DNA from: Stygiolobus caldivivus
GTDB lineage: Archaea > Thermoproteota > Thermoprotei_A > Sulfolobales > Sulfolobaceae
Assembly (NCBI RefSeq): GCF_019704315.1
Contig: NZ_AP024597.1
Span: forward strand, 62,001 to 126,000
Reading direction: 5' to 3'
Length of the DNA stretch: 64,000 nucleotides
In this document: positions 1 through 64,000 of the stretch, piece by piece
How positions within the stretch are numbered: position 1 is the stretch's first letter
Layout of the letters: the number at the start of each line of letters is the position of its first letter
Made by a program: the position numbers and the translations under genes
Notes under the pieces: generated by a model
The model's database searches: none
What the model was told of the DNA's origin: nothing
The model's input: the letters and a program-made list of their open reading frames with translations, nothing else

Positions 1-1
1 G

Positions 2-1453
2 TTATTCGATAAAAAGAGGTTACCTATCTCGGCGTTACTATTCACCCCTATGTTTATCATACTCTCAATATCCGCGGGGACGAATGTACCTATAAAGACT
101 TTTGTGTACCTATTCGAGATCGACCCCTCAAAACTACCTATTATTGGAGGAATATTTGGCACCACTTTTGCTATTCCATATGATGCAGAAATAATGACTT
201 TACCTTTAGCAAGTTACCTTTCCATACTAGGAGTTAATTATATCCTAGAGAAGGTTAATAAAGAGATAACTAAGAAAACCCTAGTGTTGGTAATAATTGT
301 ACTAGCAGTATTTGCCAGTTGGCAGTACTTTAATGGTACACTATATCCTTCACAAGTGACTGGCTCATTCCCTGGTAATAGTATATCCCTAGAAGGATAT
401 TATTATCCCTTAAACCCCCCACCACAATGGGTTCATGTGATGAATACCTTATCTACTTCTACTGCAGGCGTAGTTTACGTCGGAGAAATAGGATTTAGTG
501 AGAAATGGGCCCATTACCAATTCATTTCCCTTTCTCCCCCTCTAATGCCTGGGTATGTCACAATTTCTCCTCCTCAAACTAATTACGTCAACCAGGCTCC
601 TTTAGCTTACGATATAGCCGGTGTAAAATACCTCTTTATTGATGACACTTCCTATATTCCAATAAGTAACTCTTTTATTTACTCTTACCTTAACGACTCA
701 GGGTTAAAAGTAATTTACGCAAAAGGTGACGTATATCTACTAGAACAACCAAACTCCTCAGTTTTTAGAGAGGCTAAAATGGGAATTTATTTCGACTGTA
801 AGACCGAGACTGTATTATTTAAAGCAGAATGGTTACTTTATCCATTACTCAACTACACTCCCGCGATTATAAGCCCAGTAAAGACTTCAAATACTATAAC
901 AATGGTACTTAATCCATCCACTGTGAGCGAGGACTATATGTCATTGTATAACGGGACTAGAAATGTTACTATCCTCTCGGGTAATTACATAATTGATGAC
1001 GAAGGAAATATAACTCACCTAGCTGTAATTTCTAAGGAGAACGTAACCGTAAAGCCTTGGACTATGATAATTCCGGAGAATGTAAGCCTTACAGAATTAG
1101 TGTCCATTCCGATCAATTTCAGCTTTAACCAATTAATGGCAGAGTTTACAGCATATAGCAACTCCGGGTATCTAGTAGAAACTTCCTTACCGCTACCTTA
1201 TGGCGGGATAGAGGTGAGCAACGGAAAAGCGTTAGGAGTTAACGGCTTCGGTCAGTATATATTTTCCTCCAGCGGTATATTAACAATTTCTATAAAGTTA
1301 GGCTTCGTAACTAACGTATTAATGACTGCAGTAGATATCTTCTTTTACGCCCTGTTTATCTACTTCATACTATATAAGAATGTCCTTAGCAAAGGAATAG
1401 AGGTACTTAGGAATGATGTCATTAGGATTAGTGGACTCAAGGGCAATAAGTAA
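2..1453 (+). CDS. Membrane protein of the glycan cluster (5'-truncated by window edge)
   Basis: The reading frame is open to the first base of the window, so the true start lies upstream and only the C-terminal part (about 483 codons) is visible. The visible protein begins with hydrophobic segments, has another membrane segment near codons 96-106 counted from the ATG at 50, then a long extracytoplasmic domain rich in N-x-S/T sequons. It ends with a C-terminal membrane segment and a short basic tail. This layout (N-terminal multipass domain, large outer domain, final anchor) resembles large archaeal membrane glycosyltransferases or glycan-assembly proteins, but no catalytic motif is visible in the part present. 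It overlaps the next glycosyltransferase by 41 bp, so the two are probably co-transcribed. The function is inferred from context only. Confidence 0.75.
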   Translation, partial: LFDKKRLPISALLFTPMFIILSISAGTNVPIKTFVYLFEIDPSKLPIIGGIFGTTFAIPYDAEIMTLPLASYLSILGVNYILEKVNKEITKKTLVLVIIVLAVFASWQYFNGTLYPSQVTGSFPGNSISLEGYYYPLNPPPQWVHVMNTLSTSTAGVVYVGEIGFSEKWAHYQFISLSPPLMPGYVTISPPQTNYVNQAPLAYDIAGVKYLFIDDTSYIPISNSFIYSYLNDSGLKVIYAKGDVYLLEQPNSSVFREAKMGIYFDCKTETVLFKAEWLLYPLLNYTPAIISPVKTSNTITMVLNPSTVSEDYMSLYNGTRNVTILSGNYIIDDEGNITHLAVISKENVTVKPWTMIIPENVSLTELVSIPINFSFNQLMAEFTAYSNSGYLVETSLPLPYGGIEVSNGKALGVNGFGQYIFSSSGILTISIKLGFVTNVLMTAVDIFFYALFIYFILYKNVLSKGIEVLRNDVIRISGLKGNK

Positions 1454-2609
1454 CCTTAATGGCGGTACAGAAAGGCATGTAAGGGAAATAATTAAGAGGC
1501 TTTCGTTGAGATATAAACTTTACTATTTACCCACACCCCACTCATTTTTGGGTATTTCCGAAGATCAGTTGAAGGAAGTAAAAAAGTACGCAAAAGTCCC
1601 AGCGTTTTTTGAAAGTCTTTTAGATAAAAAGCCTACTTTTTCCCTAGTTAGAGAACTTCTAACTTTTTCGCCTCTAGCTAAAGAACTCCTAGAAGGTTAT
1701 AAGAAGGAAATTGATGAGTTAGACTTCGCTTACACCTCACATAATTACAGAATACAACTTATGTCTTCGATCCTAATCTCACGACTTGGAAGGAATTATG
1801 GCATGTTATTAATGACTGACCCTCATAATTCTTTGCTTGAAAAAGAATCGTTCTTGCGTTGTGTAAATGTTTGGAACAAAATATGGTTTAACAAAAAGAG
1901 TGCAATAGAGTTTTGCAGTATCCAGAGACTCCAAAACATAGTCTTTTTAACAAAGGCCCTAAGGAGAAAACCTTCTTTTATAGCAGTAATGAATTATGGC
2001 GCCCTTTCTTATACTAATTTACCTAGGTATTTTAATACACGAGTTTTATCCCCTCCTCACGCCTTCAATCCCTTGGCGTTAAAATACAGGGACTTTAATA
2101 AGGAAGGCTACGTCGTCTTTTTAGGGAGGATAAACACTGCAAAAGGTGCTAACGAAGCTCTAGAAGTAGGTAAGTATGTTAAGCTGAAAATGATAGGTTA
2201 CCCTGAACAAGAGTTCATAACCAAGCGAGCTAAAAGCCTGGGAGTAGAAGTAATCGAGAACGTGTCCGAGGAGGAGAAATTTGAAATATTATCTAAAGCT
2301 AAGGCTCTAATTTTACCTTCACACCAGGAGTCCTTCTCAGTCACTGGGATCGAGGCATTAGCAGTAGGAACGCCAGTAATAGCTTATGACTTACCTTCAC
2401 TGACCTCGATTTATAAGTTTAAGCCGGTATTCTTTATAAGAGAATTTGATGTCAAATCTTTAGTAGAAAAGGCTAAAGACCTAGTTAAACTTGATAACAG
2501 GAAGATAGAGGAAATGTTTTCTCCAGACCTTGACGAGTTCATTAAACTCCACTCTTCATGGGATAACGTAGTTAATGCTGTAGATTCACTGATTAAGAAT
2601 TTCATATAA
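1413..2609 (+). CDS. Glycosyltransferase, GT4 family (GT-B fold)
   Basis: A 398-residue protein that probably transfers a sugar from a nucleotide-sugar donor to a growing glycan on the cytoplasmic face of the membrane. The C-terminal half carries the GT4 donor-binding signature: [20 protein letters not shown] near residues 305-325 contains the E-x7-E motif and the G-x-P-V-I-A strand. The N-terminus ([10 protein letters not shown]) is the glycine-rich acceptor-side loop typical of GT4 enzymes. Two ATG codons (1413 and 1416) are possible, and both lie inside the end of the preceding gene. Its 3' end overlaps the convergent gene on the minus strand by 24 bp. The sugar specificity cannot be read from the sequence. 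Confidence 0.9.
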
Positions 2610-3617
2610 TGCCTTCTTTTCCATCTCGCTCGCTCTTTCCCAAGTTAAGGTTTCTGCAAATTTTCTACTCTCATTTCCCAATTGCTTCCTCTTCTCTTCA
2701 TCTCTAAGTAGATCTATCACTATATCTGCAAATTTTTCTATATCATAAGGCGGGACCTTAATAGTTAAAAACCTCTTAGCCCAAGGTAAGTCCCAGGTAA
2801 TTACGGGTAAATAAGAAGCCAAAGCTTCAGCAGTAGCTAACGAAAAGCCCTCATAGACTGATGGAAAAACAAAGACCTTCGATTTAGCTAAAATTTCCCT
2901 CTTCTTCTCTTCGCTTACAAAGCCGTAATAAATAGAGTTTTTTGGAACCTCCTTCCACCCTTTACCTATTATGCAGAGCTTTGCACTCGTTCTTTCATTT
3001 ACGGCTTCCCATATGTTTGCTAGATAATTTACTCCCTTTCTTTCACCGTAATTTCCTATAAATAAACCATCACATATCTTCTCGTCGGTAGTATAATAAT
3101 CTTCTACGTTAATACCGTTAGTAGACGGTAAGACCTTCTTGCAACTAAACATCCTTTTTAACTCCTCTATTACCTCTGGATTATCTAGACAAATTATCCC
3201 TTTGCTCCCCTTAAACCCTAACTTAAGGAGGAAGTGTAACCTTGAATTACCTCTAAGCTCCTCAGTAACGTGGTGGACGAATATTACTAGAGGTTTTCTG
3301 GACAAGACTGATAGAAAATATGAGTAGGCAACGCTTAATGAAAACTCGGAATAACTTAATATAACATCTGCTTTCTTAGCCGTGGACAGACAGTGTAAGA
3401 AGCCTTGGAGATAATCCTTTCTCGAAGTGCTACTACTTTCTACTAACTTAAATTTATTTAGAAGCGGTGAAATACTAGGGTCTACTTTACTCAAAGTATG
3501 TTTATCGACGCAAAGGTACACTTCCTCCCCTATTCTACTATAAACTTCTAAAGTCCTCCTGGCGCCTCCAGTAAATTCTTCGCCAAACCTCATCGGTGGC
3601 GAAATTAGGATCCTCAT
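2586..3617 (-). CDS. Glycosyltransferase, GT4 family
   Basis: A 343-residue GT-B-type glycosyltransferase. The N-terminus has a [10 protein letters not shown] glycine-rich loop. The C-terminal donor domain has [20 protein letters not shown], with two glutamates seven residues apart as in the GT4 E-x7-E motif, followed by LPVITWD. It is the second gene of a minus-strand pair: only 7 bp separate it from the upstream gene ending at 3625, so the two probably share a transcript. Its last codons overlap the end of the opposite-strand glycosyltransferase. It probably adds one sugar in the surface glycan made by this cluster. Substrate unknown. Confidence 0.88.
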
Positions 3618-3624
3618 GTAATTA

Positions 3625-4839
3625 TCACCGGTTATTTACAATATTTTTAATAATCTTAACAAGGCTTTCTGTGACGTTATCCCAGTTATGAAATTCTACG
3701 AACGACCTTACCTCATCGCTAAACACCGCGTCTAATAATTCCCCGTTTCTAAGTTCTCTTTCAGCTTCCTCTGCCACTCTATTTATATTACCTTCCTTAA
3801 CAAACCTTACCGCCGGGACGTCTTTGTAAACTGAATATACTGTAGGTATTGAATAAGCTATAACTGGAGTGCCTAATGCTAGTGCTTCTAAAACTGTAAT
3901 GGAAAACCCGTCAGCTAGAGATGGGTATATTAAAAGTCTCGCTTTAGATACTGTTTCATAAAGTTTCTTTTTCTCGGTAAAACCTAAGTATTCTATATCT
4001 AGAGAATTTTCGTCCACGTATTTAAAGAAATGGTTCTTGAACTTATCATAAAGAAACTTGCCGGCTACCTTAGCCTTAACATCGACTCCCTTATTTTTTA
4101 GCGACTTTAGTATATAGGCGAAATTAAGAATTCCTTTAGGCGGGATTAAAGTAGTCCAGAATACTAAATAGTCCTCTTTACGTTTAGTCCTGTATTGTAA
4201 AAGCTCCTTATCTACGCCATTGCCCGGATAAAGGAGGTACTTTTTTGCCTTGTTTATTTTTATGGAATCAAGAGTGCCTTTACTTACTCCAGCTATAAAG
4301 CTCATGTAGTTAGCCCGCTTAATATATCCTTCTTTTCTCCTAGTAAGTAAATAAAGTGCTATAGACCTTTTTATAAAGTAATCTATTGAATTTAAGAAAA
4401 ATGGCTTTAGCGAATAATAAGTGTATAATATTGACTGTGAGAGAGAATATAAAGGTTCATGGAGAGCCATGCCTAGCGGTACCTTATTTCTGTTTGAAAT
4501 GAAGACGCTCTCCGGCGTAGTATAATCTGGGTCATATATCAAGTCGGAGTCAAGTTTAACCTTTTCAGCAAAAGCCTCATACACAGAGGGAGAGTACGGA
4601 AGAAAAGACGGCTTAAGGCTAGTGAAGGAGAAGGAATAAACAAATTCAGGGATTTTAATCCCGTTTTTGCGTATTTTATCCAATTCACCCTCGGCCTTAG
4701 GGTTATTAATAAAGAAGTTTATAGAAGGGACAAACTCTACGTCAAAGTATCTCGTTAGACGATAAACGACATTGTTAACGTGAGTGGACCCTCCGGAATA
4801 ATTTGAAGTCAAACTTGACGTTATAATTGTTATCTTCAC
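3625..4839 (-). CDS. Glycosyltransferase, GT4 family (paralogue of 6955-8217)
   Basis: A 404-residue GT4-like glycosyltransferase. The N-terminal loop [11 protein letters not shown] and the C-terminal motif [20 protein letters not shown] are typical, although the first glutamate of E-x7-E is aspartate here (ADGF). It is clearly homologous along the C-terminal half to the protein at 6955-8217: both contain YLVFW, a KG-I segment, a GKF strand, IEYLGF, SKA-LIYPS and LALGTP. A local duplication is therefore likely. It is the first gene of a minus-strand pair. Only 36 bp separate its start from the divergent gene at 4876, so the two promoters overlap. Confidence 0.88.
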
Positions 4840-4875
4840 AGTTAGCTTTATTCTTATAGACAGATATTAAATTTG

Positions 4876-5889
4876 ATGAGAGTACTTCTAGTATCTAGTA
4901 AAGGAGACTTTAAGGAAGACGTAAGTAAAGTTACCGGTATAGGGAGGTATGCGAGAGAAGTTTACAATGGCCTAATTAACGCAGGGGTTGACGTTGCTAT
5001 TTTACCCCTTTACGATTACTCTTCGCTCTCATCTTCTGTTTTAACTACAGTTAAAGGAATATTTAATAATTATTCTGGCTATGACAATATTCATTTACTA
5101 TCTCCCAAACCTTTCTTTCCGATAAGGAAGAGCAAGGCAAAGTTAATAACTACCGTACATGATTTATTTTTTCTTAGATATAGAGAATCACAACCAATGC
5201 CTTTAATGAAAAGATTTTACGTGAAGAGTATACTAAGTTCCGATGCAGTTATAGTAGTCTCAAGTTTAGTGAAAGAAGACGTGGAAAAACTGGGTTATAA
5301 GAAAAAGGTTTTCATAGTTAACCCTGGTATAGACGGGTTATTCTTTAATAAACCTGTGGGAAAGAAGGATAGGAGAGATATAGTAAAAATAGGCTATATA
5401 GGAAGGATAGACTCAGAAAGGAAGAACGTAGTTAGGGGGATAAGAGTGTTTAAGAAATTAAAAGAGAAAAATGTAGTTTTCGAATTGTGGGGAAGTTATA
5501 ATCCTAACAGCGAAATTTATAAGGAGATTTTAAGGGAGGCAAAAGATGACTCTAGAATAAAGATAATGGGACCGGTGTCAGATGAGAAACTTATAGAAGT
5601 TTACGATTCTTTTGACGCATTCTTCTTTCCAACTAGGGAGGAGGGTTTCGGATTTCCAATAGTTGAAGCTCAAGCTAGGGGAATTCCAGTTATAGTGTTT
5701 AAAGATGCTGGGATTCCACAAGAAGTTTGTGAGTATTGTATAAAAGTTGAAGACGAATTACCATCTTTGGATTATATTTTATCTTTCGGTGAAAAATATG
5801 GTGAGAAACTAAGAAAGGAGGCAAGTAAATTCTCTTGGGAAAACTCCATAAAGGGAATAATAAATGTATACAATAGCTTAATGCATTAA
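4876..5889 (+). CDS. Glycosyltransferase, GT4 family
   Basis: A 337-residue GT4 enzyme with a GIGRYAREVY loop at the N-terminus, TTVHDLFF in the acceptor domain and the donor motif FFPTREEGFGFPIVEAQARG, which keeps both E-x7-E glutamates, then IPVIVF. The ATG at 4876 is preferred over the in-frame TTG at 4873, since a T-rich TATA-like sequence (about 4846-4857) lies at the right distance for a leaderless transcript. The gene is compact for the family. It diverges from the minus-strand pair and probably acts in the same surface-glycan pathway. Confidence 0.9.
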   Translation: MRVLLVSSKGDFKEDVSKVTGIGRYAREVYNGLINAGVDVAILPLYDYSSLSSSVLTTVKGIFNNYSGYDNIHLLSPKPFFPIRKSKAKLITTVHDLFFLRYRESQPMPLMKRFYVKSILSSDAVIVVSSLVKEDVEKLGYKKKVFIVNPGIDGLFFNKPVGKKDRRDIVKIGYIGRIDSERKNVVRGIRVFKKLKEKNVVFELWGSYNPNSEIYKEILREAKDDSRIKIMGPVSDEKLIEVYDSFDAFFFPTREEGFGFPIVEAQARGIPVIVFKDAGIPQEVCEYCIKVEDELPSLDYILSFGEKYGEKLRKEASKFSWENSIKGIINVYNSLMH

Positions 5890-5952
5890 TAATACTTTAA
5901 TATATATTATTTATCTTGGTTTATTCTGATTGTTAAGCGCCTCACTATAATA

Positions 5953-5962
5953 TTTTATAAAT
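5953..5962 (+). promoter_or_regulatory. TATA box of the GT2 gene
   Basis: The sequence TTTTATAAAT lies 21-30 bp before the ATG at 5983. This spacing fits an archaeal TATA box driving a leaderless transcript. Confidence 0.5.
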
Positions 5963-5982
5963 AAGTCGTTTAATATACTCGT

Positions 5983-6948
5983 ATGGATAGGATTTGTGTA
6001 TATGGTACTGTGTTTAATAATGTTAATACTATTGAGGAGAGTATTAAATCAGTCTTTAATCCTTCTTATGATATAGTAATAGTTGATAATTATTCTAGGG
6101 ACGGTACGTGGGAGAAGTTACAGGAGTTAAGGAAGGAGTATAATTTAACTCTTTTGCGTTTAAAATCAAGTAGGGGTAAGGGCAGGGCCTATGCTTTAGA
6201 ACATTGTCCTGATAATTCAATAACAGCATACTTTGATCTAGACACATACTATAATGAAAATTTCCACAAGGCTATACAATGGACAACAACTATGCTAGAT
6301 AAGATAGTATATGGTCCTTTCTCACTAATAGCTAAAAAAGAAATTATTAAAAATGAGGGCAGTTGGAGGGATTTGAATGTAGGAGAAGATACAGAATTTT
6401 CTATAAGAATCGGATTTGATTATTATATACCAGTTATAGCTACAATAAATTTGTATAGGAAAAATATTGATAGGGAATTTAGATATGCTAAAGGTATAAA
6501 ATACTATAAGAGAAGACTGAGAAATACTATAGACTCCATAAGGGGACATGGATTTAATTATCATGATATAATTGAAATTTATAGCAATTATGGAAAAATG
6601 GTTACGTTAGCAGCTAGTATAGTTTTTATTTTAGCTAAATTAAAGGGAATTTATAGATATAATAAAGAAGTACATAATGATATTTTGCTTATTTACAATT
6701 CTTTATCAAAACTTGTTAACCCAAAGGAATTAGCAATTCCAGAGAAGTTTTTCATGTATCCTTTACCACTTATGTATAGTAATATGAAAAGTTATACGTC
6801 ACAAAATCTAAAAGAGAAACTCGGAGATTTACTTCTTTATAAGTGTAATGATGGATATTTCAGATATGTTAAAAACGAAGAAGGACTTAAGCTTACATTA
6901 CAACAGTCAAATTCTCCTCAAATAGAATGCATAAAAGAGCCTTTATAG
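5983..6948 (+). CDS. Glycosyltransferase, GT2 family (GT-A fold)
   Basis: A 321-residue inverting-type GT2 enzyme. The N-terminus shows the GT-A nucleotide-binding pattern: ICVYGTVFNNVNTIEESIKS, then IVIVDNYSRDGTWE, where the DN-x-S-x-DGT segment contacts the nucleotide. The metal-binding DxD motif appears as YFDLDTYY near residues 83-90, and GEDTEFSIRIG near residue 132 resembles the acceptor-side ED motif. There are no membrane segments, so it should act in the cytoplasm. The gene and its neighbours to about 9.2 kb are unusually AT-rich. It ends 6 bp from the convergent GT4 gene. Confidence 0.85.
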   Translation: MDRICVYGTVFNNVNTIEESIKSVFNPSYDIVIVDNYSRDGTWEKLQELRKEYNLTLLRLKSSRGKGRAYALEHCPDNSITAYFDLDTYYNENFHKAIQWTTTMLDKIVYGPFSLIAKKEIIKNEGSWRDLNVGEDTEFSIRIGFDYYIPVIATINLYRKNIDREFRYAKGIKYYKRRLRNTIDSIRGHGFNYHDIIEIYSNYGKMVTLAASIVFILAKLKGIYRYNKEVHNDILLIYNSLSKLVNPKELAIPEKFFMYPLPLMYSNMKSYTSQNLKEKLGDLLLYKCNDGYFRYVKNEEGLKLTLQQSNSPQIECIKEPL

Positions 6949-6954
6949 TTACCA

Positions 6955-8217
6955 TTACTTATTAATATACTTTAAAATTTCATCTGTTACTTTATCCCAG
7001 CTATTATATTTTTCTAAGAATTTATTAAGCTTCTCATTATATATTAAGTTAAGGTAATCTTCATCTTTCATATTTAGAATATTCAACGTCTCGTCAGCCA
7101 TTGCTTTTACATCAAACTCTTCTACGAATTTCACAGCTTCTAAATCTCCATATACACTCTTAGGTCCTGGAAGGTCATAAGATATTATCGGAGTCCCTAA
7201 TGCTAGGGATTCAAGAATTACTAGTGAAAAAGAATCAATGTGAGATGGGTATATCAATGCTTTTGCTTTACTGACTATTTTATATTTTTCCTTGTCTGAA
7301 ATAAAACCTAGATACTCTATGTTTTTCTCCAAATTAAATTTTTTAACTAATTTAAAGAATTTTTCCTTCTCCTTATCATTAAAGAATTTGCCGAATATTA
7401 TGAGTTTAACATCATTGTTTCTCTTTACAATATTCCTCATTACATATGGGATTTCGAATATCCCTTTTAGATAATATAACCTAGCCCAAAATACTAAGTA
7501 TTTTTCCTTATTCTTAGTTCTGTATTGTAAAAGTTTTGGATCGAATGCGTTTCCGGGGTTAAGAACTCTAATCTTTTCGTTCTTAATATTTAAAGCATTT
7601 AAAGTTCCTTCACTTACTGATAAAACATACTTAACAATAGGATCCTTCAAAATCTTTCCAAATTTAGCTATGTCGAGGAAGTTATATCTATTCTTAAACC
7701 CGAATAGAGGGTCTCCTAATCTGTATTTTATGCTTCCTTGTAAGAATCTTAGTGATTCGGCATAAGTCCTTATTTCAGATTGAATTGTAGTAACTAATGG
7801 TTTATTGGAAGTCTTTGCAATGCAGTAAGCGTCAAAAGATATTATTTCATCACAATATACTTTCCCATTAAGAGATCTGAGAAAGAGCTTAATCTTATTT
7901 AATTTAGAAGACATATCCATATAAACGTAGGTAATAGGGTCATACACTATTTTAACGTCATTTAGGCATTCTGAGTATCTATGTAAAATTTCCGAATAGT
8001 TAAGTCTTTCACATTTTTTTATAAAACTTGGAAAATCAAATGGTATTTTATCAAGATAATTACATATTTCTCTGCAATTATTTATAATTTCACTAGAAGG
8101 AGGTAATAAAAGTAAGTCTGTTTTCTTAGCTAGTCTAGTTATAACCTCTTTAGAATGTACTTCTCCTCCTCCAAAAAAATTGATAAATGTCCTTACTGGT
8201 ACTACTACTCCTATCAC
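6955..8217 (-). CDS. Glycosyltransferase, GT4 family (paralogue of 3625-4839)
   Basis: A 420-residue GT4-like enzyme with FFGGGEVHSKEVI at the N-terminus and YPSHIDSFSLVILESLALGT in the donor domain. The first E-x7-E glutamate is replaced by aspartate, as in its paralogue at 3625-4839. Both paralogues also share the YRTK-KE-YLVFW segment after the linker. The gene is strongly AT-rich compared with that paralogue, which points to different ages or sources of the two copies. It is transcribed away from the FkbM gene, with 63 bp between their starts. Confidence 0.87.
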   Translation of the reverse strand: MIGVVVPVRTFINFFGGGEVHSKEVITRLAKKTDLLLLPPSSEIINNCREICNYLDKIPFDFPSFIKKCERLNYSEILHRYSECLNDVKIVYDPITYVYMDMSSKLNKIKLFLRSLNGKVYCDEIISFDAYCIAKTSNKPLVTTIQSEIRTYAESLRFLQGSIKYRLGDPLFGFKNRYNFLDIAKFGKILKDPIVKYVLSVSEGTLNALNIKNEKIRVLNPGNAFDPKLLQYRTKNKEKYLVFWARLYYLKGIFEIPYVMRNIVKRNNDVKLIIFGKFFNDKEKEKFFKLVKKFNLEKNIEYLGFISDKEKYKIVSKAKALIYPSHIDSFSLVILESLALGTPIISYDLPGPKSVYGDLEAVKFVEEFDVKAMADETLNILNMKDEDYLNLIYNEKLNKFLEKYNSWDKVTDEILKYINK

Positions 8218-8280
8218 TATATCCTCTACAGTATGAAATATTATAAGGTTTTAAATCTCACCTTTACATAGATGTACTAG

Positions 8281-9216
8281 ATGAAAGGTTTAACGTATAT
8301 AACTACTAGAATAAATGCGTATAAAAAAGTCTATGATAATTGGATTTCTATATTAAAAAATATAAATAAAGGAGAAAAAATAATTGACGTTGTATTAAAG
8401 GACAAATCTAGGGGAAAATGTACAATAGATTGTGTTATAGCCCTTGTTGATTTAGTCAATAAATTTAACTTTAATCCTTCAAAGTTTCATTTTGAGAGTG
8501 AAAGTCTCTATTATAATGACTATAAAGTTATTCAAGATTCTTACTTATCTATTATAATTTCTGCTGGCGGCTTTATAAAAGAAGGTGAAATATGGTATAA
8601 TAAGAAATATAATATTAGATTTATTAATAAAATAAATTTCAATTTATTTGAAAATTTTGTCTTAGAGCAATATAACACAGAGATAGAAGGTGAAGTAGTA
8701 GACATTGGTGCTAATATCGGTGATTCTGCAATATATTTTGTATTAAAAGGAGCAACGCATGTTTATGCATTTGAGCCATTATTTACAGTTTATAAAATTG
8801 CTTTACAGAATGTTAAAATTAATAACCTAGAGGATAAAATTACTTTAATCAATGCTGCAATTAGCTCTAAAGAAGGAAAAACTAAAGTTCCATCAACTGT
8901 CGATATAGAGGAGTCCGGAGGTTTTACTGTAACAAATGAAGGAGACATAGAAGTTCCTATGCTTTCCTTTAATAATGTAAGAAAAATGGTTAAAGACCCT
9001 TACCTTTTAAAGCTGGACTGCGAAGGATGTGAGGCTGATATAATCTTTTCATCAGAGTTAGACTTTGAGAAAATTTTTGTTGAATCTCATGAGAAAATAA
9101 CCAAAATACCCCATGGAGAGTTAATAAAGAGATTAGAAGAACAATATTATAGATGTGAAGAAAGAATAAAAATAGACAGTAATACTAAACTATTCTATTG
9201 TACTAAACTTAAATAA
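8281..9216 (+). CDS. FkbM-family SAM-dependent methyltransferase
   Basis: A 311-residue methyltransferase, probably O-methylating a sugar of the surface glycan. The SAM-binding motif I is VVDIGANIGDSA at about residues 139-150, motif II is YAFEPL, and the FkbM hallmark LLKLDCEGCEADII follows near residues 240-253. The N-terminal 120 residues are a family-variable region. The gene is extremely AT-rich: bases 8581-8640 contain only 9 G or C. It starts at an ATG shortly after a TATA-like stretch. Methylated sugars are common caps on Sulfolobales glycans, but the exact substrate is not visible here. Confidence 0.87.
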   Translation: MKGLTYITTRINAYKKVYDNWISILKNINKGEKIIDVVLKDKSRGKCTIDCVIALVDLVNKFNFNPSKFHFESESLYYNDYKVIQDSYLSIIISAGGFIKEGEIWYNKKYNIRFINKINFNLFENFVLEQYNTEIEGEVVDIGANIGDSAIYFVLKGATHVYAFEPLFTVYKIALQNVKINNLEDKITLINAAISSKEGKTKVPSTVDIEESGGFTVTNEGDIEVPMLSFNNVRKMVKDPYLLKLDCEGCEADIIFSSELDFEKIFVESHEKITKIPHGELIKRLEEQYYRCEERIKIDSNTKLFYCTKLK

Positions 9217-9336
9217 TTTTTCTGAAATTATAATTTTTTAGAATTTAATAGGCATTCCTAATAGAAATATTATTAATAAAGTATATAAAGGTGATATGAA
9301 AAGCTTTAATATTTTACTTTTAAAGACCTAAACTGA

Positions 9337-10746
9337 ATGAATCCAATAAAGAACGCGTTAAAAAGCATTAGTGTGACTACTACTAACGTTATAACTGCCT
9401 TAATCTTTTTCGTTATTACGGCAAAGATTTCCAATCCATCATTCTTTGGAAAAGTTGCTATAATTCAACTTCTTGAAGTAGTCACATCAGCTTTCTTTTA
9501 TTTAATCCCCGGTCAAATAATAACAAGAGAAATCTCATATCTTTACGCTAAAAAAGAGATAAATAAAAGAGTAATAGAAATATTTCTTTCATTCCCTTTT
9601 TTAGCCCTTCCAGTTTTCCTTATCCTTCTCATATTCCCAAATTACGTTAAGTTAGCAATCCCCTATCTCTTTCTTTATCTCCTCAACGGCGTATTAACAG
9701 CAGTAATGATAGGGATGGACATGTTTACTGAATCGGCAATAACAGGGAACCTCTTTCTAGTCATAAGATGGGGGATATCGATAATTGCAGTTCTCTTACA
9801 CAGCATTTACCTCTTCATCGAGATCTGGACTTTGGGTGCAATAATTTCGGTCTCCACAAATTATGTATTTCTGAGCAGAAAAGTCGGATTACTCTTTCCT
9901 TCTCCGGACTTTACCTTCCTCTTTAAGCACTTCAGGGAGGGTCTTCCCCTTTATCTCTCTTCTTTATCTAGTTTCTTTTCTTCTCAAGGGGATAGAGTAA
10001 CTACGGCATACTTGTTGGGTTCTTATTACCTAGGCATTTATCAATTCTCTGCATTAGTAGCCGGAGTGCCTTCGATGATTTTAAGTGCTTTAGGAAACGT
10101 CTTGCTACCGACAGCATCTTTTTATAGAGCTTTGGGAAAAGACGAGAAGAAGATGTCATCTCTTTCTTTTAGATTTTTATCGCTCTTAACTTTTCTAGCC
10201 GTAATAATCTCTATTCCCGTAGGTGAGATAGTAATTGATCACTTCTTCCCGGCATATAAGGCTGGACTAGAAGTTTTCATTTTACTTTTGGTTTCATCTA
10301 CCCTTCCTTTTTCTATGGGATCCTTAACTAATTTCATTGTCGCGGCTAAGAAGGACTTGAAGCCTTTTCTTGCCCTCTCAGTTTTAAACGGTAGCTTAGT
10401 AGTGCTCACTTCCTATTTATTGATTCCTAGGATAGGGATAATAGGAGGGGCTATATCTCAGATCATTGTAGCCACTATATCTTCTCTCTTTGTCCTTTTT
10501 TATGCGACCAGGACCTCAGTTTTTATCCCGACTAAGAAAGAGTTTGTCCTCCTTTCAATTACTCCGCTTATTGGTGCTTATGAAATATTCGTTGACCCAG
10601 TTTTTATGGATTTCCTATTAGTTCTCGCTATTATTTTTATCTTCAAATTATTTAAAATAATTAGTGAGGACGAGATCAGGGTCATAGAAGGCTTCTTACC
10701 GCGTGGCTTAAAGTTCGTGTCCACTATCTTAAGGATTATGAGTTAA
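9337..10746 (+). CDS. Polysaccharide/oligosaccharide flippase (Wzx/MATE-like)
   Basis: A 469-residue integral membrane protein with about 12-14 hydrophobic helices spread over the full length. It is typical of the polysaccharide-transporter branch of the MOP superfamily, which flips lipid-linked oligosaccharides across the membrane. The N-terminal segment (KSISVTTTNVITALIFFVI) and the helix pair around SSFFSSQGDRVTTAYLLGSY fit this family. It closes the glycan cluster and is a natural exporter for the glycan built by the neighbouring glycosyltransferases. Base composition returns towards the window average here, in contrast to 5.9-9.3 kb. A 121-bp AT-rich leader separates it from the FkbM gene. 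Confidence 0.88.
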   Translation: MNPIKNALKSISVTTTNVITALIFFVITAKISNPSFFGKVAIIQLLEVVTSAFFYLIPGQIITREISYLYAKKEINKRVIEIFLSFPFLALPVFLILLIFPNYVKLAIPYLFLYLLNGVLTAVMIGMDMFTESAITGNLFLVIRWGISIIAVLLHSIYLFIEIWTLGAIISVSTNYVFLSRKVGLLFPSPDFTFLFKHFREGLPLYLSSLSSFFSSQGDRVTTAYLLGSYYLGIYQFSALVAGVPSMILSALGNVLLPTASFYRALGKDEKKMSSLSFRFLSLLTFLAVIISIPVGEIVIDHFFPAYKAGLEVFILLLVSSTLPFSMGSLTNFIVAAKKDLKPFLALSVLNGSLVVLTSYLLIPRIGIIGGAISQIIVATISSLFVLFYATRTSVFIPTKKEFVLLSITPLIGAYEIFVDPVFMDFLLVLAIIFIFKLFKIISEDEIRVIEGFLPRGLKFVSTILRIMS

Positions 10747-10845
10747 CAAACGTAGTGTGTCGGGGGTAAAGACGAGGTCCTTCAGTCCTAATATAGTGAC
10801 TATCACTATGGCAAAAACATAGAAAGCGTAAAATGCTTTATGCAT
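10729..10845 (-). CDS. Tiny putative membrane protein (38 aa)
   Basis: An ATG-initiated ORF encodes a 38-residue peptide with a single hydrophobic helix (YVFAIVIVTILG) followed by a short polar tail. Its end overlaps the flippase stop on the other strand. A similar single-helix peptide lies at 11575-11685 on the same strand. There is no family match that I recognise, and it may be a chance ORF or a decayed 5' end. Confidence 0.25.
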   Translation of the reverse strand: MHKAFYAFYVFAIVIVTILGLKDLVFTPDTLRLLTHNP

Positions 10846-11066
10846 ATTGAGTAATGTTTTACGTTAAATCCACGTTTTAACAGTTTTTAACTATGCTAAA
10901 TACACAAATGCCGTACTGTTTCAGAGTTTAATGTAAACATTATAGCAGTTACCCGTAATAAAGGTGTGTTTAGGCCTGAAAAGAAATTTGACAAAAACGT
11001 GGAAAATAATAGCCTTTTTCACGATATCCGCAAAGGGCTGGCTTTAGCTTGAGGTGTCAAAAGTAG

Positions 11067-11240
11067 GCTAATTTATGCGAGCGAAAAGTCGTAGTCCTCG
11101 TCGACGGGATTCGTTTACCCTTTGCGTTTACTGTCGAAGAGGATGTAAAGGTCTTGTCGGAAAGGGGCAGGGATGCCCCGGAAGAGGTTCCGAGTACGGC
11201 AGAGGAGGTAGGAGACACGTCTAATGAAGTCTTACAGTAG
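11067..11240 (+). pseudogene. Coding-like remnant, possibly of a transposase
   Basis: A stop-bounded frame of 57 codons without its own clear start. It includes VVVLVDGIRLPFAFTVEEDV and an acidic continuation. The V-x-V-D-G-x-x-LPFAFTV pattern resembles the DDE core of IS4/IS5-like transposases, where an aspartate precedes a short 'LP' strand. Frames before and after it are closed. It is treated as a decayed fragment. The family assignment is weak. Confidence 0.3.
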
Positions 11241-11574
11241 TAGCCTGTGCTTTGAGGGGGAAACCCAGTTTATCGTCCCGGCTAACGCTGGCTTTTATCA
11301 AAATTGCTGATGAGGGAAATTGAATAGCCACCGTAAAGCCTGAGGTCCCTTCTTGTAAATTTACTTTTTATACCCGGTCAGGCCTTATAGGTCAAAGTGG
11401 TGCGGTCTTCGTACTGTTTGCGGACATACAGTCCTACCCGCAAAGTCAAGCACACCGCGTAGGCCTTAGTTTACCTTCAACCCCAGTGCCTGACTTAGCA
11501 TGACACGACGTAAACGGGTCCACGTAAACTATTCTTTTCTCAAGTGACCCCATCGAGGCCGTGATGGTTTCAGA

Positions 11575-11685
11575 CTAGTTCAGATAATCGTAAACTCCTC
11601 GGCGTGTACTTACCGTCATAGCTATAACTACTATCACTAATGAGATCATTACGAAAAGAGAAAAATGTGTGTATTTCCACGCCAT
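11575..11685 (-). CDS. Tiny putative membrane protein (36 aa)
   Basis: An ATG-started 36-residue peptide with one hydrophobic helix (FVMISLVIVVIAMTV) followed by a basic tail. The motif ACGTAAAA lies just before the start, and a similar TTAACGTAAAAC lies before the other tiny ORF at 10729-10845, so the two may be related. No function can be assigned. Confidence 0.25.
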   Translation of the reverse strand: MAWKYTHFSLFVMISLVIVVIAMTVSTRRGVYDYLN

Positions 11686-11752
11686 TTTACGTTATGATCC
11701 GTAGAAAATTGGACTAAAGTTTGTGTTCAGGTAGGGGATAACTAACCTGTGA

Positions 11753-11905
11753 GAGCTCTCAGAATTTCTAGCTGAGGAGTTCCCCCATGAGGGAGTCATA
11801 ATGTCGACCTTTGATAAGCTGTACCTACTAGGGGATCCAAAGAATTACGCTAGGGAGAAATTAAAGGGTCAAACAGATAGGGGTGGGGGCCTTTATTCTC
11901 TATAG
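11753..11905 (+). pseudogene. Coding-like fragment of unknown family
   Basis: An open frame of 51 codons reads ELSEFLAEEFPHEGVIMSTF and continues with KLYLLGDPKNYAREKLKG before stopping. The composition looks like real protein, but it begins right after a stop codon and is far too short for a domain, so it is most likely a gene remnant. An ATG at 11801 could start a 34-residue peptide. I do not recognise the family. Confidence 0.3.
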
Positions 11906-11959
11906 GAGTTACCGGAGATATGAAGACAACTAGTTTTGAGCCAAAAAATTGTACTGTTC

Positions 11960-12094
11960 TTATTTAGAGGGTCGGGGAGCGTAAGAAAGCTTACCGTTTC
12001 TGACTTTCTTAAGTGTTAACTCCTTTAACTTCTTCAGTTCCTCATCACTTTCAATCGTTACATAGTAGTATTCTCCGTCTTTTCCGCTCTCCAT
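11960..12094 (-). CDS. Small charged hypothetical protein (44 aa)
   Basis: An ATG-started ORF of 44 codons encodes a highly charged peptide (ESDEELKKLKELTLKKVRNG) with no hydrophobic segment and a probable short helix. Codon use is like the neighbouring genes, and the frame is free of stops over its full length, which favours real coding origin. It lies 30 bp from the MITE at 12124. It could be an intact small protein, such as an antitoxin-like peptide, or the tail of a lost gene. Confidence 0.35.
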   Translation of the reverse strand: MESGKDGEYYYVTIESDEELKKLKELTLKKVRNGKLSYAPRPSK

Positions 12095-12123
12095 AATTAC
12101 ATGTCTGTTGGAGCATTAAAAAT

Positions 12124-12350
12124 GTGTTTCACTCGTCCTTTGCGAATTGCGATTTTCTCTCCAACCAGCACAATTTATGTGCATAAATAATACGGTGCAC
12201 GTAAAGTCATACGTATAAACTGAGTTATAACTTTCTTATAACACGGTTATATGCGATACCGTGTATTAATACTGCTGTGTGTATTATCTAATGGCTATGA
12301 CCTCACTATACTTAGGCAAATAAGGACCGCAAGAGGGCCGTGAAAGGCCC
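12124..12350. mobile_element. 227-bp MITE, copy 1
   Basis: This stretch aligns over its whole length with 24470-24696, and both copies are 227 bp. The ends are imperfect inverted repeats: TTTCAC-x-CGTCCTTTGCGA on the left against the complement of CCGCAAGAGGGCCGTGAAAG on the right. Shared internal landmarks are GTATTAATAcTGCTGTGTGTAT and the CTCACT-TAG-CAAATA segment. It contains no ORF. No target duplication is evident here, which suggests an older insertion than copy 2. It would need a transposase supplied elsewhere. Confidence 0.75.
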
Positions 12351-12378
12351 TGTAATTAAGGTTAAGAGAGCTTTTCTA

Positions 12379-12492
12379 ATGGGGTTTTATAACGTAGAGT
12401 TTAACGGATACACAATCTTAGGTGATCCCCACTGTAAATGCTGTCCTACCGGCCGAGTCTGTAATACTGACTTTTCTATAAAATCCTATTAA
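12379..12492 (+). CDS. Small cysteine-rich ORF (37 aa)
   Basis: The ORF begins at an ATG 29 bp past the MITE end. It encodes a 37-residue peptide with four cysteines in the cluster GDPHCKCCPTGRVC, which could bind a metal. The frame is also open upstream to the MITE border, so it may be the distal end of a gene cut by the MITE rather than an intact small protein. Family unknown. Confidence 0.3.
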   Translation: MGFYNVEFNGYTILGDPHCKCCPTGRVCNTDFSIKSY

Positions 12493-12800
12493 TAAAGTAA
12501 ACTATATTTATTACTCACTCATTGGACGCTCTCACGCGAAGAAGTAGTTTGTTAACAAACTTTAAACGAAATCGATTTAGACTAGAATTGAAGCCCATTA
12601 AGTCCTAATCTAGTCAAGTTTATTAAATGATTTTTCAGTTCTTGTTAAATAATTCTTTTTAGGACCTTCTAGTCTTCATAGAGAGAAGATATAGATCTTT
12701 ACGAGTATATATTTTGTGGCACACTTACTCAGCTCCAGCTACGCTCACAGTAGTCGTGTCATTCAGTGGCTCTATCTGGATTTACTAAATTTACTGCTTC
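12493..12800. other. AT-rich non-coding stretch before cmr7 end
   Basis: No gene is visible in these 308 bp. A 7-bp stem GACTAGA/TCTAGTC lies around 12580-12617. The left arm overlaps a sequence vaguely like the 3' half of a Sulfolobales CRISPR repeat, but it occurs once only. Confidence 0.4.
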
Positions 12801-13352
12801 TTAGTGTGTTGAATATTTGAATATTTTCCAGTCATTAGGGCCAATATTATCTTTAATATCATTATTAAATTTAATGGGTTTTGTAGTACTCTGTATTTCC
12901 TCTATCTTTGTCTGTCCAGTATAAACGGAGACTTTATTATTATCCTGAGCTAGGCAAACTGAAATCGTAGAAGTATTCATCTTATCTTCCCTATTGAGTA
13001 CTGCAAATGCGTTCTCACTTACCTCAAGCTCATTACACCCATCAAATATGTTATTCAGTTGGTTTGAGTTCTTTACATGAAATACGAATCCCCTCACATA
13101 ATCACATGGGTTTAAGGTGAGCTCCAATTTAATTTTTTTATTACTAACAGATGCTACAACACCGAATAGCACGAACACATTATTAAATCCTGTCACTTTA
13201 TTATCTTTAATTTTAAAGTATAAATTAATATTGTTTTTTACAAAATCTAATTCTTCAGAAGAAATTTTAGCTTTCTTTTGGTCTATCGAGTATTCTATAC
13301 CATTAATAATTGGTACAAAGACCGATTTGCCACTTTGTTGGGTGGTGCTCAT
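12801..13352 (-). CDS. cmr7: Cmr7, Sulfolobales-specific subunit of the type III-B Cmr-beta complex
   Basis: A 183-residue protein. The segments VFVPIINGI (near residue 11) and LNPCDYVRGFVFHVKN (around residues 81-96) match the pattern I recall for Sulfolobus Cmr7, which has VFLPI and FDPCDYVKGILI at equivalent places. Cmr7 forms dimers that decorate the Cmr-beta effector complex. Its exact role in RNA-guided cleavage is not settled. The gene sits next to cmr4 in divergent orientation with 79 bp between the starts, an arrangement I recall from Sulfolobus solfataricus Cmr. A TATA-like TTATAAATATT (13376-13386) serves it. The match is from memory and not from a search. Confidence 0.82.
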   Translation of the reverse strand: MSTTQQSGKSVFVPIINGIEYSIDQKKAKISSEELDFVKNNINLYFKIKDNKVTGFNNVFVLFGVVASVSNKKIKLELTLNPCDYVRGFVFHVKNSNQLNNIFDGCNELEVSENAFAVLNREDKMNTSTISVCLAQDNNKVSVYTGQTKIEEIQSTTKPIKFNNDIKDNIGPNDWKIFKYSTH

Positions 13353-13431
13353 TTTATACTTATCTAACTTCTCAAATTATAAATATTATTTGGTGTGAAG
13401 ACTTATAAAAAAGAAAAACTTATTTTAGTCA
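13353..13431. promoter_or_regulatory. Bidirectional cmr7/cmr4 promoter region
   Basis: The 79-bp region between divergent starts holds one TATA-like element for each side. TTATAAATATT at 13376-13386 lies about 25-33 bp before the cmr7 start, and CTTATAAAAA at 13401-13410 lies about 22-31 bp before the cmr4 start. Both spacings fit leaderless mRNAs. Confidence 0.55.
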
Positions 13432-14319
13432 ATGAAAGGGCTTTTAGTTTTAGCGTATGCAGTTACTAACCTTCATCCAGGTGCAGGTAGGGGTTACGGG
13501 GTCGTAGACTTACCCGTTCAGAAAGACCAACTTGGTTATCCCATAATTTTCTCCTCGGCATTTAAAGGCCCTTTAAAGGCTTTATGTGCTGGCGAGGCGG
13601 TCAATGGCTCCGGGAGAATAAACTGTAAGGAAAAACCAGAATGTTGCTGTTTGTTCGGTAGCGAGCCCGAAGAAGCGGAGAGTAATAAGGGTGTACTCAA
13701 CGTTTTAGATTTACTCCTATTTTCCGTCCCGGCTCCTATTCGTAATGGTTTTGTGCAATTAACCACACGTTATCTCATTGAAAGGGCTAGAAATATATTT
13801 AACGTAATAAAGGACATAAACGGGTATACGGGGACTTTAGGTAACGACATCTCTTTGCTCTTAGATAAAAAAGGAGACGGTGAGGTAGCTGAAATATATA
13901 ATAGTGAGATCGAGACACTCAATCTCGACGGTTTTAAAATATTGAATTCTCTTCCTTTATTTAACAGTAAACTGGCGGTCTCAGATGATAGGAGGCTTAT
14001 TGATAGGTCTTTAATAGTCTATACTAGGAATAGGTTAAATCTTTTGACTAAGGTCGTTAATGAGGGAGGGCTGTGGAGTGAGGAATACATCCCTATGGGC
14101 TCGATTTTTATAGGAGGTTTCGTTATTGACGAAAGTGTTAGTAATAAGTACTGTGAGGTTACCAGCAAGGTTGCTTGCGATAGTTTACGTTTCTTGCCTT
14201 ATTTTTCCAAGGTATTTAACGCAAACAAGATTTCGGACGACGTTTACTCCCTTTACCTTAACATAGGGGGTAAGGAGAGTATAGGTAAGGGGTTCATGAA
14301 AGTTTTCGTGGGTGTCTAA
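13432..14319 (+). CDS. cmr4: Cmr4, type III-B backbone RAMP subunit and target-RNA nuclease
   Basis: A 295-residue RAMP (Cas7-like) protein that forms the repeated backbone of the Cmr complex and cuts target RNA at 6-nt steps. The N-terminus reads NLHPGAGRGYGVVDLPVQKD. Aspartate 26 in VVDLP aligns with the catalytic aspartate of known Cmr4 proteins, so the nuclease site is intact. YPIIFSSAFKGPLKAL is the usual RAMP fold-closing motif, and GKESIGKGFMKV is the C-terminal glycine-rich loop. There is a cysteine cluster ECCC near residue 79. It heads a tightly packed operon of six genes and has its own TATA box. Confidence 0.95.
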   Translation: MKGLLVLAYAVTNLHPGAGRGYGVVDLPVQKDQLGYPIIFSSAFKGPLKALCAGEAVNGSGRINCKEKPECCCLFGSEPEEAESNKGVLNVLDLLLFSVPAPIRNGFVQLTTRYLIERARNIFNVIKDINGYTGTLGNDISLLLDKKGDGEVAEIYNSEIETLNLDGFKILNSLPLFNSKLAVSDDRRLIDRSLIVYTRNRLNLLTKVVNEGGLWSEEYIPMGSIFIGGFVIDESVSNKYCEVTSKVACDSLRFLPYFSKVFNANKISDDVYSLYLNIGGKESIGKGFMKVFVGV

Positions 14320-14320
14320 T

Positions 14321-14842
14321 ATGGATGAGGTGGATTACGCTTTGGACATCGGCGCGAAACTTCTTGAGCTGGTGAGGTCTTGTAACAAGAGCGTTAAGGG
14401 TTTTAGGAGCAGGGCTAGGGAGATGCCGCAAATGGTTCAGCAACTCGGTTTAATCCCCTCACTGACTTTTTTGCTGTCAAAAATAGACGATAAACTCTTA
14501 CTCCCCTCAATTCAATACTTTGTAAAGGGAAAAGGGGTTGGTGAAAAAGAAAAGTTGTGTGACGAGGTAGAGGAGGAAGGGTATACTTCGTACTTAGTAG
14601 TGAGTTTCGCGTGGGTCAAGTTAAAGCTCAATGACATAAAGTTTTTTGATAAGTGCGACTTTGATGAGTCTGTTGATGTCGTGAGCTACATAAAGGAGGA
14701 TTACATATCGACCCTCAAAACGTTAAAAAATGACGGGAACCTCCTTGCGAATATTGAGGGTTCCGTCCTTAATCTCTCTATAGAGTTAAAGAAAATAGTT
14801 GACGGTGTTTATGGTGGTGAAGGTGATAGAAGAAGTAGCTAA
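14321..14842 (+). CDS. cmr5: Cmr5, small helical subunit of the Cmr complex
   Basis: The protein is all-helical and forms the inner filament that contacts bound RNA. The conserved Cmr5 signature FRSRAREMPQMVQQLGLIPS, followed by LTFLLSK, is present near residues 26-53. I prefer the ATG at 14321, which lies 1 nt after the cmr4 stop. An in-frame GTG at 14312 would add three residues and overlap cmr4. At about 173 residues it is at the long end for the family, which has a less conserved acidic C-terminal half here. It overlaps cmr1 by 32 bp. Confidence 0.92.
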   Translation: MDEVDYALDIGAKLLELVRSCNKSVKGFRSRAREMPQMVQQLGLIPSLTFLLSKIDDKLLLPSIQYFVKGKGVGEKEKLCDEVEEEGYTSYLVVSFAWVKLKLNDIKFFDKCDFDESVDVVSYIKEDYISTLKTLKNDGNLLANIEGSVLNLSIELKKIVDGVYGGEGDRRSS

Positions 14843-16085
14843 GATAGAAGAAGTAGTTAATAAGCTGATTAATGATAGGAGGGAGGTAATATCGTTTATT
14901 AACGTTACACCGTGGTGGGGAGGTAACGAGTTCGGTTATACTTTTGACGACGACGGGAACGTTACTTATCCTACTGCTAACGGAATTGTAGGTAAGACTA
15001 GATGGTTTATGAGAAACATTATTGCACAAGCTTTATCTCGGGACAATTTTTCTGAGGTAGATGAAAGATACCTTAAAGAGTTAGGGACTTTAAATAATAA
15101 GTCTAAGATAACTGTGAGAGTTATTAAGGAGAGGGGTGATGTTGAGCCACATTATTTTACAAAAGAAGAAGCTGCGTGCGCGTTTAAGAGATCTTTAAAG
15201 TTAGATAAGAGTATTTGTCATAATAAGGACACATTATGTAACTTAGGTTCCCTTTCTCCAATAGATGAATATTTAATGTATTTCTGTGTGCCGAGATTTA
15301 ATCTTGTCCACTTAGGCCAAAATGGCCCTGAGTTCTATTATTACAATCAGCCAGCCAGGCCTAGGAGTATTAGGATAAAGGTCGAGGTAATAAATAATGG
15401 GGCTAGTAAAGAGTTCTTTGAATTCTTTAAAATGTCATTAATATTCACAATGAAATATATGGGAATTGGGAGGGCTGCTACTAGGGGTTTCGGGAGATTT
15501 GTACCGGAAAACCAAAGCGGACAAAGTAGTTTAGACGAAGAGTTAGGAAAATTATATTCTTTGCTGAAGCCTATTATTAAAAACGACGAAGTGAGACCTT
15601 TAAACCTAGAGAAGATATCTCGTCCTTGCTTATTCAATTATAGGAATGATAACTTCCTGCCTATATATGGTCAAAACCCCATAGTTTACCTTATTGCTAT
15701 AGGAAATGCAACACTTAAAGTAGCATGGAAGAGATTTGAAGGAAAACCTTACAAGGATCACGGCTATAATTACCATACGTGGACTTTAGGGTTACCAAGA
15801 GGACAAGGGAGATTAGGTTATTCCATTAAAAAAGAAGAAGATAGGGAGAAAGAAGATAAAGGAAGGAGAATATCATATATTACACTGTCTCCAAAATGCG
15901 ACGGATATACTTGCGAAGAGATTTATCTAATCCCGTTTATTTATGAGGAGGAAGAGGCAAAAAAATTAATACATAGGGGGAAGCATGATAGAGAAAAAGA
16001 AGTAGTGAAAGGAAATGTAAGAAGTTATGTCGAAAAGGCATTGAAGCAGATAAAACTCATGCTCTCTGGTGGTAGCGATGCCTGA
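14811..16085 (+). CDS. cmr1: Cmr1, type III-B RAMP subunit
   Basis: A 424-residue RAMP protein with two ferredoxin-like domains that caps the 3' end of the crRNA-bound filament. FINVTPWWGGNEFGYTF near the N-terminus is the Cmr1 tryptophan-glycine motif, and YPTANGIVGKTRWFMRNIIA matches the PTA-x-x-x-GK-RW-x-R hallmark. GIGRAATRGFGRF is the glycine-rich loop of the first domain. The ATG at 14811 is chosen over an in-frame TTG at 14799. Its end overlaps cmr6 by 8 bp. Confidence 0.93.
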   Translation: MVVKVIEEVAKIEEVVNKLINDRREVISFINVTPWWGGNEFGYTFDDDGNVTYPTANGIVGKTRWFMRNIIAQALSRDNFSEVDERYLKELGTLNNKSKITVRVIKERGDVEPHYFTKEEAACAFKRSLKLDKSICHNKDTLCNLGSLSPIDEYLMYFCVPRFNLVHLGQNGPEFYYYNQPARPRSIRIKVEVINNGASKEFFEFFKMSLIFTMKYMGIGRAATRGFGRFVPENQSGQSSLDEELGKLYSLLKPIIKNDEVRPLNLEKISRPCLFNYRNDNFLPIYGQNPIVYLIAIGNATLKVAWKRFEGKPYKDHGYNYHTWTLGLPRGQGRLGYSIKKEEDREKEDKGRRISYITLSPKCDGYTCEEIYLIPFIYEEEEAKKLIHRGKHDREKEVVKGNVRSYVEKALKQIKLMLSGGSDA

Positions 16086-16965
16086 TGGCTGTTCACTCAT
16101 CTGTTTACTCCAAGATTACGTGGGTATGTTACTTAACGACCTTAAGAATAAAGACGAAATAAAACGGAAAATGGTCAAAACCCTCACCTCTTGCTCATTT
16201 TCACAGAACATGGAAATTGCTAACAAGTCTTTAGATGAGGGTGTGAACGCATTAAGGAGTACGGGCTATTGTGCCTTGGACATAACTGCAAGGACAGCCA
16301 AGAAATTTTACGTTGGGGTCTCCGAACTCTCACCCTTTTACCTCTTCTTCGAAACTGGGTTAGTGTGGGACCTCGCGTTAAATCTACCTTATATTCCCGG
16401 TTCTGTAATTAAGGGAGTTTTAAGGAGTTATATGACGGACTTGTGTAATAAGAACGAGGAGTGTATTAGTTATGTTTACGAGATTTTTGGTGTGCCGGAA
16501 AAGGACATACATAGAGGCGAAAACGTCGAGATTTATGTGACCGGTCTTGACGCCTCTTCTTCTTTATTAGTAGTCTTAGACTCATACCCTATTAAAGGTG
16601 AGAGATTACTGACTGGCGATATAACCACTCCTCATTATTTTAAAAGAGGAGGGGCGGTTAAGAACGAGTATGAGGTTAGCCCAAAACCTTCCTTAAGGGT
16701 CGCAATAAATGAGGGGGTTACTTTTAGGTTTGTTGTAGGTATTCACCAAGACGCTTTACCGCTATTTCAAGAATGGGCGAGTTATTTAGGTTATAAAAGT
16801 GGCGGGATGTCTTTTCTTTTGCCTTTATTTTACGCTTTCAAACAAGGTATTGGTGCTAAGACTTCAAGGGGATACGGCGAATTTGAACTAGAAGACTTTT
16901 CGCTTGTCAGTTTTAACTTCATTAAGCCTAAAAAGGTGGGGAGGGTGAGGGTGAGTGGACGATAA
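16078..16965 (+). CDS. cmr6: Cmr6, type III-B RAMP subunit
   Basis: A 295-residue RAMP protein that sits next to Cmr1 at the head of the complex. The family signature is FETGLVWDLALNLPYIPGSV, followed by IKGVLRSYM near residues 103-131. GIGAKTSRGYGEFELEDF at the C-terminus is the RAMP glycine-rich loop. The ATG at 16078 overlaps the cmr1 stop by 8 bp. A GTG at 16069 is possible but less likely. Translation is probably coupled along the operon. Confidence 0.92.
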   Translation: MPDGCSLICLLQDYVGMLLNDLKNKDEIKRKMVKTLTSCSFSQNMEIANKSLDEGVNALRSTGYCALDITARTAKKFYVGVSELSPFYLFFETGLVWDLALNLPYIPGSVIKGVLRSYMTDLCNKNEECISYVYEIFGVPEKDIHRGENVEIYVTGLDASSSLLVVLDSYPIKGERLLTGDITTPHYFKRGGAVKNEYEVSPKPSLRVAINEGVTFRFVVGIHQDALPLFQEWASYLGYKSGGMSFLLPLFYAFKQGIGAKTSRGYGEFELEDFSLVSFNFIKPKKVGRVRVSGR

Positions 16966-19900
16966 CTTCTTCTTGAATAAGATATACGCTTTATTTCATG
17001 ACCCCCCTCATAAAATGACTGTGACAATGGGGAAAAGCGGTAAAGATTTCTTTAGAAAAAACTTTGAAGGAGCGTGCGGGGTTGGAGGTCATAAAGGAGA
17101 AGCGTCAATAATGCTTTATAATTTAATTATTAAAGAGCTAGAAAATAAACCTAAAGATTTCTGCAATATATATATAAAAAAAGGGACGGGAGTATATTAC
17201 GCCGATATATTTGCATCTGAATATAACAGATGGGTTCTAAACTATCTATATAATAATAAAAATAAGCGGAAATCTAAAGATCATGATATAAATAAGCAGG
17301 GATTCAAAAATCAAGCTTTCTTTAACTATTTTAATTTTCATAACATATTTAATCCCTCATATTACGTCAAGGTTAATTACGATATAGATCAAGAAAAACT
17401 TAAAGTATTTAAGGAGAAATTTGAGGAAGTAATTAAAGACGCTATCTCGAATCTTAATATCAAAAATATATCGGACCAGACCAAATACCTTTACTTTCTG
17501 ATATATACAATATACGAACCTCTGTGGATTTATTCTGATCTACCAGTAGAGGTTGAAGATTCCAGAGCCCCATTTTACACAATTTTTGACCACTTATACG
17601 CCTCTGCCTCAATGATAAACTGGGTATACAGCTCCTCAAAACCGAAGGGGTTCTACGTAGTAATAGATATCCCGGGGGTGCAGGGAGTAGTTAACTCTGC
17701 TAGAAAAGCGAGTGACTATTGGGCTGGAAGTTGGATGCTTTCAATGATAGTTTGGTTGACTGTGTGGCAATTAATCAAGGAGTATGGTCCGGACATATTA
17801 TTGGCACCAACTGCGAGGTTTAACCCGCTGTATTACGCAATGGTCCTGAACTACTTAGAAGACGTAATAGGCGGTAAAGTAAGGGAGAAAGTAGAGGACG
17901 TGTTAAATACAATAATAGGTGAGGTCAGCGGAATTTACAATTATAAGGACTTCGTGAAGGAGGCGATAATTCCTGCGACAGCTAGCTTAATTTTGCCTAA
18001 AGAGCCCGGTGAGTGTCCTATCAAAACCGAGAATAAAATACTGGAATACTATAAGAGGGCATATGACTGTATAATTAAGGAACTCCCCACAGGGAATGTA
18101 AGTAGTGAGTTATGTACGGAATTTGTTAAAGCTTTCGACATTACTTTACCTGCAATAGGTAGTAGTGACTTCGATAAAGTAATTAGGGGGTTAGTTGAAA
18201 TAGCAGAGAAGTATGCTGACAAAATCCTGATCAGGCCCGCAATATACGTAATAGATATTGATGAGGTAAAGGATGAAATAGAGAGTGATTTAAAAGAGAA
18301 GAAAGTCGATAAAATCTTATCTGAAAAGCTAGTTAATAAGGTTATAGGTCAATACGTTTTCCATTATATTACTACTAAACTCTATAGAGAGAAAATCAAG
18401 GAAAGGTATAAGAAAGAAATTCTTCCTAAACCAGAATGGTTCTCTTCGTTTAAAAGGCTGTTCGATTATAAGAGCGAGAACTGGGAATATTGTACAGTTT
18501 GCGGGAACGAGCCGGCAATATTTAATTTTGCTAAAAAGAAAAACGAAGATGATTATTCTGATTCTACAAAGGAAGAAATCTTGAAGCTGGCTCAAGTAAC
18601 TAAAGGTTCTCAAGGTGAACTGTTCGAAGAGTTAAAAGTTTGGTTTAAGCCCGGGGAAAAACTGGGCCCCTTATGTATAATCAAAAGGGGGTTATATTAC
18701 ACCTTAAGTGGTAAATTGAAGGTGTTTAGGAGTACAGACGACATAGCTTACAGTTATTATAAGGAAGTAATACAGCCGGAAATTAAGGACTTAGACGAGT
18801 GTAAGGATTTGATAAATTTTCTGGACAGAGAGGAATCTGACGTATACAAGGCCTTTGGAAACCCGGTGGAAGCTAGGAAAAAGTTCAGTAAATGTACGGA
18901 GATAGGTGACAAGAAACTGAGCTGTATTCAAAAGGATTATGAGGTAAGCGAGGTCAACGAGGCGTTCATAAACGCTATAAAAGGTTACAGAGGGTTTTAT
19001 GCTATCATTAAGGCTGACGTTGATAACATGACTGAAACCGCTAGGGCAGAGATAAAAGCTGAAAAATACTTAGACGTTTTACCTAAGCTGCTAAAGCACG
19101 GTTATTTTGAGGAATACTCACGAAATCCTACTTCTAAAGTTTTATCCAAGCATTGTAAATATTTAATCTATACTTATATGAACATGACCTCAGTGGCTAA
19201 TACCATTAATGAAGGGTACATCTTGATGACTCCGACTTATAGGGTCGCACTTTCAACTGCAATGATGTTAACGTTACTCAGAGACATAAAGACTGTTGAG
19301 GTAGATAACCACGGGCAGATAATTTATGCTGGCGGTGACGATGTAGTAACTTTAGTCCCAATAGACAGGTTAATAGATACACTGATCGGGCTCGAGGATA
19401 ACTTTGTAGGCAAAGACGGTTTCTTCCGTGTAAGAAATTGGTATATCCCCGCGATATCTCCTAACGGTAGGTCGTTCTCCGTTAGAATTGCTAATATAGC
19501 AGATTTCATGACGAATGAAATACAGACTGCGACTGAGTTACTTAATAAGGTGAAAAAGGTAAAATGGGTGAGCTCAGTAGAGGCAAGGGAAAAGTTCTCG
19601 GTTATCATCTCTTCCTCTAGGTTAAACTATGAAAGTATATTGCCAATGTGGGATTATAAATATTTAAGACTATTAAAGAAAATGTGGGTATTAAACCTGA
19701 GTAATATTTTGAGTTCCTCAGTATACGAAGACTATGAAAACGGTTTCAAGGGACTAATAGATGGTTTTGTAAAAAATGGGGTAACGAAAGGACCTACGTA
19801 TGAGCTACTTAAACGGCTAATTAGTTACGTGTTAATTAGAAATGGAGGGGAAGACTTAATAGGCAATTTCGAATTTGAGATGAAAATTCTTGAAGTAGGA

Positions 19901-19966
19901 GGTTATAAAAGTAATATATTTAATGAGGTATTTAAAGCGTTTAGAATAATGAGGGGAGTGCTTTGA
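16955..19966 (+). CDS. cmr2: Cas10/Cmr2, signature subunit with HD and GGDD palm motifs
   Basis: A 1003-residue protein, the large subunit of the type III-B effector. When target RNA is bound, Cas10 makes cyclic oligoadenylate second messengers and often cuts ssDNA. The N-terminal HD-like motif is ALFHDPPHK, with H15-D16. The polymerase palm motif is IIYAGGDDVVTLV with GGDD at residues 793-796, so both active sites look intact. A zinc-finger cysteine pair CTVCGNEP begins near residue 513. The start is a GTG that overlaps cmr6 by 11 bp. Intact GGDD predicts that cOA-responsive effectors of the Csx1/Csm6 kind exist in this genome, but none is visible in this window. Confidence 0.95.
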   Translation: MDDNFFLNKIYALFHDPPHKMTVTMGKSGKDFFRKNFEGACGVGGHKGEASIMLYNLIIKELENKPKDFCNIYIKKGTGVYYADIFASEYNRWVLNYLYNNKNKRKSKDHDINKQGFKNQAFFNYFNFHNIFNPSYYVKVNYDIDQEKLKVFKEKFEEVIKDAISNLNIKNISDQTKYLYFLIYTIYEPLWIYSDLPVEVEDSRAPFYTIFDHLYASASMINWVYSSSKPKGFYVVIDIPGVQGVVNSARKASDYWAGSWMLSMIVWLTVWQLIKEYGPDILLAPTARFNPLYYAMVLNYLEDVIGGKVREKVEDVLNTIIGEVSGIYNYKDFVKEAIIPATASLILPKEPGECPIKTENKILEYYKRAYDCIIKELPTGNVSSELCTEFVKAFDITLPAIGSSDFDKVIRGLVEIAEKYADKILIRPAIYVIDIDEVKDEIESDLKEKKVDKILSEKLVNKVIGQYVFHYITTKLYREKIKERYKKEILPKPEWFSSFKRLFDYKSENWEYCTVCGNEPAIFNFAKKKNEDDYSDSTKEEILKLAQVTKGSQGELFEELKVWFKPGEKLGPLCIIKRGLYYTLSGKLKVFRSTDDIAYSYYKEVIQPEIKDLDECKDLINFLDREESDVYKAFGNPVEARKKFSKCTEIGDKKLSCIQKDYEVSEVNEAFINAIKGYRGFYAIIKADVDNMTETARAEIKAEKYLDVLPKLLKHGYFEEYSRNPTSKVLSKHCKYLIYTYMNMTSVANTINEGYILMTPTYRVALSTAMMLTLLRDIKTVEVDNHGQIIYAGGDDVVTLVPIDRLIDTLIGLEDNFVGKDGFFRVRNWYIPAISPNGRSFSVRIANIADFMTNEIQTATELLNKVKKVKWVSSVEAREKFSVIISSSRLNYESILPMWDYKYLRLLKKMWVLNLSNILSSSVYEDYENGFKGLIDGFVKNGVTKGPTYELLKRLISYVLIRNGGEDLIGNFEFEMKILEVGGYKSNIFNEVFKAFRIMRGVL

Positions 19967-20865
19967 AGCTCATAATAAGACCGCTTGAAGAATATAGGAT
20001 AGGACTAAGGCAAAGTAGCGGGATAATAATAGAAAACGTTGACGTAATTTCGGCCTTTCCTTCTCCGACCACGATATTAGGAATAATAGGGAGGTTGAAT
20101 AATGTAGTTCGGCCGAACGAAGCTGAAGGGATAGGGGATTTAGAAGACGCTTACAAATCTTTAACCTCTAGGGGACTCAATCCGTATAATGATAAATCCG
20201 ATAATCCCCTAATCTGGGGCCCTGTGATTTACAAAGGTAATGAGCCCTCACCTTACTATCCGCTACTATTTAGCAAGTTAATCCTCGATGTTAAAAAGTA
20301 TGTTAACATGAACGTGGATAAGGAGGGCGTAGTAGAGGAGTTACGTTTTCAGACGAGGCAAATGAACCAAATAAATAGAAGTAATAGAACCACTATTCAC
20401 TCATTCTATCAGAAATTCTTCTCTTCTGAATATACATTAGAGTACTGCGTGAACGTTAGCGTTAAACCAGGCAGGTTAGTCGCGATAGGAGGTGAAAATA
20501 GATATGCGGGAGTTGAGATAAAGGACTCACTGTGTGATTACGGTAAAGGGGACTATGCGATATTGTTACAGCCCTTACTCTTCGAAACGGATAAAGATTA
20601 CTTCGCTAGGATAGACACTGTAAAGGGATTTGACTGCGTTGAGGAAATTTACGGTATCTTGGTCGAGAAGGGTAACAGGGCTGACTTTAAGGTTAAGACT
20701 GTATACTATGCGTTAGGTTACGGAAAGGTGAGAAGGCCAATGCTCCAAGCTTTACCGCCTGGTACTGTTATTAAGGTAAAAGAGAAGTGTAGGGACGCCA
20801 AAGCTTTGGGAATTTTAAGTGAACTAGGTTTCGGTGCAATTTATAGGTATGAAAATCCGCAATAG
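19963..20865 (+). CDS. cmr3: Cmr3, type III-B Cas5-like RAMP subunit
   Basis: A 300-residue Cas5-like protein that holds the 5' tag of the crRNA next to Cmr2. The N-terminus (RPLEEYRIGLRQSSG, then SAFPSPTTILGIIGRL) fits the Cmr3 pattern of an N-terminal RAMP strand followed by a P-x-T-x-x-G-x-x-R loop. GYGKVRRPMLQALPPGTVIK near residues 247-266 matches the usual C-terminal 'P-x-GT-V' segment. The TTG start overlaps the cmr2 stop in a 4-nt TTGA. It is the last gene of the operon. Confidence 0.9.
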   Translation: MKLIIRPLEEYRIGLRQSSGIIIENVDVISAFPSPTTILGIIGRLNNVVRPNEAEGIGDLEDAYKSLTSRGLNPYNDKSDNPLIWGPVIYKGNEPSPYYPLLFSKLILDVKKYVNMNVDKEGVVEELRFQTRQMNQINRSNRTTIHSFYQKFFSSEYTLEYCVNVSVKPGRLVAIGGENRYAGVEIKDSLCDYGKGDYAILLQPLLFETDKDYFARIDTVKGFDCVEEIYGILVEKGNRADFKVKTVYYALGYGKVRRPMLQALPPGTVIKVKEKCRDAKALGILSELGFGAIYRYENPQ

Positions 20866-20923
20866 CTTGGTAATAACCCGCCACCAAACAAAGTAGACTA
20901 ATTTCAGATTAAGGATATGCCTT

Positions 20924-21056
20924 ATGGAGAGGCACGTCAGATATACTATTGACGGTTATACAGAGCGTTGATTATATTAAAAACGCGTTGAAGTCTTCTA
21001 ATTTAGGTGTGTAAGTAAGAACAGTATACATCAGTGTTTCTAGTTTTAGGAGACGG
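20924..21056 (+). pseudogene. Decayed paralogue of the 22933-23379 gene
   Basis: DNA from the ATG at 20924 aligns with the start of the gene at 22933. Both have AGATAT-x-x-x-ATTGACGGTTATAC, then TAT-TTAAAAA-GCGTT-AAGTCTT, and further GTAAGTAAGAA and TTTTAGGA blocks. Frameshifts and stops break it after about 17 codons. It shows that the 22933 gene was duplicated and one copy has decayed. The rest of 20866-21323 shows no gene. Confidence 0.65.
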
Positions 21057-21323
21057 ATTAAGCGACGTTATGAGTATACTTATGGGAGAATTGTCACATT
21101 TCCTTTTTCCCTTATGTTAAAAGCACATGATGAAGGACCTCTAGCTCTGGAGATTTCTTGCAAGAAAGTAACAAAAATAGGTAGTGCAGTTTACGGCATT
21201 TGTTATTCTGCGACCAGCGTTTTTATAAAGAGAATTTCTTCCTCAGGCTGGTAATTGCAATATATCGGTTATGCGTGAGTCAGGACGGGCCGTTAGAGGT
21301 CATATACTAAAAATACATTTTCT
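21057..21323. other. Non-coding remainder between cmr3 and the next gene
   Basis: No ORF of note. A weak TATA-like AT-rich stretch around 21304-21320 precedes the ATG at 21324. The segment may be the eroded rest of the duplicated module. Confidence 0.35.
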
Positions 21324-21881
21324 ATGAATAACGATGACGAGAAGCTCCACGACTTATATATGAGTTACGACTATTTTTTATTTATGCAAGAGGGTTCAGT
21401 ACACATCTTAGATAGTGAGTACCTAAAATACTTAACGGAGGTCTTCGAATTAGCTTTGCATGAAGTTAAAGGGAGGCTAAAGGAAGAGGAGGGTTTCCTC
21501 TCTGTAGAGTACGAATTATATCCCTTTGACTCAGAGAGGATAGTAATTACAGCAAGTAATAGAAAGGTAGGAGAGGAAGAAGAAGGTGAAACACATATCC
21601 CGATAGTGGGCTCAAAAACTTATTCCCTCTCTATCGAAAACCTTAGGATGGAAGGGAGGAATACGCTTAGGGGGGACGCATATTGTTTCACATGGGACGG
21701 TCCCTTAGTTAGTGTAAGTAATGGAGGAGTTTATAGGTCCAAAGTTACGTCGATCGTACAGAATAAGGTGATACGCGTTACTCTTTCACTTAATAATGTT
21801 ATTAATGATGCAAACAGAATAGTGAATGCAATATCCGAAGTATTGAATGAGTGTATTCCCGTGCGAGGACAGCCTCGTTGA
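21324..21881 (+). CDS. Hypothetical acidic protein next to the Cmr operon
   Basis: A 185-residue soluble protein rich in glutamate, with no membrane segments. A run of acidic residues (KVGEEEEGETH) sits mid-protein and the remainder has alternating strands such as FLSVEYELYPF and VIRVTLSLNNV. I do not recognise the family. It lies 458 bp after cmr3 in the same orientation with its own promoter-like AT stretch, so it is not clearly part of the cmr operon, but it belongs to the accessory zone that follows. It could be a defence-associated ancillary protein. That is inference from position only. Confidence 0.6.
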   Translation: MNNDDEKLHDLYMSYDYFLFMQEGSVHILDSEYLKYLTEVFELALHEVKGRLKEEEGFLSVEYELYPFDSERIVITASNRKVGEEEEGETHIPIVGSKTYSLSIENLRMEGRNTLRGDAYCFTWDGPLVSVSNGGVYRSKVTSIVQNKVIRVTLSLNNVINDANRIVNAISEVLNECIPVRGQPR

Positions 21882-21933
21882 GTCCTTTAATTTTCGCAGG
21901 TGTTAAGCTCATCTTTCTAAAAGTCTCCGTTAA

Positions 21934-22039
21934 TATACTCAGTCAAGTACTAAAGGGCAAGTTTATAGCCCTATATATGGTGGGGTATATACGCTTTGAG
22001 TTAAAGTTACTGTTGCCCTTTATGGACTGACCGAGTATA
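21934..22039. repeat. 106-bp inverted-repeat element (MITE-like)
   Basis: The element starts TATACTCAGTC and ends GACCGAGTATA (one mismatch when inverted). An inner pair AAAGGGCAA (21952-21960) and TTGCCCTTT (22013-22021) is also inverted. It has no ORF. Single ends of the same type recur at 36668-36694 and 45832-45860, so this is a dispersed repeat family. It lies just upstream of the ART-like gene. Confidence 0.55.
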
Positions 22040-22124
22040 ATAAGTTCCATGTTGACTTTAAGGAAAAATAAAGCGTCTTACAAGTATGATTAAAGCTTTA
22101 AAATAGTGTTGGTTAATTCTCTTT

Positions 22125-22514
22125 ATGGTATTCATATATGATTCCGGTTATCTTTATAGATATGTGGATAGTGCAGAGTTATGTTTCGTTCTAAAGAACG
22201 GTATAGTTTACTCTACGAAGAACCCCAAAGGGACCTACTGGACTACGCTTTTCACAGATTCCGCTTTAATCGCTAGGAATTGGCTTGCTATAGATAAAAG
22301 GGAGTTTTTTAGGATCGGTGGATTTAGGTTAGTCGACATCGATCCTAGGCATATAAAGTACTCTGGTATTGTTAAGCCTTCTGGTAAATTTAAAGGAGGT
22401 GCCATTGAGATTTTAATAGATATACCTATACCCATTATATCAATTTATGATATGACGAGGGGACGACAAATTGGTTCTTATATGGATATTAGCGATCCCA
22501 CGTTATGTCGGTGA
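22125..22514 (+). CDS. Hypothetical protein, possible ADP-ribosyltransferase-fold toxin
   Basis: A 129-residue protein. It begins with YLYRYVDSAELCFVLKNGIV, then KGTYWTTLFTDSALIARNWL, and has GGAIEILIDIP later. The order 'Y-R-x ... (V/I)-x-S-x-x-x-KGTYWT ... A ... W' resembles small HYD1/TreTu-type toxin domains of the ADP-ribosyltransferase superfamily, in which an N-terminal YR pair and a Y-(F/W)-T segment form the NAD site. I cannot confirm a catalytic glutamate (E115-like position is absent, but IEILI contains one). No cognate antitoxin is obvious. A TATA-like CTTTAAAATA lies at about 22095-22104. The gene itself is clear and the fold call is tentative. Confidence 0.55.
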   Translation: MVFIYDSGYLYRYVDSAELCFVLKNGIVYSTKNPKGTYWTTLFTDSALIARNWLAIDKREFFRIGGFRLVDIDPRHIKYSGIVKPSGKFKGGAIEILIDIPIPIISIYDMTRGRQIGSYMDISDPTLCR

Positions 22515-22637
22515 ACTGAATAAGAATTATACCCAGTCGGTTAATAAAGGGCACCGGTGTTGTTAGTGTAGGATCAGAATTCGCTGAGCAAGGGAATTGA
22601 CATTGTCCTTTAATCCCTGACAGAGGATAAAGTCTTT

Positions 22638-22752
22638 CAATACTTTTTACAACTTCAGTGTCTTAACCTCTGGTAACACTATTTCTTCTAAACCTGAAGT
22701 CCTCACATATCTCAGCCACTCCTCATAGGTAGTGAAATACATAGGTGTTTCC
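22638..22752 (-). pseudogene. Decayed gene fragment, copy 1 of a duplicated C-terminus
   Basis: The minus strand encodes MYFTTYEEWLRYVRTSGLEE and then IVLPEVKTLKL before a stop. Nearly the same DNA occurs at 25525-25641 in the same orientation, with long exact blocks (CCTGAAGTCCTCACATATCT and more). An extra base near 22746 breaks the frame upstream, so it is a remnant. The protein family is unknown. Nothing else is visible between 22515 and 22932 apart from this fragment. Confidence 0.6.
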
Positions 22753-22932
22753 CTCGACCAGCCCCAATGAGTTGGGAGTGAGTGTGTATGATCCCTTAAG
22801 AGGTGTGCCCCGAGGTGGAATTAAAAATGATTAAAAGTAAGGATAAGTTACGCCACGGGTAAACACAGTTTTGTGTGTGAAAGTGAGGAGGAAGTGAAAA
22901 TATATAATAATTCACAATAGAATACTTATCTT

Positions 22933-23379
22933 GTGGAGAAGCATATTAGATATGTCATTGACGGTTATACCACACAGGGTGTAGAGTATGTTAAAAATGC
23001 GTTAAAGTCTTATTTAACTAATTTAGACGACGATGTGAGGGTAAGTAAGAAGGGATATAGGGTTTCACTGTCTTTTAGGACTCCAGCTAATGTTCGCGTA
23101 ATGCAGTGTGAGGAAATTGACGAGTTGTTGTCAAAGGTAGGGGTTACAGCAGTGAGGATAATAGTCTCTAATGTAGTAACTTATGAATACGAAGGAGCAG
23201 TGACGTCTGGAACAACAGGGGGTATAACTGCTGGGGTATCATCTAAGAAGCTCAATGTCGCTCTTCTTATAGCAGTCCTTTCTGGACTGGCGGGGTATGC
23301 TGTAGGGAAGATGGTCGAAAGAGGTGATAACGTAATTCTCTCTTGTGAGAAAAGGAATGGAGTATGGGTAAGGAATTAG
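22933..23379 (+). CDS. Hypothetical membrane-anchored protein in an AbiV operon
   Basis: A 148-residue protein beginning at GTG 22933. Residues 1-90 look like a small soluble alpha/beta domain. A glycine-rich stretch (SGTTGGITAGVSS) links to one membrane helix (VALLIAVLSGLAGYAVGKMV, about residues 109-128) and a short polar tail. It overlaps the AbiV gene by 16 bp, so the two are translationally coupled and likely act together. A decayed duplicate lies at 20924. I do not recognise the family. A membrane partner of an abortive-infection protein is a reasonable guess. Confidence 0.6.
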   Translation: MEKHIRYVIDGYTTQGVEYVKNALKSYLTNLDDDVRVSKKGYRVSLSFRTPANVRVMQCEEIDELLSKVGVTAVRIIVSNVVTYEYEGAVTSGTTGGITAGVSSKKLNVALLIAVLSGLAGYAVGKMVERGDNVILSCEKRNGVWVRN

Positions 23380-23861
23380 GACGAAGAATAAAAAGGAATA
23401 GTGAGGAGTTTTATAGATTATACCAAGAAGGAAAAGTGCTTAACCTCAGTAATAATATTCTAGCTTTCTTACTCCTCTCTGCTATTGAAGAGATGAGCAA
23501 GTATTTTATTGAGGTTTTGATAAGTAAATGTGGCGACTCTACATTAAGGAGAAATATTAGGAGTAGGATTTATAGTGAACATATGATTAAATACGAATTT
23601 TTTCTAGCTATTTATTATGTAATGCAAAATCTTGATATTGAAGCAATACGTGATAAAGTTAGATCTTTGGCTTATAAATGGACGGACATAAGGAAGAGGT
23701 ACCTAATTAACGTTTCACATACTGAAGTTAAGTCTACGGGTCTAACTGAGATAGAAAATTATTATCTTAAGTACGAAGAGGTAGAAAAGGCTATTTTGGA
23801 ACTTGGTAAGGATGACAGTTGCGACGTACTAAATACGTTAGTTAACGTTTTAGTTTCGTAA
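23364..23861 (+). CDS. abiV: AbiV-family abortive-infection protein
   Basis: A 165-residue all-helical protein. The AbiV pattern is present: LAFLLLSAIEEMSKYFIEVL with the EE-x-x-K helix at residues 42-46, then YSEHMIKYEF with the H-x-x-K pair at residues 73-76. Bacterial AbiV blocks phage translation after infection, and the fold is HEPN-like. Here a viral-defence role fits the position beside a type III CRISPR effector. The start lies inside the preceding membrane-protein gene. The family call is from motif memory and is fairly strong. The activity in archaea is inferred. Confidence 0.65.
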   Translation: MGKELGRRIKRNSEEFYRLYQEGKVLNLSNNILAFLLLSAIEEMSKYFIEVLISKCGDSTLRRNIRSRIYSEHMIKYEFFLAIYYVMQNLDIEAIRDKVRSLAYKWTDIRKRYLINVSHTEVKSTGLTEIENYYLKYEEVEKAILELGKDDSCDVLNTLVNVLVS

Positions 23862-24109
23862 AAGCAAGTATAGTTAAACATTATTCGTTACTAAAATTAA
23901 CTGGGACACTTCTAGTTAAATGACCCTCGTAATTTTTATAAGTGATTAAGAGACTGTAGTAATGGTACGTCCAGGCAAGGAGCTAGACGGGTCTGGCGTT
24001 AAGCATACAGGAAAAGAAAGTTAGTGAGGTCGAAAGCCAGTAATAAAGGACACTTCGTCAGTATGGGAATCTTGTTTTTATGATATTACAGCAGTTATTC
24101 TACTTTTCC

Positions 24110-24139
24110 TTGGTAATACCAAACTCCTGGTATTACCAA
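24110..24139. repeat. Perfect 12-bp palindrome near the IS left end
   Basis: TTGGTAATACCA is followed by a 6-nt loop and TGGTATTACCAA. Each arm is itself a near-palindrome, TTGGTAWTACCAA. A third such 13-mer is found at 27744-27756. It could be a transcription terminator-like hairpin protecting the transposase gene, or a paired operator. Confidence 0.6.
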
Positions 24140-24155
24140 TAAAGTTTTTAGAGTA

Positions 24156-25507
24156 GTGCCTAACTTATTGAAAAATGTGAAACACGAGAAATTCATCAAC
24201 AACGAAAACGAGCTACACAAGGCAAAAAACGAGTTCATCAAAGCGTTCAACTTCTTAGTCGGGATACTGGTCATGGCAGGGCTGAGCAGAAAGACAGCAC
24301 TAACCCTATCACTCACACCCCTAACAGGAGGGAGAGCGAGCACCAAGAACACCTCCAATACATTCAAACTAAACTACCCCAACCTACTCGAAGCACTAGA
24401 ACACCTCGAAAACACGTGGGAAGACTACCTCCAAGCACTACGCAAACAAATAACAGGACCAGTAATAGTGGGAGTTTCACGGATCCTTTGCGAATTGTAA
24501 TTATCTCTCTTAAATTAATATAATTCGGTATACAAATAATACAGTACACGAAGATTATTCTATGTAAATCTAATTATTTACACGTCACTTTACGCCTTTA
24601 CACATACTATGTATTAATATTGCTGTGTGTATGTTTAATGTTATAATCTCACTCTCTTTAGACAAATAGAAATCGCAAAGGAGCCGTGAATGACCCGTAA
24701 TAGTAATAACCGACGACACATTCGACCACAAACCATACTCAAGAGTTAAAGGCACAGCAAGCAAATACGGGAACTACACCTAGCGCTCAACACACGCAAA
24801 ATAGGGCCAAGGGCCCAAGTCCTAACAATACACGACCTAACCACAAGCAAGACCTACCTAATCTGCGTTCCCCTACGCGACGAGAAAAACCTGGGAGAGT
24901 GGGGTGGTAAACGAGTTCAAGACCAAGATAGACATGGCTGCAGGAATACTCGAAGTCCTCAAGCAGTACTTCACCGTGGTAAGGGTAGTCTTCGACTCTT
25001 GGTACTGGTCTGAGAAACTAGTGAAGGGTAGTGTAGTTTCGGAGTTGAAGTCTAACAGGAGGCTCCTCAGGGTCAAGGCCTTGGGGTGACGTCGTGGGTA
25101 GAGGGGCACCCACACGTCAGGGACCTCCCTCCGGGGTCTTACTTAGCCGACCTGACCCTAGGGGACAGAGTTATCACAGTAAAGTTGTTAATAGTAGTAT
25201 ATAAAGGTGATAGGTTAAACTTGTACACTACTGACTTGGACTTAAGCGACGAGGAGGTAATGAGGACTTGGAAGATAAGGTGGGAGATAGAGGAGTTGCA
25301 CAAGGACATCAAGGCCTTGGGTGTGCAGGACTCCTCCTCAAGAGGTCGAGGTTGCAAGGTTACTTGTCCCTCTTCGTGATGGTTGTTAACACGGTAAGGG
25401 GTTTGGTGAGCTCCCTTAACTTGAGGAGTGTGGAAGAGTTTTTGTGGTTTATTGAAAACCGTTTAGGGGGTGCACCGGCTCTGATGAAAATCTTTAAGTT
25501 ACGTTAA
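24156..25507 (+). pseudogene. IS4/ISH3-type DDE transposase, disrupted
   Basis: The GTG at 24156 begins an N-terminal part of about 105 codons that is cut by the MITE at 24470. After the MITE the frame resumes with TDDTFDHK, holding the first catalytic aspartate. VVFDSWYWSEKL holds the second aspartate. WKIRWEIEELHKDIK shows the W-x2-R-x3-E-x6-K signature of IS4-type enzymes with the catalytic glutamate. Several stops and frameshifts (around 24780-24900 and at 25089) separate these blocks, so no functional enzyme can be made. Confidence 0.85.
24470..24696. mobile_element. 227-bp MITE, copy 2, nested in the IS
   Basis: The insert begins GGGAGTTTCACGG-TCCTTTGCGA and ends with an imperfect inverted copy (TCGCAAAGGAGCCGTGAATG then ACCC). 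It is flanked by a perfect 8-bp direct repeat GTAATAGT (24462-24469 and 24697-24704), a target-site duplication. It is the same length as copy 1 at 12124-12350 and shares its internal landmarks, but has diverged. It has no ORF. Confidence 0.85.
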
Positions 25508-25524
25508 AGTAGAATAACTGCTGT

Positions 25525-25830
25525 CAATACTTTTTCCAGCTCCAGTGTCTTGACCTCTGGTAACGCTATTTCCTCTAAACCTGAAGTCCTCACATATCTC
25601 AGCCACTCCTCATAGGTAGTGAAATACATAGGGTTTCCTTCATTATCAACCTCTACGCGTAATCATAGGTAAACTCATTATGCTACCGACCGAATAAAGC
25701 TGAAAAACCGCATAGGGTAGGGGACTCAGCCCCACTATCGTGTTCACTAGTTGTGAAGCCTTAGTAATTTCCTCGTTCACCTTAATAATAATGACGAAGT
25801 TTACCGTAATATCACATCGGTATACCATTA
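25525..25830 (-). pseudogene. Decayed gene, copy 2 of the duplicated C-terminus plus upstream part
   Basis: Bases 25525-25641 repeat 22638-22752 and encode YFTTYEEWLRYVRTSGLEEI and LPEVKTLELEKVL on the minus strand, here running into the IS end. Upstream, a second open frame (25646-25828) encodes VNFVIIIKVNEEITKASQLV and NTIVGLSPLPYAVFQLYS, which probably is the N-terminal part of the same gene, shifted by a frame break near 25650. The family is unknown to me. It was probably an intact gene of about 100 codons before decay. Confidence 0.5.
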
Positions 25831-26160
25831 TAGTGACCCTTTTCTTCTATAAGGGACTGACAGTAATTGCCCTTTTCTGCAGTTAAGGGGATAAAGTATA
25901 GTGTTTTTCTTATCAAAGGGGGGAGATTATGTAGACCGAAATAGGTCCCCCTCAACTGTTCCAGTAAGCCAGACTCCTCAGCTTACATAAGGGGGCTAAG
26001 CACTTCCTCGGGTCTGAGCTTAAGGGGCGTCACTACCCCTTTCAGTGTGACTTAAGCCCTGACTAATATAAGAAGTCAGGCCTTTGTAGTGAGGTATAGT
26101 ATTGCGGAAAGTATTATCGCCCCGGTTAATTAGGTAAACCTCGTCAAGAAGGGACTATAA
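25831..26160. other. Non-coding decayed region
   Basis: No ORF of significant length. The stretch has many short stop-broken frames and looks like eroded accessory DNA. Confidence 0.4.
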
Positions 26161-26247
26161 GGGTTAGGTAAAAGCTACGTGATTTATATCCCTAAGGACA
26201 TCGCTAACATCCTCGACTTGGGGTGTGATAGGGCAGTCCAGTTGTAA
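26161..26247 (+). pseudogene. AbrB/SpoVT-type DNA-binding domain remnant
   Basis: A short open frame reads GLGKSYVIYIPKDIANILDL and continues GCDRAVQL. The pattern G-K-S-x-x-(V/I)-x-IPKD-I ... L-D-L ... D-x-V-x-L is the swapped-hairpin AbrB core. A frame break replaces the usual K-E-G-D turn and a stop ends it at once. Only this core remains. Confidence 0.5.
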
Positions 26248-26794
26248 AAGGTGGTAGGACAGATTTAACACGTGCTATGACGCCCCCAAAGTATTAAGCT
26301 GAGGTTTGCCGTAAGAGGTTGGAGGAGAGGTCAGCAGGCCCCCGGGATTGATAGTTGGCACTGTCCTTCATTACCGTTATTGGGGAGGGGAGATAAGCCC
26401 CTCCTATGTACGTCTAGGTGGCTCACGAGGTGATCTCGGCTAACACTGTGCTCGAAACGTGACCGAAAGGCCCGTTACTGGACGTCAGGCCCGGTTTGTA
26501 GGCCACATATGCCTTAAAAATTAGTTAGAAGGTTTTTCACGACCTAAGTTTTTACGGTTTGTTTTCTAGTATTTCTTAAAGTCTCATTGAGTATTGGTGA
26601 AGGCTAGGAGAGAAACGTCTGTTAAACTAAAGGGTTCGTAGAGTGTGTATATTTGAGATACCACGGTTAGGGTACTTGACTGCCCCCTTACTTGAAAACA
26701 GTCCGAGTTAAAACTACTCGTTGACTCCCTGGTCAGGGTCATCGGGCACTTGGTTTCAAAGGTACTTATTACCCCCTTAGGCGTATAATTAATT
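26248..26794. other. Gene-free stretch before the RHH gene
   Basis: No gene is visible. The last bases hold a TATA-like GCGTATAATTAATT (26780-26793) right before the ATG at 26795, rather close for a leaderless start. Confidence 0.4.
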
Positions 26795-27157
26795 ATGGCT
26801 AAGATAGTGATGGAGGATATTGACGAAGACCTCTATAAGGTACTTAAAGTAAAGGCGGAAGCCTTAGGCATTAGTGTATCTGAAGCTGTCCAGCAAGCTA
26901 TAGCCTTATGGCTTGAGGTAACTAACAGTGTAAAGGACTTGAACTATGCGGTGTTAAAAACAGACCCAAACGCGATAAAAGCCTATAATGAGGGAAAGTA
27001 CGTGTTAGTGTGTGAAGGAAAGGTTATAGGGGCTTTCGAGAGTGAGGAGGAAGCAATTGAGAAAGCTAAAGGCCATACTAAATGTTTATTGAGCAGTAAT
27101 AAATACCCTAAACTAGTTATAGGAGAATGGGGATGGACATCAGTTGCTTTAGGGTAA
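26795..27157 (+). CDS. Ribbon-helix-helix protein with DUF5678-like C-terminus
   Basis: A 120-residue protein. Residues 1-45 look like a ribbon-helix-helix DNA-binding fold: a short strand (AKIVMEDIDEDLYKVLKVKA) followed by LGISVSEAVQQAIALWL. Residues 65-92 (YNEGKYVLVCEGKVIGAFES and EEEAIEKAK) match the small DUF5678-like beta-hairpin module found with archaeal aspartyl proteases and antitoxins. It overlaps the protease gene by 25 bp. It probably acts as the repressor or antitoxin-like half of a two-gene unit. That functional claim is inference from structure and context. Confidence 0.7.
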   Translation: MAKIVMEDIDEDLYKVLKVKAEALGISVSEAVQQAIALWLEVTNSVKDLNYAVLKTDPNAIKAYNEGKYVLVCEGKVIGAFESEEEAIEKAKGHTKCLLSSNKYPKLVIGEWGWTSVALG

Positions 27158-27507
27158 GCGACCGGCCCTTAATACCCGTAACTGTAATTGACCCAAATAC
27201 CGGAGTTACGGTTGACGTTGAGGCCCTTATCGACACCGGGTTTTCTGGTTTTCTTTTAGTCCCCCAACCTATTTATGATAAAATTAGCTCTTTAGAGATT
27301 GACACCTCAAGGTTCTACTTGACGTTGAACGGCCTAATTAAAACTAAGGTAGCAAAGGTAGACGTTAAAATAGGGAGTTTAATTCTTAAGGGTTTTGCCG
27401 AAACCCCGATATTCGGCAGAGGTCTGACATTAATAGGTAGGGAGATGTTAAAGAAATTAAACGTCGAGTTTAAGAAAGGAGAGGAAATCTGTGTAAGGGA
27501 TCCTTAA
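27133..27507 (+). CDS. Retropepsin-like clan AA aspartyl protease
   Basis: A 125-residue single-domain protein with one aspartyl protease motif, EALIDTGFSGFLLVP, with D-T-G at residues 34-36. The hydrophobic-hydrophobic-G motif near IFGRGLTLIGREMLKKL is the partner strand. Like retropepsins it should work as a homodimer. The ATG at 27133 is preferred because an AGGAGA ribosome-binding site (27121-27126) lies 6 nt before it. The ATG at 27127 abuts that site. It is paired with the overlapping ribbon-helix-helix protein. The substrate is unknown. Confidence 0.75.
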   Translation: MDISCFRVSDRPLIPVTVIDPNTGVTVDVEALIDTGFSGFLLVPQPIYDKISSLEIDTSRFYLTLNGLIKTKVAKVDVKIGSLILKGFAETPIFGRGLTLIGREMLKKLNVEFKKGEEICVRDP

Positions 27508-27957
27508 ACTGTAGTTTTACTTATGACAGTACCTATCCTACTTTAACTCGTCTTAGAGGCCCTTCATCGGGGCTAACGCACCTAAACGGTTTCCGACAAG
27601 CTTGAAGAGCTCCCTCCACGCCCATTAGGTCGGTGAGCCCCCCGGTTTCGGGACTTGCCTTAGCAGTGCTCAGCCCCTTCCTAGCTCCGTGCTTTTTAAC
27701 AAACTGTGTGTAAGCCTGAAAACTTTATCAGTATTACCACTGCTTGGTATTACCAAGGGAAATCAGGGTTAACTGTTTGACAAGTCTTATGGCGTTCATG
27801 ACACGAAAGAGGATGTTGCCCGCAGGTATAGTAGCCCTTTCAGGTTATCAGGAGGGGTGTCCTCCTTAAGGCGTTACGGGGCGTTAAAGGGGCCGTCGTA
27901 TTTTCAGCCGTATTAGACGTAGTAACTCGTTGTAAGGCATCACCTTATGGTCAACTG
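27508..27957. other. Gene-free stretch with a palindromic 13-mer
   Basis: No convincing gene. TTGGTATTACCAA at 27744-27756 is the same palindrome that occurs twice at the left end of the IS. It is the only structured element noted in these 450 bp. Confidence 0.4.
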
Positions 27958-28692
27958 TCACTGGTATATCATGACGTTTAGGCCTTTTGCGTAACCCCTC
28001 ACAGCTTTATTAATCTTTGGGCCAGCGAGTACCGGGACGACCTTTTTACCTTGGTAGTCCTTCTCGACTTCCTTGACTTTAGTCAACAAGTCGTCTACGT
28101 CCCTTATTTCAGCCTTAAACTTAACCTCGATAACGTAAACTGCCTTGTCGGTCTCGACAACGGCGTCGACCTCACCGACAGGAGTCTCATAATGCTTGTA
28201 AACGCTGGTTACCCTCTCACCCCCTTCTTTAATACTACCCAAAAAGTTGCTGATAAAGAACGATTCGTTAAGGATACCTAGATCACTCCTAATTGCTGCG
28301 ACTTCGCCCTTCACCTCGTCGATCTTAGCCTCGAGCTCACCCTTTATCACCTTGTCGTTCTCGAGCAGTTCCCTCTTTATTTTTTCATCATTTTCCAGTA
28401 GCTCTTTCTTAGTCTTATCCATGTACTCTATTATCTCTCTCTTAACCCTCTCATCGTTCTCAAGTAGCTCCCTCTTTATTTTCTCGTCGTTAGCTAACAG
28501 TTCTTCTCTAGTCTTCCTTATTTCGTCCCTTAAGCCCCTCTCTAACTCTTCTACCTTCCTCTCAAAAGACTGTAAATAGAAATATGTCAGGGCGATATAA
28601 GCCTCAGTATTTGTCAGCTCTTGCCCGCTCTTCAGTTTCTCGACTATCCTCAAAACGCTCTCCCTAAACCACTTTGCGATCTCGTCTTCCAT
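27958..28692 (-). CDS. PD-(D/E)XK nuclease-like protein with hendecad coiled coil
   Basis: A 244-residue protein in three parts. Residues 1-60 are helical. Residues 67-121 form five consecutive 11-residue repeats of the type E-N-D-E-K-I-K-R-E-L-L, a hendecad coiled coil. Residues 140-244 are a restriction-endonuclease-like domain with VGEVDAVVETDKAVYVIEVK, holding D176, E189 and K191 of the PD-(D/E)XK site. Many archaeal proteins of this build (DUF3782-like) exist, with unknown targets. The ATG at 28692 is chosen over a TTG at 28746, since an ATATTTAAA box lies about 25 bp before it. It diverges from the HerA-like gene. Confidence 0.75.
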   Translation of the reverse strand: MEDEIAKWFRESVLRIVEKLKSGQELTNTEAYIALTYFYLQSFERKVEELERGLRDEIRKTREELLANDEKIKRELLENDERVKREIIEYMDKTKKELLENDEKIKRELLENDKVIKGELEAKIDEVKGEVAAIRSDLGILNESFFISNFLGSIKEGGERVTSVYKHYETPVGEVDAVVETDKAVYVIEVKFKAEIRDVDDLLTKVKEVEKDYQGKKVVPVLAGPKINKAVRGYAKGLNVMIYQ

Positions 28693-28919
28693 AACCAGAT
28701 ATTCCCCACTCAGTTTAAATATGTTTTGAAGGGAGAGGGAAACCAATGACTGGGGGTCGTGAACAGGTGGAAAGAGCTAATGGGGTGGAATGCCCCACAA
28801 TAGGCGGGACTGGTATGAAAAGGCGAGGGTTCTCACAATTTCGGTAAAGGTTATGTAAATATTAAGGAGTGTTTACAAGCTCCGTAATCCTTTTTAAAGT
28901 CTATAACTAATACCGTATT

Positions 28920-30832
28920 ATGGAAGAACTGTACACCGATAAGTTGATCGAACAGTTGAAGGCTAGAGTTAAGGAAGCAAATGACGTCGTGTCCAAGTTC
29001 TCCAAGGACGGGAGAGTAATAGGCAAAGTCACGAGGTTTGAGTACGTTAACATAGGGAGTAAACCCCTCATAAAAGTGGACATCTCCTTTGAGAGCTATT
29101 TCCAGAACCCCGTGAAGAGGGGGGAGGTAATCGCTATAGCCTCAATAATCCCGAAAGTCATCGTCATCGGCTCAGTCGACATGATAACCAGAGGGGACAT
29201 GATGACCGCCTTAGGGATAAGGGAGATAAGGGGTAGGGAAGACCCGTCGACTATAATAACGAACACAGTCCTGACAATAAACCCCCTCGCAGAAGTCAGG
29301 GTAGAAGACTTGGAGAAGGGGGCCCCAAGGCCTACTCCCGTAGTCTCCCCCATAGACCCCCAGTCCCCCGTGTTCCTGCCTAAAGACGAGCTGGTAGAAA
29401 TAGCCCTGAACATGCCTAAGGAAGGGGTGACAATAGGGAACGTGTTTTCGGGCTTTGAGAAGATAGGGGCGAGGGTAGTGCTTGACGAAGAGACCCTGAG
29501 GCACCACGTCCTGATAATAGGGACTACCGGGTCGGGGAAGACTACCCTCTTAAAGTCCGTCATATTCGACCGGGGTATACCCAAGCAGTCAGTCGTTTTC
29601 GACAGGCAGGGGGACTTCGTCAGGTTCGCCATGGAGAAGGGGCTAGAAGGGTCAGTAATCGTCCCCGTCACTAAACAGCTCTTAGAGACCTATAATACCT
29701 TTGAGGAAATGGTCCAGCAGAGGTACTGCCAAGGCGCTGAGGGCCTCGGGGACTACGTCAGTTGCGGGGACCTTAAGTTCTACCCTTACTCACTTAAGTT
29801 CTCTAAAGTGTTCAGGACTTTCAACCAGATCAGCCCCTATATGAGCGACCAAGCGTCGATGATGTGGGAACCGATATATAACAGGTTTAAAGCCAACCTG
29901 TACCACTTCTTAATGGAACTGGTGGTAGGGAGCAATAAACCCCTAAGTGACGACCATAAGGCATTGGTCAACAAGTTGTTCGGTTGGGTCTTAAATCATA
30001 TGGCCCTCAGTAACTTGGTGGACGAACCCTTAGAACTGACCGGGGAACTCCTCAAGGAGGTTAACTCTAAGGTCACGAGTAGTAAAAGGGTGTCAAAGAG
30101 GGTCCAACACGGTAACCAGAGCGTAGAGTACGTGATAATAAAGAAGGAGGGAGGAAACGATAAGCTCGGTGGGGGCCCTAACCCTTCAATTACCTTCCAA
30201 CTCTTCGACCTCCTGAAATACGTCATGGAAGAGGACTTAGACTTACACTCCAGTACGGAGTCAAACATTAACAGGCTCCTCAGGAGCTTAAACGACTTCG
30301 GCATATTCGACATCCCTAATACGATAAACGAAATCCCTGATGACGTACTGAACTCTGAACTGGTAATAGTAGACTTATCGTTCCTGCTAGAGTCCACAGA
30401 GTCCACAGACCCCCTCAGTATTATCGTATACAAAGTGTTAAACGAGGTGTACGGCTTCAAGGACAAGTGGTATAAGGAGAACCCAAAGAAGACGTTCCTC
30501 ACGTTGCTTGTAATGGACGAAGCACATGAGTTCTTCCCCAAGCTAGGGGTGAAGTCTCAAAGTCCACGATAGAGAGGATGATCAACAGGATACTGAGGCT
30601 GGGTAGGGTAAGGGGACTGGGCACGGTATTAGCCACTCATATGCCCCAAGACCTGAACGAGCTCATACTCCAGTTGACCAACACGAAGGTAATTATGAGG
30701 AACAACAAGGACGTCTTGGAGGACATGGGGGCAAAGGAGTATATTGACATGTTGGTAAGTGCACCTCCCGGGTTAGCACTGGTCAAGTCTATCAGGTTTA
30801 ACGACGTGTTAATGCAGACCAGCCCGCCGTGA
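28920..30832 (+). pseudogene. herA: HerA-like (FtsK/HerA superfamily) ATPase, frameshifted
   Basis: The first frame encodes 550 residues with an N-terminal HAS-barrel-like domain, Walker A IGTTGSGKTTLLKS at residues 200-213 and Walker B LTLLVMDEAHEFF near residue 535. It ends abnormally at 30572. The second frame (30578-30832) continues without a gap in sense: IERMINRILRLGRVRGLGTV, LATHMPQDLNEL and a normal C-terminus. Shifting by one base around 30545-30560 restores VSKSTIERM. So one 1-nt indel splits an otherwise intact gene of about 637 codons. The gene is unusually GC-rich (34 of 60 bases at 29341-29400). It is probably a defence or mobile HerA and not the housekeeping HerA-NurA copy, since no nurA is next to it. 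Confidence 0.8.
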
Positions 30833-31026
30833 ACTAGACAAAATGTTAAAAAGCAAAAAGGGGGAAAACCTCTCCCCTCTTTAATTGTAAATGGACAGCG
30901 TTTTATGCGAGACCCTTCACACCCGGTGTGTCTTTACCGGTCATGCTAAACGGTTTTGCGTATTCTACGGTCAGGGCTTTAGGACACGTATGTTAGTATA
31001 AACAGCTACGGGGTATAAAGTTTAAA

Positions 31027-31320
31027 TTGGGGTTTAACCAGATTAACTCCAGTGAACCGGGTTTGGCCCTGAAGGTGGAAGTCGGGAAAAAAGGTTACGT
31101 AATAATCCCTAAAAGTATAAGGGACCTCGTCGGGATTAAAGAGGGGGACGTACTAATACTACGTGTCACAGACGGGAAAATTATCCTCGAGCCTGAAAGG
31201 AAAGTCGACCTCGAGTCCTTGAGGAAATATATGGAGGGACACAAGAAGAAAATATCGTATGCAAAGGAGGCTAAGTTAGGTGAGCTGGCTAATATAAGCC
31301 TAGAGGAGGAATTTGAGTGA
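31027..31320 (+). CDS. vapB: VapB antitoxin, AbrB/SpoVT type
   Basis: The protein has the AbrB swapped-hairpin motif LKVEVGKKGYVIIPKSIRDL followed by GIKEGDVLILRV, then a charged tail that would clamp the toxin. The TTG at 31027 gives 97 residues, but it may start later at TTG 31063 or GTG 31075, because the TATA-like GGTATAAAG (31012-31020) is too close to 31027 for a leaderless start. It overlaps vapC by 4 bp (GTGA). Together they form a type II toxin-antitoxin operon that should repress its own promoter. Confidence 0.85.
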   Translation: MGFNQINSSEPGLALKVEVGKKGYVIIPKSIRDLVGIKEGDVLILRVTDGKIILEPERKVDLESLRKYMEGHKKKISYAKEAKLGELANISLEEEFE

Positions 31321-31703
31321 TTTTCCTCGACGCTAACTTCCTCATCTATTTGAACTTAGGTGTAAGAGGAGTAGAAGAGTTTTATTATAAGCTCCTCAGT
31401 GAGGAAAATACTGCACTGGACCCCTTAGTTATTGATGAAGTAGTCTATGTGTCTAAGAAGAAATACGGTGTGAAGTATGAAGACACTTTGGAGTTTTTAG
31501 ACAATGTAGTCCTCCCGTACTCTGTAGTATTCCCTATAACGGTTGAGGAGTATAAGAGGGCGAAGGACATAATGCTGGTGGGCTTAAAGCCATCCGACGC
31601 TTTCCATGTAGCTGTTATGTTAAATAACTCCGTCTTAAGGGTCGTCAGTGAAGACGCAGACTTCGATAAAGTGAAGGGTGTCCAAAGGGTTTGGCTTAGA
31701 TAA
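31317..31703 (+). CDS. vapC: VapC toxin, PIN-domain ribonuclease
   Basis: A 128-residue PIN-domain protein. The first acidic residue is in MIFLDANFLIYL (D5), the second in LDPLVIDEVVYV (E near 41), and the later acids in GLKPSDAFHVAVM and RVVSEDADFD. The full quartet of metal-binding acids is present, so the Mg2+-dependent RNase should be active. The GTG start overlaps the vapB stop. The toxin probably cuts tRNA or rRNA as in other VapC proteins. The target is not predictable here. Confidence 0.88.
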   Translation: MIFLDANFLIYLNLGVRGVEEFYYKLLSEENTALDPLVIDEVVYVSKKKYGVKYEDTLEFLDNVVLPYSVVFPITVEEYKRAKDIMLVGLKPSDAFHVAVMLNNSVLRVVSEDADFDKVKGVQRVWLR

Positions 31704-32374
31704 ATGACCACCACTACTATACCGAGTAGTATGTTACCAAAAACTGTTAGCACCTTAACTCCCTAAAGTTTTGACAAACGATGTTACTCCCTTTAATATA
31801 CCGAGCGGGTGTAGAGGCCCGTCTGTACCTTAAAGAGTAACCGGACATGTTTACTCCTCTCCTCAGGGACTAACGGGGCTTAACCCCATATTGACCGTCA
31901 AATGAAATAAACTCTGGTCGGGCTTATTTAAAAATCGTGGCAACTAAGTATTACCCTAAATATTTACGTCTGTGCTTATACTTAATTTTAGTTAAATATT
32001 CAAGAGTCCTCTACCCATAACCGTGAAATATGTAATAACTCAAGTTTAATTAATAAAAATATGTTGACATAAGGGTTTTACATAAAACCCTTTACCTGAA
32101 CCGCGGTGTAGAAGACGGCCCGGTCCGGGGAGATCCTCGACCTCCCAGTGTAAGGGGACGTCAGGTGTAGGGGTACACCGGTCTAACGTATTTCATACTC
32201 AGAAGGACGCTAAAGTACAAGACCCGAGTCCTTGCTAATAGATGCCCCGCACTGTACTATCGTCCCGGTGGGCTTTTATTAATTGAGTGAGTACGGCTCG
32301 TAACACGCCCGTGAATAGCCCAAAACCACCTTTACGGTGAATAATATTCTCTCAAAAAAGATCTACTTAAAAAT
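31704..32374. other. Gene-free stretch after vapC
   Basis: No gene is seen in 671 bp. A segment at 31928-31950 resembles 34856-34878 (AAAAA-x-CGTGGC then TAAGTATT), a weak dispersed repeat. The strong hairpin at 32071-32092 is listed separately. Confidence 0.4.
32071..32092. repeat. Perfect 9-bp hairpin
   Basis: AAGGGTTTT, a 4-nt loop ACAT, then AAAACCCTT. It is a perfect stem with no ORF nearby. It may be a relic of an element end or a regulatory hairpin. Confidence 0.5.
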
Positions 32375-32815
32375 TTACTTCTTTATTTTCCTTAATAATT
32401 TTCTCAGCTGGCGTAAGAGCAAGCGGGAGTATAGTGAAAATGTCACGCTTAAGGTAATCAGTATTGGAAAAACAACAAAAAGTATAATGAGGATAAGGAG
32501 AATTGAAGAGAGGTCTGGAAAACTGTGAAATAGCCCCGATGGGACTTGGGACAGGATAAATAATAAAAATAAGATGCCATAGACGTAACCAAGGACTTCT
32601 TTAAGAGAGTCGGGCGAAGGGTTAGTCGGCCTCTTCCCATAACTTATCGTAACCGGGGGGACGTTTTGGGAGGAGTTGGTCTGGTAGGGGTTCATACTCG
32701 CATAGCGGAACTTAGCGAGCTCCTTCAAACCCATGTCATAGAGCCCTTTTTCGTAATTACCCATCCTATAGTATTCTGGGTCTACATAATACTCCAGCCA
32801 TAAATCACTGGGCAC
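32375..32815 (-). CDS. Hypothetical protein with two C-terminal membrane helices
   Basis: A 146-residue protein from a GTG start. The first half is polar and proline-rich (PPVTISYGKRPTNPSPDSLK). Two hydrophobic helices follow: LGYVYGILFLLFILSQV and ILLILIILFVVFPILITLSV. It ends in a very basic tail (RLLLRQLRKLLRKIKK), which should stay in the cytoplasm. No family is recognised. It stands alone among gene-free DNA, so coding status is likely but not certain. Confidence 0.5.
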   Translation of the reverse strand: MPSDLWLEYYVDPEYYRMGNYEKGLYDMGLKELAKFRYASMNPYQTNSSQNVPPVTISYGKRPTNPSPDSLKEVLGYVYGILFLLFILSQVPSGLFHSFPDLSSILLILIILFVVFPILITLSVTFSLYSRLLLRQLRKLLRKIKK

Positions 32816-32983
32816 AAAATAATCTTTTTTTCTTAAAGTAATAAATATATCGTTTTAGTGGTCCCTCTTACGGTTTCTATTCCCCACGCTAAAAGTGAGC
32901 TTTTCCTTCATAGTCCCGTCGTTAAGCTTAGACTGGACGTGAAAGTGAACTTATTAAGGGTTACGGTGCGGGAAAAGTATTTA

Positions 32984-33042
32984 ACATGCCTTAAGTAGTA
33001 TAACGGGACTTTATGGCCCGGTGACGACACTATGATTTCCTT
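32984..33042 (-). repeat. Dispersed repeat / coding remnant, copy 1
   Basis: TTAACATGCCTTAAGT, then a variable 8 bp, then blocks ending GTGACGACA-TAT-ATT, also occurs at 40070-40125. On the minus strand the two copies encode similar peptides (YYLRHVKYFSRTVTLNK here, QHLRHVKSLNHTVAVR there), so they are probably remnants of paralogous genes. Confidence 0.5.
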
Positions 33043-33157
33043 TAGCCTATTTCAAGTAGAATTCTTAAGTTAAAAGGAGATATCATATTTAACCTATATT
33101 TTCAAATATACCACTAGATTTAAATAGAGCGTTTTATATTAAATAATTGGGAAGAGA

Positions 33158-33997
33158 ATGGGATCTTATACACATGAAATTACAGTCCCCGCGTCTAAGG
33201 AGAGGATATTACGCTGGTTGTCAGACCCGTTCCTCTTATCAGGTGTATTCGGGCACGTGAGCATACTCCAAGTATTCGACCCCAAGTCCCAGAAATACGT
33301 GACCCCGTCCTCATTGTCGGGTTATTCTACCAAGTTTAAAGTGATCTATATCTTCGGGACGCCTGAGAGTAAAGTGTATACAAACATTGGGGAGATGAAA
33401 GGGCCACTGTACACCCCTTCAGGGATAGCATATGAGGGCAATACAAGTGACGGCAAACTCAAATGGAACATTAACTTCGAAGTAAGAAGTGTCAGGACTT
33501 TAGAGTCACTGGTGAGGATTTCTGTTATCTCTGAATACGAGATATCAGCGTTCGACAGGTTTTTCGGTAAGACACCCTTCGCCCTACCGGAACATATAGT
33601 CAAGGACCATATAGTCCCTTACGTAAAGTACTACTTTAAGCCGAGCGACGCCTCACAACTGGACATAACACCTACTGTCGTGTATAGTGACGAGGGTAGC
33701 CTCAGTGATATAATAGCCAAAGTACTAAAGGGTATAAGCGAGGTCCATTACGGTGTAATAACGATAGAGGGAGAAGGTGTAAACGGGAAAATCCTGATCA
33801 AAAACGGGAGGATAGAGAGGATTAACGTCAACTACAACGAGAGCTTGATATCAGGGCAGGACGCTTTACTCCAGCTACTATCAATACCCAATACCGCTAA
33901 GGTGACGTTATACTCCCTAGACCTAGACAACGCAGTAATGGCGATGTTAGAGAGGGTACAGAGTAAGAAGACGGTAAATAACACGGCCCCTATGTGA
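33158..33997 (+). CDS. SRPBCC-fold protein (DUF3211-like) with C-terminal extension
   Basis: A 279-residue protein. The first 150 residues have the START/SRPBCC layout, beginning with HEITVPASKERILRWLSDPF and ending with a long C-terminal helix region. It resembles the shorter protein at 45904-46320 (ILSDPVFVLPRIF), and both fit the Sulfolobales DUF3211 family. Residues 165-270 form an extra domain that I do not recognise (VHYGVITIEGEGVNGKILIK). Such folds bind hydrophobic ligands. No ligand can be named. It stands alone with an upstream TATA-like TTTTATATTAAAT (33130-33142). Confidence 0.6.
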   Translation: MGSYTHEITVPASKERILRWLSDPFLLSGVFGHVSILQVFDPKSQKYVTPSSLSGYSTKFKVIYIFGTPESKVYTNIGEMKGPLYTPSGIAYEGNTSDGKLKWNINFEVRSVRTLESLVRISVISEYEISAFDRFFGKTPFALPEHIVKDHIVPYVKYYFKPSDASQLDITPTVVYSDEGSLSDIIAKVLKGISEVHYGVITIEGEGVNGKILIKNGRIERINVNYNESLISGQDALLQLLSIPNTAKVTLYSLDLDNAVMAMLERVQSKKTVNNTAPM

Positions 33998-34381
33998 AAT
34001 CTAGGAAAACCTACAAGGCCTATCACTGAAAGGACTAGGTGTATCATAGTAGTATTAGCGTCCTACATGACACCATTATGTCTGGTGTGTTTTTTCCAAA
34101 TGGACGTGTGACGTCACGGTTTTCTCATCGGTCTTTATTTCGAGCTTAACACCCCTTAACATGTAATGTTTTTTCACCCTCTCCCCCGCTGCTGAGTTAT
34201 CGTTAGAAAAAGGCGTATTTAAATCTACGTCCCGGCTTTAAATGGTAAGGCTTTCCGTCTTTTATAAAACTGTTCTCCGCAGGGGTTTTAGACTTGTTTA
34301 AAAATTAAATATAAAGTAAAAATTATTTATAAAATCTAAAATTTCAACGTGTTTAAATACCGGTCTTGAGAATAAAATGTG

Positions 34382-34789
34382 ATGGAAATAATAGGAGGAA
34401 AAACCCCGTATTTCCCCAACATATTAGACGTGTTTCCTTCAGTGGCTAGGAAGCTGTATAAAAGGGGGGAAGCTGTAATAGTGGACATCAGGCAACCTTG
34501 GGAGTACCAAGAACACCACATCCCCGGGTCGGTACTCATACCCCTAGATTATTTTGACTTTCTGTTCCCACGGTTCATTGAGCGCACACAGTTAAGTCAA
34601 GTGGCTGTGATATGTGAACACGCTAACAGGTCGACATATTTAGTCTACAGTAAGCCCTATTTATTCGACGGATTAAGGGCTTATAACGTAATAGGTGGTA
34701 TAGACTTATGGATCAGGATGGGGTACGAAGTCCAAAAAGGCATCGATGATAACGGCAAGCTATGGTATAAACTATTAAAGAGCAAGTAG
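34382..34789 (+). CDS. Rhodanese-like sulfurtransferase
   Basis: A 135-residue single rhodanese domain. EAVIVDIRQPWEYQEHHIPG is the CH2A motif and VAVICEHANRST is the active-site loop with a catalytic cysteine and the C-x4-R spacing of sulfurtransferases. The ATG at 34382 is preferred over the GTG at 34379. A TATA-like GTTTAAATAC (34350-34359) lies about 25 bp before it. It could move sulfane sulfur in this sulfur-metabolising lineage. The substrate is unknown. Confidence 0.85.
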   Translation: MEIIGGKTPYFPNILDVFPSVARKLYKRGEAVIVDIRQPWEYQEHHIPGSVLIPLDYFDFLFPRFIERTQLSQVAVICEHANRSTYLVYSKPYLFDGLRAYNVIGGIDLWIRMGYEVQKGIDDNGKLWYKLLKSK

Positions 34790-35409
34790 GGCCTAGATAA
34801 AACTCAGGCGAGCCCCCTACAGGTAAGACGACAGTGGTCTGCTCGTTTTACTTTTTGAAAAACCGTGGCGGTTAAGTATTGTAGTGTTTTCCAAGGTAAC
34901 GTGTCTGTTCCACATTTAACACTACTTAATATCTTTAAGAGTAGTGCGTTAGTCTTTAGGAATTACTATGAAAAGACTAAAAAAGGAGGTAAACTTAATA
35001 GGTCTATTTTCTTTAATTTAAATCCCTATTATCGGTAGTATTATTAACGGGCTAGATGAAAAACATTAACGGGTCTTTTTGTGATTTCAATTTATCTCAC
35101 TAAAGTTAGGGTTTTAACTATAAAATAAATACTAAAAGTAATATTAACACGACGGGACGAGTGAAAGCTTATATAAGGAGGCTATAATTTGAATTACATA
35201 GAACAACCTCAGTATATTATACTATTTGTGCACTGAATTATGTCAATTTAAAAGGTAAAATTACAATTAGCAATGAAAAACTGAATAGCCCGTGGTTCTG
35301 TGATCTCAAGTGTTTATAGCTCTTTAAATAGTCGAAAAAAGTAAGTAACAACTAAATTATAATAGTTAAAAAAATTAGGATGACTTATCTTTGTATTTTC
35401 AAGGCTTGT
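34790..35409. other. Gene-free AT-rich stretch
   Basis: No gene is visible in 620 bp. The weak repeat AAAAACCGTGGC..TAAGTATT at 34856-34878 is shared with 31928-31950. The downstream part is very AT-rich and may carry terminator signals for the convergent gene at 35410. Confidence 0.4.
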
Positions 35410-36399
35410 TTATGAGCTTGTGTATGTGTAGTATGCGTCTGGGTATGGGTATACGTTGGGGTCACTGAAGTACAATATCATATTTGAAGGTACTTCAATA
35501 GCGTCAACAGCCTTACCGTTCAACAGCGTCTTCCATATTGGGTTATTCTGGTTAGCCATCAAAACAGCACTATCATAAGTACTCAAAGCCTTCTGCAAAT
35601 TAGCATAAGAGTTCAAGCACAAGGAAGTATCATTAGTCACATTAGAAGGCACAATCTGCTCACACTGACCCGTCAACGGGTTAGGGAAAATATTAGGATT
35701 AAACACCAGTACTACTACAATATACCATGGTATAGACTGAGTAGTACTAAAAGTCACAATGTGGTCATGAGCAGGAGTAGGCAAAACACCCTCAGGAAGA
35801 CCAAAAACACCATTCTTAATCCCCAAAGACTCCTCAACAGCAGTAAAAGCAGGAGAATATATCAAAGACATGTGGTCGGGACAAGCAGCAGGAGTATCAG
35901 CAGCACCACACTGAGTCAATACAGTATAAGTAGTACCATTATAAGTAAACGTAGGGAAACCCTGAGCATTAGCACCCAACTTCTGCACACCAAAAATCGA
36001 CAAACCAGCAAAAGCAGGAACAATCACATAAACCGGAGCAGCATTAGACGGTAAATCAGAAGAAGGCAAACCCTGACCAACCTCACACCCATCAGCAACA
36101 CTCTCCTGCTGAGACTCATTAGCAAAAATCGTAATACCAGACGTATTACAACTAAAGTCCATAGTATAATTAAAAGTTATAACCTGACCATTAAGAAAAG
36201 CAGCAGACAAATTATACATCATAGGCACAGTATGCGTATACGTGGTTTTTACTGTAGTGGTTACGCTTGGTTTAGTTGCATATAAGTAAAACCCTATTGC
36301 TGCTATTATTAAAAGTATTATTACAGCTGCACCAAATACTACATTTGATACAGCTTTCTTTTTTCTGTCTAGTTTATTTTCTTTATCTTTTCGCTTCAT
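35410..36399 (-). CDS. Membrane-anchored extracytoplasmic protein, unknown function
   Basis: A 329-residue protein with a charged N-terminus (RKDKENKLDRKKKAVSN), one strong hydrophobic helix (VVFGAAVIILLIIAAIGFYL, about residues 20-40) and a large Thr/Ser/Asn-rich outer domain with cysteines and many N-x-S/T sequons. The N-terminus resembles class III (pilin-like) or uncleaved signal anchors. Codons for about residues 55-280 end strongly in T (GGT, GTT, ACT, CCT, GCT), unlike neighbouring genes, a pattern often linked with very high expression. I do not recognise the family. It may be an abundant surface or electron-transfer-related protein. Confidence 0.7.
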   Translation of the reverse strand: MKRKDKENKLDRKKKAVSNVVFGAAVIILLIIAAIGFYLYATKPSVTTTVKTTYTHTVPMMYNLSAAFLNGQVITFNYTMDFSCNTSGITIFANESQQESVADGCEVGQGLPSSDLPSNAAPVYVIVPAFAGLSIFGVQKLGANAQGFPTFTYNGTTYTVLTQCGAADTPAACPDHMSLIYSPAFTAVEESLGIKNGVFGLPEGVLPTPAHDHIVTFSTTQSIPWYIVVVLVFNPNIFPNPLTGQCEQIVPSNVTNDTSLCLNSYANLQKALSTYDSAVLMANQNNPIWKTLLNGKAVDAIEVPSNMILYFSDPNVYPYPDAYYTYTSS

Positions 36400-37063
36400 T
36401 TTAAGTCCGATATTATCATAGTTTTAGAAAAGTAATAAAAAAGAGTTAAAACTATTCTAACTATGGACACGGACTAAGATTAAAATGATTTTAACAAGAT
36501 TTATTTTATATGTATGATATGAACTAGTTAAAATGGTAATGGACACTTAAATAAGTGTATGCAGTAATATTTCTTTTGTGTATGAATATATAAAACTTGT
36601 GCCGATAATAAGATACATTATTTAACGAGAGGTAATTGATAGAACTAATACTGCTTTTTCACAATATTATACTCAGTCAGGTGTTAAAGGGCAAAGTTTT
36701 CATTATCTCGCTATAAAACGTGTCCGTTTTATATTTAGGTGATTCATGTCTCTTTTTCGGTTTCTATTTATCTAAACAAAGTAAGATTATAACAATTATT
36801 AAATACATATACTACAATATTACTACATGCTACGTATAAAAGCGTAAGGTAATGTGTTTATAATTTATCTAGAATAATTTTAGATACATTTTATTATTTG
36901 TCCAAGAATTACCTTAATTCGAGAAAAAATTCTTCAGTTCACAATAAATGCCTTAGTGGCCATAACTAATCATAATATAGTCATTATGTTTTTTAGATCT
37001 ATTTATAATTATAGCCTAATTAATTCCCAAAAAACTTATTTTGCAGTTAAGGTGAAATAGCCT
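36400..37063. other. AT-rich intergenic region with repeat end
   Basis: No gene is seen. TATACTCAGTC-x-GTGTTAAAGGGCAAA at 36668-36694 matches the left end of the 106-bp element at 21934, without a matching right end. The rest is AT-rich promoter-like DNA for the genes on both sides. Confidence 0.45.
37051..37055 (+). promoter_or_regulatory. Ribosome-binding site of the HxlR-type gene
   Basis: GGTGA lies 8 nt before the ATG at 37064, which supports that start. A leadered, Shine-Dalgarno-led gene is a minority type in this order. Confidence 0.5.
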
Positions 37064-37420
37064 ATGTCCTCTAAATGCTGTATTAAGGATGAAGATCTAT
37101 GTATGGCCTATTCTTCGAGGCTGTTCGAACTGATAGCCAAGAAATATACTTATGCTATCCTTATTATTTTAGATAAATACGGTAGGTTAAGGTTTAATGA
37201 ACTTCAACGTAAGATGAGCGGGATAACTCAGAAGGCATTGTCTACCCGTTTAAAGGAGTTGGAAGAGCTTAAACTGGTAAAGAGGGAGGTCGAGCAAGAG
37301 CCTCTGAGGGTCTATTATTCCCTGACTACTGAAGGTAGGGCAGTGAAGAACGCGATTCAGATTCTTATAAGCGTGATCAACCTTATCGATAACGAACATA
37401 AGGATACATTTCTGTGTTAA
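37064..37420 (+). CDS. HxlR-family winged-helix transcriptional regulator
   Basis: A 118-residue winged helix-turn-helix protein. ELIAKKYTYAILIILDKYGR, RFNELQRKMSGITQKALSTR and LKELEELKLVKRE match the HxlR recognition core, and YSLTTEGRAVKNAI the wing and last helix. Cysteines at positions 5, 6 and 13 near the N-terminus and at the last residue could sense redox state or a metal. It is convergent with hydrogenase A and overlaps its end by 4 bp. It may regulate the nearby hydrogenase genes. That is inference from position. Confidence 0.85.
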   Translation: MSSKCCIKDEDLCMAYSSRLFELIAKKYTYAILIILDKYGRLRFNELQRKMSGITQKALSTRLKELEELKLVKREVEQEPLRVYYSLTTEGRAVKNAIQILISVINLIDNEHKDTFLC

Positions 37421-38916
37421 TGGACTGTACATACTAAGCACGGATCCTGGGCCCTAATTACGTGGTACGCCTCTATTGGATCTCTTGGATCAGCTACTTC
37501 GACTCCTATAAGTGCCTTAGCCAAGTGGCTCTTATTCCCCCAAGGATCTTCAGGGCCCATATTTATCTGAGTAGGTGTCACTATCTGATAATTACTTATT
37601 TTTCCGTCCTTTATAACTACCCAATGCCCTAGTGCTCCTCTTGCGGCCTCGACTAGACCAAAACCCGTTCCATCCCTCTGGTTAACTTTCTTATATGTCG
37701 GTTTGCCGATGACGAACTGGTCGAGCTCTTCCTCCATTAATTTATGAAACAGTGAAACCCTCACTATTCTAGATATAACCCTTGCGAGGACACTTGGTCC
37801 CTTCTTTTTTACCATGTCCGTAATAAGAGGACTAGCACTTATGGACATCATCGATAATGCCCCCACTTCAGGGGCCACGAGTGAGCCCTTATATCTATAC
37901 CTGAAGCACTTAGTGAAAGTGTATTTCCCATCGCTTATTTCTGGTACGGTTTCCCCCTCAAATGGGTGTAGCCCCGCTGTATCTCCCCTAGAATAGGTGT
38001 AGTGGGAGAAGTTAACAAACTCTAAGATATTTCTCTGGTCTATACTGTCTAACGTGTCCGATGATATGAAATATAGACCGCCTCTGAAACGCCTTTTCAA
38101 ATCCCTTAACTCGCTGTCATAAGAATATTCTTCCACGGGAAGGTGTCCGTAACTCATCAGTATTCCTGAACCATATCCCAAGTGATCCAGTCCCATCTCG
38201 ACACCGAACTTATAAATTAACGAGATATCACCCTCCTTATAATCTTCACTCCACTGCTCGAGGTCTTTTAAACTCCTTACTGTCTCAAGGAATTGGTCTA
38301 ACGGACCTCCTAGGACTGTCTTTTCCCAAAACTCCTTTGTTACTTGCCTTATAATCCCTTTAGCTTTTACAATATCCTGTTGTTGAGGGTCAGCTGTTAT
38401 ACCGCCCGGTACCATCGCGGAACCGTGGGGCCACTGTCCTCCAAAAATGGCGTATATTTCAGTGTATTTTTTTGACCATTTAAACGCTTCCCTATACGAA
38501 GTCCCGATCATAGGAGAGAGTTTTTTCACTATTTCCGGGTAGAACTCTGTGTCCTTGTATCTCTTATTGGTTACATCGATCAGGAACATCAGATACGTAT
38601 GTCTGACGTCGTTTTGGCAGATTTCAGCCATACTCATTACATTACGTATTTTGACTGCGTTAAAAGGTACTTCTGCTTTATAAGCCATTTCTAAAGCTGA
38701 CACCGCAGCGTATAAGTGTGATGCCCCGCAAATTCCGCAAATTCTAGGGGTTATGACCAGGCTGTCTAACGGGTTCTTCCCCTTGAGTATTACCTCTATT
38801 CCCCTGAATAAGTTGGATGAGAATTTGACATCAACGATTTTGTTTTTGTCATATATTAGTTTTACGTCTAAGTCTCCCTCAACTCTATTAAAAGGGCTTA
38901 TAACTTTCTCATTCAA
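37417..38916 (-). CDS. [NiFe] hydrogenase A, large (catalytic) subunit without C-terminal tail
   Basis: A 499-residue large subunit that carries the NiFe(CN)2CO site. The N-terminal ligand pair is in PRICGICGASH (C60, C63). The C-terminal pair is in AQDPCLVCTVH (C493, C496), and the protein ends exactly at H499. Most large subunits have a 15-35 residue tail after this histidine that a protease removes after nickel insertion; this one would need no such step. The RxEG segment is NRVEGDLDVKL. It overlaps the small-subunit gene by 8 bp. There is no signal peptide, so the enzyme is cytosolic or peripheral. It may belong to the crenarchaeal group 2e-like uptake class, but that needs a tree. Confidence 0.93.
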   Translation of the reverse strand: MNEKVISPFNRVEGDLDVKLIYDKNKIVDVKFSSNLFRGIEVILKGKNPLDSLVITPRICGICGASHLYAAVSALEMAYKAEVPFNAVKIRNVMSMAEICQNDVRHTYLMFLIDVTNKRYKDTEFYPEIVKKLSPMIGTSYREAFKWSKKYTEIYAIFGGQWPHGSAMVPGGITADPQQQDIVKAKGIIRQVTKEFWEKTVLGGPLDQFLETVRSLKDLEQWSEDYKEGDISLIYKFGVEMGLDHLGYGSGILMSYGHLPVEEYSYDSELRDLKRRFRGGLYFISSDTLDSIDQRNILEFVNFSHYTYSRGDTAGLHPFEGETVPEISDGKYTFTKCFRYRYKGSLVAPEVGALSMMSISASPLITDMVKKKGPSVLARVISRIVRVSLFHKLMEEELDQFVIGKPTYKKVNQRDGTGFGLVEAARGALGHWVVIKDGKISNYQIVTPTQINMGPEDPWGNKSHLAKALIGVEVADPRDPIEAYHVIRAQDPCLVCTVH

Positions 38917-39889
38917 GCCAATCTGCCTCTTCTCCTTTTTTCTTGTTTAAGGGCTTGAGCAAGTAGTTAGGAGCCGTTGCTCTAGCTACTGCTGAAAAAG
39001 TAGTGTAACTACCCCTACTTACCCCTAAGGGAAGTCTTTTAGGGATCCCACTCCTGTTCTTTTCGGTCATGAAGAAATTAAACGTAGGGAAATCGAACTC
39101 AGTACATCCGAAGCAAGGAGTTCCCACCCTAGTCTTGCTACTTTGGTTGTTCCATAGGATTAGGTTACACGGAGACCTAGTGTAAGAACCCTTGCACCCT
39201 AAGTTGAAGTAAAGACAACCTTCTTGATGCCCGAATTCTTTTAACCCTATTTTATAGCTAAAGTAAATGTTTCTTGGACAACCAAACTGCGTAGTCGTGG
39301 AGTAAATAAATTTAGGCCTCTGATATTCGTCCAGGTCTTCCGAGGTAAGCCTGTCAGAGAGAACCTGAATAAGTGTAGTAGTTATCCATGATGGGTGAGC
39401 TGGACAGCCTGAAATGTTAATTACCGGTAGGCCTTTAACGCTCTTAAACCCGCTCCCTAGAAATCCCCCTTTTTCTTTTTTGTGGAATTGTAAGCCTGTT
39501 GACTGGGTAGGGTTGGGGTCTGAGGCTGGTACCCCTCCGAAACTCGCACAATCACCCACAGCCACCACGTAATCTGCTACTTGGACTAATTCCCTTAACC
39601 AGTCTTTCATGGGCCTCCCTGCAAACATGTTAAATCTTCCGGTGTTATTCGGCCCTAGGATCACTGTACCTTCAAAGATAAGTACATCTAAGCGGACTCT
39701 TCCTCTGAGGATCGAAGTTAAAATTTCCCTCACTTTTTCTCCGGACTCTAGGGAAAGTGAAGGATGCCAAAGGAGCTTGGCATTATTGTCTTCAAGGAAG
39801 GTTAAAACGTCGGGCTGATCAGCGTTAAGGAAGGATAAAGTGTTCCCGCCACATGCGCCACCTTGTAACCATAAAATATTTTTTGTCAT
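38909..39889 (-). CDS. [NiFe] hydrogenase A, small (Fe-S) subunit, no Tat signal
   Basis: A 326-residue small subunit. The proximal-cluster motif, normally C-x-x-C, reads LQGGACGGNTLS, so cysteine 13 is kept but the second ligand is asparagine (N16). The other proximal cysteines are in VGDCASFGG and NISGCPAHP. The C-terminal half has the medial and distal cluster cysteines (TQFGCPRN, GCLYFNLGCKGSYTRSPC, GTPCFGCTEFDFP). It begins without a twin-arginine leader, so the enzyme stays inside the cell. A TATA-like TATATAAACG lies at 39911-39920. It is the first gene of the A operon. Confidence 0.93.
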   Translation of the reverse strand: MTKNILWLQGGACGGNTLSFLNADQPDVLTFLEDNNAKLLWHPSLSLESGEKVREILTSILRGRVRLDVLIFEGTVILGPNNTGRFNMFAGRPMKDWLRELVQVADYVVAVGDCASFGGVPASDPNPTQSTGLQFHKKEKGGFLGSGFKSVKGLPVINISGCPAHPSWITTTLIQVLSDRLTSEDLDEYQRPKFIYSTTTQFGCPRNIYFSYKIGLKEFGHQEGCLYFNLGCKGSYTRSPCNLILWNNQSSKTRVGTPCFGCTEFDFPTFNFFMTEKNRSGIPKRLPLGVSRGSYTTFSAVARATAPNYLLKPLNKKKGEEADWLE

Positions 39890-40069
39890 GTAAAATGATC
39901 ATAAATTATACGTTTATATATTTTCATATACTAAGTTACTATATAATGTGAATTACGTATTAATTGAGTAAAAATATGTTTATAATTGGCGTCCATAGTA
40001 CACTTATTAGGCTATAAATTGTCCACGAAAGGGATTCTTACCTCACAGCTACGGTGTGGTTCAATGACT

Positions 40070-40125
40070 TAACATGCCTTAAGTGCTGCGAGGAGATTTT
40101 ATAGGTCAGTGACGACAGTATAATT
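40070..40125 (-). repeat. Dispersed repeat / coding remnant, copy 2
   Basis: Matches 32984-33042. The minus strand encodes ILSSLTYKISSQHLRHVKSL and NHTVAVR before a stop. It is the only structured feature in the gene-free interval 39890-40280 apart from the hydrogenase promoter. Confidence 0.5.
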
Positions 40126-40280
40126 GGTGTTTCACAATTTGAGTGAAATATGCAGGAGTATACTTAGTTAGACCCTTAAGGACGGGAGTCTCTCACCTAT
40201 AACACGCTCAAAATCCCGATATAATTTTAAAGGTGCTATTGTCTTCTATACGCTGATCGAGTATAATTATTATTTAGAAA

Positions 40281-40817
40281 TTATGAGTTAACACCTTTTT
40301 CCCCGTTACTATTGGAATCTTTTTCGATTAGAGGTCTGGTCGATTTTCCCAGTTCTTTTAACATGTATTGGAGATAAGCTAAGGTAGTTTTAACATCGGG
40401 ATCATCAAACGACGCTAATAACTCAACAATATTAGACTGACTGTTTTCTCTGACTATTTTCTCAGCAGCCTTAGAAAGCCCTGAGGTCATAACATCTAAT
40501 ACTCCATGCTGTTCTAGATTACTCACTACCTTCCCTATCTTGTCAAGGTGCTTAGCTATTGCAGTTATACCGTTGATAAAGTCTTCTGAGTTCACTTCTC
40601 CGCTATCTATCATTTGTTGTATATCTCCCAATAACTCAATTATAGCTTTAAATGTTGGTGACCTGATGAATTTTAGTAAGTTTCCGCTTTTTAAAAGATC
40701 TAGTATAGAATCAAGTATCCCGCTACTGTTTAAATAGATCACCATCTCTATTAATTTTCTGAGACCCTCTTTATAGTCCTCATCTTCTAGTAATTCCTTG
40801 AGATCTTCGGTCATCAT
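40281..40817 (-). CDS. DUF1641-like helical protein near hydrogenase A
   Basis: A soluble, nearly all-helical protein of 178 residues from the ATG at 40817 (a TTG at 40862 would add 15). The pattern LIEMVIYLNSSGILDSILDL, a repeat of leucine-rich 'L-x-x-GxLD' helices and the late YLQYMLKELGKSTRPL resemble the DUF1641 family, which is often found with formate dehydrogenase, hydrogenase and heterodisulfide-reductase-like genes. Its likely role is a structural or electron-transfer-complex partner. The motif GAGGTAATGATG shows a Shine-Dalgarno-like site before the ATG. It is on the same strand as hydrogenase A but 391 bp upstream of it. Confidence 0.6.
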   Translation of the reverse strand: MMTEDLKELLEDEDYKEGLRKLIEMVIYLNSSGILDSILDLLKSGNLLKFIRSPTFKAIIELLGDIQQMIDSGEVNSEDFINGITAIAKHLDKIGKVVSNLEQHGVLDVMTSGLSKAAEKIVRENSQSNIVELLASFDDPDVKTTLAYLQYMLKELGKSTRPLIEKDSNSNGEKGVNS

Positions 40818-41070
40818 TACCTCTTTACTAATGGAAAAATAAAAATATTTTGATAGTTTCAACTAATTGCTTTCTGTAAAAATATTCTTTGTTTACGAAT
40901 ATTATTATAATAAAAATAACTATCCTTTATTTGTAATTATAGTTGAACAGTAATATTTGCAGGCCTGCCTAAGTCCAACGCCAGTTAAATTTATAAGACC
41001 TAGAAAAATTGACTAATATAGAGATTAAAAAGTTTTTAATAAGTGAGAGCTAAAGTTCACGCTAATGTTA

Positions 41071-42522
41071 TTATTTTTCATCTTTTAAAATTGTCTTATC
41101 ATCTATTTTTAACCACTCCGGTACAACTAATTTATATTTTTCAGAACGATAAACAAAAAGTAAACCAAACGACGCGAGTACCCCTAGAGTGACAGCGTAA
41201 ATGGAAGGCTGAACCTGAAAGGCCGAACCTGCATTTATAACGCCTACAATTACAATTCCTACCATTACTATTGCAGTTAAGGGCGATATTATCCTTACTG
41301 TCCAGTCAACAGGTTTTACAGCCCTGCTCCTCCACCAAACAACTGTTGCTGTTATTGCGTCCATACCGAATTCGGCTAACAGGAAAGCACCAGCCCCGGT
41401 GAGTACGATACCGAAGAATGACGACACAGAGGGAAAAGCGAGTTCCAGCACTTGAACCAAGACCTCGAGTGCAGTCAAAACTAACACGTTTAAGACGGGT
41501 GAGTTAGTTCTGGAGTGTGTCCACCCGAAAAATTCCGGTAGTATTCCATCCCTAGCACCCGCATACCAAGCCCGGGATAGGATGTAAGCGGTAAGCCACA
41601 GCGAACTGGCTGTAGAAGTAATAACTGCTATATCCATTAACCATACGTATTGAGGGATCACGTAAGATGCCCACCTGGCCAGTGGGTCTACAGAAGATGA
41701 CAGGGCAGGGATAGGTGTTTCAATAGTCATTATTGGCATAGTGATCATGTAAATCAGGAATACTGAGAGGAGCCCAACAATACCAGATAGACCGGGCCAC
41801 TTGTGGGGCTTTTTAGACTCTTCGGATGCATAGCTGTCTATCTCCCACCCGTCCAAGATGGTGGCGACAATAACCATTGTAGCTGCTAAAGCCAAGAAGC
41901 TATTCGGGGATGAAAAATATTTGGGGTCGAAGAACCAGTCCCAACTGAAATTGTTAACTTCGTGAGAGTTTAAGGAAATGAGACCTATACCTATAAAGCT
42001 ACCTAAAATGGTTAATTCCACGATCAGGAAGGCTTCTGTGAACCTGGCTGTGGGCTTAGCTCCTAGTATGAGGGGTATTGCGGCTACAATCGCCCATAAT
42101 ATACCTACTATAGAGTCCCAGAACACACTTAATTCCGTACTTCTCGTGATCAACCCCAGCCTATATAACATGTCCAACGTATATTCCCCGGCAGGTATTA
42201 TTATCGGGGGTAGGGATAGGAAATAGGCCAGTGTAACGATCCAGAATTGAAAAGCAGCGTATTTTTTGCCCATGAATTTCATCCCCCAGTGGTACGAGGC
42301 CCCGGCGTGGGGCGCTTTCCTATTTAGCTGCCTGAATATTATTGAAGCGAAAAGGAAGAAGGGAAACGATAGCACTACTGCCATTATAGCATGGGGGCCC
42401 ATGATTGATACCATACTTCCATAAGCTGCTGCTATACTGAACGTTGGTGCTACACTGGAAGTTGAGAGAGGTATCAGATCGTTTATGTGTAATACTTCTT
42501 TCCTTAGCCAACCTAACTTCAT
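41071..42522 (-). CDS. APC-family amino-acid permease
   Basis: A 483-residue integral membrane protein with about 12 hydrophobic helices. The first helix region (STSSVAPTFSIAAAYG) and the FRQLNRKAPHAGASYHWGMK segment are typical of amino acid/polyamine/organocation transporters: the GS-x-A-P-like unwound helix 1 and the conserved cytoplasmic loop with G-A-S-Y. The C-terminus ends in a short charged tail. It takes up amino acids or amines by proton symport. The substrate is not predictable. It has no evident link with the hydrogenases around it. Confidence 0.85.
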   Translation of the reverse strand: MKLGWLRKEVLHINDLIPLSTSSVAPTFSIAAAYGSMVSIMGPHAIMAVVLSFPFFLFASIIFRQLNRKAPHAGASYHWGMKFMGKKYAAFQFWIVTLAYFLSLPPIIIPAGEYTLDMLYRLGLITRSTELSVFWDSIVGILWAIVAAIPLILGAKPTARFTEAFLIVELTILGSFIGIGLISLNSHEVNNFSWDWFFDPKYFSSPNSFLALAATMVIVATILDGWEIDSYASEESKKPHKWPGLSGIVGLLSVFLIYMITMPIMTIETPIPALSSSVDPLARWASYVIPQYVWLMDIAVITSTASSLWLTAYILSRAWYAGARDGILPEFFGWTHSRTNSPVLNVLVLTALEVLVQVLELAFPSVSSFFGIVLTGAGAFLLAEFGMDAITATVVWWRSRAVKPVDWTVRIISPLTAIVMVGIVIVGVINAGSAFQVQPSIYAVTLGVLASFGLLFVYRSEKYKLVVPEWLKIDDKTILKDEK

Positions 42523-42653
42523 CTTCTCACCTCGGTAGGAATTTTTAATAGTTTATTCCTACCACCAGTATATATGTTTTCGTGATCCTTTCCACAATTA
42601 ACTCTAAGGCGGTCTAATGCCCACCGGAGTGGGAGGTAATCACACGGCTTACC

Positions 42654-42725
42654 TCACTTAACAACGTGATGACTACCACAAGAGGGACACGCTAAACCTT
42701 GCCTGATCACAGGCTTCCTACACGT
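42654..42725 (-). pseudogene. Zinc-ribbon fragment, transposase-like
   Basis: The minus strand encodes TCRKPVIRQGLACPSCGSHH, then VVK and a stop. The CPSCGS-x-x-VVK pattern is common at the N-terminus of IS1-like and related transposases. The frame has no start or continuation. The rest of 42523-42941 is gene-free and holds the promoter of the next gene. Confidence 0.35.
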
Positions 42726-42941
42726 AAGTAATACTCTATTTATAAATAGCTTAATGACGATATGATGAGGAGCATCAATGCATTTTGAGGTATTTATTAA
42801 TAAAAATTGCTAAATTTTTAAACAAATAATCTATTATAAATAAAATAATTTTAAATCTGACTAACACGTAAATTGTCTAGTGGTAATGTTAAACACGATC
42901 TAAAATAACTTTATATAACTTAGACGGTATGATAAGTTTTA

Positions 42942-43262
42942 ATGGTCGGCGAAATAGGACAAATTTGTGAATTTCTGAAATTAATGGGCTTAGATCTTAG
43001 AAAAGTAAAATATATACGCGTAGATACTTCAAAAATAACTAATGAGTTTATACAATTGTTACTCCTCTCAACTAATACAGAGATTATTTTATTTGTAGCT
43101 AACTCAGAAAAAGATGCCGAGAAGGTAACGGAAATAACTAACTCCCTTTTTCCAGACAAGAAAATTCTGAGTATAATCACGGACGAGAAGGAGAATAATA
43201 CGGTTACAGTCATAGTTGAGAAAAGAGATTACAGTCAGCAAAACCCCCCTACTCTTCTCTGA
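42942..43262 (+). CDS. Hypothetical protein (106 aa)
   Basis: A small soluble protein with an alpha/beta pattern (KVKYIRVDTSKITNEFIQLL, then TEIILFVANSEKDAEKVTEI, then NTVTVIVEKRDY). I do not recognise the family. A TATA-like CTTTATATAACTT (42909-42921) lies about 25 bp before the ATG. Its end overlaps the convergent HupK-like gene by 28 bp. It sits within the hydrogenase gene zone, so a role in that process is possible but unsupported. Confidence 0.55.
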   Translation: MVGEIGQICEFLKLMGLDLRKVKYIRVDTSKITNEFIQLLLLSTNTEIILFVANSEKDAEKVTEITNSLFPDKKILSIITDEKENNTVTVIVEKRDYSQQNPPTLL

Positions 43263-44398
43263 GTTACTAGTTTTCCTTCACTATATACATTAATCCTCGT
43301 TACAAAGCATGTGTCTAAAGAAGCCACAGTTAACAATATTCCTATAGGGTTCTTTGGGTCGTCGACCGTAATTCCCTCTAAACTCTTCTCAAGTGCACCG
43401 CCGGGCTGAGCGATAAACGTAGTTGGTTGAAGGATTCTGTAAGACGAAACTATCCCCTTGTTAATTTCAAAAGTATGTATTAATGACCCTCTTATAGACT
43501 CTAGGTGTGAGACGTAATTTCCTTCCTCTATCTCAAAACCTTTCGATTCAATATCTATATCCGACAACATTAACAGCAGTTTTCCCATAACTCTAAGTCT
43601 GGATAGCTCCCTGAGTAAAGGCGAAGGTCCTCTCCTATAGTAATATCTCCTGGTAAAATTGTCAAACGTTAGTGCTTGGGCTAAAGGGCCTACCTCAACC
43701 TTCTCACCCTCATAAAAGACCTCCAAGCCCTTATCTTCAATTTTTTTAATATCCCCCGAATAATTGAACGGAAACCCTATTACCAAATGTTTGTCCAGCC
43801 CTGACGGAGTATCAAATTCTTGACCGCTTTCTACCAGAAGTTTTACGTCTCCTTTCAGTTCATCAATTGAACTTAAATCCATGAACTGTTGTAAGTCCAT
43901 CCCTATAACCTCCTTTTCAATTATTGTCTTTACGTCCCTGATCCATTCCTCCTTAACCGTTACCTTTTTCTTAGATTCAAGGTAGTCTGTATGGGGCCAC
44001 TTTCCTCCTATTCTCTCCATTAAACTTTTTATCCCTTGTGAAATTTTGATGATCTTCTTAAACTTATCTCCGTTGGGAAAGGAATAAGCGGGGTCTTTCA
44101 CGGTGTAAGGGAACCAGTAGGCGTAAGGGTGTTTTATATGGCTCTCTATTATTTCAAGGATGACTAAGGCTTGTGTAATTTCTACGGAAGACTTTCCTAC
44201 CTGCGTGTAAGCCAAAATATGTGATTGTCCGCAAGTAGCTAAGATCCTCGGTAGGAGCTGATAGAGCTTGTCAGCCCTCTTCCCTAAGAACACTTTATCG
44301 AAATCCCTGACCCTGTTGCCGGAACTCCTCGCCCTTACCACCTTTCCTTTCCTTATTTCCACATCTAAATCGATTACCTCTAAATCTAACAAGCTCAT
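43235..44398 (-). CDS. Degenerate [NiFe] hydrogenase large-subunit homologue, HupK/HoxV-like
   Basis: A 387-residue protein related to [NiFe] large subunits but lacking a full active site. The N-terminal ligand motif reads PRILATCGQSH: the first cysteine is leucine (L53) and the second is kept (C56). The C-terminal motif reads LDTCFVTRIN: the first cysteine is kept (C364), the second is threonine (T367) and the histidine is lost. The RxEGH segment is absent. This pattern and the size recall HupK/HoxV, scaffold proteins that help assemble the Fe(CN)2CO unit with HypC. It starts 44 bp from the divergent hypC gene, which supports a maturation role. A catalytic role is unlikely. Confidence 0.7.
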   Translation of the reverse strand: MSLLDLEVIDLDVEIRKGKVVRARSSGNRVRDFDKVFLGKRADKLYQLLPRILATCGQSHILAYTQVGKSSVEITQALVILEIIESHIKHPYAYWFPYTVKDPAYSFPNGDKFKKIIKISQGIKSLMERIGGKWPHTDYLESKKKVTVKEEWIRDVKTIIEKEVIGMDLQQFMDLSSIDELKGDVKLLVESGQEFDTPSGLDKHLVIGFPFNYSGDIKKIEDKGLEVFYEGEKVEVGPLAQALTFDNFTRRYYYRRGPSPLLRELSRLRVMGKLLLMLSDIDIESKGFEIEEGNYVSHLESIRGSLIHTFEINKGIVSSYRILQPTTFIAQPGGALEKSLEGITVDDPKNPIGILLTVASLDTCFVTRINVYSEGKLVTQRRVGGFC

Positions 44399-44442
44399 TA
44401 TGTAACTAATATTTATAAAGTTAATAAAATAACATTATTATT
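44399..44442. promoter_or_regulatory. Shared hypC / HupK-like promoter region
   Basis: Only 44 bp separate the two divergent starts. ATATTTATAAAG (44408-44419) is a TATA-like element about 24-35 bp before the hypC GTG. The two maturation genes are therefore probably co-regulated. Confidence 0.45.
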
Positions 44443-44697
44443 GTGTGCATCAGTATACCAGCTAAGGTAGTACAAGTAGGAGATATGATAGCATTAGTAG
44501 ACTTCGGTAACGGAGAACCTACACCTGCACTTAACAACGCTGAAGACGAAATAAAGGAAGGAGACTACGTATTAGTCAGTTATGGTATGATAATACAGAA
44601 AATAAGTGAAAGAGAATACCTTGAGCTGTTAAGTTACGAAAGGCAGATGAGAGAATTAGCCCTTACGTCTTCTCTTGAGCAGGGAAAGAAAGGTTAG
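44443..44697 (+). CDS. hypC: HypC-family hydrogenase maturation chaperone
   Basis: An 84-residue protein that begins MCISIPAKVVQVG from a GTG start. The N-terminal M-C-(I/L)-x-(I/V)-P motif with cysteine 2 is the defining HypC feature. That cysteine binds the iron that is being fitted with CN and CO by HypD, and HypC then delivers it to the large subunit. DYVLVSYGMIIQKISEREYL is the conserved OB-like core and GMII is typical. HypD, HypE, HypA and HypB are not in this window. It is probably shared by all three hydrogenases here. Confidence 0.92.
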   Translation: MCISIPAKVVQVGDMIALVDFGNGEPTPALNNAEDEIKEGDYVLVSYGMIIQKISEREYLELLSYERQMRELALTSSLEQGKKG

Positions 44698-45636
44698 CGA
44701 CACGGCGGTAGCCAAAACAGCAACCGCAATAGGAGATACTAACACGGATTTTTTATGCGGAGATGTAATGATCGTAGGGGCGGACTGCTTTTCAACTGTG
44801 TTCGTTGAGTTAGGTCTCTGGAAAAAGTAAATAGTAGGGGCGGACTTAAATATGTTTCCTTTAGAGAGAAAAGGTTGAGGATAATAGTGTATAACCAAGC
44901 CAAAATATTTGGAAAAAGAAATGTTATTATAGCATAAGCTCATGTTGTATATGCCTAAACCTAGATAAACTCCTACTTGGTCATGGCTTATAACATTATC
45001 ACTCACGTAAATGAAATCACCGTAATCTACTTCTACACCTGCTCCTCCACCTATGATTACGTTATCTTTTACTTCAACGTAAGCAGGATCATATAGGTAT
45101 ACGTCGTATATTGTAGAGTTAATAACCTGATTTCGTGTTACGCTAACATTATTACTACCTAAAATGAATATGCCGTATTGGTTACCCACGAGTACGTTAC
45201 TGCTTATGGTTATGTTCTGGCTCCCTTCCCATACGGTTATTCCGTCGTGACCGTTAAATGAAATATTGTTGAACTGGATAAAGACGTTAGACGAATTTTG
45301 TATATTCACACCATCATAGTTGTTCCCTACCACTGTATCGTTAAATATTAACACATTAGACGAATTTATAATCGAAATACCAAAATATTGACTATTGTGT
45401 ATGTAAGAGCCCTCTATTGTTATATTCCTTGAGTCCTTAATCGTAATACAACTCGTTGTAATGTTATCGAATGCGACGTTTTTAACGTGATCGATCACGA
45501 GGTCGGGAGGAATAACTTTAGGTTTGCTACCTACTTCAGACAATATTACCGCATTCAGACCTAAATGAGGACAGATGCTGATTATTAATAGTAAGGTAAT
45601 TATGAGTGTAAAATACTGTGTTCTCTCGGTCACCAT
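44656..45636 (-). CDS. NosD-like right-handed beta-helix surface protein
   Basis: A 326-residue protein with an N-terminal signal or anchor helix (YFTLIITLLLIISICPHLGL), about eight parallel beta-helix coils (repeats such as GISIINSSNVLIFNDTVVGN and GITVWEGSQNITISSNVLVG), a threonine/serine-rich stretch and a C-terminal helix (VSPIAVAVLATAVSLTFLSL) with an RRRK stop. This is the layout of archaeal NosD/pectin-lyase-like surface proteins anchored at both ends. Its function is unknown. Its 3' end overlaps hypC by 42 bp on the other strand. Confidence 0.8.
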   Translation of the reverse strand: MVTERTQYFTLIITLLLIISICPHLGLNAVILSEVGSKPKVIPPDLVIDHVKNVAFDNITTSCITIKDSRNITIEGSYIHNSQYFGISIINSSNVLIFNDTVVGNNYDGVNIQNSSNVFIQFNNISFNGHDGITVWEGSQNITISSNVLVGNQYGIFILGSNNVSVTRNQVINSTIYDVYLYDPAYVEVKDNVIIGGGAGVEVDYGDFIYVSDNVISHDQVGVYLGLGIYNMSLCYNNISFSKYFGLVIHYYPQPFLSKGNIFKSAPTIYFFQRPNSTNTVEKQSAPTIITSPHKKSVLVSPIAVAVLATAVSLTFLSLLKRRRKG

Positions 45637-45831
45637 AATTAACCGACTGTTTATTATTTCACTTAATTACTATATATTGTTTTTCAAATCACAAACTAAA
45701 TTTAAGCCCAAACCCCATGTACTCCTTTATACGTACAGCATGTAACGTCTAACAAACCGGGTCTATAAACGTAGGGCGGTATATGTCTTGTCCTGCGTTA
45801 TGAGCCCAAAAGCATTATTAGCTAACTTCAT

Positions 45832-45860
45832 CTTGCCCTTCAATAGACTGAGTGAGTATA
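45832..45860. repeat. Single end of the TATACTC repeat family
   Basis: CTTGCCCTTCAATAGACTGA and the following GTGAGTATA are the inverted form of the end seen at 21934 and 36668. No partner end is found nearby. Confidence 0.4.
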
Positions 45861-45903
45861 AGTTGAATTGAATAAAAAAGAAAGAGAATATAAAGCCTTA
45901 ATA

Positions 45904-46320
45904 TTATATCTTTCTCTTTATCCTCTCTAGCCTTATTTCCTCATCAATTACCGATATAAATTCGTCCATCCACCTCTTTAAAACCCTTAGCGAGGTTTTT
46001 TCCATCCATCCTTCATATTCGACTTCTATTTGCAGACTACCTTCTGATTTCAAGTTGAACACTATCCTTCCATTACCCAACTCTCCCTCTCTCCTTCTAA
46101 GCTGAAAGACATACATTATCCTGCTATATGAAGTATACACATTTCCGTGAAACTCGTGGGAAATTCCTAAAAAACTTGCGGAACCCCAATAAGAAGAACG
46201 ATCCCTCTGCACATTTTTTATGCTTTTGAAAATCCTGGGAAGGACAAACACTGGGTCTGATAAGATCTCCCTCAGCGCCTCTCTTGTGTGAGACGTGGTA
46301 ACTGAGTATTCAACTTTCAT
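45904..46320 (-). CDS. SRPBCC-fold protein, DUF3211-like
   Basis: A 138-residue protein that begins MKVEYSVTTSHTREALREIL. It continues with LSDPVFVLPRIFKSIKNVQR, then strands and a long C-terminal helix (LKRWMDEFISVIDEEIRL). It is the compact form of the fold seen in the first half of 33158-33997. The ATG at 46320 is preferred over the TTG at 46323. It lies on the same strand as the membrane protein and thioredoxin-like gene but is separate, with no clear operon. Ligand unknown. Confidence 0.65.
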   Translation of the reverse strand: MKVEYSVTTSHTREALREILSDPVFVLPRIFKSIKNVQRDRSSYWGSASFLGISHEFHGNVYTSYSRIMYVFQLRRREGELGNGRIVFNLKSEGSLQIEVEYEGWMEKTSLRVLKRWMDEFISVIDEEIRLERIKRKI

Positions 46321-46404
46321 CAAATTAATAAATTATCATGCAAAGTAATAAAGATAGTGTTAATTTAACTATTTTTAGAAAAATAAAGAAGTTTAAACAT
46401 CTTA

Positions 46405-46905
46405 TTAATTCCTTTTTTCGTTTATTAACTTCCCCCTACTCTTTTCATATCTAACAATAAGGATCCCCATGAGAGCTAAGGAGGTTAAACCTACCACATC
46501 TTGGAGGACCATATAGCTCAATAGAGATAGATCAAAGCCATAAGCTAGTATTGCTGGTACGGGTAACGTTAGACTTAATAAGAGGTTAATAAACCAGATT
46601 AGGCTGGTAAAAAAGGATGTCCATAAGGACTGTGAAAGCTTGTAAGCTAAAAACCCCACGGCAATAATGTTAATCGCGGGTATCAGAGTCAAAAAGGACA
46701 CGTATCGTGACAGACCATCTAAGGTTATCAGGATATCGACAATCAAGACCGCCAGAATGGAATAACCGATCAAATAATTCAGTATTGAAGAAGGATAAAC
46801 TACATTATGAGTAAATACGTCCAAAATTTCGTAAAGAAAAACTACCTGACCGAATCCTACAAGCACAAAGTATACCTTAGTTATTAAATTTACCAAGTAT
46901 CTCAC
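46405..46905 (-). CDS. Multipass membrane protein
   Basis: A 166-residue protein with four or five hydrophobic helices and a charged C-terminus (RYEKSRGKLINEKRN). It overlaps the preceding thioredoxin-like gene by 29 bp and is therefore in one operon with it. No catalytic motif is visible. A membrane partner that exchanges electrons with, or anchors, the thioredoxin-fold protein is possible, but this is inference. Confidence 0.65.
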   Translation of the reverse strand: MRYLVNLITKVYFVLVGFGQVVFLYEILDVFTHNVVYPSSILNYLIGYSILAVLIVDILITLDGLSRYVSFLTLIPAINIIAVGFLAYKLSQSLWTSFFTSLIWFINLLLSLTLPVPAILAYGFDLSLLSYMVLQDVVGLTSLALMGILIVRYEKSRGKLINEKRN

Positions 46906-48139
46906 CTAGAACTAACGCAAACTGAGCTTGGTTAAAATAGGAGTAGTATACGTAACTGGGTAATATGTCGAGGATAATTTTCCTCGCATCGTCTACCCTT
47001 CCCAGATTAATTAGGGCCTCAGCTAGTACCGAGTTATCATAAATAAACTTAAACCTCCCTATACCTTCGCGTTCTGCAAACTCTAAAGTCACGTCATAGT
47101 ACCCTCCTCCACCATAATAATGCCCTAAAATTGATGACACCTTACGCGTCAAGCTATCTTCTCGGGCTAGAGTCAAAGCCCTCAACAAGTGGGCTATATC
47201 AAAAAGATAGAGGGGGGATTCCGGGTTATCGACCCTGTGATTTCCAGATCTTGATAAGAGCTCTAAGAGTAGTTTAGCCCTTTCTGAATAGTCCTCATAG
47301 TCACCTAGGGTATAAAACGCCTCTAAGACAAGTGCATTGACGTGCATGAAGGGCCTTGTATCCACTTTATCGAAAGCGACACCATTCATTATCAGTCCGT
47401 CATCTCTCGTCATCGACTTAAGGAATTCCCCGGTCTTAATAGCATAGTCCAAATACTTATCATCTTTTATCGTTTTGTAAGCATCAAGGAGGATCATTAC
47501 CATACTCGCATTGAAATCCGACATCTTTACCTTATACGGCTCTTTCCAGTCTATGCTCTTCGAGAATAAGTAGAACCCATTATCCCATAAGTAGTCGATA
47601 GCGTTATCTAACGTTATGGAGACCATTGACTGGTGATAGAAATCGTTAAACTTAAGAAAGAGTTTGAGGACCTCGGGAGACACAAACTTAGGCTCTCTTT
47701 CAAACCCACCCGAGATCCAGTCAAAGTACCCCTCACATCTCCTTAGAATGTCCCGGAACACATATTCTTCTGAGAAGGCTGGTAATTTTTTCTCTACCTC
47801 AGGCGGTTTTATGAGTTTTCCCTTTCCCCCCAAGAGATAGATAGAAGTAGAAATCAGTTCCCTTAACTTTTCACTCTCAATTAGACCGTAACTCCCACCT
47901 ATAATGCCTCGATCGGTAATAACGCTAATGCTCGGATATATTTGGGGGGTATACCTGATGGCTATATCAGGCCTCTCATCGGCATCAATGAGTACGAACT
48001 CAACATCTCTAAACTCCTCCTCAATTTTTTTCAATTCCGTTATTTGCTTATCGCAAAGTTCGCACCAAGAGGTGACGGTAAGCAGGACTTTCATCTCATG
48101 CTCCCCTCTAAACCTCGGGCTCCAGTCTGAAAATATCAT
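46877..48139 (-). CDS. Thioredoxin-fold protein with a YyaL/six-hairpin-like C-terminal domain
   Basis: A 420-residue protein. Residues 16-110 form a thioredoxin-like domain with the redox motif TSWCELCDKQ and a cis-proline-like TPQIYPSISV. The remaining 300 residues are helical and resemble the alpha/alpha toroid of DUF255/YyaL proteins (FNASMVMILLDAYKTIKDDK and VNALVLEAFYTLGDYEDY). An ATG at 48094 would start right at the thioredoxin domain. The ATG at 48139 is kept because a TTTTTAAATTA box lies about 20-30 bp before it. The function of this family is unclear. It heads an operon with the membrane protein. Confidence 0.75.
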   Translation of the reverse strand: MIFSDWSPRFRGEHEMKVLLTVTSWCELCDKQITELKKIEEEFRDVEFVLIDADERPDIAIRYTPQIYPSISVITDRGIIGGSYGLIESEKLRELISTSIYLLGGKGKLIKPPEVEKKLPAFSEEYVFRDILRRCEGYFDWISGGFEREPKFVSPEVLKLFLKFNDFYHQSMVSITLDNAIDYLWDNGFYLFSKSIDWKEPYKVKMSDFNASMVMILLDAYKTIKDDKYLDYAIKTGEFLKSMTRDDGLIMNGVAFDKVDTRPFMHVNALVLEAFYTLGDYEDYSERAKLLLELLSRSGNHRVDNPESPLYLFDIAHLLRALTLAREDSLTRKVSSILGHYYGGGGYYDVTLEFAEREGIGRFKFIYDNSVLAEALINLGRVDDARKIILDILPSYVYYSYFNQAQFALVLGEILGKFNN

Positions 48140-48226
48140 ACATTATAATGTTGTGGAATTAATTTAAAAAGGTATACTAGGTATAATAAAGTAAACTTTA
48201 TAATTATTATTAGAAAAAGTAATTAT

Positions 48227-49237
48227 ATGGGCGGTGAGATTCACCAATTAGTAGAGATCTATTTATTTTATATTGCTACAATGACTGTCCTTATCTCGTA
48301 CCTCCTTTACCTGAGCCTAATTAAAAGGGAGGAAAAAGCTTACTTATTCCTTGAGGTATCATTTATAATGACGGGTATCTTCTTAATATTTATATCCAAT
48401 TCAGTCCTAGTATCACTCTTGATTACTGTCTATCTCTGGTTGATCCCTAGACTGCTACACTCCTCCGGTAAAATAGCTCTGGCTTCAATAACGTCAACAA
48501 TTTCACATGAGATCATCATGAGTCTGATCTATTATGCTATTGTTAGGGGTGGGTTATTAAACGCGTTGTACTCCCTTTACTTTTATGCTACTGATATACC
48601 TTCTTTCTCACTTTCTCTATATAGTATAATAGTCCCATCGGTCTTAGAAATTGTAAACTCCTTCATGTTCTTTCTCATGATACTGCCGGAAATTATATTT
48701 GTGTGTGCTAAGACAAGGAACTATTATGCATTGGGGATTTCTCTACTAGCACTCAGCGGACCTAATATTGCATCCGAAATGACCCATTCAATACTACCGC
48801 TCCAAGAAGACCCTATAAAGCAAGCCTCACTTTTGGCATTACTTATATCTGTGGTCTTACAACTCACGTTTAGCGTACAGTACATTAAAAACAAGATAGA
48901 CACTTATTACTTTTCCTCGTTCCTTATTGCTTCATCACTCTTATCAATTTCCGAACTTTATTACTCTATAACGCTAAACGAAGTACCTTACGCAATCACA
49001 ACGCTTGTAGGACTGTTCGTCTCTTTATTATTAATAGCTAAGCCTGTCCAAGTTAATGTGAGAACTGTGGGCTTACCGTTGGTACTGGCCTCTGCTCTCC
49101 CTAACTTGTTCTGGGGTGCTTCAGTAGCTCTATTCTACAATTTGTACCAGTTTGTATTCCCCTTTTCGGTTCTTCCTTTCGTACTCGGCATGTCTCCTTT
49201 CTTTTACGTGAAATTTAATAATTTAACTAAAAATTAG
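48227..49237 (+). CDS. Polytopic membrane protein upstream of hydrogenase B
   Basis: A 336-residue protein with about nine or ten membrane helices from end to end and few charged residues. I see no heme-binding histidine pairs or transporter motif that would name it. It precedes hynS in the same direction, but a promoter-like region lies between them, so it need not be in the operon. It could be a partner or assembly factor of hydrogenase B. That is inference from position. Confidence 0.65.
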   Translation: MGGEIHQLVEIYLFYIATMTVLISYLLYLSLIKREEKAYLFLEVSFIMTGIFLIFISNSVLVSLLITVYLWLIPRLLHSSGKIALASITSTISHEIIMSLIYYAIVRGGLLNALYSLYFYATDIPSFSLSLYSIIVPSVLEIVNSFMFFLMILPEIIFVCAKTRNYYALGISLLALSGPNIASEMTHSILPLQEDPIKQASLLALLISVVLQLTFSVQYIKNKIDTYYFSSFLIASSLLSISELYYSITLNEVPYAITTLVGLFVSLLLIAKPVQVNVRTVGLPLVLASALPNLFWGASVALFYNLYQFVFPFSVLPFVLGMSPFFYVKFNNLTKN

Positions 49238-49279
49238 ATTTTTGTAATCGCTATTTACTATGCTAAGATTCAAAATAAA

Positions 49280-49287
49280 ATTTATTA
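49280..49287 (+). promoter_or_regulatory. TATA box of hydrogenase B operon
   Basis: ATTTATTA lies 27-34 bp before the ATG at 49314, a fitting position for a leaderless start of the hynS mRNA. Confidence 0.5.
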
Positions 49288-49313
49288 ATCAGGTTTCCTA
49301 AAATATACCTAGT

Positions 49314-50669
49314 ATGAGTAAAGACACTCAGGGAAAGGAAGTTAAAGTCCGTATATCTAGAAGAGACTTCATGAAAATAGCTTCAATAACTGGACTTACC
49401 GCGTGGATGGTAGAAAAAGGGCTAACATGGAAAGACCTATTTAACATGGCTGCTAGCACCGATAACGACCCAGTAAACGTCATATGGACCGGTAACGGTT
49501 GGTGTGGTGGGAATACAATAGCTTTTATCGACGCAATGAACCCGGCTGTCGAGGACGTGATAACAGAGGTAACATTCAACCTACAGCCAATTCCTTTAAG
49601 GACACCTTCTATATCAGGACTACCAAACGTAAACCTGGTCTATCACCCGATATTAATGCCCCAAGATGATGTAGCGTATCCTACTATGGAAGCAGCTCTC
49701 GCTGGAGATTTTGACCCGTATGTGCTAGTCGTCGAAGGCACGATGTTTGACGAGTTCGGGTTATACGGCTATACCAAACCAGACGGGTCATTCTGGTGTT
49801 CGGCAGGGAGGACTCCGGGCGGACACGTGCTACTCTGTGACGAATTCGTATTTAATTTAATGAAAAACGCCGCACTAGTATACGCTACCGGTGCATGTGC
49901 TACATATGGGGGGATCCCCGCGACTACCAACGGGTTGGGGTATAGGAGCCCGACTTATGCCATGGGGATGTTAGATGATCCGTATAGGGGCATTATGGGC
50001 TTCCCGGCCTATTTGCATGAGGTATACAGTAAGGGACTGGGGACATTCAGGGGAGAAACGGTAATTGACGAAGATATATACGCCGTTACTAATTCACCCT
50101 ACAACACTTCTTATCCAGGCCCAAGTTATCATTGGCAGTCAAAACTAGGGCAGCCTATAATCGCGATAGCCGCAGACCCTCCAGCAGGGGACTGGATAAT
50201 GAGGACTTTAGTTGCAGGCGTCCTATATGCAAAAGGCTTAGCACCCGCACCTAACACCTACCTAGATGTCTTTAATAGGCCAAAGTTCTTCTACGGAAAC
50301 GAGACACACCAGAACTGTCCCAGGGCCGGGTTCTTCGCGCAAGGGATTTTTGCCCAGAACTTCGGAGACCCCCAGTGTACCTACAGCCTAGGCTGTAAGG
50401 GGACAGAAGCAAACAGCCCGGCACCGAGGTTAGGATGGATCGGTGGAGTAGGAGGGTGTACGAGGGGCGGAGTGTGTATAGCCTGTACTGCACCAGGTTT
50501 CCCTGATTTATACGAGCCCTTCTACGCACCACCCAATGCACCTACTTTACCTTCTACTACCCTCCTAGCTGCTGCTGTAGCCGCAGGAATAATAGTCGGA
50601 GCAGGGTCTTATGCGTTATCAAGAAGGAGGGGTAAACCCTCTGTCCCTAAAACTAAAGAGGTGAGTTAA
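49314..50669 (+). CDS. hynS: [NiFe] hydrogenase B, small subunit (Isp-type, group 1g-like), Tat-exported
   Basis: A 451-residue small subunit. The twin-arginine signal ISRRDFMKIAS is at residues 14-24, and a C-terminal helix (LLAAAVAAGIIVGAGSYALS) anchors it in the membrane, so the enzyme faces the outside. The proximal-cluster motif reads GNGWCGGNTIAF: C64 is kept and the second ligand is asparagine (N67). Further cluster cysteines are in TGACATYGG and in the C-terminal part (HQNCPRAG, CTYSLGCKG, GCTRGGVCIACTAPGFP). It starts the operon with hynL, isp1 and isp2. It passes electrons from H2 oxidation to Isp1/Isp2. Confidence 0.94.
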   Translation: MSKDTQGKEVKVRISRRDFMKIASITGLTAWMVEKGLTWKDLFNMAASTDNDPVNVIWTGNGWCGGNTIAFIDAMNPAVEDVITEVTFNLQPIPLRTPSISGLPNVNLVYHPILMPQDDVAYPTMEAALAGDFDPYVLVVEGTMFDEFGLYGYTKPDGSFWCSAGRTPGGHVLLCDEFVFNLMKNAALVYATGACATYGGIPATTNGLGYRSPTYAMGMLDDPYRGIMGFPAYLHEVYSKGLGTFRGETVIDEDIYAVTNSPYNTSYPGPSYHWQSKLGQPIIAIAADPPAGDWIMRTLVAGVLYAKGLAPAPNTYLDVFNRPKFFYGNETHQNCPRAGFFAQGIFAQNFGDPQCTYSLGCKGTEANSPAPRLGWIGGVGGCTRGGVCIACTAPGFPDLYEPFYAPPNAPTLPSTTLLAAAVAAGIIVGAGSYALSRRRGKPSVPKTKEVS

Positions 50670-50671
50670 AT

Positions 50672-52942
50672 ATGAGTGGCTCTCCAAATTCCTATCTATT
50701 TAAATATGATTGGACTAAGCCAGTAGTGATTGAACCGATAGTGAGGATTAAACCAGAATTAGGAATCCAAGTAACGGTAAACATGGAAGGGACTAACCAG
50801 GCAAGGGCTACTGAAGCTTATGCCGGGGCAGGTATGTTCAGGGGTTTCGAGATATTCTTAAGGAATAAGCCAGCACCAGACGTGATAATGTTAACATCAA
50901 GGGAATGCGGAATATGCGGAGAACATCACCAGTTCATTGAGAGGATAGCACAAGAGATGGCTATGGGAGGGTATGCTCCACCTCCATTAGGGCTTGAGAC
51001 GATAATATTAGCTAACGACGCAGCAATGGTATACGACGCTACAGTACACCTGACGGCGTTAGGAGGTCCCGATTGGAGCTCGTTATTCTTCAAAATCGCT
51101 GGTTATTATCCCCCAGAAATTTATCAATTAGCACAGCAGACACCTATTAGCAATGTCTTGGAGTTATCTGAAGCTTTTCCCAACGGTGCTCCTTCAGAAC
51201 TGAAGTTCTCAGGCGTTACAATGAAGACAGTCGCGGATATAATGGACGGGCTAGTCCCTATAATAGGTGCCATATGGCTGGAGGGCGCTTACGTGTGGAG
51301 GATCATGCATGAAGCCGAAGTCCTATACTACTTGAGGATACCTCACCCGATCTCAATGGTACCAGGTGGGATAGGCGTCCCAGCAACAGTAGAAAACCTA
51401 CAAAGGTATCTGCAAAGGTTAATTGACGGTACTGCTTATGCTAAGAAACAAGTAGCGTATTGGGAGGTACTCAACCTCTTCTTAAATGACTACGGAAATA
51501 ACTTCGGGGTACAAGCCTATTATGACAAAAACTTCGACAACTTGGGATTTGCTGAGATGGGAAATAGGCCAGGGAACTTCGTAAGTTACGGTCAGAGTGA
51601 CGTTTCAGAGGCACCTTCAGTAACACCCTCATCTACTCCCGTATCTCCCTATGACGGTACGTATGAGAATATGGGAGATTGGGGGAGGGCTAGAGTAGTT
51701 AAGCCCGGTCTTGTAATACAGACGAGCCCTAACTCTCCACCGACACTGGTGACTAATAGCCTTATTGACATTAACTTAGGTATCAGAGAGTTTGTGGAAT
51801 CATCATTTTACGATGACTGGGTAAACAACCCTCAGGTACCATCAGAAGTCAGCGGGATATCCGAAGATCCTATAGGAAACCCTGTGAGCCCATACCACCC
51901 TTGGAAGAAATGGACTATACCCAGCCCACAGGCTAGAGGATATCCCTTCGGGAGCGGGAACAGCATGGGGAAGTACAGTTGGGCAGTGTCACCTAGAATT
52001 GTACCATATGCGAACCACAAGCCTACAATGAATTCCTTCTTCAACGTTGAAGCAGACCCACAAGCAGTTATGTGGGCCCAAGTATTACAGCCTCAAGCCC
52101 CTCACCCAATATACACCGCTAATTACCCATCAGCCGGGATACAGATCACATATAATAGCAATCAACAATCAGTAACTTGGAACTTACCTAAGACTGTCTC
52201 AGCCAGAATAGCATTACCACCAGAGCTACAAGGGGAGATAGATATCACATATGTATCACCGTGGGCCCTATCTTCCAAACTATCAAACGGTAGTATAACA
52301 GTAGTAACCAATGCTGTGGAAAGGATGAGAGCGAGAGCACATGAGTGTGCTTTAGATGCAGGAGGAGCGTGGATAGGTTGGTTCTCAGCATTAAAATACC
52401 TGACCCAAGGACAGACTGTAGTAAGTAGAGGGAACCAGTATGATTGGACTTACAAGGCAAATACTTCTAATGGTGTTGCTCTAGGAGTAGGAATGAAAGA
52501 GGCTCCCAGAGGGGCACAGTATCACTCGGAGGTAATAGCACCGGGTAGCGGTCCCACCACTCCGACTATAAACCCGCAACAAATACAGCCTACTACAGTG
52601 AACTCAGGTCCCAGAGTAACGGGGAGTTATCAGGACGTGATAGGGACTATAGGGCCGTTCTCGTTACTTGCCCAAAACGGTGGTGCAGGGACTTTTGAGG
52701 AAGTAATACAAGGTAATCCTGCATACAACATTCAAGGTGTACCTAAGCTCACAGTTACTCCGTTCGACCAATGGGACGGGTTTGAGTTTGCCGCTACACT
52801 TAGGTCCTTCGACCCTTGCTTTGTATGTGGAGTCCACGTAGTATTGCCTAACGGAAAAGTGAGGTATATATCCTTAGGGGCCCCAATCGACCTAGCTGAG
52901 TCTGTGAAAGCATTCTATAAGTTTGCAATGAGGGTGAAGTGA
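50672..52942 (+). CDS. hynL: [NiFe] hydrogenase B, large subunit (Isp-type, group 1g-like)
   Basis: A 756-residue large subunit, long for the family because of inserts in its middle (for example around residues 310-420 and 620-680). The NiFe ligands are in SRECGICGEHH (C79, C82) and SFDPCFVCGVHV (C716, C719, H722). A 34-residue tail follows H722 and should be removed by the maturation protease at 57492. It has no signal and would be co-exported with HynS. The gene begins 2 bp after hynS. Catalysis is reversible H2 oxidation, here most likely uptake for respiration. Confidence 0.94.
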   Translation: MSGSPNSYLFKYDWTKPVVIEPIVRIKPELGIQVTVNMEGTNQARATEAYAGAGMFRGFEIFLRNKPAPDVIMLTSRECGICGEHHQFIERIAQEMAMGGYAPPPLGLETIILANDAAMVYDATVHLTALGGPDWSSLFFKIAGYYPPEIYQLAQQTPISNVLELSEAFPNGAPSELKFSGVTMKTVADIMDGLVPIIGAIWLEGAYVWRIMHEAEVLYYLRIPHPISMVPGGIGVPATVENLQRYLQRLIDGTAYAKKQVAYWEVLNLFLNDYGNNFGVQAYYDKNFDNLGFAEMGNRPGNFVSYGQSDVSEAPSVTPSSTPVSPYDGTYENMGDWGRARVVKPGLVIQTSPNSPPTLVTNSLIDINLGIREFVESSFYDDWVNNPQVPSEVSGISEDPIGNPVSPYHPWKKWTIPSPQARGYPFGSGNSMGKYSWAVSPRIVPYANHKPTMNSFFNVEADPQAVMWAQVLQPQAPHPIYTANYPSAGIQITYNSNQQSVTWNLPKTVSARIALPPELQGEIDITYVSPWALSSKLSNGSITVVTNAVERMRARAHECALDAGGAWIGWFSALKYLTQGQTVVSRGNQYDWTYKANTSNGVALGVGMKEAPRGAQYHSEVIAPGSGPTTPTINPQQIQPTTVNSGPRVTGSYQDVIGTIGPFSLLAQNGGAGTFEEVIQGNPAYNIQGVPKLTVTPFDQWDGFEFAATLRSFDPCFVCGVHVVLPNGKVRYISLGAPIDLAESVKAFYKFAMRVK

Positions 52943-52943
52943 A

Positions 52944-53831
52944 ATGATAGTAGTCCATGCTGCAATAGGGGCTAACGGAGGGCCATCTACTCCTTTAAGC
53001 CTTTACTGGTGGGGGCTAAACGTAATCTTCCCGATAGGTATAGTCCTTTTTGTGTTCGGGACTATATACAGAATAGGAAGGGAGTTCCTCTTTAGGAGGA
53101 CTCCGGTGAAGGCACAAGCGGGTTTTGCTACAGAATTTAAAGAGGCTGTAACGTCTATCCCGAGGCCCTTTTCAAGTGCTGCCAGAAAAGACCCACTACT
53201 GATCTTAGAGACGATATTTAATCACATTTTCATCTTAGGGTTAATTATCGTAGTCGGGATACATATCATTGCGTGGAACTATATATTCAGCGAGCTGACG
53301 GGGGTGCAAAACATACTGGGTTGGTTAATGCCGGCTTCAGTACCAGAGTCGTTTACTTCAGGTTACCAACTGGGGATTTTAGGTTCTTCATCGTTCGCCC
53401 ACGGTGGCATACTGAACCCAGTAGGTGCATGGAATTCAGCTGAGGTAGCCACTAATACTATTTCTCCTTGGAGTGTCCTATCTGTAATTGTGAACGGTGA
53501 CTTTATGGCGCTATTAGCATTAGCAGGACTGGCAGGGTATCTGGTAACAAGGATACTGGATGACATCACTAAGCACAGGAGGTTAAGCAGTGTAGGTGAC
53601 TACGTATTCTTGGTACTGCTAGCTGCTATAATCGTCACCGGACTGGGGGCAGCGTATGACTGGGGCGTTCCGTATTTAGGTATACCTAACCAAGCAAATT
53701 GGTACGGGCTTCATATAGCACTGGTTGGCATATTCATAGGCTATACTCCCTTCAGTAAGGCATTCCACATGTTCTGGTACTATGTAAGTAAAGGTTTCGC
53801 TGGTTATAGCTATGGCAGAAGGAGAATTTAA
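52944..53831 (+). CDS. isp1: Isp1, NarI/HmeC-like b-type cytochrome membrane subunit
   Basis: A 295-residue protein with about six hydrophobic helices, for example GLNVIFPIGIVLFVFGTIYR and HIFILGLIIVVGIHIIAWNY. Histidines within helices (NHIFIL, GIHIIAW, YGLHIALVG, KAFHMFWYY) are candidates for binding two b hemes. It resembles Isp1 of Isp-type hydrogenases, which transfers electrons from the hydrogenase to Isp2 and the quinone pool. It starts 1 bp after hynL and overlaps isp2 by 20 bp, so the four genes are co-translated. Confidence 0.82.
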   Translation: MIVVHAAIGANGGPSTPLSLYWWGLNVIFPIGIVLFVFGTIYRIGREFLFRRTPVKAQAGFATEFKEAVTSIPRPFSSAARKDPLLILETIFNHIFILGLIIVVGIHIIAWNYIFSELTGVQNILGWLMPASVPESFTSGYQLGILGSSSFAHGGILNPVGAWNSAEVATNTISPWSVLSVIVNGDFMALLALAGLAGYLVTRILDDITKHRRLSSVGDYVFLVLLAAIIVTGLGAAYDWGVPYLGIPNQANWYGLHIALVGIFIGYTPFSKAFHMFWYYVSKGFAGYSYGRRRI

Positions 53832-55089
53832 ATGTGGGGGGATAAAGGTGAGCGGAAAGAGAGTTGAAATTAATAGAAAGATAGTTTCAAGAGTTACCGA
53901 TGAACTAGCACCGGCAGATGTTATAGGTATCGAAAACTGTATGAGGTGCGGTGTATGTTCATATACCTGCCCGTTCTGGTTATCAAGCAAGTCATCTACA
54001 GACGTCCCTGCTTGGAGGACGTATGAGATAAACAAAATATACTCAATGTATTATACTGCATATGGTATGGTGGCAAGGTTTTTGAGGTTAAGGAGGTTAT
54101 CGAATAAGGAGTTTATGGCGTGGACTGAGTCAGCTTATAACTGCACTGCTTGCGGTGCTTGTACCATGACATCTCCAATGGAGGTCCCTAACTGGTATAC
54201 TGCAATTCTAATGAGGAGGGTGTTGCACCTTTCTGGGTTTAATTTGCCGAGTGCCGAAAAGATGGTAAGTAATACTAAGGATACTGGAAACGCATTAGGT
54301 ATAACAAAAGACCAATGGACTGCAACAGCAAACAGCACAGGACTGCCGGTAGATAAGAAAGGAGCCGACACTTTATATATCCCTACTCCTCTAGAAATAA
54401 AAACGGGTAAAACTTTAACGAGCGTTGCTTCCGTTATGTCAAAACTGGGAGTTAACTATACTGTAAGCTCCGTAATATCTGACCCAGGTTACTATGCTTA
54501 TATGTTAGGAGGTTTTGAAACAGCTAGAAAGGTCTATGAAAATATAGCCGAAGCGGTAAAGACTTTAGGAGTTAAAAAGATCGTAACCACGGACGGCACA
54601 GCGTATTTCTGGTTAAGGTGGCAGGGACCTAAGAGCACTAGAATGGAACTACCTTCTGAAATACAGCATATTACACAAGTAGTCTACGAGAAATATAAAG
54701 GTGGGAACGTCAAGTTGAAGAAAGCTGACGTGGATACCCCTGTTGCAGTCCACTACTCTGAATTCCTGAGTAGGTTAGGGGGAGTAGAGGAACCACCTAG
54801 AGAATTACTCAGACTTACAGTACCTCAATTTAAGGAGCCCAAGGTCCCGCCTTCCTCGGATAAGCTCTACACGTGCGGACATATGTTGGAGCTATTGGAC
54901 GAGAAGAAAGACACTGTAAAGAAAGCTAGGGAATACGTTATGACACAGCTAAATAAGTGGGGCGGAAAAACCGTAGTAGTATTCGACCCTAACTGTAAAC
55001 TCTCATTAGAGAGCGGGGTCAAAGATAACCAAGGGAGCTTTAAGGTGATTGACATCACTACTATATTAGATGGGGCGATAGTAAAGTGA
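53812..55089 (+). CDS. isp2: Isp2, HdrD-like iron-sulfur protein
   Basis: A 425-residue protein with an N-terminal ferredoxin-like part and a C-terminal region that matches HdrD/DsrK-type proteins only in part. The first cluster motif is complete: NCMRCGVCSYTCPFW. The second reads NCTACGACTMTSPMEVPNW, where the fourth cysteine is serine, so that cluster has three cysteines. In the C-terminal part the CCG motif is reduced: VHYSEFLSRLG, YTCGHMLE and DPNCKLSLE keep single cysteines. It probably accepts electrons from Isp1. It overlaps the next small gene in a 4-nt GTGA. Confidence 0.85.
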   Translation: MAEGEFKCGGIKVSGKRVEINRKIVSRVTDELAPADVIGIENCMRCGVCSYTCPFWLSSKSSTDVPAWRTYEINKIYSMYYTAYGMVARFLRLRRLSNKEFMAWTESAYNCTACGACTMTSPMEVPNWYTAILMRRVLHLSGFNLPSAEKMVSNTKDTGNALGITKDQWTATANSTGLPVDKKGADTLYIPTPLEIKTGKTLTSVASVMSKLGVNYTVSSVISDPGYYAYMLGGFETARKVYENIAEAVKTLGVKKIVTTDGTAYFWLRWQGPKSTRMELPSEIQHITQVVYEKYKGGNVKLKKADVDTPVAVHYSEFLSRLGGVEEPPRELLRLTVPQFKEPKVPPSSDKLYTCGHMLELLDEKKDTVKKAREYVMTQLNKWGGKTVVVFDPNCKLSLESGVKDNQGSFKVIDITTILDGAIVK

Positions 55090-55313
55090 GTATATTATCT
55101 AGGATCTTAGGATTAGATGAGATAAAGAGATCAGTCCTCGACGAGTATACTCTGTTTAAAGAACTGCTTACCATCAGAGTCCCTTCGGAGGACAATAATG
55201 ACGTCTTAAAAGAAATACTCTCGCTTTACGGAATAAATGTAGATGAGAAAACTTCAAGGGAAGAGATGTTAGAGAAACTTACTAATGAGCTCAAGCCGAA
55301 AAAGCGTGGATAA
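55086..55313 (+). CDS. Small hydrogenase-operon protein (75 aa)
   Basis: A 75-residue helical protein started by GTG in a GTGA overlap with isp2. It has no membrane segment and no cysteines. The leucine/glutamate pattern (RSVLDEYTLFKELLTIRVPS) and SREEMLEKLTNELK suggest an alpha-helical chaperone-like or assembly protein. I do not recognise the family. The operon position makes a role in hydrogenase B likely. Confidence 0.6.
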   Translation: MSILSRILGLDEIKRSVLDEYTLFKELLTIRVPSEDNNDVLKEILSLYGINVDEKTSREEMLEKLTNELKPKKRG

Positions 55314-55315
55314 AA

Positions 55316-55765
55316 TTGGCTATTATAGGTGCTGTCGGGTATTGGTACCAAGGTGACTACCAAATACCGCTCATCGTCATGGAAGAGCTGAGAAAGGAAG
55401 GAATAGAAGTATTAGACCTGAGCATGGGTGCGATTAAGGCATCTACTTTTTTATCCGAAATTTCTCCCTCAAAACTTATCCTATTGGCAAGTGAGAAGAG
55501 GGGGAAGAGAGAGTTAAGAGTGTATAGACCGGAAAGTGAAGACGCGTTCTCTCAGTGGGCCGACCTCTATAATAACATGAAAGCCTATTATATGGACGTA
55601 GATAGTCTAATTAAAGCGGGGAACGCATTAGGCAGTCTACCCGAAAATACTATAGTAGTGGAGTGTGAAGTAGAAAATGGAGAGGGTGAAGTAAGCGAAT
55701 GGGGAAGACAGTGCATCAAACTAATGAAAGAGGAGGTGTACAAACTATTGGGAGTGAAGCATTAG
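55316..55765 (+). CDS. HycI/HybD-like protein without the metal site
   Basis: A 149-residue protein with the fold outline of hydrogenase maturation proteases: MAIIGAVGYWYQGDYQIPLI (where the family has GxGNxLxxDDGxG), then an early helix, VLDLSMGAI and KLILLASEKRGK (where the family has VDA). The second acid of the family's DD/DE pair, the aspartate in VDA and the later histidine, which together hold nickel in the true enzyme, are all missing. It may be a degenerate paralogue that acts as a chaperone. The TTG at 55316 is 2 nt after the preceding stop. Protease activity is unlikely. Confidence 0.55.
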   Translation: MAIIGAVGYWYQGDYQIPLIVMEELRKEGIEVLDLSMGAIKASTFLSEISPSKLILLASEKRGKRELRVYRPESEDAFSQWADLYNNMKAYYMDVDSLIKAGNALGSLPENTIVVECEVENGEGEVSEWGRQCIKLMKEEVYKLLGVKH

Positions 55766-56256
55766 GAGAGGTGAAAGAGAAGGCATACTTGGTCACTTTC
55801 ACCAGGGGTATCCCCAAAGACCTATTAGACAAACTGTTAGACGGTATAGCTGCGGACATTATACCAGACGAGAGGAGCCCGAATTTCATAAAACAGATCG
55901 CATTCCTTAAAGGCGATGTCCAGTTCTACGTCGACTCATTACTCGCCAGACTCCTCAGGAATAACATTAACCCTGATGATGTAGTCTGGTCTTATGAGAT
56001 ATACCTTGAAGTAGAGTTAAAGAAAAAAGTAAGCTTAGTGAAAGTACCCTCTGTTTTACCCCTCGTGGGCAATGTGACGAACACCGGGATCATAATAAGT
56101 AATGACCCCGATCTGAAGATGAGAGTCAGGAAATTTACGACAGTCCAAATAGATAGGACGGTAAAAGTAATTAAGAGAGATGAAAAACCTATCAAGATCC
56201 AGAACGTATTGACGGAATTAGGGGAGTTAATAAGCAAACTTATAACATCACCATAG
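55699..56256 (+). CDS. Hypothetical protein, last gene of the hydrogenase B operon
   Basis: A protein of up to 185 residues. The ATG at 55699 would overlap the previous gene by 67 bp. A GTG at 55771, 5 bp after its stop and just behind an AGGAGAG site, would give a 162-residue protein starting at KEKAYLVTFTRGIPKDLL and looks more natural. The protein has alternating strands and helices, no cysteine motif and no membrane segment. The family is unknown. Operon position suggests a hydrogenase accessory factor. Confidence 0.55.
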   Translation: MGKTVHQTNERGGVQTIGSEALGEVKEKAYLVTFTRGIPKDLLDKLLDGIAADIIPDERSPNFIKQIAFLKGDVQFYVDSLLARLLRNNINPDDVVWSYEIYLEVELKKKVSLVKVPSVLPLVGNVTNTGIIISNDPDLKMRVRKFTTVQIDRTVKVIKRDEKPIKIQNVLTELGELISKLITSP

Positions 56257-56727
56257 TAGCTGATACTTTAAGGGGAGACTAACGGACACATGCTAAAACC
56301 ACCCGAGACCCGTCTGTAACCACAGGCAAGAGTATATTTCACCGATATTAACAAAATTGGGGGTAGGGGAAAGCCTCGCCAAGAGAATAGCCCCTTATAT
56401 TTACATACCCACTTGTTGAAACATTTTTAGTGACGTTAATGATGCTCCTCACCAGCTCGATTGAGGGCTTAATGGGACTGAGAGAGGGGACACCTATCGC
56501 TCCTTTTTCACGGGATCCGGAGGCATTCTGTGATGGGTACACACTTTCCAGAGCGGAAATCTGACCCACTCGACTGTCCACCAAATGTAATTCCGAATCA
56601 ATAGTGGGAGCGATGAGCCCTCTGGGAGGGAGCCCTTCCAAGGAAGTCAATTATGAAGACTATAGATGATTTTCTTTTTACATCACATTTAAATAATTAG
56701 TTAATTATATTATTATTGTGTTAAAAA
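56257..56727. other. Gene-poor interval with a minus-strand open frame
   Basis: A minus-strand frame (56348-56650) could encode a 100-residue peptide of odd, serine/proline-rich composition. It has no recognisable domain and may be a remnant or chance ORF. CATTTAAATAATTAG at 56687-56701 is a TATA-like box about 27-40 bp before the next gene. Confidence 0.35.
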
Positions 56728-57492
56728 ATGTCCGAGATCTCTCCGTTTGACTTGCAACTAAGAAAAGTAGACGTGATAAAACAATTAGATAAAAGCTTGG
56801 ACGAAGCTAAAAGGATATACGACGCTTGCTCCAAGGAAGGAGTAAAACTATTACTCTACGGGTCAGTTGGGATATACAGTAATGTGAAAGAGAATAAAAT
56901 AGCCGTAGAATTACTTAGACTCTATAGACGTAACGGTATTCAGGACATAAATTTCATCGTAAAACCAGAGAGTAGGGACAAATTCAAAGAGGTAATTTAC
57001 AGTCTCGACTACACTCCATACATTCACTTGGAAAGGACATTAGGTCAGATAGCCGGGATGTTCTTTAAAGAGGAAATAACGGTTAAGGTTTACTACTCCG
57101 ATGAAATGAAATTCAGCCACATAATCCCGATAAACTGGAACTCCGAGTTTACGTTTGATAGACAAGACTTACTTTTATCGAAACTCCAGATGCACTTCCC
57201 TACCAATAAAGACCTGTCAGACATAATCGCCCTAATGTTGTTTGATATCCCTGAAGACAAGGTGTTAGACCTCACATCAAGGGACTGGGGGCTATGGAAA
57301 GACGTAACCAGTAACTTACAAAAAAGCAGGGAGTTGGTCTCAAAGCTAATAACGGACGAAATAAGAGAAAGGGACGAGTTAATGCCGGTGATATCAAAGC
57401 TAGTAAAGCTCCATGGGAGAATAATGAACTCACCCAAACAAAAGAGCTGGGAACCAATGCCTGAAGATGCCAAGTACTGGCGTGACTTTTAA
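56728..57492 (+). CDS. Nucleotidyltransferase-like protein upstream of the hydrogenase protease
   Basis: A 254-residue protein. Residues 30-60 (KEGVKLLLYGSVGIYSNVKE) resemble the GS motif of the polymerase-beta-type nucleotidyltransferase fold, and INFIVKPESRDKFKEVIYSL supports an alpha/beta core. EEITVKVYYSD could hold an acidic strand, but the usual DxD pair is not clear. It overlaps the protease gene by 1 base (TAATG), which places it in the maturation operon. Its role there is unknown. I would treat the fold call as tentative. Confidence 0.5.
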   Translation: MSEISPFDLQLRKVDVIKQLDKSLDEAKRIYDACSKEGVKLLLYGSVGIYSNVKENKIAVELLRLYRRNGIQDINFIVKPESRDKFKEVIYSLDYTPYIHLERTLGQIAGMFFKEEITVKVYYSDEMKFSHIIPINWNSEFTFDRQDLLLSKLQMHFPTNKDLSDIIALMLFDIPEDKVLDLTSRDWGLWKDVTSNLQKSRELVSKLITDEIRERDELMPVISKLVKLHGRIMNSPKQKSWEPMPEDAKYWRDF

Positions 57493-58028
57493 TGATGAGG
57501 GTAGGTATAATAGGTGTAGGTAACAGGATAATGGGTGATGACGGGCTCGGGTCTTATCTAGCCCAAGCGTTATACGGTAACGCTGAGGGGGCTGAAGTCA
57601 TCGACCTAGGTAGTGCTGGAATAAACGCAATAGACTACCTTAAAGAGTTTGACGTGATCGTTATTTTAGACGCTGTTGCAGTAGATCAGGAAGGGGTATT
57701 CGTCTCGGAAGAAAAGATAAACGAAGGGGATACTGACCAAGTTACGTCAACGGTTTTAGATATGGAAATTTCTGGCTCACACGGTCTCGGGATCCAGAGC
57801 ACCCTCTTCATCCTGAAGCTTATGGGCTATTCACCGAAAATCTATATTATAGGGCATAAGCCATATGTTTTAGAGCCCATGAGCGGTATATCGGAGAAAT
57901 TGAGAGAGAAAGTCCCCCAAATCTTAGACATACTCCAAGAGGTCTTGAAACCGTATAACGTGAAGATAAATAAAGACCGTACACTGAAAGCCTTCCAAGA
58001 GGTGTTAAGTTCTGATAGACCTTTCTAG
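57492..58028 (+). CDS. [NiFe] hydrogenase maturation protease (HyaD/HybD family)
   Basis: A 178-residue endopeptidase that removes the C-terminal tail of the large subunit after nickel is inserted. GIIGVGNRIMGDDGLGSYLA at residues 5-24 is the family signature with D17 as a nickel ligand. IVILDAVAV holds D60 and SGSHGLGIQ holds H97, completing the metal site. Two large subunits here (B and C) have tails to remove. Subunit A has none. It lies in an operon with the NTase-like gene, an unknown gene and hypF. Confidence 0.93.
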   Translation: MMRVGIIGVGNRIMGDDGLGSYLAQALYGNAEGAEVIDLGSAGINAIDYLKEFDVIVILDAVAVDQEGVFVSEEKINEGDTDQVTSTVLDMEISGSHGLGIQSTLFILKLMGYSPKIYIIGHKPYVLEPMSGISEKLREKVPQILDILQEVLKPYNVKINKDRTLKAFQEVLSSDRPF

Positions 58029-58053
58029 CAATAGAAACAGTTTAAGCGAGATT

Positions 58054-58674
58054 GTGGGCGAAATACCTTACAATACGCTCCTGCTCCTTAACATGAACAT
58101 ATGGGTCGCCAGAGACAAGTTGGCTAAAGTAGTGGAAGGAAATCCCGTAATAAAGCCCCTCTATCTATACTTACCTTCAGACGTCATCGTTTCGTTAATC
58201 TTTAATGAGAAAATAAAGGTCGGCGAGCTCAGACTAAGTATAACTAAGCCGAGCATAATACTGTCTCCCTACTATGTGGTGAAGGCTTTAAAGGAGTGGG
58301 ACTTATTAGCCCACGAGACCAAGCTGTATAAGGACGAAGTTGTGCTAGCTAATTCAAGAGACGACATATGTGATAACGATAAAGTGGTGGTTACACAATA
58401 CGACATATCTAAGAGGTTAATTGATAAGAAATTCGTAACGTCTTGCGGAATTGAGTATAAACCCAAATATTACTTTGTACCCTCTAACGAAAGAATAGAC
58501 AGCGCGAGAGAAGGGTTAACTACAGTCCTATACAGATCTGAAGCAGAAAAACTGAACGTAACTTATTTCTCTACCGGGCTCACCGTAGACTTTCATCTCT
58601 CTCTATTCAAGAACTTCTCAGACAAAGAGACCAGATTATACGAGAGCTTGAGGGATATACTACTGGTGGTCTAA
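58054..58674 (+). CDS. Hypothetical protein of the hydrogenase maturation operon
   Basis: A 206-residue soluble protein. The GTG at 58054 is the first start codon after an in-frame stop, although the frame upstream (58022-58053) is also open and looks coding. It has no cysteine motif beyond two or three scattered cysteines ([15 protein letters not shown]). I do not recognise the family. It overlaps hypF by 1 base (TAATG), so it is very likely translated together with hypF and the protease. Confidence 0.6.
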
Positions 58675-60905
58675 TGGCTTGTTATAAATTAACAATTACC
58701 GGGATCGTACAAGGTGTAGGGTTCAGGCCATTTATATTCAGGATAGCGAGGAAAAGCGGGTTAAGGGGTTACGTTAAAAACCTGGGCGGAAGTGAAGTGG
58801 AAGTATTGATACAAGGGGACAAGCAGAATATAGGGTATTTCATGGAACGCCTATTTAGGGATGTCCCCGAAGTGGCTAAGATAGAGAAAGTGGTCAGTGA
58901 AGAAGTCGAATGTGGAGAGTGGAATGACTTCTCTATCCTCCCCAGCGGGGACACGATAAAAGAGCCCAGCCAGATCCCTCCTGATTTTGCAGTATGTGAA
59001 GATTGTCTAAAGGAAGTACTAGACCAAAAGGACAGGCGGTTCAGGTACCCGTTCAACAGTTGCGTAAAATGTGGCCCCAGGTACTCCATGCTGTATACGG
59101 CCCCTTATGACAGGGAGAATACGTCAATGAAAGACTTCCCGCTATGCGAAGACTGCCTACATGAGTACCGTGACCCCGATAACGAAAGGAGGTTCGACGC
59201 TCAAGGGATAAGTTGCCCCCAATGCGGTCCTAAACTTTATCTGACTACTATAGACGGAGATGTAGTGGGAGGAGACCCCTTTGTAACTACAGCAAAGCTC
59301 CTCTCGGAGGGATATATTATAGCGGTGAAAGGGATAGGAGGTTTCCACATCATAGCCGACCCGTTTAACGACGATGTAGTCTTGAAGTTGAGGAACAGGA
59401 AGAACAGACCGCAAAAGCCTTTTGCAGTAATGGCGAAGTCGCTAGAAGTAATAGAGAAATATGCCGTAATCACTGATAAAGAAAGGGAGCTTTTGACTTC
59501 TCCCGAAAGACCTATCGTCCTCCTGAGAAAGAGGGGTGACGACTATACGCTATCTAAGTACATATCACCCGGGTTGGATAGAGAAGGGTTCTTCCTGTTT
59601 TATACCCCTCTCCATTACCTGCTCTTGGAAGAATACCCTCAGCACCTTTTCATAGCCACGAGTGGTAACAGACACGGCTCCCCTATGTGTATTAATGAGG
59701 AATGTGTGAGGGAGAAGTTAAAGGGAATAGTCGATTACGTACTTTTCCACAACAGAAAGATAGTAAATAGAGTAGACGACAGCGTGATAAGAGTATCAGC
59801 AGATAGGACAATATTGTTGAGGAGGAGTAGGGGTTTTGCCCCCTTATGGATAGAGCTAAAAGACAGAGTATTAAAAGAGGACGTAATTGCCTTGGGGGCC
59901 GAACTCCAAAATGCCGGTGCTGTCGCGCTAAAAAACAAGGTAATACTAACCCAATATATAGGAGATACCGATGAGTATTCTACATTGATGGAGCTCGAGG
60001 ACTATATCTTGAAGTTTGTCAAGATGTACTCTTTAAGACCCCGCGTGGTCATAGTGGATAAAAATCCAGTATACCAAAGCGTTTATTTAGGTGAAAAATT
60101 AGCGGAAAAGTTCTCAGCTAAACTAGTGAAAGTCCAACACCATGTAGCCCACGTCCTCAGCGTAGCGGCCGAGAACGGAATTGAGAGGGGGGTAGGGATA
60201 GGGATAGACGGCATAGGATACGGAGATGACGGAAACGGGTGGGGTGGAGAGATAATAAAATTTGAAGGAGCTAGCTACGAAAGGAAGCACCACCTGAAGT
60301 ACGTCCCATACACGGGTGGAGACGTAAATGCAATGAGGCCTAGGAGGATGCTCGCAATGTTCTTGTCCACTCTGATGAAATGGGACGAAGCGGTCAAGTT
60401 TGCGGGGATAAGAGAGGAAGAAGCAAGGATATTGGAAAAGGTCATCAGGAAACCGGGTCTAATGACGTCAAGTACGGGTAGATTTTTAGACGCTGTCTCG
60501 GCACTCCTTAACGTCTGCGACCAGAGGACTTATGAAGGCGAACCTGCAATGAAACTAGAGGCGGTTGCCAGAGGTGGTAGGCTATTAGACTTGTCCATAA
60601 AAATTAAGGGAGAGGAAATCGACACACCGTCGGCCTTCCAGTGGCTAATCGAGAACATGGATAAGTACGACGTAAAGGACATAGCTTATACTGTACAGTA
60701 CAGGTTGGGAGAAGCCCTAATTAAGGCTGCAATAAAATACGATAACAGAGTGGTTGTATCAGGGGGAGCCGCTGTAAATGAGTACATTTTAAGGGGGATG
60801 CTCGAAAACAGTGAAGGGGCTGAGGTCATTCTACCCAGAAAAGTCCCAGCGAATGACGGAGGGATCGCCTTAGGACAAGTCTATTATTATGCACTGAATG
60901 GTTAA
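58674..60905 (+). CDS. hypF: HypF, carbamoyltransferase for hydrogenase cyanide ligands
   Basis: A 743-residue protein of normal HypF length. HypF activates carbamoyl phosphate and passes the carbamoyl group to HypE, which makes the CN ligands of the NiFe site. Order of domains: an acylphosphatase-like domain ([20 protein letters not shown], residues 9-28), two zinc fingers of the C-x2-C type (VCEDCLKEV with CVKCGPRYS, and CEDCLHEY with CPQCGPKL, about residues 108-190), a YrdC-like domain and a Kae1-like C-terminal domain with [12 protein letters not shown]. The gene overlaps the preceding stop by one base. It serves all hydrogenases here. Confidence 0.96.
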
Positions 60906-61098
60906 GGCCTTCGTTTTCCTCTCTCAAGGGCTTACGCGTGTTAACCCTACACCTTACTCTTCTTTCTCTCCTTAAACCCCTTATTCTCATTTCAGCACAA
61001 GTTCCTTTCATTTCCGCTGTAAACCCCTTATCTCCACAGGGTATTTTTCCCGTTCTCAACAGCCTCTAAGATATAAAGTTTTACCACTCTTAAGTTTT

Positions 61099-61690
61099 TT
61101 ATGAACACCTACTGTCCATCGCCACGGACTCAATTCTGGACTCATTAGGGTAAAGCAATGTGCTGAAGCCTTCCCTAGTATCTCCAAGTGAGCTATCTGA
61201 GGAGGCTAAGACGCAATGTCACACACGTCCCTGTGGTCTCCCTTAGCATAAGTACCGAAAAGTATTACTACTCTAGGATCAAGTTTGGGTTGGGATATTT
61301 TATGCAAAATCTCCTAACCCCTTTATTCACACGGGGTTTTCTTACCACATCCCGGTTACGACCTTGTAGGTTTGTGATTATAATAGTTAGCCATCTTAAT
61401 CGTATACATCAGGTAACCGGACGGGATGCTCCTTACCCAGCTCTTTCCCGCAGGCCTTGATATCTTGGGATCAATGCACCGCAACGTTGGAGTAAAAGGG
61501 GGACGGAGAGGCCCCAGGGATCTACATGGCGGAAGCTTAGCATTGCTTTGACCGCCTTTCCGACCGCTTGCTAAGACTCAGGACACACTCATGTAACTCG
61601 TCCTCCACATACACTTGAGCCGTCTTCAATTTCATCTCATTTTGCCTCAACCAGCCGTAAGGATAGTTGCACCGTCCGGTATTATCTAAA
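61099..61690 (-). pseudogene. Decayed HEPN-MNT pair
   Basis: On the minus strand, 61690-61538 encodes YPYGWLRQNEMKLKTAQVYV and EDELHECVLSLSKR, the first helices of a HEPN protein with broken continuation. Further along (about 61330-61219) lies FCIKYPNPNL, then DPRVVILFGTYAKGDHRDVC, which is the G-(S/T)-x-A-x-G-D motif of a minimal nucleotidyltransferase (MNT), with frameshifts. A last block (SSLGDTREGFSTLLYPNESR) matches the C-terminal half of MNT proteins. The pair is a toxin-antitoxin-type unit in archaea. Stops and shifts make it non-functional. The rest of 60906-61732 shows nothing. Confidence 0.6.
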
Positions 61691-61732
61691 AATTTTAAGG
61701 TCTTCGCTGTTTTCCAACTTTTCTATAAATTC

Positions 61733-63265
61733 TTACGGGACGGCATTAATACTCACTATCTTCTCCCCGCTACTGTTGTAGACGTGTACCGCACAAGCCG
61801 AGCACGGGTCGAAGCTCCTGACAATCCTGAGTACGTCTAAGCCTGTTACCCCGTTCTCTTCAGTGACCCTTTGACCGACTATCGACCTCTCTACCGGTCC
61901 TCCTTTACTGAAATTCCTATCTGTAGGCGTTACTATCTGGTACCTCTGTATCGTCCCCTGCTTGGAGATCATCCAGTGAGCGTTACCGCCTCTGGGGGCA
62001 TCGTGAGCCCCTACAGCCATCTCGTTTACTTTTCCAGTTGAGTTACTGTTGAACTTCTTTATGACTTCATAGTTTAACAGGAAGTCTGCGAGGAAGTAAA
62101 CTGTGAAGACTCTCGCGAAGAACCTCTCTATAACATCATTACTTCTATACTCCCACTCCTCACCAAAAGCTCTAGGCTTACCCTTCACCTTTCTGTAAGT
62201 GTATAGCCTGGCTATATCACCCGTCGTCGGGAGATATTCCTCCTTACCCAGACTCTGTCTAACGGTAAATAAATAGTTCCTGCCCGATACCTTCAACTTT
62301 GTCTCCTTATTCCAAGGGTGCCTTTCGTCGACTTCATTACCTAGAGGGTCCTTTTCTACGGTCTTCTCCCATTTCTCATAGGGAGTCCCGTCCACGTCTA
62401 TTCTTACCCCTAAGAGGATGCTTCTGAGGTCTCGGGTCACTATTTCTCCGCCCTTTATTAATGCAGGAGGAATAACTCTTTTTGAAGCCCAGCTACCCAT
62501 GTTTTCATAAGTAGCGTCGTAATCGTGGGACTCGAAAAGACCGTAGGTAACGAAGTCTTCTCCTATGTTTTTATACATCCCTTGGAAGAAGTCCCTGAGC
62601 TCTTTAGCTACGTAGAACAACTTCTCCAGCTCAGGTCTGAGCTCTTTGATCCCTTCCTTTATCTTCTGGTCCGCGTTCTGGTCCCTTACCTCTAATCCCC
62701 CAGCTTTCAATGAAACAGGTTGAGGATACCTTAACCAGATTAACGTTGCCAGATCTCTGATCTTTGTCTGTACTTTCAGGGCCGTCTTGTATACATCACC
62801 GCTGAAATAGAGCTGTTGCATTAAGTCGACCATTTTGGTGTAGCCGTGATGGTCTTTATAGGTACAGTAAGTCTCCTTTGCTCTATCTAATAACGAGGGG
62901 CTGTGTCTGGAGGTTACGTTCGTAGAGAAGTCTATTGCTTCAAACATGAAGGCAACAACGACATTGTTATACATTATGTCAGCTAACGCGTAAGCCATAT
63001 TCCTGAGGTCTATATATCCCTCACTCGGGTAGACACCCTTGGCCATCTCTAGTGTTTCAATAGATACTAAAGCGTGAGTCGCACCGCAGACCCCGCATAT
63101 CTTTTCGGTAAGGTTAGGGGCCAGGTCTATCTTCTTGTTTTTCAGCAGTATCTCAAAGCCCCTGAACATCGTAATCTCGACGTTGGCGTCGCTATAGACA
63201 TTACCGTCAACTTTTACATCTACACCTAAATGGCCCTCGATCCTCGTAATAGGTTCCAATTTCAA
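61733..63265 (-). CDS. [NiFe] hydrogenase C, large subunit
   Basis: A 510-residue large subunit with [16 protein letters not shown] at the N-terminus, ligands in [12 protein letters not shown] (C57, C60) and in [15 protein letters not shown] (C488, C491, H494). A 16-residue tail follows H494, so a maturation protease is needed. It overlaps the small-subunit gene by 4 bp. It lacks signal or membrane segments. The group cannot be fixed without a tree. It is distinct from A and B in its partner, which is much shorter. Confidence 0.93.
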
Positions 63266-63756
63266 GGCTTTCCACCTGCGAGGGCTTGGTAGATCATGGC
63301 TATCATCATTTTATCTGAAGCCGGACAGCCCGGGACTTCATAGACGGGTTTTCCTAAGAACTCCCTAACCCCCATGTACCCCAACTCCCTTATTATACCT
63401 CCGTTTACTGCACATGAGCCTACGGCTATAATTGCTTTAGCCTTTTGGCTGAGCCTCATGATGAGCTCATTACACGTCATATCCCCTACGTAACATAACC
63501 TTTCGTCTTTAGGTATCGCACCTTCAATTACCAGGATAAAGTCCTCTTGTGATAGAACGTCCTTGAGGTACTCTAGCCCGCTTTTTTCGGCACACATTAG
63601 GGAGAATATCTTAAATGGCGAAGACTGGAAGAACATTTCGTCTAGTGCCTTACAACCGGACTTTAAGATCGATACGCTCTCACCTGAGCAGGATTGCGCC
63701 TCTATCCAGACTACATTGCTTTTCAATACTTTTTCTAAGACTTCACAATAGTCCAT
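63262..63756 (-). CDS. [NiFe] hydrogenase C, short small subunit with only the proximal cluster
   Basis: A 164-residue protein, about half the length of a normal small subunit. It has only the proximal-cluster part. [18 protein letters not shown] keeps cysteine 23, but the second cysteine of the motif is glutamate (E26). Two other cluster cysteines are in [10 protein letters not shown] and EVPGCPASD. The medial and distal cluster domain is absent and there is no signal peptide. Another protein is therefore needed to accept electrons, perhaps encoded outside the window. The overlap with the large subunit suggests they form a pair. Confidence 0.88.
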
Positions 63757-64000
63757 AGAAAATTATCACTTTTCAGGTATTTAAACATTTAAGGTTAGAT
63801 AAAAATCTAATAGTTAAACATGGATTTATTTCAAGTTCCATTAAGAACTGTCTATCGGTTACCGAGTTTCTCGCCGTGAGGGCTATAAAAATCCTATCAA
63901 ATAGAGTAGGGCTCAGTTATATCAGGTGGGTCGCTGAGGCACTCGTTGCAAACTGAAATTTTTCCCTCGAACTAGTACAATTCGTGGACAAATAATTATG
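63757..64000. promoter_or_regulatory. Promoter region of hydrogenase C and window end
   Basis: A TATA-like TATTTAAACAT (63778-63788, read on the minus strand as TTTAAATA) lies 22-32 bp before the ATG at 63756. Nothing else is visible in the last 200 bases. Confidence 0.45.

Follow-up and report, generated by a model that had tools for sequence, protein, structure and literature searches.

HypC and HypD build the Fe(CN)2CO group of [NiFe] hydrogenases. In E. coli, residues C2 and H51 of HypC are needed on the HypCD complex, and in the large subunit HycE the iron group is probably placed first on C244, which corresponds to the second cysteine of the L1 motif (Cys2); for HycE to bind HypC, C241 (Cys1) is required (PMC12134894). 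HupK and HoxV belong to the most poorly understood components of hydrogenase assembly. HoxV carries Fe(CN)2CO without nickel (PMC12134894), HupK binds both HypC and HupF (PMC12134894, PMC3534401), and hupK of bacteria is tied to aerobic hydrogenase synthesis (PMC3534401). A 2025 review describes HupK/HoxV only from Pseudomonadota (PMC12134894), and we found no earlier description of an archaeal HupK in the literature that we searched, a search that several key HoxV/HupK papers fall outside. An archaeal hydrogenase survey retained a sequence only if both CxxC motifs were present (PMC11018855) and would thus have removed the protein family that we describe here.

We analyzed a 64,000-nucleotide stretch of the Stygiolobus caldivivus genome (hereafter the window). 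The locus is a hydrogenase island that encodes Hys (group 2e), SUL2, SUL1, a maturation protease and HypF; the canonical hypC2 lies in a hypE-hypA-hypC2-hypD operon immediately beyond the window. Hydrogenase names follow the gene arrangements of Leung et al. 2024 (PMC11018855). The features of the island are:

37417..38916, minus strand: HysL, group 2e large subunit with four cysteines, a candidate client (from sequence; group name by comparison with PMC11018855)
38909..39889, minus strand: HysS, small subunit (sequence, conservation in relatives)
40281..40862, minus strand: HysM, DUF1641, HucM-like (Pfam; PMC11018855)
49314..50669, plus strand: HsuS2, SUL2 small subunit (sequence; arrangement as in PMC11018855)
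50672..52942, plus strand: HsuL2, SUL2 large subunit, a second candidate client (NCBIfam; PMC11018855)
52944..53831, plus strand: Isp1-like membrane subunit (TmcC/HmcE-like match; arrangement)
53812..55089, plus strand: Isp2-like iron-sulfur subunit (Pfam)
57492..58028, plus strand: hydrogenase maturation protease (TIGR00072)
58674..60905, plus strand: HypF (translation and conservation; named from sequence)
61733..63265, minus strand: HsuL1, SUL1 large subunit (NCBIfam; PMC11018855)
63262..63756, minus strand: HsuS1, truncated SUL1 small subunit (sequence; PMC11018855)

HysL of this genome terminates exactly at DPCLVCTVH and so has no C-terminal peptide. The copy in genome G050 is alike, and copies in two related genera carry 5 (g7) or 13 (g3) additional residues; the C-terminal peptide seems to be undergoing gradual loss among group 2e subunits. 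Three further observations concern the surroundings. Positions 46405-49237 encode a thioredoxin/DUF255-like protein and two membrane proteins, their family unassigned, which in several relatives lie near SUL2 or elsewhere in the island. Directly after hypD, just outside the window in the same genome (L040:3002-3730), is a class II aldolase-like gene that is kept beside hypD in relatives with the operon. To our knowledge, the source of the hydrogenase CO ligand is not established in many microbes, and a link between this ligand and the aldolase-like gene is a mere guess. Elsewhere in the window, positions 13432-20865 hold several type III CRISPR effector-like genes in a row, recognized from translations only (a Cas10-size protein of 1003 aa with RAMP-like neighbours).

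Within the island we find a HupK-like open reading frame that begins with ATG and has no internal stops. Its product matches the Pfam family PF00374 (E = 4.3e-11), the NCBIfam model NF033181 (E = 1.6e-16, far under the curated equivalog cut-off) and, among PDB sequences, E. coli Hyd-2 (E = 6.8e-11), confirming that it is a true homologue of [NiFe]-hydrogenase large subunits. It is shorter than these, at 387 aa as against 499-618 aa for the aligned large subunits of groups 1, 2e and 2a. The gene and the parts of its product that we discuss are:

43235..44398, minus strand: HupK-like protein, degenerate [NiFe] large-subunit homologue, 387 aa (ORF, profiles, alignment, structure prediction)
44219..44251, minus strand: L1 remnant PRILATCGQSH, residues 50-60, with Leu53 in place of Cys1 and C56 as Cys2 (alignment)
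43475..43501, minus strand: ESIRGSLIH, residues 300-308, keeping the canopy Arg303 and His308 (alignment)
43418..43429, minus strand: QPTT, residues 324-327, keeping Thr326 (alignment)
43298..43315, minus strand: L2 remnant DTCFVT, residues 362-367, with C364 as Cys3 and Thr367 in place of Cys4 (alignment)
43238..43297, minus strand: C-terminal tail, residues 368-387, aligning with the group 2a C-terminal extension; cleavage histidine lost, Cys387 invariant (alignment)

Residues were assigned by alignment with 32 catalytic large subunits. One cysteine of each ligand pair is kept (C56 in L1, C364 in L2), the other is replaced (by Leu53 and Thr367), and the glutamate of the RxEGH motif has no counterpart; the first-pass annotation had named the same two kept cysteines and the same losses. 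Both marks of a catalytic large subunit, the four cysteines in two CxxC motifs and the RxEGH glutamate, are therefore missing. The histidine of the cleavage site is replaced by Asn370, and in all eight full-length archaeal copies this position is E, N or K. Arg303 and His308 of the canopy and Thr326 of the PT motif are kept; Thr326 aligns with a Thr/Ser that we take to lie beside the cyanide ligands. A third cysteine invariant in the family, C387, is at the extreme C-terminus (GGFC, then stop). The same two ligand cysteines are kept and the same two lost in 8/8 full-length archaeal copies, more than expected by chance.

These eight copies come from four Sulfolobaceae genera (that of S. caldivivus, g1, plus g3, g5 and g7), with orthologues sharing 47-54% identity. 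Invariant across them are PRxLxTCxQSH, HPYAYW, EVGPLAQAL, GPSPLLRE, ESIRGxLxH, QPTT, SLDxCFxT and a final R-x-GGFC. Pairwise dN/dS ranges from 0.066 to 0.120, with HysL somewhat lower at 0.026-0.085, so the gene is under strong purifying selection and far from neutral. This bears on whether the protein is simply a functionless, decayed paralogue, as its lost catalytic residues and the interruption of the gene in one genome (G131) might suggest. We consider this extremely improbable, given dN/dS values of 0.07-0.12 and an open frame with invariant motifs in eight genomes. In G131 the hydrogenase system is decaying as a whole: on contig L039 HysL is broken and the HupK-like gene is split by an insertion with a 321-aa ORF, and HypD is absent from the genome. 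The first-pass annotation had itself named a recently decayed, frameshifted copy of a nearby hydrogenase, or an ordinary catalytic subunit once the frame is corrected, as ways in which its reading could fail. The same conservation and selection rule out a pseudogene or frameshift, and the intact frame, with orthologues that all agree on the residues, rules out a catalytic subunit hidden by a frame error.

Structure prediction with AlphaFold2 gave a model with pLDDT 82.9 and pTM 0.86 (the remaining four models, 69-75), and its top Foldseek matches in the PDB are [NiFe] and [NiFeSe] large subunits. We thus predict a large-subunit fold. The highest TM score among the matches listed, 0.70, is to the group 2a hydrogenase Huc (7utd_A), the group whose C-terminal extension aligns with the tail of the HupK-like protein; Huc differs in being catalytic, with a full ligand set. 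TM scores to apo-HyhL in the HyhL-HypA complex are 0.58-0.65. Among 398 genomes of the phylum, no member of the family was found beyond the Sulfolobaceae; matches elsewhere were weak and partial, in frames of 509-598 residues that are presumably ordinary large subunits. A pattern-based scan of named genomes, which left out this genome and its near relatives and is the sole coverage outside the phylum, picked up only Metallosphaera yellowstonensis and M. javensis. No close relatives were found in viral contigs.

The HupK-like gene is paired with a gene for a HypC-type protein, HypC1, and the short region between them is conserved:

44399..44442, no strand: divergent spacer, 44 bp, A+T-rich, central TTTATAAA; 43-44 bp in five relatives (comparison with relatives)
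44443..44697, plus strand: HypC1, second HypC paralogue; MCxxxP kept, HxGYA histidine lost (VSYGM) (profile, HypC tree and alignment)

The divergent placement 44 bp from hypC, already pointed out in the first-pass annotation, thus holds. A spacer of 43-44 bp is kept in this genome, three g7 genomes, G131 and G050, and HypC1 is adjacent and divergent in this genome, the same three g7 genomes, G050 and G072; in two g3 genomes an insert of about 1.4 kb separates the two genes. HypC1 forms a clade of its own (support 100/99), distinct from the canonical HypC2 of the same genomes. The HxGYA histidine is likewise absent from bacterial HupF/HoxL, and HypC1 lacks the long C-terminal extension of HupF. 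The genomes have two HypC-type proteins, one of them HupF-like in its histidine loss, alongside the HupK-like gene. A second HypC alone does not imply HupK, since several of the bacterial group 2a clusters that we examined have two HypC-type genes and none has an annotated HupK; group 2a is the nearest relative of group 2e. As separate observations, in two of these group 2a clusters the second HypC-like protein does not begin with the customary MC (L121:24181-24414 and L122:3679-3906), and a third archaeal HypC paralogue has lost the N-terminal cysteine (starting MxEYDPYDMA or similar) yet is conserved. Its copies are:

L032:18024-18254
L033:18214-18444
L035:14962-15195
L036:8079-8312
L037:6469-6738

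The pairing with HypC also helps to weigh the idea that the protein, as a pseudo-large-subunit, has taken on a different job, be it as regulatory or structural partner of a small subunit, as H2 sensor or as decoy. The predicted fold would suit such a job, as would the linkage of the gene to the Hys and SUL2 genes and the conservation of positions not obviously needed for metal (KHPYAYW, EVGPLAQAL, GPSPLLRE). However, the protein has no small subunit of its own and is paired with HypC instead, and with Cys1 and Cys4 gone a functional NiFe site is unlikely. We regard this idea as quite unlikely.

We next compared gene content across 31 Sulfolobaceae genomes. Intact HysL and HypD occur together in eight of them, all of which carry the HupK-like gene and SUL2. 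The gene is present in 0/3 of those that have HypD without Hys and SUL2 (G108, G059 and G147), whose hydrogenases are of other kinds only. Over these eleven genomes, which are phylogenetically dependent, Fisher's exact test gives p = 0.006. In G108, a member of the same genus as S. caldivivus, the HupK-like gene, HypC1 and SUL2 have been lost and only a fragment of HysL is left. In 8/8 cases the gene accompanies Hys and SUL2, hydrogenases found in aerobic H2 users; in A. brierleyi, SUL2 serves as the principal aerobic hydrogenase (PMC11018855). Given that Hys and SUL2 are always found together, genomics cannot tell whether the client is Hys, SUL2 or both. G131, where the SUL2 large subunit frame is still open while HysL and the HupK-like gene are broken, is uninformative as a discriminator of clients, for HypD is also lost.

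The closest described counterparts in ligand set are bacterial HupK and HoxV. For instance, C. necator HoxV has PRLFALCGEAH and DPCVPY where the HupK-like protein has PRILATCGQSH and DTCFVT. Among 13 bacterial HupK sequences, sampled from plasmids only, Cys2 and Cys3 are kept in 13/13, Cys1 in 0/13, Cys4 in 3/13 and the cleavage histidine in 0/13; in the eight archaeal copies Cys2 and Cys3 are kept in 8/8 and Cys1 and Cys4 in 0/8. The similarity to the HupK/HoxV ligand set noted in the first-pass annotation holds, although once one cysteine of each pair has been lost, the chance of keeping the same one of each is 1 in 4. Both families are derived from large subunits (the pseudomonadotal proteins have about 340-390 aa), have lost RxEGH and the cleavage histidine, and keep the canopy arginine and the threonine; both are accompanied by two HypC paralogues and by hydrogenases made in oxygen. 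The archaeal family differs in that it has retained a C-terminal tail, which closes with an invariant GGFC, and in that its gene is divergent from hypC rather than in the order hybE-hupK-hypA, with a partner HypC that lacks the HupF extension. Separately, a Rhodovastum plasmid HupK that keeps Cys4 (L098:14941-15987) is encoded next to a formate hydrogenlyase cluster of group 4 and not to an oxygen-tolerant uptake hydrogenase.

Based on these data, we propose, with a probability of roughly two in three, that the HupK-like protein is a putative non-catalytic cofactor-assembly scaffold that works like bacterial HupK/HoxV. Of the first-pass suggestion of an archaeal HupK analogue with a maturation role, the role is supported by the retained cysteine pair, the lost processing histidine, the second HypC, the co-occurrence with aerobic hydrogenases and the purifying selection; membership in the bacterial HupK clade did not gain such support. 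The presence of Cys2 without Cys1 and Cys4 is what one would expect of a protein that holds the iron moiety but is unable to take nickel. In the pathway that we envisage, canonical HypC2 with HypD, the genes for both of which are present, would make Fe(CN)2CO. The group would pass to the HupK-like protein, held by C56 and perhaps C364, with Arg303 and Thr326, in a large-subunit-like pocket. Because Cys1 and Cys4 are missing it would bind no nickel, and because the cleavage histidine is missing its tail would be uncleavable, so that it would stay in an open, immature shape. HypC1 still has the N-terminal cysteine but not the histidine that HypC uses in its complex with HypD; it would then hand the group to apo-HysL (group 2e), apo-HsuL2 (SUL2) or both. 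Since the Cys1 that HycE needs for HypC binding is lost, the putative docking of HypC would have to differ. Judging from co-occurrence, the scaffold probably shields or buffers the intermediate when Hys and SUL2 are made under oxygen. The protein could instead store or protect Fe(CN)2CO without being an obligatory transfer scaffold, or protect the apo large subunit as a chaperone. Such roles have been proposed for some HoxV/HupK members (PMC12134894) and the invariant extra Cys387 would suit them, but the sequence gives no distinction from transfer, and we assign them a low probability.

Whether a scaffold of this kind shares its origin with bacterial HupK is a separate matter from its role. 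We built the large-subunit trees and profile comparisons that the first-pass annotation had pointed to. Bacterial HupK and the archaeal family form separate clades with full support (100/100 each), and neither of the two trees places them as sisters. Forcing the two into one clade lowers the log-likelihood by 5.0 and 3.6 units (p-AU 0.30 and 0.34), and forcing the archaeal family to group with 2e lowers it by 3.8 and 9.2 (p-AU 0.27 and 0.14); neither constraint is rejected, so the trees decide nothing on origin. The profiles point elsewhere than to a common HupK clade. With hhalign, the archaeal family scores 254 against 2e and 142 against bacterial HupK, while HupK scores 205 against 2b, 85 against 2e and 77 against group 1. 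With hmmsearch, the archaeal profile gives its top score, 128 bits, to 2e and only 14-39 bits to HupK; the HupK profile gives its top score, 135 bits, to 2b and 34-79 bits to the archaeal family. This places the archaeal family nearest 2e and HupK nearest 2b, and favours separate roots as far as profiles can tell.

The alternative on origin, though not on role, is that the protein belongs to the bacterial HupK/HoxV clade proper, by transfer or common ancestry, with the same function. In its favour are the identical ligand set, a comparable length, a loop ahead of L2 that is shortened in a similar way, an hhalign score to HupK that exceeds those of HupK to 2e or group 1, and AU tests in which a joint clade is not rejected. 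However, the two families are not sisters, each profile scores a catalytic group above the other family, and the archaeal D-[TS]-C resembles group 2a and most of 2e (DSC/DAC) while HupK has DPC. Nor is the loop a safe shared trait; we dropped it as proof of common origin, as SUL1 and group 3 have it too. We therefore find clade membership unlikely and an independent origin somewhat more likely than a shared one. HysL, encoded at the same locus, is the best-scoring catalytic relative of the archaeal family by profile, and the D-A-C of L2 in most HysL copies is near D-[TS]-C; it differs in having four cysteines and RxEG, about 110 more residues and little or no C-terminal extension. Since it is nearest in sequence to the large subunits of groups 2e and 2a, not 2b, the archaeal family probably arose by duplication of a 2e/2a-type subunit, independently of bacterial HupK, although this is less certain than the role. 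The best reading is to file the protein as a putative HupK-like scaffold, not as a HupK family member. Taking role and origin together, we put forward tentatively, at a little under even odds, that archaea invented a HupK-type scaffold on their own by gutting a 2e/2a-like subunit, for hydrogenases built in air, and converged with bacteria on the same two cysteines and on a second HypC without the HypD-site histidine.

A thermostable archaeal counterpart of HupK/HoxV would help to define the minimum that such a scaffold needs: two specific cysteines, no nickel and no processing. Found here only in Sulfolobaceae with group 2e and SUL2 hydrogenases, it would also extend the link between such scaffolds and oxygen to another domain of life. 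It is probable that archaea consuming hydrogen in air possess an assembly helper of this type of their own.
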